This document shows, one piece after another, positions 1 through 32,111 of a stretch of DNA of 32,111 nucleotides. The first letter of the stretch is position 1; each line of letters opens with the position of its first letter. The notes beneath the pieces were generated by a model that was not told the DNA's origin, ran no database searches, and worked only from the letters and a program-made list of their open reading frames with translations. The position numbers and the translations under genes are program-made. This DNA is from Hydrogenophilales bacterium CG_4_10_14_3_um_filter_63_21 (lineage in GTDB: Bacteria; Pseudomonadota; Gammaproteobacteria; Burkholderiales; Thiobacillaceae): NCBI GenBank assembly GCA_002784045.1, contig PFJX01000002.1, positions 1 to 32,111 on the forward strand. The letters are read 5' to 3'.

Positions 1-230
1 GTACAGGTGATTCGGCGGCAACTTCAGGCGAAGGGGAAGCACGCGCGTTGGACGAGTCTGCGCGAGACCCTGTCGGTACAACGCCAGGTGACGGCGAGCT
101 TTACCCGCAAGGATGGCCGCACACCCTGCCTGTACGCCGTTCCACCCGTCCGGAGGCGGCCTTGCAGTCGATCTACACGGCACTGGGGATCGATCCGCTG
201 CCGGGAGGCGCCGTGCGATCCGTCGCTTGA
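1..230 (+). pseudogene. C-terminal remnant of a DDE-type transposase, frameshifted and cut by the window edge
   Basis: Read from base 1, the first frame gives a basic peptide ending in RQVTASFTRKDGRT. The reading then continues sensibly only in another frame, with RRSTRPEAALQSIYTALGID and a stop at 228-230. The two pieces join if the dinucleotide AC near 120-124 (CGCACACCCTG) is taken as a 2-base duplication. The pattern of a KDGRT-like strand, a basic RPE segment, a helix ending YTALGID and a PGG tail is what I recall from the C-termini of IS4/IS1634-like transposases. That family assignment is from memory and uncertain. The N-terminus and catalytic DDE residues lie outside the window. I found no clear terminal inverted repeat downstream, so the insertion sequence is probably dead. 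Confidence 0.4.
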
Positions 231-440
231 ACGGTGGATGACGCGGTTGTAGTGCCTGACGGGGGGATGTTCAGTCGTAATAGACTGATTTATAAGGGGG
301 TGTTGGGGTGGGTGTTAAATGTGGGGTAGCGGACGACCTATGCCGAGATACTGGCCGAGGGAAGGGCCGTCAACCCACGCGCACCCCCTTCCGGCAAGCG
401 AGGCCAGACGCCGGACGCGCCGCTCTTCCCTCTGTGCCTC

Positions 441-2891
441 CTATGTGGTCTGCCGACCTCCCGGCTTGGCCAGGCGTAAGGCGTTGAGCACGACTAGCAG
501 CGACGACAACGACATGCCGATTCCTGCCATCCACGGGGTGACGAAGCCTAGCGCGGCGGCGGGGATGGCGATGACGTTGTAGAGCACGGACCAGGCGAGG
601 TTCTGGCGGATGATGGTCTGGGTCTTGCGCGCTATCTCGACGCCGTCGGCCAGGCGGCCGATTTCCGAGGAGAGCAGCACCATATCGGCGGCGGCCTGGG
701 CGGCTTCGGCACCCTGATCGATGGCGATGGAGACTTGCGCCTGTGCCAACACCGGGGCGTCGTTCACGCCGTCGCCGGTCATGGCGACGATACAGCCGGC
801 TTGCTGCATGGCTTTCACGGCTTCCAGTTTGTCTTGCGGCAACATGCCACCGCGGGCGTCGTCGATGCCGAGTTCGCGGGCGAGCGCCGCGACGTTTTCG
901 CCGCGGTCGCCGGAGTATAGGTGCAGGCGCACGCCCAGGCCTTTCAGGTCGTTGATGAGTTGTTTCGCCTGCGGACGTGGCGCGTCCCCGAGGGCAAACC
1001 AGGCCAGGACGCCATCGCCGCCACCGTTGCCATCAGTCAGGCCGATCAGGGTGGCTCCGGCCGGCAAGCGTTCACCGGGCGCCATTGCGCCGACGAAATC
1101 CGGCGCGCCGAGGCGGTAGTCTTTTCCGTTGACGCGGCCTTCGATGCCGCGGCCGGCGTGGTAGCGCAGCGCTTCGGCGCTCAGTTTCTTGCTGAGTTCC
1201 GTGTCGCCGGCCGCTTCGCGCAGCGCCGCCGCGATCGGGTGGGTGGCGCCTTGTTCCAGTGCGGTGGCGAGCGTCAGCGCTTCCTGGCGGCTACCACGCA
1301 CGACGACCATGTCCAGCAACTTGAATTCGCCGGTGGTGAGGGTGCCGGTCTTGTCGAACACGAAGTCGGTGGCGTGGGCCAGGGTTTCCAGGGCATGGCC
1401 ACGCGTCGACAATAGGCCGACGCGGGTCAGCCGCCCGAGGGCCGCGGTGAGGGCGGCGGGGGTGGCCAGCGAGAGGGCACAGGGGCAGGAGACGACCAGC
1501 ACCGAGACGGTGATCCAGAAGGCGCGCGAGGCATCGACAAAAATCCAGATGCCGGCCACGGCGCTGGCGATGAGGAGCAGGGCGAACACAAACCAGCCGG
1601 CGACGCGGTCGGCCATCATGGCTAGACGCGGCTTTTCCGCCAGAGCGCGGTCAAGCAGACGGACAATGCCGGAGAGCACGGTATCAGCGCCGACCTTTTC
1701 CACTTTTACCACCAGCGGACTGTCGAGGTTGAGGGTGCCGCCGATGATCGGGCTGCCCGCGTGTTTGGCAACCGGGTGAGATTCACCGGTAAGCAGGGAT
1801 TCGTCGACGTTGGAAACGCCTTCGGCGACCGCGCCGTCAGCCGGGAAGCTGTCGCCCGGACCCACGACCACGAAGTCACCGGGCACCAGCTTTACGGCGG
1901 CGATGTTTTCTTCTTCACGGCTGGCGGGAAAACTGGGCAATTTCACGGCGGCGGCGGGAATCAGCTTGATCAGGCTTTCCGCCGCTTCCGCCGAGCGTTT
2001 GCGCGCATTCATTTCCAGGAATCGACCGGTGAGGAGGAAAAATACAAACATGGTCACCGAGTCGAAATAGACGTGTTCCGCGCCGGTGAAGGTGCCGTAG
2101 GTACTGGCCGCGAAGGCGGCGCCCACGCCCAGAGCCACCGGCACGTCCATGCCGGCGCGCTTGAGTTTGAGATCGCGCCAGGCGCCCTGGAAGAAGGGCC
2201 AGGCCGAGTAGAACACCACCGGGGTGGTGAGGATCAGGCTGGCCACGCGCATCAAAGCCTCGATGTCGGCGGCCATGGCGTCCTGATAGGACAGGTAGGT
2301 CGGCACGGCGTACATCATCACCTGCATCATCCCGAGGCCGGCGATGGCCAAGCGGCGGATGGCGGTGTTGCGTTCCTTGCGGAACAGGTCTTCCTGGCGG
2401 CTGCTGTCGAAGGGATAGGCCAGGTAGCCGATGTGCTGGACGCTGGCGAGAATGTCCGAGAGGTGGATGCGGCTGTCGTCCCAGCGTACCCGCGCGCGCC
2501 GGGTGGAGAAATTGATGTCGGCCGCCAGGACGCCGGGGAGTCCCTGAAGATGGCGTTCGTTGAGCCAGACGCAGGCGGCGCAGACGATGCCTTCGAGAAT
2601 CAGATTCGCCTCGCGCAGGCCCCCCTCGCTTTTCACGAAGCTCTGTTGCACTTCCGGCAGGTCATAGAGCTTGAGGTTCTTGAGTTCTTCCAGCGCGGCT
2701 TCCGGGGTCTTCGGAAGATTGGTGCGCAGGCGGTAATAGTCGGCGTTGCCGGAGTCGATGATGGTCTGCGCCACCGCCTGGCAGCCTGGGCAGCAGGTGG
2801 CTTCCATGCGTTCCTGGTAGCGAATCGGATAATGGGCGCCGGAGGGCACGGGTTCGCCGCAATGGAAGCAGGGCGCGGGGGTGTCAGTCAT
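441..2891 (-). CDS. ccoI: CcoI/FixI-type copper-translocating P1B ATPase
   Basis: An 816-residue inner-membrane P-type ATPase. The N-terminus has a cysteine-rich metal site (C8xxC11 and CCxxC at 33-37) characteristic of the CcoI/FixI branch. A heavy-metal-associated domain follows with a GIVCAAC core (C104, C107). Eight membrane helices are expected, with the intramembrane CPC copper motif at 469-471. TGES is at 368-371, the phosphorylation motif DKTGT at 513-517 (D513), and the GDGVND hinge lies near the C-terminus. In known systems CcoI supplies copper for assembly of the cbb3-type cytochrome oxidase. No cco genes lie beside it here, but its neighbour in the other direction is the bc1 complex, the electron donor system upstream of cbb3. 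The ATG at 2889-2891 gives the full N-terminal cysteine domain, so I keep it. It is transcribed away from petABC. A general CopA function is the alternative, less likely given the N-terminal domain. Confidence 0.9.
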   Translation of the reverse strand: MTDTPAPCFHCGEPVPSGAHYPIRYQERMEATCCPGCQAVAQTIIDSGNADYYRLRTNLPKTPEAALEELKNLKLYDLPEVQQSFVKSEGGLREANLILEGIVCAACVWLNERHLQGLPGVLAADINFSTRRARVRWDDSRIHLSDILASVQHIGYLAYPFDSSRQEDLFRKERNTAIRRLAIAGLGMMQVMMYAVPTYLSYQDAMAADIEALMRVASLILTTPVVFYSAWPFFQGAWRDLKLKRAGMDVPVALGVGAAFAASTYGTFTGAEHVYFDSVTMFVFFLLTGRFLEMNARKRSAEAAESLIKLIPAAAVKLPSFPASREEENIAAVKLVPGDFVVVGPGDSFPADGAVAEGVSNVDESLLTGESHPVAKHAGSPIIGGTLNLDSPLVVKVEKVGADTVLSGIVRLLDRALAEKPRLAMMADRVAGWFVFALLLIASAVAGIWIFVDASRAFWITVSVLVVSCPCALSLATPAALTAALGRLTRVGLLSTRGHALETLAHATDFVFDKTGTLTTGEFKLLDMVVVRGSRQEALTLATALEQGATHPIAAALREAAGDTELSKKLSAEALRYHAGRGIEGRVNGKDYRLGAPDFVGAMAPGERLPAGATLIGLTDGNGGGDGVLAWFALGDAPRPQAKQLINDLKGLGVRLHLYSGDRGENVAALARELGIDDARGGMLPQDKLEAVKAMQQAGCIVAMTGDGVNDAPVLAQAQVSIAIDQGAEAAQAAADMVLLSSEIGRLADGVEIARKTQTIIRQNLAWSVLYNVIAIPAAALGFVTPWMAGIGMSLSSLLVVLNALRLAKPGGRQTT

Positions 2892-2936
2892 GGCGGGGCA
2901 TTCTACAGGCCGCCGACCATCTGGCTCAGCCGCCGC

Positions 2937-3167
2937 TCAGTGACCAATCTCCGCCAGGATCTGATCGAACAATTCCCAGGCGAGACGTGCATCTTCCGGG
3001 CTCACCCGCAAGATCGCATTACCTAGGCTGACCGAGACAAAGTCGCCAACCCGAGGCGGGGCATCCTGCAACAGGAACAGGGAAACATCGCGTTGCGCTC
3101 CCTTCGCTTCGCAGCGCGCGGTGAGACCGTCGATGGACACGATTTGCATGGGGATGGAGAGGCACAT
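2937..3167 (-). CDS. hypC: HypC/HupF-family small chaperone
   Basis: A 76-residue protein starting MCLSIPMQ. The invariant second-position cysteine followed by a proline-containing strand is the hallmark of HypC, which carries iron and ligands to the large subunit of [NiFe] hydrogenase together with HypD. The later GDFVSVSLGNAILRV and the closing acidic helix also fit the family. I start at the ATG at 3165-3167 rather than the longer upstream ATG, because family members begin exactly at M-C. No strong Shine-Dalgarno sequence stands in front. The gene lies 45 bp downstream of ccoI on the minus strand and is oriented the same way, so the two may share a transcript. No other hyp or hydrogenase gene is in the window, so its partner is unknown and a role outside hydrogenase maturation cannot be excluded. 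Confidence 0.75.
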   Translation of the reverse strand: MCLSIPMQIVSIDGLTARCEAKGAQRDVSLFLLQDAPPRVGDFVSVSLGNAILRVSPEDARLAWELFDQILAEIGH

Positions 3168-3304
3168 GGGAGGGGAGTGTATCGGCTCTCGCGGGCTGTC
3201 GGATACCACCATGGAGCGGTACGAGGGGTTCGCGCCAGGGTTCCGCATGGCGACAAGGCAATCCTCGAAAAATATTGACTCCGATGGCAGGAATGCTTGA
3301 AGGC

Positions 3305-3334
3305 TTTAATTAGCGCGTGTTTTATCTGTAGAAT
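3305..3334 (+). promoter_or_regulatory. Possible petABC promoter
   Basis: The 259-bp gap between the hypC-like start and petA contains TAGAAT at 3329-3334, a good -10 hexamer, in an AT-rich stretch. The only -35 partner is a weak TTTAAT at 3305-3310 (18-bp spacer). A TTGACT at 3275-3280 is a better -35 but has no -10 at the right distance. This gap must hold the promoter of petABC and also that of the divergent minus-strand genes. Confidence 0.3.
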
Positions 3335-3426
3335 GCGCCGTTTGTTGGGCCGGCAGGGTACTCGACCTGAATATCCGAAATCGGGTGCGCAGTCGGCGGA
3401 AATTTCATTCCTCAGGCAGGACAGTT

Positions 3427-4026
3427 ATGAGTGACAAGAGCGTTGATAACTCCAAACGCCGCTTTTTGGTGACCATGGCTTCGGCGGCCGGCGGTGCCGC
3501 TACATTGGGCGTTGCGGCGCCCTTTGTCATGAGCATGATGCCCAGCGCGCGCGCGAAAGCGGCGGGTGCGCCGGTGGAAGTGGATCTCAGCAAGATTGAA
3601 CCAGGCATGCTTCTGGCCGTGGAATGGCGCGGCAAGCCGGTGTGGGTGGTCAACCGCAGCAAGGAAATGCTGGATCTGATGGCCAGGCATGATGGCAAGT
3701 TGACCGACCCGGCGTCGGAAAATGCCGCGCAGCAGCCCGATTACTGCAAGAACCCACTTCGTTCCATCAAGCCCGAATACCTCATCGTGGTGGGTATCTG
3801 TACCCACCTCGGCTGCTCGCCGACCTTCCGCAAGGAAGTGGGCCCGGCCGACCTGGGCGCCGATTGGCCGGGTGGCTGGTTCTGCCCCTGCCACGGTTCG
3901 CGTTTCGACCTCGCCGCGCGCGTGTTCAATGGTTCGCCCGCGCCGACCAACCTGGTCATCCCGCCGCATAAATACCTGTCCGACACCAAAGTGCTGATCG
4001 GTGTGGATCAGGGCGCGGCAGCCTGA
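3427..4026 (+). CDS. petA: Ubiquinol-cytochrome c reductase Rieske iron-sulfur subunit
   Basis: A 199-residue Rieske protein of the cytochrome bc1 complex, which takes the first electron from ubiquinol at the Qo site and passes it to cytochrome c1. The N-terminus carries a twin-arginine signal (KRRFLVTMAS, residues 10-19) followed by the single membrane anchor (about 21-45), as expected for Tat-dependent, uncleaved Rieske proteins. The 2Fe-2S ligands are visible in the two boxes CTHLGC (C125, H127, C130) and CPCHGS (C153, C155, H156). The two outer cysteines of each box (C130 and C155) would form the usual disulfide. The ATG at 3427 follows an AGGAC-type ribosome site; the longer upstream start would put extra residues before the Tat motif. 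It is first in the petABC operon, 22 bp ahead of petB. Confidence 0.95.
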   Translation: MSDKSVDNSKRRFLVTMASAAGGAATLGVAAPFVMSMMPSARAKAAGAPVEVDLSKIEPGMLLAVEWRGKPVWVVNRSKEMLDLMARHDGKLTDPASENAAQQPDYCKNPLRSIKPEYLIVVGICTHLGCSPTFRKEVGPADLGADWPGGWFCPCHGSRFDLAARVFNGSPAPTNLVIPPHKYLSDTKVLIGVDQGAAA

Positions 4027-4048
4027 TTGCAAAGAGGGGACTGGAATA

Positions 4049-5272
4049 ATGGAAAAACTACTTAACTGGGTGGACGCGCGTTTCCCGCTCACCGCCAGCT
4101 TCAAGGCGCATCTGTCTGAGTACTACGCGCCGAAGAACTTCAACTTCTGGTACTTCTTCGGCTCTCTGGCGCTGCTGGTGCTGGTGATTCAGATCGTCTC
4201 CGGTATTTTTCTGACCATGCATTACAAGCCGGATGCGCAACTGGCCTTCGCCTCGGTCGAGTACATCATGCGCGACGTGGATTTCGGCTGGCTGATCCGC
4301 TACATCCACTCCACCGGGGCTTCCATGTTCTTCCTGGTGGTCTATCTGCACATGTACCGTGGCCTGATCTACGGTTCCTACCGGCAGCCGCGCGAACTGA
4401 TCTGGCTATTCGGCGTGATCATCTATCTGGTGCTGATGGGTGAGGCTTTCATGGGCTATCTGCTGCCCTGGGGCCAGATGTCCTACTGGGGTGCTCAGGT
4501 GATCGTCAACCTGTTCGCCGCCGTGCCTTTCATCGGTGAAGACCTGTCGGTGTGGATTCGCGGTGATTACGTGATTGGCGACGCCACCCTGAACCGCTTT
4601 TTCGCCTTCCACGTCATCGCCCTGCCCCTGGTACTGCTGGGTCTGGTCGTGGCGCATCTGGTGGCGCTGCACGAAGTTGGCTCCAACAACCCGGATGGCG
4701 TCGAGATCAAGAAGCTGAAAGGTGAAGATGGCCATCCCCTGGACGGCATTCCATTCCATCCGTACTACACGGTGAAGGACATTCTGGGCACGGTGGTGTT
4801 CTTGATGGTGTTCACCGCCATCGTGTTCTTCGCTCCAGAAATGGGGGGTTACTTCCTGGAAGCCAACAATTTCATTCCAGCCGATTCGTTGAAGACCCCA
4901 GCGCATATCGCGCCGGTCTGGTACTTCACCCCCTACTACGCGATCCTGCGTGCCATTCCGCCGATGTTCGGTTCACAGTTTCCCGGTGTGGCGGCGATGG
5001 GAGTAGCCGTGTTGATTTTCTTCGCGCTGCCCTGGCTCGATAAATCCCCGGTCAAGTCGATTCGCTATCGCGGCCCGAAGTTCAAGATTGCCCTGACCTT
5101 GTTCGTGATCGCCTTTATCGGCCTCGGCGTGCTCGGCATCCTGCCCGCCTCGCCGCTGTACACCTTGATCGCGCAAATTCTCTCGGCGGTGTATTTCGCG
5201 TTCTTCCTGCTCATGCCTTGGTACACCAGAAATGATTCGACCAAGCCGGTTCCGGAAAGGGTGACCCAATGA
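4049..5272 (+). CDS. petB: Cytochrome b of the bc1 complex
   Basis: A 407-residue polytopic membrane protein, the proton-motive core subunit of bc1. Two histidine pairs that bind haems bL and bH are visible: H87 and H101 in one helix and H188 and H203 in another. The Qo-site motif usually written PEWY reads PVWY here (289-292), followed by FTPYYAILR. That variant is known in some proteobacteria. The start is the ATG at 4049 after a GAGGGGAC ribosome site; an in-frame upstream ATG at 4001 lies inside petA and is rejected. The length matches the fused (non-split) proteobacterial cytochrome b. Its stop overlaps the petC start by 4 bases (ATGA), indicating translational coupling. Confidence 0.96.
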   Translation: MEKLLNWVDARFPLTASFKAHLSEYYAPKNFNFWYFFGSLALLVLVIQIVSGIFLTMHYKPDAQLAFASVEYIMRDVDFGWLIRYIHSTGASMFFLVVYLHMYRGLIYGSYRQPRELIWLFGVIIYLVLMGEAFMGYLLPWGQMSYWGAQVIVNLFAAVPFIGEDLSVWIRGDYVIGDATLNRFFAFHVIALPLVLLGLVVAHLVALHEVGSNNPDGVEIKKLKGEDGHPLDGIPFHPYYTVKDILGTVVFLMVFTAIVFFAPEMGGYFLEANNFIPADSLKTPAHIAPVWYFTPYYAILRAIPPMFGSQFPGVAAMGVAVLIFFALPWLDKSPVKSIRYRGPKFKIALTLFVIAFIGLGVLGILPASPLYTLIAQILSAVYFAFFLLMPWYTRNDSTKPVPERVTQ

Positions 5273-6000
5273 AAAAACTGCTCTTCATGCTCTTGGCCTT
5301 GCCGACGGCCGCGTTCGCCTCTGAGGCTGCTGTCCACCTGGACCCTGCCCCGGTCAACCTGCATGACCAGGAATCGCTCCAGCGCGGTGCGCGGGTGTTT
5401 GTGAACTACTGCCTCAGTTGCCATAGTGCCGGTTATATGCGCTACAACCGCATGCAGGACATCGGCCTGACCGAAAAGCAGATCAAGGACAACCTGCTCT
5501 ATGCCACCGAGAAGCCGGGTGAGCTCATGCACGTGGCCATGCGTACCAGCGACGCCAAGGCGTGGTTCGGCGCACCGCCGCCCGACCTGTCCGTTATCGC
5601 CCGTTCGCGCGGCGCCGACTGGGTCTTCACCTATCTGCGTGGTTTTTACCGCGACGACACCCGTCCAACCGGCTGGAACAACACCGTGTTCGACAAAGTC
5701 GGCATGCCGCACGTCCTACATGAGCTGCAAGGCCAGATGGCACCGATCTACCACACCGTGCAGGGCGAGGATGGCAAGACGCATCAGGCCATCGAGCGCT
5801 TCGAGCTGGTCAAACCCGGCAAGCTGACACTGGCCGAGTACGACGCATTGGTGGGCGATCTGGTCAACTATCTCGACTGGATGGGCGAGCCCGCCAAGGG
5901 GGCACGCATGACCACCGGCCTCTTTGTGCTGTTATTCCTGGGCGTATTTTTCATCATCGCCTTCTACCTCAAGAAAGATTTCTGGAAGGGCCTGCATTAA
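5269..6000 (+). CDS. petC: Cytochrome c1 of the bc1 complex
   Basis: A 243-residue membrane-anchored c-type cytochrome that takes electrons from the Rieske centre and hands them to soluble cytochrome c or cbb3 oxidase. A Sec signal peptide occupies about residues 1-18 (MKKLLFML to AFA). The haem-binding CLSCH is at 48-52, a typical c1 segment HSAGYMRYNR follows it, and a likely axial methionine lies in VGMPHVL. One C-terminal membrane helix (about 214-236) ends in a basic KKDFWKGLH tail, as expected for an anchor facing the cytoplasm. It overlaps petB by 4 bases and closes the petABC operon; sspA follows 17 bp later and may be co-transcribed. Confidence 0.95.
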   Translation: MKKLLFMLLALPTAAFASEAAVHLDPAPVNLHDQESLQRGARVFVNYCLSCHSAGYMRYNRMQDIGLTEKQIKDNLLYATEKPGELMHVAMRTSDAKAWFGAPPPDLSVIARSRGADWVFTYLRGFYRDDTRPTGWNNTVFDKVGMPHVLHELQGQMAPIYHTVQGEDGKTHQAIERFELVKPGKLTLAEYDALVGDLVNYLDWMGEPAKGARMTTGLFVLLFLGVFFIIAFYLKKDFWKGLH

Positions 6001-6017
6001 GCAGGGAGTGACTGTTC

Positions 6018-6617
6018 ATGATGATTCTTTACTCGGGCACAGCCTGCCCGTTCAGCCACCGATGCCGCATTGTCTTGTACGAGAAAGGCATGGACTTCGA
6101 AATCCGCGATGTGGACTTGCACGACAAGCCCGAAGACATTGCGGTCATGAACCCTTACAGCCGCGTCCCCATTCTGGTGGAACGCGATCTGACGCTGTAT
6201 GAGTCCAACATCATCAACGAATACATCGACGAGCGTTTTCCACATCCGCAACTGATGCCGGCCGACCCGGTGATGCGCGCTCGCGCGCGGCTGTTCCTGT
6301 ACAACTTCGAGCACGATCTGTTTTCCCATATCGGCGACCTCGAACACGGTACGACCAAGGCGGCGGAGAAAGCGCGTGGCATCGTGCGTGACAACTTGAC
6401 CCAGATCGCACCGATTTTCGCCAAGCAGAAACACATGCTGGGTGAGGAATACTCCATGCTTGATGTGGCCATCGCCCCCTTGTTGTGGCGTCTGGAGCGC
6501 TATGGCATCCAATTGCCAAAACAAGGTATGCCCATCCTGAAATATGCGGAACGCCTGTTCTCCCGCCCGGCCTTCATCGAAGCGCTGACGCCGGTTGAAA
6601 AGGCCATGCGCAAGTAG
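6018..6617 (+). CDS. sspA: Stringent starvation protein A (GST-fold RNA polymerase partner)
   Basis: A 199-residue glutathione-S-transferase-fold protein. The thioredoxin-like N-terminal half (about 1-80) begins with ILYSGTACPFSHRCRIVL and includes the YSRVPILV and YESNIINEYI strands. A helical GST C-domain follows. The PHP motif (residues 75-77), needed by E. coli SspA for binding RNA polymerase and activating stress and phage late genes, is kept. The gene has a ribosome site AGGGAG about 10 bases ahead of the first of two consecutive ATGs. The order petC-sspA-sspB is usual in beta- and gammaproteobacteria, which supports the call. An ordinary GST is the alternative, but the context argues against it. 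Confidence 0.93.
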   Translation: MMILYSGTACPFSHRCRIVLYEKGMDFEIRDVDLHDKPEDIAVMNPYSRVPILVERDLTLYESNIINEYIDERFPHPQLMPADPVMRARARLFLYNFEHDLFSHIGDLEHGTTKAAEKARGIVRDNLTQIAPIFAKQKHMLGEEYSMLDVAIAPLLWRLERYGIQLPKQGMPILKYAERLFSRPAFIEALTPVEKAMRK

Positions 6618-6631
6618 TTTTTTGCGGCAGC

Positions 6632-7078
6632 GTGTCGGCCTCGAATATTCCCCCCTTATCGCAACAACCTTATTTCCTTCGCGCCCTCTATGAGTGGTGC
6701 GTGGACAGCGGGCTGACGCCGTATCTGAGTGTGCGTGTGGATCACCGGACGCGGGTACCACAGGGCTATATAAAGGAGGGTCAGATCGTCCTCAACCTCG
6801 GCCCCAGCGCGGTGCGGAACCTGAATATGGACAATGAGTGGATCACTTTCTCGGCCCGCTTCGGGGGGGCCTCGCATGCGATCGAAGTGCCGGTGGCCAA
6901 TGTTCTCGCCATTTACGCTCGCGAGACTGGTGAGGGGATGGGATTCGCCAGCGAAGCCGGGCTTGATGTCACCGGGAAGGTGGCGGAGGGCGAAACCGCC
7001 GCGGAGGCAGGCCCATCAGGGAGTGACGAGCCCCCAAAAACCCCACGCGGGCGCCCGCAACTACGCGTGGTCAAATAA
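6632..7078 (+). CDS. sspB: SspB, ClpXP adaptor for ssrA-tagged proteins
   Basis: A 148-residue protein starting with GTG at 6632, 14 bp after sspA. The N-terminal folded domain (to about residue 115), starting PYFLRALYEWCVDSGLTPYL and including ALYEWC and the NLGPSAV strand, matches SspB, which tethers ssrA-tagged polypeptides. It is followed by an acidic, proline-rich flexible linker. The chain ends in GRPQLRVVK, very close to the C-terminal ClpX-docking peptide (LRVVK) of E. coli SspB, so adaptor function is likely intact. The GTG is chosen because no in-frame ATG lies close and the start matches family length. Confidence 0.93.
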   Translation: MSASNIPPLSQQPYFLRALYEWCVDSGLTPYLSVRVDHRTRVPQGYIKEGQIVLNLGPSAVRNLNMDNEWITFSARFGGASHAIEVPVANVLAIYARETGEGMGFASEAGLDVTGKVAEGETAAEAGPSGSDEPPKTPRGRPQLRVVK

Positions 7079-7094
7079 CTGTTATTCCACTAGC

Positions 7095-7167
7095 GCCGGC
7101 ATAGCTCAGTTGGCAGAGCAACCGCCTTGTAAGCGGTAGGTCCCCAGTTCGAATCCGGGTGCCGGCA
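7095..7167 (+). tRNA. tRNA-Thr(UGU)
   Basis: A full cloverleaf can be folded. Acceptor GCCGGCA (7095-7101) pairs with TGCCGGC (7160-7166), with discriminator A7167. The anticodon stem ACCGC/GCGGT encloses CTTGTAA, anticodon TGT at 7128-7130. The T loop is TTCGAAT. The CCA end is not encoded. The T stem CCCAG/CCGGG contains one A-C mismatch at the 52-62 pair. The gene sits 16 bp after sspB. Confidence 0.95.
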
Positions 7168-7174
7168 TCAATCT

Positions 7175-7264
7175 GGAAGCGTGGCCGAGCGGTTTAAGGC
7201 ACCGGTCTTGAAAACCGGCGAGGGTTTATCCCCTCCGTGAGTTCGAATCTCACCGCTTCCGCCA
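7175..7264 (+). tRNA. tRNA-Ser(UGA), likely integration site
   Basis: Class II tRNA with a long variable arm. Acceptor GGAAGCG (7175-7181) pairs with CGCTTCC (7254-7260), discriminator G7261, and an encoded CCA at 7262-7264. The anticodon stem CCGGT/ACCGG encloses CTTGAAA with anticodon TGA at 7209-7211. It lies 7 bp after tRNA-Thr. Gene content changes from core to accessory immediately downstream, the usual position of an island inserted at a tRNA 3' end. Confidence 0.95.
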
Positions 7265-7316
7265 AAATCAATAAGTTACGCTACTTTAGCTTACTCTGGC
7301 CTTCTCTAAATTTCTT

Positions 7317-7387
7317 TCGCTTGTCACCCCTGCGGGTGACAGCAGGGTGACAAATAACGAGCCGTCACCCGCAGAGGTGACAAGCGA
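7317..7387. repeat. 24-bp inverted repeat with five GGTGACA-type half sites
   Basis: The arm at 7317-7340 and the arm at 7364-7387 are inverted copies over 24 bases with one mismatch. A further copy of the core, GGGTGACAA, lies in the spacer at 7345-7353. Altogether GGTGACA or its complement occurs at about 7321-7328, 7334-7341, 7345-7353, 7364-7370 and 7375-7383. Such a cluster between the tRNA end and the first island gene could bind an integrase, an excision factor, a repressor or a replication/transfer initiator; the sequence does not say which. Confidence 0.75.
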
Positions 7388-7431
7388 TCTGTCGTTTCGG
7401 TGTGACGATGTAAGCCTCAGTCGCCCGGTTC

Positions 7432-7459
7432 TTGACGATTTTCTGGAGGTGGGTAATAT
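7432..7459 (+). promoter_or_regulatory. Sigma-70-like promoter of the first island gene
   Basis: TTGACG at 7432-7437 and TAATAT at 7454-7459 with a 16-bp spacer make the best promoter match I see in the accessory region. The expected transcription start (about 7466) coincides with the ATG of the following gene. A GGAGGT at 7445-7450 lies inside the spacer and would not be transcribed from this promoter. Confidence 0.5.
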
Positions 7460-7465
7460 GTATTC

Positions 7466-7978
7466 ATGCACCGGTATATATCATCCACCATAGACCCTCA
7501 CCCACTTGCCCCTGCCGCCCTGCTCCTGCAGGAACTGCGGGGGTGGCTGCCGCAGTCAGTTGGCACTGATGACGGTCTGACCCGTTTGGCGGTCGTCGTG
7601 GGGGTGGTCGGCGTGGTGGCCATGGCGTGGGCGCTGGCTCTGGTCGTCGCCCAGATCGCTCCCGGCTTGGGCGACGCCATCATGGCGGCGATCATGGCCA
7701 TATCCTTCCTGCTGGCGGTTGTCTGCGCCGACCGCTCCCGCACCGGACTGGGCGCCTACCAGATCGCCCGTGACGTGCTCGCCCCCATCCAGCGGGCGGC
7801 GATGGCGCGTCCACTCGCATCCCGGGTCTCCGATGTGCTGGGCCTTCCCGCGATCGCTTTCCTATCCCTCGTGGCTGCCTTCTGGCAACCATCCCCACCC
7901 CCGCCAGACCTCCCCGCCTGCGGCATCACGCTTACCCCTCGTCTAGCTCCCACCCCCGTCCCGGCTCCCGCCGCATGA
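7466..7978 (+). CDS. Small membrane protein of unknown function
   Basis: A 170-residue protein I do not recognise. Two hydrophobic helices lie at about residues 42-68 and 70-86 (a V/A/G-rich stretch). A charged segment containing DRSRTGLGAYQIARDVL follows, then another hydrophobic stretch near 128-140 and a proline-rich tail ending PAPAA. It is the first gene after tRNA-Ser and has a good promoter directly upstream, but the start codon falls on the predicted transcription start, so either the mRNA is leaderless or translation begins elsewhere. Membrane proteins of this size are common in mobilization regions, but no specific role can be assigned. Confidence 0.55.
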   Translation: MHRYISSTIDPHPLAPAALLLQELRGWLPQSVGTDDGLTRLAVVVGVVGVVAMAWALALVVAQIAPGLGDAIMAAIMAISFLLAVVCADRSRTGLGAYQIARDVLAPIQRAAMARPLASRVSDVLGLPAIAFLSLVAAFWQPSPPPPDLPACGITLTPRLAPTPVPAPAA

Positions 7979-8065
7979 ACTAGCCAGCGCGCTTGCGCGC
8001 CACGTCAAGATCATTGCGGCCGGGAGACCGGCGATGGCCGGCTTCCGTCCGCGCGGGAGCCGAAA

Positions 8066-8446
8066 ATGCACCATGTCACTATCACCCCCATCGACGCCGC
8101 CACCCAGAGCGACATACCCACCCCTGCCGGCCATATTGTGGTGTGGCCGCCCGTCATTGGATACGACGGCCTCAGCGTCCTCCTCGGGCGCGCTGTCGGC
8201 ACGCTCCAGGCTGACCGCTGCCGCCGCCCAGAGAGTCTGCCACCGGCCAGCACCCCGCCGGGGAGCAGGGTTCCCAGATGGATCACCGCTGACGTGCTTG
8301 ACTGGCTTCGTGAGTATCGCGAGCAGCGAGCCCAGCCCCACACTGTCGATCCCAGCCCCACCCCGCGCCGTCGTGGACGGCCAACCAAAGTCGAGGTTGT
8401 GGCGCGCATGCGCGCAGCTCAGGCAGTGGAAGGGGGTGAAGCATGA
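8066..8446 (+). CDS. Small putative DNA-binding protein
   Basis: A 126-residue protein. The centre (about 70-88, VPRWITADVLDWLREYREQ) resembles the recognition region of AlpA/MerR-like winged helix proteins used as excisionases or regulators in islands. The C-terminal part is basic and includes a GRPTK stretch similar to an AT-hook. The ATG at 8066 has a GGGAG ribosome site at 8055-8059. The 87-bp gap upstream contains a small hairpin with a GNRA-type loop (8019-8032, GCCGG-GAGA-CCGGC). Its position near the tRNA end would suit an excision factor or element regulator, but this is inference. Confidence 0.5.
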   Translation: MHHVTITPIDAATQSDIPTPAGHIVVWPPVIGYDGLSVLLGRAVGTLQADRCRRPESLPPASTPPGSRVPRWITADVLDWLREYREQRAQPHTVDPSPTPRRRGRPTKVEVVARMRAAQAVEGGEA

Positions 8447-8539
8447 CAGCCCCTACCCCTATCAATTTATCCAGCCTGGAGGCTTATTGACTGCTCGAAC
8501 ATGTCGGTGATCTGGCTCGCGGCAACCCGCACATGCAAT

Positions 8540-9106
8540 TCAGGCTGCCTGGGCAACATGCTTCCCTCCATCGGTATCGAGAAGCCTCTGCCAGCGAGCC
8601 GCTGCCCTGTCTGGCTCGTTGAGCGCCAAGCGGAGCATTTCATCGCCTGAACGAACCGAGACCTCGTTGTCATACGACGACCAGCCGTGCTGGTAGTGTT
8701 CTCGCATGACGGCGCGGCCCAATTCGGCCAGGTCTCCAGCTACACCAGCGGCCAGCGCCTTCGTTTTCCAGTAATCCCAGGCGTAGCTCTCCGGCGTCGC
8801 GCCATGACGGGCCATCTCCAGTGCGCTCTCCCGGAACTGGCGAACCTGTTGTTCAAGGTCCGGGAACCAATCAGGCAACTCGTTTCCCCGACTCACGCCA
8901 CTGCTTTTCGCGAAGCTGAGGTTCAGTTTTCTGACGATTTCCAGCAGGGTCGAAGCGCTCCCATATCGGAGTTCATGCTGCTCCGGGTCGCCGTGTTCCA
9001 GATAGCCGCGCAACACGGGCATGACCGCATCGCTGATCTCGTACAACTCGTTCAATGTGAACGATGGAGCCCAATCCGGCATCGCCATCCTGCACCTTTC
9101 TGACAT
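8540..9106 (-). CDS. Hypothetical protein, divergent from the coupling gene
   Basis: A 188-residue soluble, mainly helical protein that I cannot assign. It has no clear signal peptide, membrane helix or catalytic motif. Visible stretches are DWAPSFTLNELYEISDAVMP near the start, and a tryptophan-rich middle (DWFPDL, YAWDYWKTK, HGWSSYD). It is the only minus-strand gene of the island portion, with its start facing the TraD-like gene across a 53-bp gap. The first ATG (9106) lacks a good ribosome site. The in-frame ATG at 9086-9088 is preceded by AAAGGTG and may be the true start, giving 182 residues. Confidence 0.6.
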   Translation of the reverse strand: MSERCRMAMPDWAPSFTLNELYEISDAVMPVLRGYLEHGDPEQHELRYGSASTLLEIVRKLNLSFAKSSGVSRGNELPDWFPDLEQQVRQFRESALEMARHGATPESYAWDYWKTKALAAGVAGDLAELGRAVMREHYQHGWSSYDNEVSVRSGDEMLRLALNEPDRAAARWQRLLDTDGGKHVAQAA

Positions 9107-9159
9107 CTTGATTACCGTGGTAAATTATAAGCACATGCAACAGTATATAAACACTAACT

Positions 9160-10914
9160 ATGCTTTCATTCAAGGATATTCAGCGGATGAGGCTGGGAGG
9201 CACGCAGGATGCCCTCTCGCTGGCAGCCGTTTCGGCGGGACTGTTCGCGACCCACCCCTATCTGGCAGGTTATCTGCCAGCCAGCCTGTCCTTGGCGGGT
9301 GGCTTCGCTGGCGCGGCATTGGGCGGCTTCTGTCTGGCCTCACGGGCTCTGCAACCGTGGGCTGAACAAGGCCTCTTCAAGTCGGAACTGAAGCTGCGTT
9401 CTTCCAGGCTGCCCTATGAGCCGCTGGCAAGTGGCCATGCAGAAGGAATGTTGGTGGGTTACCTGGCCGATACCGGCAAACCGCTCATCCTTCCCTACGA
9501 GGATCTGATGCGGCATGGCTTCATCGTGGGGCAGTCCGGAGTCGGTAAAACCGTGCTTGGCCGGTTGCTCATGTTTCAGCAGATCATCAACGGTGGCGGA
9601 CTAATCTTCATCGACGGCAAGCTCAATATCGAGGAACTGGAAACCATCCATGCCTACTGCGCGTGGGCTGGTCGTTCCCATGACTTGCTTGTCATCAACC
9701 CCGGTGAGCCGGACCTCTCGAACACCTACAACCCCATCCTCTACGGCGACCCGGACGAAGTGGCGGCGCGAGTTCTTTCGCTAATCCCTTCCACGGAAAA
9801 CAACCCCGGCGCCGACCACTACAAGCAGTCCGCCAACCAGGGCGTGGCCACCCTGATCGCCGCCCTGAACCGGGCCAAGCTGTCCTACAACTTCATCGAC
9901 CTGACCATCCTGCTCATGAGCCAGAAGGCCCTGGCCTATCTGGAAAACCGGGTTCCTCCTTCTCCCGAGAAAACCAATCTCAAGCTGTTCCTGGACCAGT
10001 ACCGAAGCGTCAGCCGGGAGGGCGTGTCCAGCATCGACATCAAGCGGCTCAAGGAAACCTTCGGCGGGGTAGGGGGGCGGATGTTCATGTTTGGCACCGG
10101 CAAGTTCGGCCAGGTGATGAACACCTACACCCCCGAGGTGAACCTGTTCGAGGCGATCAAGCGCAACAAGATCGTCTACGTGATGCTGCCCACGATGGGG
10201 AAAGACGTGGCCGCGCAGAACTTCGGGAAGATGGTGGTGGGCGATTTGCGCACAGCCATCTCCTGGGTGCAGCGTCTCCCCGAAACCGAAAAGCCCTGGC
10301 CGCCCACCCTGTGCTTCTTCGACGAAGCCGGTTCCTACGTTAATGCGGCCTGGAGCCGCATGTTCGAGCAGGCGCGCAGCGCGCACATCTGCCTGCTGCC
10401 GGCGGTGCAGACACTGGCCAACCTGGAATCGGTGAGCCCGGAGTTGAAGGAGATGGTGATCGGCAACACCTGGACCAAGTTCATCTTCAAGCTCGGTACC
10501 CAGGAAACGGCGGAAGGGGCGGCCGACCTCATCGGCCTGGAGAAAGCCGTCACCCGATCGCTGTCGTCCATGGGCAGCCAGTCGGATTCAACGAATCGCG
10601 CAAATGCTTCACCTGACGGCGGCGTGAGCCAGGGAAGCGGCCTGGCCACCCAGGAGCGCGAGGAAGAGGTCTACAAGGTCTCCACGGACGACCTGAAGGC
10701 ATTGGACAAAGGCGAAGCCATCGTCACCTTCGGGGGGAGCAGCGTCTACCACGTGCGCATCCCGATGATCAGTGTGTCGGAGTCGGTGGCAGTCGAGATC
10801 GGGGCCGTAAATCTCAACCATTACCGGCCGCGCTTCGCCACGGGCATCGACCTGTTTCGGCGCACGGATCAGTACCTCTCCGGCGCCGACCGCCAGGAAC
10901 TCGGCAAAGGCTGA
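9160..10914 (+). CDS. traD: Type IV coupling protein, TraD/TraG/VirD4 family
   Basis: A 584-residue DNA-translocating ATPase. Two hydrophobic N-terminal helices (about 17-62) anchor it in the inner membrane. The Walker A motif GQSGVGKT is at 124-131 and Walker B LCFFDEAG near 384-391. Between and after them come segments typical of TraD/VirD4, such as IFIDGKLN, YNPILYGD, a helical all-alpha region, and the C-terminal AQNFGKMVVGDLRTAI and QTLANL blocks. Such proteins bring the relaxase-DNA complex to a mating channel. The length is shorter than F TraD, and it lacks a long acidic tail. The start is uncertain: ATG 9160 has no ribosome site, whereas ATG 9187 has AAGGA about 10 bases upstream. It is followed after 8 bp by the next gene of the mobilization block. 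Confidence 0.85.
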   Translation: MLSFKDIQRMRLGGTQDALSLAAVSAGLFATHPYLAGYLPASLSLAGGFAGAALGGFCLASRALQPWAEQGLFKSELKLRSSRLPYEPLASGHAEGMLVGYLADTGKPLILPYEDLMRHGFIVGQSGVGKTVLGRLLMFQQIINGGGLIFIDGKLNIEELETIHAYCAWAGRSHDLLVINPGEPDLSNTYNPILYGDPDEVAARVLSLIPSTENNPGADHYKQSANQGVATLIAALNRAKLSYNFIDLTILLMSQKALAYLENRVPPSPEKTNLKLFLDQYRSVSREGVSSIDIKRLKETFGGVGGRMFMFGTGKFGQVMNTYTPEVNLFEAIKRNKIVYVMLPTMGKDVAAQNFGKMVVGDLRTAISWVQRLPETEKPWPPTLCFFDEAGSYVNAAWSRMFEQARSAHICLLPAVQTLANLESVSPELKEMVIGNTWTKFIFKLGTQETAEGAADLIGLEKAVTRSLSSMGSQSDSTNRANASPDGGVSQGSGLATQEREEEVYKVSTDDLKALDKGEAIVTFGGSSVYHVRIPMISVSESVAVEIGAVNLNHYRPRFATGIDLFRRTDQYLSGADRQELGKG

Positions 10915-10922
10915 AAGTCCCC

Positions 10923-11627
10923 GTGAGAGACGACGATGCCCTCTGGGATCTGGTGGAATCCGGCCTGTTCGGCGACCCGTCACTGCACATCGTGGACCAA
11001 GAGGTGGCCGAGGTCACGAACCTGGAGGACGGCGGCGCACCGCGTTATCTGGAAACGCCGGAAATCACGGAAGAAGACTACCTGGAGGAAGAGGAACGCA
11101 TTGCCTTCACCTCCCTGCGCGACCAGGTTCGTCTCTGCTGCAACGTCAACACCAAGCCGGCCGCGCGGGACTCAGCCGTCGAGTGGGTTTTCGTGCCGGG
11201 CACCCGGGACAAACTGGGACTGGACTTCGCCCTCTGCTGCCGCGCCCTGGGCGCGAGGCCTCATCTCATCCAGGTCCGCGCGCTGTATCAGCTCTATATC
11301 CGGCAGATCATTTTCCCGAGGCCTTTGCCTTTTCTGGCGACGCCTCTGCCAGAGTTGCTGGCCTGCGAAATCCTCTACCACTTCGGCGATGAAGAGCTGG
11401 ATGCCGCCAAGGCCGTGTGGTTCTGGCCTGGCATCCGCGCCGACATCCTGCTTGACCGGCTGATGAACAAGATGTCGCGCCCACGTGCCCAGGCCGCAAT
11501 GGAACGCCTCGAAGAGCGTGGCTATGTCGCGCTCTGGAGTGGCTTCTGGTGGTTCACGGGGCGTAACCCCTCCATGTTGTCGCCGTCCTCGCGGGCGCGT
11601 TTCAAATGGTCGGACCAGATCCCATGA
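10923..11627 (+). CDS. Conserved-looking hypothetical protein of the mobilization block
   Basis: A 234-residue protein with a GTG start 8 bp after the coupling protein gene. The N-terminal 60 residues are strongly acidic (EITEEDYLEEEERIAF). The C-terminal part (about 175-220) reads like a winged-helix: a helix LLDRLMNKM, then RAQAAMERLEERGYVALW with an aromatic wing. I do not recognise the family. Its stop (11625-11627) overlaps the relaxase ATG at 11624 as ATGA, so it is translated together with the relaxase and is probably a mobilization accessory protein that binds DNA or the relaxase. Confidence 0.65.
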   Translation: MRDDDALWDLVESGLFGDPSLHIVDQEVAEVTNLEDGGAPRYLETPEITEEDYLEEEERIAFTSLRDQVRLCCNVNTKPAARDSAVEWVFVPGTRDKLGLDFALCCRALGARPHLIQVRALYQLYIRQIIFPRPLPFLATPLPELLACEILYHFGDEELDAAKAVWFWPGIRADILLDRLMNKMSRPRAQAAMERLEERGYVALWSGFWWFTGRNPSMLSPSSRARFKWSDQIP

Positions 11628-13474
11628 AAAATCCCCTGCTCTCGTCTTTCGTGATCGTCACGGTGTTCTGGTACGTGATGTTGGCCATTCCCTCGCGAGC
11701 CCTTCTCCATGAAATCCCCGTCTACGCCCTCAAGGGGCTGTGGATCGCACTGGTCGGGGTTTTCTGGGGCGTGCTCGCGTTTGCCGTGTGGCTGGCTGTG
11801 GTGCGGGGCAACAAGCAGCATGGCCTGAAATCCGGGGACAGCCGGCGTGGGCTATCCATTTCGCTGGGCGATTTCCCACGCGGCGCGCCCCCGCCGGCCA
11901 GGGTTCCTTGCGGCGAGACGTTTCTACCCGAGACGTTCTCGACCTGGTTCACCGCCTACCAGGCCGCACATCCCACCCATGCCGCGCTGATGCGTGCGGT
12001 CATGGAGGTCTACCAGGCGCGCGCCTTGCTCCCTGCCTCGCCCGTGCCCGGCGGGCATGGCGGCGCGACGTTGATGCAGCATTCCCTGAATGTCCTGGCC
12101 ACGATCCTGAACATGGCGCCGTCCTGGCGCTATGACGGCCACAAGAACAAGAAGGGGCAGGTCGTCTTCCCGCTCATCGACGGCACCTACCGCTTCGACG
12201 CGACCGACCCCTTGATCCCCATTGCCGGGTTCGCTCACGACATCGGCAAGATCACCTGCTACCGGCAGCGTGAGGATGGCTTGGTGGAGGAGATTAAGCC
12301 CCACCACGATACCGAGGGCGGCAAGATACTGATCACGCTGGAGGCGTTCTGGGCGCTCCCGAAAGGGGATCGCGACGCGCTCAACCTGGCCCTGTCGTTC
12401 TACCACCACATCAACAGTCTGCCGTTGTGGGCGGACGACAGAACGCGTGCGCTGACGGAGTTGCTCATCACCGCCGATATCCGTACCGGCATGGCCGAGG
12501 GTGAAAAGAACTTGGCCGCCCTGTACGAGGACATCGACGCCTTGCCAGGCTGGCTTGATGGCCAGATGGATGAGGTGATGGCGACGCTTCCGGCGCAACC
12601 CATCCCCGTCCAGGACACACCAGCCGATCACGTGGCCGATGTTGCGGTGGCTCGGGCTGGCTCGGCTCCGGCTGACGAAAACGATGGTTGGGCCTGGGAC
12701 CAGTTCGAGGCCTTGATCCTGGAACCAGGCCGCATCAACGGGAACAACAAGGCCATGCGGGTGGGGTTCAAGCATGGCGAGTGGGTTTACGTGAACGATG
12801 CCGTGCTCAGAACGGCGCTGGCCGCAGCCCTTAATGCGTCCCGCCTGACGGAACAGGCCGGGAGGGGGCAGATGTCGCCATTCACCCGGCTGCTACTGTC
12901 CAGGCTCGCCCGAATGGGTCTGTTGTACCAGCATCACGACGGCCGCGATTTCAGCGAGAAGAGCGCGCTGTTCAAGATGGTGATGCACGGGACGGGCGGG
13001 AAAATCGTCCAGAACTGGGGGTTCACGATGATTTTCAAGGCGACGGCGTTTCCCGTCATCGCCGCGATGCCCGACTGCAAGTACCCGCCGCAGGTTCTTG
13101 GATGTGGCTTCGGTGAGCATCGGGCCATCAACAAATCGGGCAAGCCGGAACCCGAAGCGCCGTCGCAATCCATCGAAGCAGCCAACTCTGGTAACGGAAT
13201 TCCCCTCGATGCGGATGGCATCGAAGGGGCTGTTCACGCGCTGAGGAACGCAATGGCCAGCGCCGAGCCTCCCCAATTCAAGGAACGGACTGACAAGGGT
13301 GGGGTGTGGGCCTGCTACGCCCTGGACACCCTCAAGTCCCGCGTTCCTCTGGCTGGGGGCTGGGATGTGCTGGCCGGAAGCGAGTTGCCAATCGAGGCGA
13401 GCGCCCGCTGGGTGCGCGGCGCCAGCGACCTGTTCCTGTGTCTCTGCATCGGTGAGGCGCCCCATCAAGGTTAG
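11624..13474 (+). CDS. traI: MobH/TraI_2-type HD-domain relaxase with membrane anchor
   Basis: A 616-residue protein. Two membrane helices lie at about residues 5-25 and 38-58. A TraI_2-like region with an HD phosphohydrolase fold follows: GGATLMQHSL (first histidine, near 150), FAHDIGK (the HD pair, near 205), a histidine pair in KPHHDTEGG, another HH in FYHHINSL, and a late aspartate in ITADIRTG. This is the metal-binding arrangement of MobH relaxases such as those of R391/SXT and ICEclc, which nick at oriT. A second domain after about residue 340 (FEALILEPGRINGNNKAMRV and onward) resembles the winged TraI C-terminal module. ATG 11624 overlaps the preceding stop; an ATG at 11606 is possible. 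Membrane helices on a relaxase are unusual. The next gene begins immediately after its stop. Confidence 0.75.
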   Translation: MKNPLLSSFVIVTVFWYVMLAIPSRALLHEIPVYALKGLWIALVGVFWGVLAFAVWLAVVRGNKQHGLKSGDSRRGLSISLGDFPRGAPPPARVPCGETFLPETFSTWFTAYQAAHPTHAALMRAVMEVYQARALLPASPVPGGHGGATLMQHSLNVLATILNMAPSWRYDGHKNKKGQVVFPLIDGTYRFDATDPLIPIAGFAHDIGKITCYRQREDGLVEEIKPHHDTEGGKILITLEAFWALPKGDRDALNLALSFYHHINSLPLWADDRTRALTELLITADIRTGMAEGEKNLAALYEDIDALPGWLDGQMDEVMATLPAQPIPVQDTPADHVADVAVARAGSAPADENDGWAWDQFEALILEPGRINGNNKAMRVGFKHGEWVYVNDAVLRTALAAALNASRLTEQAGRGQMSPFTRLLLSRLARMGLLYQHHDGRDFSEKSALFKMVMHGTGGKIVQNWGFTMIFKATAFPVIAAMPDCKYPPQVLGCGFGEHRAINKSGKPEPEAPSQSIEAANSGNGIPLDADGIEGAVHALRNAMASAEPPQFKERTDKGGVWACYALDTLKSRVPLAGGWDVLAGSELPIEASARWVRGASDLFLCLCIGEAPHQG

Positions 13475-14515
13475 ATGCAACCGGTGAACCCCGTTGATGC
13501 CCTGCTCCAGTTCCGGGCTGGCCAGCTCTCGCGAGAGGGGCTGGCCGGCGCGGTATACCCCTTGCTCAGGCGATTGGCCAAGGCGACTGCATGGAAGGTG
13601 GGTGGCGTGGATGCCGACGACCTCGCGCAGGAACTCTGGCTGACCTTCGAGAAGTCGGTGTTGCACAACTATGAGCCGGGCGTGGCTCTGGAGCCCTACC
13701 TCCTGGTGATCGCCAGGAACGCGGCATTCCAGATGCGCAGCAAGGTCAGGGAGACCCCCTCATTTGACTTGACCTCTGACTTGACCACCGAGGGAGCCGA
13801 TGGCTGCCCCGAACATGAGGATCGGCACACACCGAGTGTTGCCGACGATGGGGTGTGGTCTGATATTGATAGGCGCATTGGTATATTGGAAATCAGGCGT
13901 CGTTTATATAATCTCTCGATGAATGAACCCGATGATGACTCGAAGCAGGCCATGCGAACCCTGGTACTACCTTGCGTGAGGGAAACGGCGATGGCCGCAC
14001 AAGAGAGCGCCCGCTTGCCCGTAATCGAGAAAAAACCGCGCGCACAGCGGGTGCTGCCCCCGGAAAGCCAGGAATTGGTGAGTGTTCGAACCGGCCTGGA
14101 CATGACCCAGGCGGAGTTCGCCGATGCGTTGGGCATTGGTATGCCCCGGCTGGCGTCGTATGAATACGGCAAAGCAACCATTCCGGACTGGGTGATGAAG
14201 TCGGCCCGTGACCTGGCTGACAACAGTGGCAACGCGCTGGAGTCCGGCCGGAAGAAGTACGAAGGCATCCCCATGCCGAAGATACTGGACGGCTGGGCCA
14301 GGGAGCTTGGCGTGCCCTATGACAACAGCCAGGAACTGGCCACCCTGCTGGGCGCCTCGAAGGCCACGGTGACGCGCTGGAAGAACGGCCTCATACGTCC
14401 GCGCCTGAGTGCCTTGCTGCGCTATGAGCACATGGTCAAGGAAGCCAGGAAGAAGCTGGCTAGGCAAAGCGAGTTCGTCGAGCAGTTGGCGGCGGGCAAG
14501 AAAAAGCGCACGTAG
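13475..14515 (+). CDS. Regulator with sigma-70 region-2-like domain fused to two HTH domains
   Basis: A 346-residue protein whose ATG touches the relaxase stop (TAGATG). Residues about 22-95 read as sigma-70 region 2: LLRRLAKATAW, then DADDLAQELWLTF and PYLLVIARNAAFQMRSK, the pattern of ECF factors. There is no clear region 4. Instead, after a variable linker, residues about 200-250 form an XRE-like helix-turn-helix (RTGLDMTQAEFADALGIGMP and RLASYEYGK). A second one lies at about 275-330 (ELATLLGASKATVTRWKNGL). The last residues are lysine-rich. The placement suggests it controls transfer or partner genes of the element. Whether it binds core RNA polymerase cannot be told. Confidence 0.65.
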   Translation: MQPVNPVDALLQFRAGQLSREGLAGAVYPLLRRLAKATAWKVGGVDADDLAQELWLTFEKSVLHNYEPGVALEPYLLVIARNAAFQMRSKVRETPSFDLTSDLTTEGADGCPEHEDRHTPSVADDGVWSDIDRRIGILEIRRRLYNLSMNEPDDDSKQAMRTLVLPCVRETAMAAQESARLPVIEKKPRAQRVLPPESQELVSVRTGLDMTQAEFADALGIGMPRLASYEYGKATIPDWVMKSARDLADNSGNALESGRKKYEGIPMPKILDGWARELGVPYDNSQELATLLGASKATVTRWKNGLIRPRLSALLRYEHMVKEARKKLARQSEFVEQLAAGKKKRT

Positions 14516-14664
14516 AGACTGAATAAGCCGGCGCGGCGGCGGCCACTCTCCAGGGCTTCCCGGCCCCCGTGCGACAGGGACTCGAACAGGCATCGAGAAC
14601 CCCCACGTCCTCCCGTCCTGGAGGATGCACGGATGTGGCGCAAGCCATGTTCTGCCTGATGGAC

Positions 14665-14697
14665 AGACCAGAGCCCGCCTTGCGCGGGCTCTGGTCT
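14665..14697 (+). terminator. Perfect 14-bp stem-loop between mobilization and defence blocks
   Basis: AGACCAGAGCCCGC (14665-14678) and its exact complement (14684-14697) enclose a 5-base loop. No run of T follows, so it is at best a weak intrinsic terminator; it may act as an mRNA-end stabiliser. Apart from this hairpin, a TAGAAT -10-like hexamer at 14718-14723 without a good -35, and the short reading frame at 14763, I see nothing else in the 326 bases between 14515 and 14842. Confidence 0.5.
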
Positions 14698-14762
14698 TCG
14701 TGGGGGACGCGTGAGGCTAGAATCACACGTCTTAATTCGAAAAAGCCCGAAGGATTAAGCTG

Positions 14763-14876
14763 ATGCAGGAGAGCGGAGGTGAAAAAAAGCACCTGACTCA
14801 GTGTTTGGATAGCCACATTCTTGGCGGTCTGAACTTCTCTCATGACATCCACCGCCGCCATCTGCGCCACCTTTGA
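14763..14876 (+). CDS. Possible 37-codon leader reading frame
   Basis: ATG 14763 has a good ribosome site (AAGGA at 14750-14754, 8-base spacing) and opens 37 codons, starting MQESGGEKKH and ending HRRHLRHL. It overlaps the start of the next gene in another frame. The next gene itself has no ribosome site, so this short frame could act as a translational leader, or be what remains of an earlier start. Coding use is unproven. Confidence 0.25.
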   Translation: MQESGGEKKHLTQCLDSHILGGLNFSHDIHRRHLRHL

Positions 14877-15075
14877 TGCCCAGTATCCGCACGCCCGCGA
14901 ACCCGACGATGTCGACGAAATCTGCCGCTGCAGCGTCGAACACACCGCAGGTGATCAAGCCTGCGCCATTGAAATCGCCGTTCGACTCGCGGAGTTCTAT
15001 CTCACCCTGTATTTCGCCCCCACTCACTGGTTCGACCTCAAGACCATCCTGAGCATCCAAGACCATCAACCATGA
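14842..15075 (+). CDS. Small protein coupled to the large helicase
   Basis: A 77-residue acidic protein of unknown function with histidine- and cysteine-containing stretches (DDVDEICRCSVEHTAGDQAC) and a hydrophobic helix AIEIAVRLAEFYLTLYF. The upstream in-frame stop excludes a longer form. There is no Shine-Dalgarno match. Its stop overlaps the helicase ATG as ATGA (15072-15075), the same coupling seen between the helicase and the SNF2 gene, and this is the main argument that it is real. It would be the first gene of the defence-like operon and could be a small regulator or subunit. Confidence 0.5.
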   Translation: MTSTAAICATFDAQYPHAREPDDVDEICRCSVEHTAGDQACAIEIAVRLAEFYLTLYFAPTHWFDLKTILSIQDHQP

Positions 15076-18000
15076 ATGTCTTCCAAACCCACGCCCACAT
15101 CGTCTCGGACTATGCGACCTACATTCGCAGTTTCCTGAAGATCGCCGATCCCCAGATTCGTGATGTGGTGGAGGGTGAGTTGAACCAGGGCAAGCTGTGG
15201 CCGGAGCCGCTGTTGCAGTTCAACCCCTCGTTCGAGAGCGGTGGCAGCCTCGACGATCTCACCGCAGACGGCACACTTCATCCTGACATCCGGGACATCT
15301 TCAGGGGCTACTCCCTTTATCGCCACCAGGTCGACGCAATCAAGCTGGGTACAGCCGGCAAGGATTTCATAGTTACTTCCGGCACCGGCTCCGGCAAGTC
15401 GCTGACCTACATCGGCTCGATCTTTCATCACCTTTTGTCCAACCCCGGCGTTCCAGGCGTGGTGGCGGTGGTGGTGTATCCGATGAACGCACTCATCAAT
15501 TCCCAGTTCGATGAGTTCGAGCGTTATCAGAAGAACTACGAAGAGGCCACCGGCAAGCCTTTCCCGATCACCTTCGGCCAATACACCGGGCAGGAGGGTG
15601 AAGACAAACGCGCCAAGATGCGTGAGAAGCCGCCCCAGATCCTGCTCACCAACTACATGATGCTGGAACTGTTGCTGACCCGATTGCGCGAGCGGCCAAT
15701 CCGGAACGGCATCTACCAGAACCTCCGCTTCCTGGTTTTCGACGAACTACATACCTATCGCGGCAGGCAGGGGGCCGATGTAGCCATGCTCATGCGCCGC
15801 ATTCGTGCGCAGTGCGGGCAGCCCGTGGTGTGTATCGGCACCTCTGCGACCATGGTTTCGGTGGGTTCCCTGGCCGAACAGCGTACCGAGGTGGCGAAAG
15901 TGGCGACCATGCTGTTTGGCAAGCCGTTCGCGCCGAACCAGATCATCAACGAGACCCTCGACCGCTCCCTGGCTTACCAAGGCCAGCTTCCGACTCAATC
16001 AGAGATGGCAACCGCCATTGCTGCCGGGATCAATCCGGATGCGGACATCGCTTTGCTCAAGACCCATCCTGTCGCGGTCTGGCTGGAAAACCGGGTTGCT
16101 CTCGATACCCGTGATGGCGTGCTGTTCCGAGGCAAACCCAGACGGATATCGGATATCGTCTCGGATATAGCCGCCGCATCCGGCCAGTCTCCAGAGCACT
16201 GCCGCAAGCACCTCGAAGCCCTGCTCCAGTGGATCAGCCTGGCCAATCAACGCCTTCAGGACGCCGGCCAGCGCTACACCCTGCTGCCCTTCAAGTTGCA
16301 CCAGTTCATCTCCCAGACCGGCTCGGTCTACACCACGCTCGACCAGGATGAGAACCGCCACATCACCCTGGAGCCGGGGGTCTATCTCAAGGGTGACGCC
16401 GACAAGAAACCGATCTTCCCCAACGTCTTCAGCCGTGCCAGTGGACATGCCTTCATTTGTGTCTCCCGCGTCGGCGACAGACTGGAACCACGCGAATTTC
16501 GCGAGCTATCCGAGGACGATGAGGAAACCACCGACGGCTATCTGATCGTCGGTGACGAAGTCTGGGATCCGCTCGAAGACATGGAACTCCTGCCCGAGTC
16601 CTGGTTCCGCGTGACCAAATCGGGTCCGGTGCCGGACACGCGCAAGAAAGCCTTCTTCCCGACCAAGCTCTATTTCGACGAAACGGGGCTTTGTTCCGAG
16701 AGCAAGGCCATGAAGTGGTGGGGCTGGTTCATGAAGGCGCCGCTCCTGTTCGACCCGACCGGCGGGGTGTTCTACGACACCAAGACCAACGAAGGCACCA
16801 AGCTCACCAAGCTGGGCAGCGAAGGCCGCAGCACCTCCACCACCATCACCGCTTTCTCCATCCTCAACCAACTGGACGACGCGGGTTATCGGCAGCAAGA
16901 CCAGAAACTCCTCAGCTTCACTGATAACCGCCAGGATGCCGCGCTCCAGGCCGGCCATTTCAATGACTTCGTTCAGGTCGTGCGCCTGCGTGCAGGCATT
17001 CGAAAAGCGTTGGAGCTGGCATCGGGCCATACGCTGAATTTCGCCAACATCGGCGAAGCCGTGCGACTTGCCATGAACCTGCCGTTCCTGGATTTCGCCA
17101 ACAAGAACGAAGAGCCCGCGCTCGCCCCGGTCAAGCGCAATTACGAACAATCCTTCCAAGAATACCTGGTTTACCGCGCCATCGCCGACCTGCGCCGGAG
17201 CTGGCGCATCGTCCTGCCCAACTTGGAACAGTGCGCGTTGCTCAGCATCGACTACGCGGACCTGGATGAGATCGCCGCCACCGATGAGTTCTGGCGGGCC
17301 ATGCCCTTGCTGAACCAGTTGGATCACGCGGAGCGCAGGGACTTCATCGCCACCATCCTGGATTTCTTCCGCCTCGAATTTGCCATCGAAAGCGAGAACT
17401 ACCTCACGCAATCTCGCATCAAGGAAAACGAAAAACAGTTCCGCGAAATGCTGCGCAGTCCCTGGACACTGGATCGCAACGAGGAACTACGGGAACCCTT
17501 CTTCATTCGCCTCGACCCGCTGCACAAATCTGCCCGGATGTCGTCCAAGAGCATGGGGCCGGCCAGCGCGCTGGGTAAATTCATCAAACTATATGTGCGC
17601 CAGAATGACATCGACATTGATCTTAAAAGTGACAGCTATCGTCGACTTATTGGCGACTTGATGGAGAGGTTGGAAAAAGCCGACTACCTCAAGTCCATGT
17701 CCGCACGTAGCAACGAGAATAAGGAAATCCACGTATATCAACTTCGTCTCGTCAAAATCATCTGGAAGTTGGGCGACGGCAAGACCGTCAAGGCTGATGT
17801 CATCAAGCAGCGCTCCTACAAGGACCAGACGCCAAGGCCTAACGAATTCTTCCAGGCCCTGTACCAGCGTGACTTCGCCAAGGCTAAGCGCTTACGAGGC
17901 GAGGACCACACCGGCCAACTCGGCACCGAAACCCGCATCGAGCGGGAGGATCTGTTCCGCCAGGGCCAGATCAGCGCACTGTTCTGTTCACCCACCATGG

Positions 18001-20185
18001 AGCTGGGCATCGACATCGGCGGTCTCAGCGTGGTCCACCTGCGCAATGCCCCGCCCAATCCGTCCAATTACGCCCAGCGCGCGGGGCGGGCTGGCAGAAG
18101 CGGGCAGGGCGCGCTGATCTTCACCTACTGCTCCAGTTACGCCCCCCACGACCGACACTATTTCAAGGAACAGGAAGCCCTGGTGGCGGGCGCGGTCATG
18201 GCGCCCCGGCTGGATCTGTGCAACCGGGAACTGCTGGCTTCTCACCTCAATGCCCTGGCCGTTTCCCGCCTCGGCCTGCCCGGCCTGGAAGGCGGCAATG
18301 GTCTTAGCCCATCAATCATGCGACTGGTGGTGGATGACAACGACAAACTACCGTTGGCCTCCGAAGTCCGTGCTGGTCTGGAGATTTCACCCACCCAGTT
18401 CAGCGAGCTAAAAGCCACCTTCAAACGCGTCATCAAGGACTTCGAGCCCGCGCTTTCAGCCAACGCGGCGACCTGGTACTCCGACCAGTGGATCGAACAG
18501 AACCTGTCCAAGATCGCGGATCACCTGGATAGCGCGCTTGTGCGTTGGCGGCGGCTGTACCGTTCCGCCCGCACCATCCTCAGCCGCGCCACCCAGCAGA
18601 TCGAAAGCGGCACCCTCAGCCTGGGCAGCGACGAATACCGCAAGCATAAGCGCAACCAGGACCAGGCCACGCGCCAGCTCGATCTGTTGCGCAACGATCT
18701 GAAAGGCAAATCGGCCGAACTCTCCGAGTTCTATCCGTATCGCTACTTTGCTTCGGAAGGTTTTCTGCCCGGCTACAACTTCACCCGCCTGCCAATTCGC
18801 GTCTTCCTGCCCAGCAACGACACCGCCGGTGAGTTCATTTCGCGCCCGCGTTCCATCGCCCTGCGCGAGTTCGGCCCGCAGAACATCATCTATCACAACG
18901 GCCGCAAGTACCGTGTTTGCCAACTGGTGGTGCAAGACGCCGAGTCGGCGCTGACCGAAGCCAAGCTCAGTATCAAGGCGGGCTACTTCCTCACCGGAGA
19001 ACAAAAGGACCTGGAGATCTGCCCCTTCTCCGGTCTCAACCTGGGCGATGCCGTCAACAAGGAGCACTTACACAACCTCATGGAGATGGCCGAGTCCCGT
19101 GCCGAGGAGATCGATCGCATCACGTGCGAGGAAGAAGAACGCCGTTCCCGGGGCTACAACATCCGCACCTATTTCTCCGTCGATGGCGGCCATCTGGAAC
19201 GGGTTCGCAAGGCCGTGGCGCGCTCCAGTGAAAGCGTCCTGCTCAACCTGCGTTACATACCTGCGGCCCGTCTGATTCACGTCAATCGCCAATGGCGGGC
19301 GCGCCATGACGAAGGATTTCCCATCGGCCTGATCTCAGGTGACTGGCGTAGCGCCATGCCGGGGCCGGAGAGCAACCTCAAGGAGGAATTCCGCCTGGTG
19401 AAGCTGTGGACCTCCAACCTGGCCGATGTGCTCTACATTGAGCCGATCCAGCCGCTGGGACTCAAGCCGGACGGCGTCATCACGTTACAACACGCCCTCA
19501 AACGGGCCATCGAAGGCGTCTTTCAGGTCGAGCCGAATGAAATCGGGGTGGTCGCCGTGGGCGATCCAGAAGCCCCAAGCATCCTGATCTACGAGGCGGC
19601 CGAAGGCAGCCTTGGCATCCTCTCCCAGTTTGTCGACGACGTGACCGTATTCCACCAGGTTGTTGAAGAAGCCCAACAGATTTGCCGCTTCGACGACGCC
19701 GAATACAAAGGACCGGCCAGCTACGACGATCTGCTCAGCTACTTCAATCAGCGCGACCACAAGATTATCGACCGCCACCTGATCCAGGACGCCCTGGAAA
19801 AGCTGCGCATCTGCACCATCGAGATTCAGACCAACACCGGCTACGCCAGCTACGAAGAGCAAAACCAGGCCCTGCGGCGCGGCCTCGACCCCAACTCTTC
19901 CACCGAGCGCAAGTTCATCGACTACCTCTACGCCAATGGCCTGCGCCTGCCTGATTCCGCCCAGAAGCGTGTCGATGGCATCTACGTGCAACCGGATTTT
20001 TATTACGAACCGCGCATCTGGGTCTTTTGCGATGGCACGCCACATGACCAGCCCGCGGTTCAGGCCGATGACGAAGCCAAGCGACAGGCCATCATGGCCA
20101 AGGGGGATGAGGTCTGGGTCTACTACTACAAAGACAACCTCGCCGAGAAAGTTGCGGCGCGCCCAGACATCTTCAGGAAGGTGAA

Positions 20186-20189
<4 letters not shown>
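15072..20189 (+). CDS. Giant DEAD-box/DUF1998 helicase with C-terminal Vsr-like nuclease domain
   Basis: A 1705-residue superfamily 2 helicase. RecA domain 1 (about 80-330) has Q-motif-like YRHQVDAI, Walker A SGTGSGKS (103-110), DELH (224-227) and SAT (258-260). A long insert follows, including LSFTDNRQDAALQAG, typical of the MrfA/YprA/DruE helicase group. RecA domain 2 carries CSPTMELGIDIGG and QRAGRAGR (1002-1009). A DUF1998-like module lies near 1440-1560 (LQHALKRAIEG, then ILIYEAAEGSLGIL). The last 100 residues look like a Vsr/PD-(D/E)XK nuclease: E1612, D1642 in QPDFYYE, D1654 in WVFCDGTPHD. No CxxC pairs of the MrfA cluster are seen. In DISARM the helicase DrmA and the DUF1998 protein DrmB are separate; here both parts are in one chain. 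DruE of Druantia is the other relative. It overlaps the following gene by 4 bases. Confidence 0.8.
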
Positions 20190-23095
<2,906 letters not shown>

Positions 23096-23106
23096 AGGCC
23101 CAATTC

Positions 23107-24516
23107 ATGACCACGACTCCGGAACAAATCGACCTCTGGCGGCAACTTCCGTCTGAAACCCAGCGACTGGAGTTCAAGGAAGGCAAGAACCAGTACGACA
23201 CTCGCAAACTTCACAAGTATTGCGTGGCGCTGGCCAACGAAGGCGGTGGCTATCTACTGCTTGGCATCGCCGATAAACCGCCCCGTGCCGTGGTGGGTAC
23301 ACAAGCGTTTACCGACACCATCGTCACAGCCGAGAAGCTCTTTCAAGCCCTGGGCTTTCGGGTGGACATCGAAGAAGTCGCCCATCCAGATGGCCGGGTG
23401 CTGGTCTTCCACATTCCCCCCCGGCCACGCGGCACGGCCTACCACCTGGAGGGTGCCTACCTGATGCGATCTGGTGAGGAACTGGTGCCCATGAGCGAGG
23501 ACCAGTTGCGCCGGATATTTTCAGAAGGCGAACCGGACTGGCTGGAAGAGCACACCAGAACAGGTCTGGATGGCGGAGAAGTGGTCGAACTGCTGGATAC
23601 CCAGGGCTTTTTTGAACTCCTCAAACAGCCCTATCCCACGGATCGTTCAGGCGTGGTTGACCGCCTGAAACGTGAACGCCTGCTCGATGAGACAGCCAAC
23701 GGCTATGCCATCCGCCGCTTGGGCGCGCTGCTTCTGGCGAAACGCCTGGTGGACTTTCCGGATATGGAACGCAAGGCGCCGAGAGTCGTGGTCTACACCG
23801 GCACCTCCAAGCTCGAAACCCGGCTCGACTACACCGCGCCCAAGGGCTACGCGGTCGGCTTCCAGGATTTGATCGGCTTTGTCATGAGCCAGCTTCCTCA
23901 GAACGAGGTCGTCGAGAACGCGTTGCGCCAGGAGATGAAACTGGTGCCCGACATCGTCATCCGCGAATTGGTCGCCAACGCCCTCATTCATCAGGATCTA
24001 TCGGTGACCGGCGCGTCAGTGATGATCGAAATATTTAGTAACCGAGTGGAGATTTCGAACCCGGGCGAACCGATCGTCCCGGTTGAGCGTTTCATCGACG
24101 GCTATCAGTCTCGCAACGAGCGCCTTGCCGACCTGATGCGCCGAATGAACATCTGCGAGGAGAAAAGCAGCGGCATCGACAAAGTGGTCCATGCCGCCGA
24201 GGTGTACCAGTTGCCCGCCCCGGACTTTCGTGCCGGACACCGCAGAACCGTGGCCACCCTCTACGGCCCCCGGCAGTTCGAAGACATGGATCGAGAGGAT
24301 CGAATCCGTGCCTGCTATCAGCACTGCGCCTTGAAATGGGTGATGTCCGAGCGGATGACCAACCAATCCCTGCGCGAGCGTTTCGGCCTGCCAGAAAGCA
24401 AGAGCGCCATCGCCTCCCAGGTCATTGCCGCCACCATCGAGGTAGGAATGATCAAGCCGGATGAACGGGTAGGCGCCTCGCGCAAGTTCGCTCGCTACCT
24501 GCCGTTCTGGGCATGA
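23107..24516 (+). CDS. AlbA_2 (Schlafen-like) domain protein with GHKL-type ATPase domain
   Basis: A 469-residue protein. Residues about 18-135 form an AlbA_2 domain: LEFKEGKN (E22, K24), then KYCVALANEGGGYLLLGIAD, a pattern shared with the Slfn AlbA_2 fold, which in some families cuts or binds RNA. Residues about 280-365 resemble the HATPase_c_4 (GHKL) module: ELVANALIHQDLS with N-box-like residues, NPGEPIVPVERF, then EEKSSGIDKVV. A winged-helix-like C-terminus follows. Proteins of this build are usually called transcriptional regulators, but many also lie in defence loci. It sits inside the helicase-methyltransferase cluster and shares the transcript upstream, so it may be a nucleic-acid effector or a regulator. 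The 131-bp gap after it suggests a separate promoter for the methyltransferase. Confidence 0.75.
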   Translation: MTTTPEQIDLWRQLPSETQRLEFKEGKNQYDTRKLHKYCVALANEGGGYLLLGIADKPPRAVVGTQAFTDTIVTAEKLFQALGFRVDIEEVAHPDGRVLVFHIPPRPRGTAYHLEGAYLMRSGEELVPMSEDQLRRIFSEGEPDWLEEHTRTGLDGGEVVELLDTQGFFELLKQPYPTDRSGVVDRLKRERLLDETANGYAIRRLGALLLAKRLVDFPDMERKAPRVVVYTGTSKLETRLDYTAPKGYAVGFQDLIGFVMSQLPQNEVVENALRQEMKLVPDIVIRELVANALIHQDLSVTGASVMIEIFSNRVEISNPGEPIVPVERFIDGYQSRNERLADLMRRMNICEEKSSGIDKVVHAAEVYQLPAPDFRAGHRRTVATLYGPRQFEDMDREDRIRACYQHCALKWVMSERMTNQSLRERFGLPESKSAIASQVIAATIEVGMIKPDERVGASRKFARYLPFWA

Positions 24517-24518
24517 GC

Positions 24519-24604
24519 TTATTAAAGCGATGCCCCTCGTGACCATCAGACTTGGAGAGAAAGCGCTTTGAAAACAGTAAGTTGTTTATTTAAGCGATTG
24601 CCCT
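24519..24604 (+). promoter_or_regulatory. Two 19-bp direct repeats flanking a 10-bp palindrome
   Basis: TTATTAAAGCGATGCCCCT at 24519-24537 and TTATTTAAGCGATTGCCCT at 24586-24604 agree in 16 of 19 positions, and their starts are 67 bp apart. Between them AAAGCGCTTT (24560-24569) is a perfect palindrome. This AT-rich island in GC-rich surroundings probably carries the promoter and operator of the methyltransferase gene. A TTGAAA at 24568-24573 could be a -35, with no clear -10. Confidence 0.5.
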
Positions 24605-24647
24605 TTCCGAACTTGGTCGAGGTCATTCTCATGGTGGTCAGCCAGGC

Positions 24648-27600
24648 ATGACCTACCCCAGCATCCGCATCGAAGGGGCCATCCTCTCGCCGGACATCCT
24701 CGAACGCCTCGACGATGCCCCCGGCCAGCGCCCCGCCGACTTTGGCCTAGATGGCAGCGGCAAGGTCAAGGACGAGATCGCGCGCGCCTGGGCCGATGCC
24801 CAGGACTACTGGCGCATCTTCCAGCGCAAGCTCGACACCCTCAGACCCGAAGCTCCGGCCACCACCGAAACCCGCAACCTCTGGATCACCCCCTTGCTCG
24901 GCCTGCTCGGCTACCAGCTCGAATACCAGGCCAAGGGCGTCGAACTCAACGGCAAGACCTACCCCATTTCCCACCGTGTAACCAATCGCGGTAACACACC
25001 CATCCACATCATCGGCACCCGCGAACCCGCCGGGCTGGACCGCAAGCCGGATCGCACCCGATTTGGCCAAACATTTGGCGCGCCGCGCATGTCCGCCCAC
25101 GCCCTGGTGCAGGAATACCTCAACCTGCACGACGAGCTGTACGGCCTGGTCAGCAACGGCCGCATCCTGCGCCTGCTGCGCGACAGTTCCCGGCTGATCA
25201 AGCTCAGTTATCTGGAATTCGACCTCGACCGCATCTTCACCGACGGCCTGTTCGCCGACTTCGCGGTGCTCTATCGGCTGCTCCACGTCACCCGCCTGCC
25301 AGTCAGCAATGAGGCGGCGGCGGAAAGCCTGATCGAGCGTTACCACCAGGATTCCCTCGACTCCGGCGCCCGCATCCGCGAGGGCCTGAGCAAGGCGGTG
25401 GAACAAGCCATCCGCGACTTCGCCAACGGCTTTCTCGCCCACCCGGCCAATGACACCCTGCGGCAATCCATCGCGGAAGGGCGCCTGCAATCGGATACCT
25501 ACTACCAGCACCTGCTGCGCCTGATCTATCGGCTGCTGTTCCTTTTGGTGATCGAAGAACGCGACCTCGTCTTCCCGCCCTCGGCCACCAATGCACAACG
25601 CGACATCTACCGGCGCTACTACAGCCTGGATCGCCTGCGCCGGCTTTCGGAAAAGCGCCACCTCGCCGACAAACGCCACCACGACCTCTGGCTGGCCCTG
25701 CTCGCCAACTTCCGCCTGTTCGAAGCTCACGGGCCGGGCGAAAAGCTCGGTCTCGCGCCGCTGGCCGGTGACCTGTTCAACCCAGCTGCCATCGGCCCTC
25801 TGGCCGGCTGCATGTTGGGCAACGACGTCCTGCTCGGCTGCCTGCGCGCCCTCGGGCTCTATCAACATCCAGACAACGGTCAGACCATCCGCGTCAACTA
25901 CGCCGCCCTCAACGTAGAGGAATTCGGCTCAGTCTACGAAGGCCTGCTGGAATACCAACCGGTCTTTATCACCACCAACAATCGTCCGGAATTTACCTTC
26001 GCCCAAGGCGACCAGCGCGCCGCCACCGGCTCCCACTACACCCCGGACGACCTGGTCCAGCCCCTCATCAAGCACTCGCTCGACTACCTCATCGCCGACA
26101 AGCTCAAGGCGCCCGACCCGGAACAAGCCCTGCTCGACCTGCGCGTTGCCGACATCGCCTGCGGTTCCGGCCACATCCTGCTCGCTGCCGCCCGCCGCAT
26201 CGCTACCGAACTGGCCATCGTCCGCACCGGTGAGGAACAACCCTCGCCCTCGGCCTTCCGCGCCGCCATCCGCGATGTCATCCGCCACTGCATCTACGGC
26301 GTGGACTTGAACCCGCTCGCCGTCGAACTGTGCAAGGTCGCCCTCTGGCTAGAAGCCCACAACCCTGGCGAGCCGCTCAACTTCCTCGACCACCACATCA
26401 AATGCGGCAACGCTATCGTCGGCTTCGCCCGGCGCGAGGAAGCCGAACGCGGCGTACCCGACGCAGCCTTCGCCAGCCAGCCCGGCGACGATAAGGAAAC
26501 CGCAGCGCTGCTGAGAAAGCGCAACAAGCAGGAACGCAAGGACCACGAGACTGGCCAACTCCCGCTTGCACCGGCCTTGCAGAAACAACTCGACGACATC
26601 CTGCGCGGTTGGCGAGAACTCGCCACCCTGCCGGAACACACCCCCGACCAGATTGAAGCCAAGAAGACCCGCTACCTCGCCTTCAGCCAGAGCCAGGACG
26701 CCTGGTTCCTGAACCAGATCGCCGCCATCCCCATTGCCCAGTTCTACCTACCCAAGACACCGGAGAACCTGCCGAAATTCATCACCGACGCCGCTTACCG
26801 GCGCTACTGGCAAGGCGAGGTCAGCCCGCAAGGCCAGGCCACCGCCGAGGCCTGGGCGATGGCGGAGCGCAAGCGTTTCTTCCATTGGTTTCTGGAGTTC
26901 CCGGAGATCATCGGGCGGGGTGGGTTTGACTGCATTCTGGGGAATCCGCCATACAAAGGGGGCCAAGACTTGAGCGGCTTCTATGGCCATGCCTTTTGCG
27001 AATACGTGAAATGGGAATTCGCACCGGCGGGTCTGTCTGACTTGGTGGCCTATTTCGTCCGCCGTCTGTATGCCTTGCTGCGCCCTGGTGGTTTTACTGC
27101 CTTCATCACCACCAATTCCATCAAGGACGGCGACGTTCGTAAGGACGGGCTGGAACAGGTGTTGAAGCAGGGCGGCGCGATCAACATGGCCGTGCGCGGC
27201 ATCAAGTGGCCGGGGCGGGCAAAGCTCGTGGTGGCGCTGGTTGCCCTGCACAAAGGTGAATGGTGCGGAAGACGGGTGCTGGACGGCAAGGACGTAGCAG
27301 TAATCAACGCTTACTTCGAAGACAGCGAAGATGCGGGGGAACCCGCGCCGATACCAGAAAACGGCAATCGTATTTTTATGGGGTCGATTTTCTTGGGCGA
27401 TGGCTTCTTGCTAGACCGACAGGAGTCAGAGTTCTTCCGCAAAGAGCCGAAGAACGTTACAGCAATATTCCCATTGCTGAACGGCCAAGAAGTCAACTCG
27501 CACCCGCTTCAAGTTCCTTCGCGTTGGATCATTAATCTTGAGGACTGTGAAACACTCGAACAGGCGGAATTGAAGTACCCGCAGCTTCTAGAGCGAATAC

Positions 27601-28427
27601 GTGAAAAGGTATTGCCAGACCGTCTTGCACAGAAAAACGAGGGTGCAAAACGCTGGTGGTGGAGATATTACCGATATAACAAACTTTGCTACGACAACCT
27701 GGACGCTATAGGTAAGTGCTTTTTGGCAGCTCGTACTACGAAGCACCTATCGTTTTCGCAAACCGATAGCGGCAAGATATTTACTGACGCAGTTTATGTA
27801 TTCACCACCGACCGCTGGGACCTCTACGCAGTCGTCCAATCCGCCCTGCACGAGGTCTGGGCACGCAAATACAGCGGCGCATTGAAGCAGGATTTGCGCT
27901 ATTCACCGTCGAACTGCTTCGACACCTTCCCCTTCCCCGAAGGCCTCTGGCAAACCCCGCACCCCGCCCTGGCCAACCTCGGCGCCGCGTACCACGAACA
28001 CCGCCGCGTCCTCATGCGCCAACTCTGGCTCGGCCTCACCGACATCTACAACCTGTTCCACACCCGCGACCTCACCCCCGCCCAGGTCGCCAAGGTCAGC
28101 AAGAAATCCATTGAAGAAGCCGAAGCCGGCTACCAGGGCATCCTCGAACTGCGCCGCCGCCACCGCCAACTCGACGAAGCCATCCGCGACGCCTACGGCT
28201 GGATCGATCTCAACCTCGGCCACGACTTCCACGAAGTCGAAACCCTCCCCGATAACGACCGCGTCCGCTACACGATCAGCCCCGCCGCCCGCAAGGAAGT
28301 CCTCAAACGCCTCCTGGCCGAAAACCACCGTCGCGCCGCAATTCAGGAGCCGGCCGTCGTCAAGCCAACCGCGAAGAAGCGCGGCAGGAAATCAGCCGTG
28401 AGCGAAGCCAATGGCGAGCTGTTCTGA
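24648..28427 (+). CDS. Eco57I-type N6-adenine DNA methyltransferase, DrmMI-like
   Basis: A 1259-residue class I methyltransferase of the large single-chain type found in class 1 DISARM (DrmMI), PglX/BREX and type IIG enzymes. An N-terminal helical region (about 1-330) contains segments common in this group, such as SAHALVQEYLNLHDELYGLV and LEFDLDRIF. The SAM-binding motif I DIACGSG is at 502-508 and the catalytic motif IV NPPY at 766-769. The rest is target recognition and a C-terminal helical part. I see no convincing nuclease active site. Bases about 27290-27800 are clearly poorer in GC (44 against 64 percent in samples), suggesting a replaced recognition domain. The start at 24648 has no strong ribosome site. 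It is likely driven by its own regulatory gap and marks host DNA as self. Confidence 0.85.
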   Translation: MTYPSIRIEGAILSPDILERLDDAPGQRPADFGLDGSGKVKDEIARAWADAQDYWRIFQRKLDTLRPEAPATTETRNLWITPLLGLLGYQLEYQAKGVELNGKTYPISHRVTNRGNTPIHIIGTREPAGLDRKPDRTRFGQTFGAPRMSAHALVQEYLNLHDELYGLVSNGRILRLLRDSSRLIKLSYLEFDLDRIFTDGLFADFAVLYRLLHVTRLPVSNEAAAESLIERYHQDSLDSGARIREGLSKAVEQAIRDFANGFLAHPANDTLRQSIAEGRLQSDTYYQHLLRLIYRLLFLLVIEERDLVFPPSATNAQRDIYRRYYSLDRLRRLSEKRHLADKRHHDLWLALLANFRLFEAHGPGEKLGLAPLAGDLFNPAAIGPLAGCMLGNDVLLGCLRALGLYQHPDNGQTIRVNYAALNVEEFGSVYEGLLEYQPVFITTNNRPEFTFAQGDQRAATGSHYTPDDLVQPLIKHSLDYLIADKLKAPDPEQALLDLRVADIACGSGHILLAAARRIATELAIVRTGEEQPSPSAFRAAIRDVIRHCIYGVDLNPLAVELCKVALWLEAHNPGEPLNFLDHHIKCGNAIVGFARREEAERGVPDAAFASQPGDDKETAALLRKRNKQERKDHETGQLPLAPALQKQLDDILRGWRELATLPEHTPDQIEAKKTRYLAFSQSQDAWFLNQIAAIPIAQFYLPKTPENLPKFITDAAYRRYWQGEVSPQGQATAEAWAMAERKRFFHWFLEFPEIIGRGGFDCILGNPPYKGGQDLSGFYGHAFCEYVKWEFAPAGLSDLVAYFVRRLYALLRPGGFTAFITTNSIKDGDVRKDGLEQVLKQGGAINMAVRGIKWPGRAKLVVALVALHKGEWCGRRVLDGKDVAVINAYFEDSEDAGEPAPIPENGNRIFMGSIFLGDGFLLDRQESEFFRKEPKNVTAIFPLLNGQEVNSHPLQVPSRWIINLEDCETLEQAELKYPQLLERIREKVLPDRLAQKNEGAKRWWWRYYRYNKLCYDNLDAIGKCFLAARTTKHLSFSQTDSGKIFTDAVYVFTTDRWDLYAVVQSALHEVWARKYSGALKQDLRYSPSNCFDTFPFPEGLWQTPHPALANLGAAYHEHRRVLMRQLWLGLTDIYNLFHTRDLTPAQVAKVSKKSIEEAEAGYQGILELRRRHRQLDEAIRDAYGWIDLNLGHDFHEVETLPDNDRVRYTISPAARKEVLKRLLAENHRRAAIQEPAVVKPTAKKRGRKSAVSEANGELF

Positions 28428-28449
28428 ATGGTTCCAAGAGAGAAGATGA

Positions 28450-30114
28450 ATGCTTGAAGACGTTTACGAATGCAATTCCACGCGGGTGTGGCCAGACATG
28501 CAGGCGCGTGTCACCGGGGGCTCGCCGTGTTTACCCCCCTTCGGCCCAAAACTCTCCGCCTGCGAATACGCCTTCCTCGCCGTTGCTGTCCCGAACCGCG
28601 ACTTTGTGGGTTGGCTTGAGCACATCTGGTCGAATGCGCGCCGGCAGGCGCGATGGGAAGTCGTACTTGCCCTCGATCCCAGATATGGCACCCGCGATAC
28701 CGGTGAGGTGCTCGCCCGAGTTTTCGCGTTGCAGGCCGCCAGCCAGGGTCGCCTCAGCGCGCGCCTGCTGACCCCTGGAAAACTGTCTGGGGCAGCGCCG
28801 CGACTTGGTCTCGCCATTCTTTGTGTCCCAGGAGAACCCGTAAGCGCTTCGGTTGGCTCGTCCCCCGCTTTCGGCCTCGATGTCCCATCCGCTGGGGATG
28901 TGAATCTCTGGATCACGCTGTCGGCGAGTGAAATCAACGATATTCGCCAACTCGCCCGTGCCTATTGGGAGACTGCGGCGGAGTTGACCAAGGCACGCTG
29001 CGAAGTCCCCTTGCTTGAACCCTGCCGTGGCAACGAGGAGGGGTACATTCATTGGCAGGCATTCGAGTCGATGCTCAGCGATAGCCCCGACCTATTCATG
29101 CAGCCCGGCACATCGATCAATGATCTGCCGCTGACCCCGGATGGCCGCCTGGATGAAAGTGCGATCACTTCCACTGAAACAGCCTCTCCCGCACTTGCTG
29201 TTTACGTGCCTACAATTCCATCGGTGGTCGACAACATTCAGTCGCTGTATTCGCAAGGGGCATTGGTTTCCGTGCAACACAAGGTCAAGCCAATGTCGGT
29301 ACCGATCCCGGCTTCCCTGTTCGGCCAGCAGGGTGAACAACAGATCGGTACAGTACGCTACAAACAACAATTTCGGATTGAGCTCTTCGCAGATGAAGCC
29401 ACTGCCAAGGAAGTGGAAGAGCAGCGAAAGCGAGTGACCAAGTTGGTGCAGCTTTTCAGCTATTCGTTTGGCACCGGCAAATATTGGGTGCCTAACACGG
29501 CGAGAGCCGCGCTCAATGCCGCGATAGATGTGGCGGGAGAACAATCACAATCCACACTCAGTACCGCATACGGTGGCGATCTAGACAAGTTTCTTGAGGG
29601 GCGACGTGCTGCCATCAAGCAAGACTTGGAGAACATTTACCAGCGTTTCTACCCGAACACTGCCATGCCTTCGGGTTCCCTGGAAAAAGTCTTACAGCTA
29701 CTGCGAGACCGGGTGGACGGGGCCAAGAAAGAAGGGCTGGCACAAAAGATTACATCGACCTTGATCTCATTCCGCTTCGCCAATGACGCCAGGGAGGACC
29801 CATGGAGCGATGCGGTCCAACTACTATCAAGGATCGCAGTGCGGCCAAGGGAACTGCTTGTCGATAACTTCAAGCGACGTGAATTAAAGATTGCGAACAT
29901 CTCCGTTCCGGACTACCTGAAGGCGATGGATGTCATGGGGGATGCGCTTGTGGAGCTTGCATTTGATAAGGGCTGTGAGTCGCCTTGGGTCATCGATCGG
30001 GCACGTGGGGAAATGGCGATGCTGGTTGCTTGGGAAGTAAGCGACGAGCCAGGCGATGAACGATGCAGGAAACTCATAGACCTGATCAAGGGGACGATAA
30101 CAACTTATGACTGA
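28450..30114 (+). CDS. Protein with degenerate phospholipase-D-like domain, DrmC-like position
   Basis: A 554-residue protein following the methyltransferase by 22 bp, with a GAGAGAAG ribosome site. Residues about 38-185 have the layout of a PLD-fold (HKD) half: a strand with AFLAVAVPNRDF, then LGLAILCVPGEPVSASVGSS and VNLWITLSASEINDIRQLA, the place where PLD proteins show HxK(x4)D and GSxN. Here the expected His and Lys are about P117 and L119, and GSSN is GSSP, so it should be catalytically dead. The C-terminal two-thirds (190-554) I do not recognise; it has a helical part EVEEQRKRVTKLVQLF and VEELAFDKGC-like ends. DISARM class 1 has a PLD protein, DrmC, so this may be its divergent counterpart. 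The next gene start, ATG 30107, overlaps its end but is decayed. Confidence 0.6.
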   Translation: MLEDVYECNSTRVWPDMQARVTGGSPCLPPFGPKLSACEYAFLAVAVPNRDFVGWLEHIWSNARRQARWEVVLALDPRYGTRDTGEVLARVFALQAASQGRLSARLLTPGKLSGAAPRLGLAILCVPGEPVSASVGSSPAFGLDVPSAGDVNLWITLSASEINDIRQLARAYWETAAELTKARCEVPLLEPCRGNEEGYIHWQAFESMLSDSPDLFMQPGTSINDLPLTPDGRLDESAITSTETASPALAVYVPTIPSVVDNIQSLYSQGALVSVQHKVKPMSVPIPASLFGQQGEQQIGTVRYKQQFRIELFADEATAKEVEEQRKRVTKLVQLFSYSFGTGKYWVPNTARAALNAAIDVAGEQSQSTLSTAYGGDLDKFLEGRRAAIKQDLENIYQRFYPNTAMPSGSLEKVLQLLRDRVDGAKKEGLAQKITSTLISFRFANDAREDPWSDAVQLLSRIAVRPRELLVDNFKRRELKIANISVPDYLKAMDVMGDALVELAFDKGCESPWVIDRARGEMAMLVAWEVSDEPGDERCRKLIDLIKGTITTYD

Positions 30115-30255
30115 CATCCCCCTCCGCCACATCTTCATCCGCGTCTCTTGGCACGATGTAGTCTGAACTTTGTGGTTTGCCTGGTTCCGACATTGATCGG
30201 AATCTGCTCCAAACTGAAACGCATCGCCAGCTCAATAAGGACTACCGAAACTTAA
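30107..30255 (+). pseudogene. Decayed start of a further operon gene
   Basis: ATG 30107 overlaps the end of the 554-residue gene by 8 bases and reads MTDIPLRHIFIRVSWHDVV, then a stop at 30164-30166. In the neighbouring frame the reading resumes with NFVVCLVPTLIGICSKLKRI before stopping at 30253-30255. The two halves resemble a conserved N-terminus I recall as IPLRHxxIRVPWHDxGWNG, then VCxxPxxNxxC and LKxIA. With a one-base deletion near 30160-30170 and a few substitutions, the WHDAGWNGVVC stretch becomes the present sequence. The family name is not certain. The gene is broken right after its N-terminus, and the following DNA is foreign in composition. Confidence 0.5.
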
Positions 30256-30283
30256 AGATGACGATACCCACGATGTCCTGTTC

Positions 30284-30295
30284 AAGTAATTACTT
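30284..30295. promoter_or_regulatory. 12-bp palindrome before the DUF262 gene
   Basis: AAGTAATTACTT is a perfect palindrome 28 bp upstream of the next ATG, in AT-rich DNA. It may be an operator, or sit in the promoter (TTATAGAT follows at 30294-30301). Confidence 0.35.
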
Positions 30296-30323
30296 ATAGA
30301 TCATCTCTTCAGAGGACGATGTC

Positions 30324-32111
30324 ATGGAAGTTAATCCGGAAAAACAGAATATCGACAAATTATTCTCGACAACAAATTATTACATTGACTTCTATCAGCG
30401 GGAATACAAGTGGGAGAACAGCGAGGTAAAGACACTGCTCGAAGATATTTTCTATCATTTCGAACAGTCTTACACGTTGCATCCAGACCTGGATGCAACG
30501 GAAGCCAATGTGTCCACAAAGTATTCGTGGTATTACCTGAATACCTATATAACAAACAGAAACCAAGTAGATAAGCGGACATTCATTGTTGATGGTCAAC
30601 AACGTCTTACCACGCTCACCTTGTTGCTCATTGTGCTATATCGATTGTGTGCAGTTGAACAACTAAATTCACCCGATTTGCGCGACTGGCTAAAGGCCAA
30701 AATTGTAGGAATCGGAGTGGGGGGCAAGAAGCAATTCTGGATGGCGCATGATAAACGTGAAGCCCTGATGCAAGCTTTGTTTAATGGGGATGCGCCATCT
30801 GATAATTTAATCAGTGATGGAATAACTGCGCGTCACATGATTGATAATCATGCACTGCTTTACAAAGAATTATCAGCAAGGCTGACCTCTCGCCACAAAC
30901 TGGATACGTTTATTTATTACTTTTTGTGCCAAGTTGTCATCATCAATCTTGAAGTGGCACAAACCGATGTTCCTATGATATTCGAGGTGATAAACGATCG
31001 CGGCAAGCGGTTGCAGTCCTATGAAATTCTAAAGGGCAAGTTGCTAGGGGAAATAGATAAGGCAGAAGTTGATCATTACGCCGATATCTGGGATTCATCG
31101 CTTCGTAATCTGGAGTCAAGATCAGAGGGCGAAGTCGACGACTTCTTTCGTACTTATCTTCGTGCCCATTTTTCCGAAACACGAAAACAAGGCCAGATAT
31201 TTGATGGGCCATATCATCGGTCGATTTTCGAAGATACCTGCAATAAATCGCTTCACCTGAAGGCTGATGCCACAGGAGTGAAGAGCTTCCTGAAAGGTTC
31301 TTTCCGTTACTACGCTGGATTATTTCTCAAACTTCGCCAGCTTGGTGAAGACTCTAAATCTACCATTCCTGAGTGCTACTACCTGTCACAGCTCAACCGG
31401 ATGGATGGTCATATCATGTTGGCGCTTGCAGCATGCGGGGTGGACGATAAATTTGAAGATGCAAAGATACGTGCGGTAGCCAGGGCATTTGATCGCGCAT
31501 ATGTGATGCTTCAATTCAATCGTGCCTATGATAGCAATCAGTTTCAGGAGCTGCTTTACACACTACATCCAGTTTTACGAGATTGCCCGGCCGATGAGAT
31601 TGAATTGCGCATAGATGAAAAGGTGCTTGCGGATATTAATCAAAGACGTAATGCTGATGCCCAGACATTATTGTCCTATGGACAGTTTAAGCAAGTCGGT
31701 TATGGCGACTATAACCCGACTTTTCTTAGGTATTACCTTGCAAGAATAGAATCGTATATCGCCAACGGATTGGGTGAGGGGCTTAAAGATACGTTGTATA
31801 ATTTTGTTCGAGGCATAGGAAAAGGAAATGCCTACCATATTGAACATATCTTGGCTCGCAATGATGAAAGTCGCGCCTTGTTTGTAAATGAAGCTGGTGA
31901 TTTTGACGATGCAAAATTTGAGAACGAGCGTAACAGGTTTGGCGGACTGCTTCTTCTGAAAGGCCAGGACAATCAATCATCGGGAGCGGAGGATTATTGC
32001 GATAAACTTAAGACTTATACACCTGAATCCGCAAGTTCAATGACCAGCCCCACCCCATACCCAAGAAATGGGCATTTTTTTGCCGCCTCACCCTCCGGTT
32101 GCGTCGAAACA
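30324..32111 (+). CDS. DUF262/DUF1524 (GmrS/GmrD-like) protein, open to the window edge
   Basis: No stop occurs from ATG 30324 (ribosome site AGAGGA at 30311-30316) to the right edge, 596 codons. The N-terminal half carries the DUF262 ParB-like signature FIVDGQQRLTTL (DGQQR at 90-94) and the usual NDRGKRLQSYEILKGKLL (from N224). The C-terminal half has the DUF1524 HNH-type signature IEHILARND (E507, H508) followed by the expected FENERNRFGGLLLLKGQ. Such proteins include GmrSD, which cleaves modified phage DNA, and many uncharacterised defence nucleases. It is AT-rich (about 42 percent GC in a sample) and so a recent arrival. Family likeness ends at about DKLKTYTPE (near 32036). The last 75 bases give SMTSPTPYPRNGHFFAAS, which does not look like this family, and they contain a terminator-like hairpin, so the gene may be truncated. 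Confidence 0.8.
   Translation, partial: MEVNPEKQNIDKLFSTTNYYIDFYQREYKWENSEVKTLLEDIFYHFEQSYTLHPDLDATEANVSTKYSWYYLNTYITNRNQVDKRTFIVDGQQRLTTLTLLLIVLYRLCAVEQLNSPDLRDWLKAKIVGIGVGGKKQFWMAHDKREALMQALFNGDAPSDNLISDGITARHMIDNHALLYKELSARLTSRHKLDTFIYYFLCQVVIINLEVAQTDVPMIFEVINDRGKRLQSYEILKGKLLGEIDKAEVDHYADIWDSSLRNLESRSEGEVDDFFRTYLRAHFSETRKQGQIFDGPYHRSIFEDTCNKSLHLKADATGVKSFLKGSFRYYAGLFLKLRQLGEDSKSTIPECYYLSQLNRMDGHIMLALAACGVDDKFEDAKIRAVARAFDRAYVMLQFNRAYDSNQFQELLYTLHPVLRDCPADEIELRIDEKVLADINQRRNADAQTLLSYGQFKQVGYGDYNPTFLRYYLARIESYIANGLGEGLKDTLYNFVRGIGKGNAYHIEHILARNDESRALFVNEAGDFDDAKFENERNRFGGLLLLKGQDNQSSGAEDYCDKLKTYTPESASSMTSPTPYPRNGHFFAASPSGCVET
32060..32081 (+). terminator. Terminator-like hairpin with T tract
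   Basis: CCCA (32060-32063) and TGGG (32069-32072) enclose AGAAA and are followed by CA and seven T (32075-32081). The stem is short. If real it lies inside the apparent reading frame of the DUF262 gene, which argues that the frame is not genuine there. Confidence 0.3.

Follow-up and report, generated by a model that had tools for sequence, protein, structure and literature searches.

Genomic context of the operon

The window analysed here is one whole contig of 32,111 bases from a 3.03 Mb assembly, and its forward strand carries an operon-like run of genes for a helicase, an SNF2 helicase, an AlbA_2/HATPase_c_4 protein, a methyltransferase, a 554-residue protein and a GmrSD-type protein. The gene at 15072..20189 encodes a YprA-family (DruE-like) helicase of 1705 residues, which belongs to a clade that appears to be zinc-free and has a predicted nuclease fused at its C-terminus. 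This gene shares four bases with the next, at 20186..23095, whose product is a BrxHII/RapA-like SNF2 helicase of 969 residues, classed as DpdE/DrmD-like by family scans. An accessory gene at 23107..24516, encoding a protein of 469 residues with Schlafen AlbA_2 and HATPase_c_4 domains, separates the SNF2 helicase from a PglX-like DNA methyltransferase of 1259 residues at 24648..28427, which the same scans describe as MmeI-like/DrmMI-like. Directly 3' of the methyltransferase lies the gene for the 554-residue protein (28450..30114), which has no Pfam, PADLOC or NCBIfam match at the thresholds applied, and the run ends with the GmrSD-type gene (30324..32111), truncated by the contig end. On a Caballeronia plasmid (L076) a DUF262 gene likewise lies 3' of the operon.

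Encoded 5' of the operon (9160-14515) are a coupling protein resembling TraD (PADLOC mad8; NCBIfam SXT_TraD below cut-off), a protein lacking any match, one that matches the HD domain weakly, and a sigma-70/HTH protein. Genes for tRNA-Thr and tRNA-Ser (7095-7264) are flanked on one side by the cytochrome bc1 genes (3385-5272) and on the other by those for the coupling protein and for defence, and because of this placement the tRNA-Ser gene may be a point of insertion.

Accessory genes vary among the related operons. A gene of the type seen in L042 occupies the same place as the AlbA_2/HATPase_c_4 gene in L033, L034, L037, L043, L046 and L052, with a fragment in L050; the domain assignment was checked with Pfam in L033, L042 and L046. 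The copy in the window resembles only the gene of L040, and weakly (32% over 138 residues). A DUF2326/SMC-like ATPase gene is often found 3' of the methylase in ARMADA I operons, at 27312-29282 in L075, where the Pfam match to DUF2326 stays below cut-off, and also in L116, L117, L122, L125, L127, L128 and L130-L132. The main text of PMC12458937 (Bell et al., 2025, preprint), which describes the ARMADA systems, contains neither the word Schlafen nor the terms DUF2326 and SMC.

Domain architecture of the helicase

The best PADLOC family for the 1705-residue protein is DruE3 (2.1e-81), and Pfam finds the DEAD, Helicase_C and MZB domains. The RecA1/DEAD domain spans approximately residues 81-265 (15312..15866, forward strand, as for all features of this protein), with GTGSGKS at residue 104, FDELH at 223 and GTSAT at 256; the RecA2/Helicase_C domain covers residues 940-1011 (17889..18104), with QRAGRAGR at 1002. 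A Pfam match to MZB/DUF1998, the MrfA-type zinc-binding domain, covers residues 1472-1538 (19485..19685) and precedes the nuclease domain. The closest solved chain is 9tu7, a DEAD/DEAH helicase of 2108 residues (1.1e-42), which we take to be a DruE from its length. Scanning viral contigs with the helicase returned no relative.

A predicted nuclease domain at the C-terminus

The last part of the protein, residues 1607-1705 (19890..20186, followed by the stop codon), is a predicted Vsr/DUF559-like PD-(D/E)XK nuclease domain. The initial annotation had pointed to E1612 (19905-19907), D1642 of a PDF motif (19995-19997) and D1654 of a CDG motif (20031-20033) as having the spacing of such nucleases; all are present within this domain, which also contains H1658 of the extended CDGxxH motif (20043-20045) and D1667 (20070-20072). 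The conservation check proposed there for E1612, D1642 and D1654 came out in favour of the assignment, as these residues are the same in every sequence of both alignments made. Across 22 close sequences, consisting of the window and 21 homologues of 71-92% identity, E1612, P1641, D1642, F1643, D1654, G1655, H1658 and D1667 are invariant, and all of these except P1641 are also invariant across 25 rows (8 from the clade and 17 from outside it) that reach down to 22% identity, an alignment that leaves out seven homologues with a degenerate or absent domain (L057, L058, L068, L082, L084, L086 and L087). Among homologues found afterwards, L095 has G at position 1667, and others include intact domains; L050, whose nuclease sequence contains a stretch of N, was excluded from the nuclease counts. 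The domain is under strong purifying selection, with dN/dS of 0.029-0.125 over residues 1600-1705 in eight pairs, next to 0.035-0.087 over residues 1-1600. The sequence of the window domain lacks two residues of related nucleases: the lysine of (D/E)xK and the glutamate of the DUF559 ExDG motif.

The family link was examined with profiles. Within 25 members, Pfam detects DUF559 in 17 (best 3.1e-6) and MTES_1575 in 7 (best 6.7e-7). Vsr proper was considered as the family and set aside, with the Pfam Vsr model found in just one of the 25 (E 0.07); we use the label Vsr/DUF559-like because DUF559 and MTES_1575 fit better. Aligned with hhalign, the 25-row profile matches 11 DUF559 proteins at a probability of 95% (E 1.7e-8) and 11 Vsr proteins at 87% (E 3.7e-6), each E value being for one comparison, and places E1612, D1642, D1654 and H1658 opposite the E, D, D and H of DUF559. 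The domain of the window alone has no Pfam match, no Pfam nuclease family is found in any of 22 clade members, and a profile built from the clade alone gives 4% with DUF559, in unchanged register, and 1% with Vsr; the link to these families therefore passes through the distant homologues.

An AlphaFold2 model of residues 1570-1705 has moderate confidence (mean pLDDT 68.7, pTM 0.65), and a Foldseek search with it returned 243 matches, none at E <= 0.001. With the same model, the first-ranked VIA-align 2 match is I-Bth0305I (3r3p; Z 7.8, rmsd 3.0, 89 residues aligned), followed at ranks 2-4 by mitoribosomal chains (Z 6.6-6.9), then by NGO0050 (3hrl; Z 6.4, rmsd 3.3, 84 aligned) and Vsr (1vsr; Z 6.2, rmsd 2.8, 87 aligned), and further by VRR_NUC entries (Z 6.0 and 5.5) and two TnsA entries (Z 5.5), all of them below a Z of 8, a range that the tool describes as common. 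Seven of the ten best matches are entries that we take to be PD-(D/E)XK nucleases. We regard a PD-(D/E)XK fold as likely for the C-terminal domain, and the nuclease assignment of the initial annotation is supported at the level of sequence by the conservation, the DUF559 and MTES_1575 matches of relatives and the profile matches.

A helicase clade lacking proposed zinc ligands

The initial annotation had remarked on the lack of a visible CxxC metal cluster; we find no CxxC motif anywhere in the 1705 residues, and this property is common to the whole clade to which the protein belongs. Three zinc sites can be proposed for the relatives from their conserved Cys/His pattern. Site A has cysteines at 454 and 457 (16431..16442; serines in the window) and at 561 and 564 (16752..16763; D and G in the window). 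The four cysteines of site B, at 1300, 1303, 1317 and 1320 (18969..19031), are S, A, C and S here, and the ligands of the DUF1998 site C, at 1539, 1546, 1550 and 1553 (19686..19730), are H, C, C and C in relatives and R, K, S and D here. The fourth ligand of site C is a histidine in the present alignment, where PMC12458937, in the sections consulted, gives a four-cysteine cluster for the family. A model of residues 1075-1705, which includes former zinc sites, reached a mean pLDDT of 47.1 and a pTM of 0.37.

A contig scan of genomes returned 24 loci, 23 of them at 64-94% identity, and the next relatives found beyond the clade range down to approximately 27-42%. By the labels of the records, most of which are metagenome-assembled genomes, the clade spans alpha-, beta-, gamma- and deltaproteobacteria, Nitrospirales, a Kuenenia genome, Schlesneria, Latescibacterota and Fibrobacteres; two plasmids, of Paraburkholderia dioscoreae (strain Msb3, L075) and Caballeronia, carry homologues at 67-68% identity. 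No CxxC motif occurs in any clade row, and full-length homologues from outside the clade have 4-9; Deinococcus radiodurans R1 has a homologue of the zinc type (WP_010883981.1). At ten of the twelve ligand positions the residue is absent from all of the 25-27 clade rows with a letter there (28 rows in total); one row of 27 keeps it at 1539, and all 27 keep it at 1317. In the 50 non-clade rows, where one protein is sometimes represented by two pieces and partial rows are counted wherever they have a letter, the ligand (H at 1539, C elsewhere) is found in every such row, 44-47 of 44-47 per position. No intermediate between the two types was found among these 28 and 50 rows.

A tree was computed from 63 helicases with lengths of 1600 residues or more, leaving out the nuclease and the cysteine-rich columns; in it all 23 zinc-free proteins fall into a single clade (support 1.0). 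Outside it, the helicases of E. coli ARMADA II and DruE3 retain nine and six CxxC motifs respectively, and for this reason the loss of ligands looks derived: the clade appears to have lost 11 of the 12 ligands of the three proposed zinc sites, one of which is the DUF1998 cluster. Contacts of the R1539-D1553 type possibly replace the zinc cluster. The full-length clade proteins hold 13-19 cysteines, counted from stop to stop, among them invariant C1317 and C1538. One assembly (G351, a draft with 6% contamination) holds both a zinc-free helicase (L060) and a partial one of the zinc type (L072). The two partner proteins are uninformative on zinc, as no conserved CxxC pair is found in them in either the clade or the non-clade group.

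In the parts of PMC12458937 covered, Dpd alone is described as having lost the DUF1998 cluster. No zinc-free ARMADA was found in the literature searched by titles and the openings of abstracts.

Nuclease decay and a downstream HNH gene

The C-terminal domain is decayed in several relatives, with the E and PD replaced and DGxxH gone; in one lineage such decayed copies persist at near full domain length. Nineteen helicases were scored as decayed, and the sequence 3' of the operon was examined for 15 operons, a set that excludes L058 and L114, which lie at contig ends, and L105, whose flank is absent from the set; the genome of L105 has an HNH gene on another contig. An HNH_2-type gene lies 3' of the operon in 14 of these 15, compared to 1 of 11 intact operons. 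The decayed operons with the gene include eleven (L116-L126) and L087 from Sphingobium sp. RSMS, together with those of Hydrogenimonas (L134) and Acinetobacter soli (L136). Pfam HNH_2 was found in all eight of the downstream proteins scanned, and a profile made from seven of these HNH proteins finds the gene in all twelve of L116-L126 and L087. The exception is Candidatus Chlorohelix (L082/L135), which has EVE and DUF2357 genes 3' of the methylase and no HNH gene. Including L086, a decayed helicase that lacks the other two genes nearby and whose locus of 20.9 kb is free of an HNH gene, the count becomes 14 of 16.

The intact set consists of the window, L075, L076, L077 and L127-L133. Within it L129 also carries an HNH gene, and L130, the locus of L095, gives a weak HNH match (6.2e-5); L095 is degenerate by the residue pattern, since one of five residues differs, but is counted as intact. 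L099 and L109 fell outside the pattern scoring and were classed separately. The eleven decayed operons L116-L126 and seven of the intact ones were hand-picked from search matches. Fisher's test gives p = 9.6e-6 for 12 of 12 against 1 of 11 and p = 2.1e-5 for 14 of 15 against 1 of 11, values that overstate the evidence, as 12 of the 14 decayed helicases in the tree share one branch (support 0.898; L082 and L084 are separate) and the independent events are thus few.

A search of 14 whole clade genomes for the HNH protein, run without a positive control, gave no matches. When applied with controls to 11 other genomes, the search matched six, all with decayed helicases; none of the five clade genomes in this set, one of which (G030) is probably that of L042, was matched. 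The term HNH appears in the main text of PMC12458937 within a reference title only.

Such a distribution of the HNH gene would be expected if cutting is the task of the fused domain and a protein encoded apart can take its place; the two behave as if they were interchangeable, judging from gene content. The proposal of the initial annotation that a nuclease of its own would let the helicase destroy DNA without a separate endonuclease thereby gains support of an indirect kind, from the decayed relatives, most of which have an HNH gene 3' of the operon.

Discussion

Taken together, the data make it quite probable that the window encodes an ARMADA Type I YprA-family helicase-nuclease whose last 100 residues or so form a Vsr/DUF559-like domain that would do the cutting, and that the motor of this clade is zinc-free. 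In the model that we propose, the methyltransferase and the SNF2 helicase would distinguish host from foreign DNA, as in DISARM and BREX-like systems. The YprA motor would load on phage replication DNA that is single-stranded or tailed and translocate along it, and the tethered nuclease would then cut the phage DNA; this sequence of loading, translocation and cutting is modelled on DruE, a helicase-nuclease whose loading, according to the parts of PMC13192584 covered, takes place on 3' single-stranded DNA. E1612, D1642, D1654 and H1658 would lie in or near the metal site, and the clade motor would work with non-metal residues at its three former zinc sites, that of the DUF1998 cluster included.

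The invariance of the catalytic-type residues, throughout the clade and in almost every relative with an intact-looking domain, bears on the alternative that the domain has a PD-(D/E)XK fold and is catalytically dead, or serves as a DNA-binding or structural module, while another protein cuts, either the GmrSD-type protein or the methyltransferase. Decayed copies that stay near full length in one lineage show that the fold can persist without catalysis, the Vsr domains of Druantia I and II are described as inactivated in the parts of PMC12458937 covered, and a GmrSD-type gene begins 3' of the operon at 30324. However, strong purifying selection on the domain speaks for a working enzyme, as does the HNH gene, which accompanies most decayed operons and is missing from most intact ones; we therefore regard a dead domain as fairly unlikely. 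That the tail is no nuclease at all, but has an unrelated fold whose motif resembles that of a nuclease by chance, would agree with the lack of a Pfam match for the sequence itself, the moderate model and the non-significant Foldseek result, but it sits badly with the residue conservation, the DUF559/MTES_1575 matches in homologues, the hhalign alignment that brings E, D, DG and H into register with DUF559, and the share of PD-(D/E)XK nucleases in the best VIA matches (7 of 10). This explanation seems very improbable.

The missing cysteines could also be ascribed to the hosts, through a general shortage of zinc or avoidance of cysteine, rather than to a change in the helicase lineage. Several clade members are labelled as groundwater or sulfur-, iron- or nitrogen-cycling bacteria, which would suit such a cause. 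Against it, the clade spans phyla, its full-length proteins retain 13-19 cysteines, with C1317 and C1538 among the invariant ones, and G351, with the reservations given above on its contamination and on the partial L072, has copies of both types; a host-level cause of the ligand loss, whether zinc shortage or avoidance of cysteine, is unlikely.

On a broader scale, we lean slightly towards the view that an ARMADA lineage which crosses phyla and is also borne on plasmids was rebuilt zinc-free on a single branch, its nuclease kept under strong selection, and that other ARMADA I lineages took the reverse course, keeping zinc and losing the fused nuclease to an HNH_2 protein whose gene lies 3' of the operon. 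If this is true, motor and cutter are separately exchangeable parts. The published defence class, in which the role of the nuclease is predicted, would gain a natural set of variants: the zinc-free helicases bear on the need in translocation for the DUF1998 zinc cluster, said to characterize the YprA family, and the lineages that seem to swap the Vsr-like nuclease for an HNH protein suggest that the nuclease is the effector.

Relationship to ARMADA and other defence systems

The combination of a helicase with a Vsr-type nuclease is already known from ARMADA (PMC12458937), so that novelty does not lie in the nuclease. Neither the zinc-free clade nor the apparent exchange for an HNH protein is described in the sections of PMC12458937 consulted. 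According to these sections, ARMADA Type I is defined by the order of a YprA homologue, a BrxHII-like helicase and a PglX-like methyltransferase, and in ARMADA I and II the YprA homologue has a C-terminal Vsr-type nuclease that is predicted to be active. ARMADA II is reported there to protect E. coli, with protection abolished or reduced by mutations of the Walker motif and of the methylase; the mutants listed in the protection section, which tests ARMADA II only, include none of the nuclease.

The window has the gene order of ARMADA Type I, with an accessory gene inserted between the second and third genes, and by sequence it has the Vsr-type nuclease fused C-terminally to the YprA homologue. 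The zinc modules typical of Type I, among them a beta-barrel insert and the DUF1998 cluster, are described as typical of the type and not as its definition, and 11 of the 12 proposed ligands are replaced in the window. We file the window as an ARMADA I variant because its gene order and sequence are otherwise those of ARMADA I. In the tree it falls among Type I-like operons, and E. coli ARMADA II and DruE3, each represented by one sequence, lie apart from it; branching within the Type I-like group is weakly supported.

The operon thus shares with ARMADA Type I, as described in the sections consulted, the order of its genes and the Vsr-type nuclease at the C-terminus of the YprA homologue, and differs in lacking all three proposed zinc sites and in the AlbA_2/HATPase gene before the methylase. 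With ARMADA Type II of E. coli ATCC 8739 (L090) it has in common the same three core proteins and the same helicase family; the Type II locus, by contrast, has a different gene order and an additional UvrD-type helicase, retains nine CxxC motifs and is only distantly similar. The window domain resembles the DUF559/Vsr endonucleases in the E, D, DG and H that stand in register with DUF559, and probably in fold, judging from the neighbours of its moderate-confidence model; unlike them it is fused to a helicase and lacks the E that DUF559 has two residues before DG. The relationship to Druantia is seen in DruE3 as the best PADLOC family of the helicase, whereas the DruE of Druantia type III, in the parts of PMC13192584 covered, has PLD-type nucleases and acts with DruH; family scans named no type-specific Druantia partner among the neighbouring genes. 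DISARM has as its separate PLD nuclease DrmC (PMC12458937, sections consulted), which was not named among the window genes scanned. The operon is like DISARM in its DrmD-like SNF2 helicase and its MmeI-like (DrmMI-like) methylase, and unlike DISARM in that the helicase and the DUF1998 part form a single protein.
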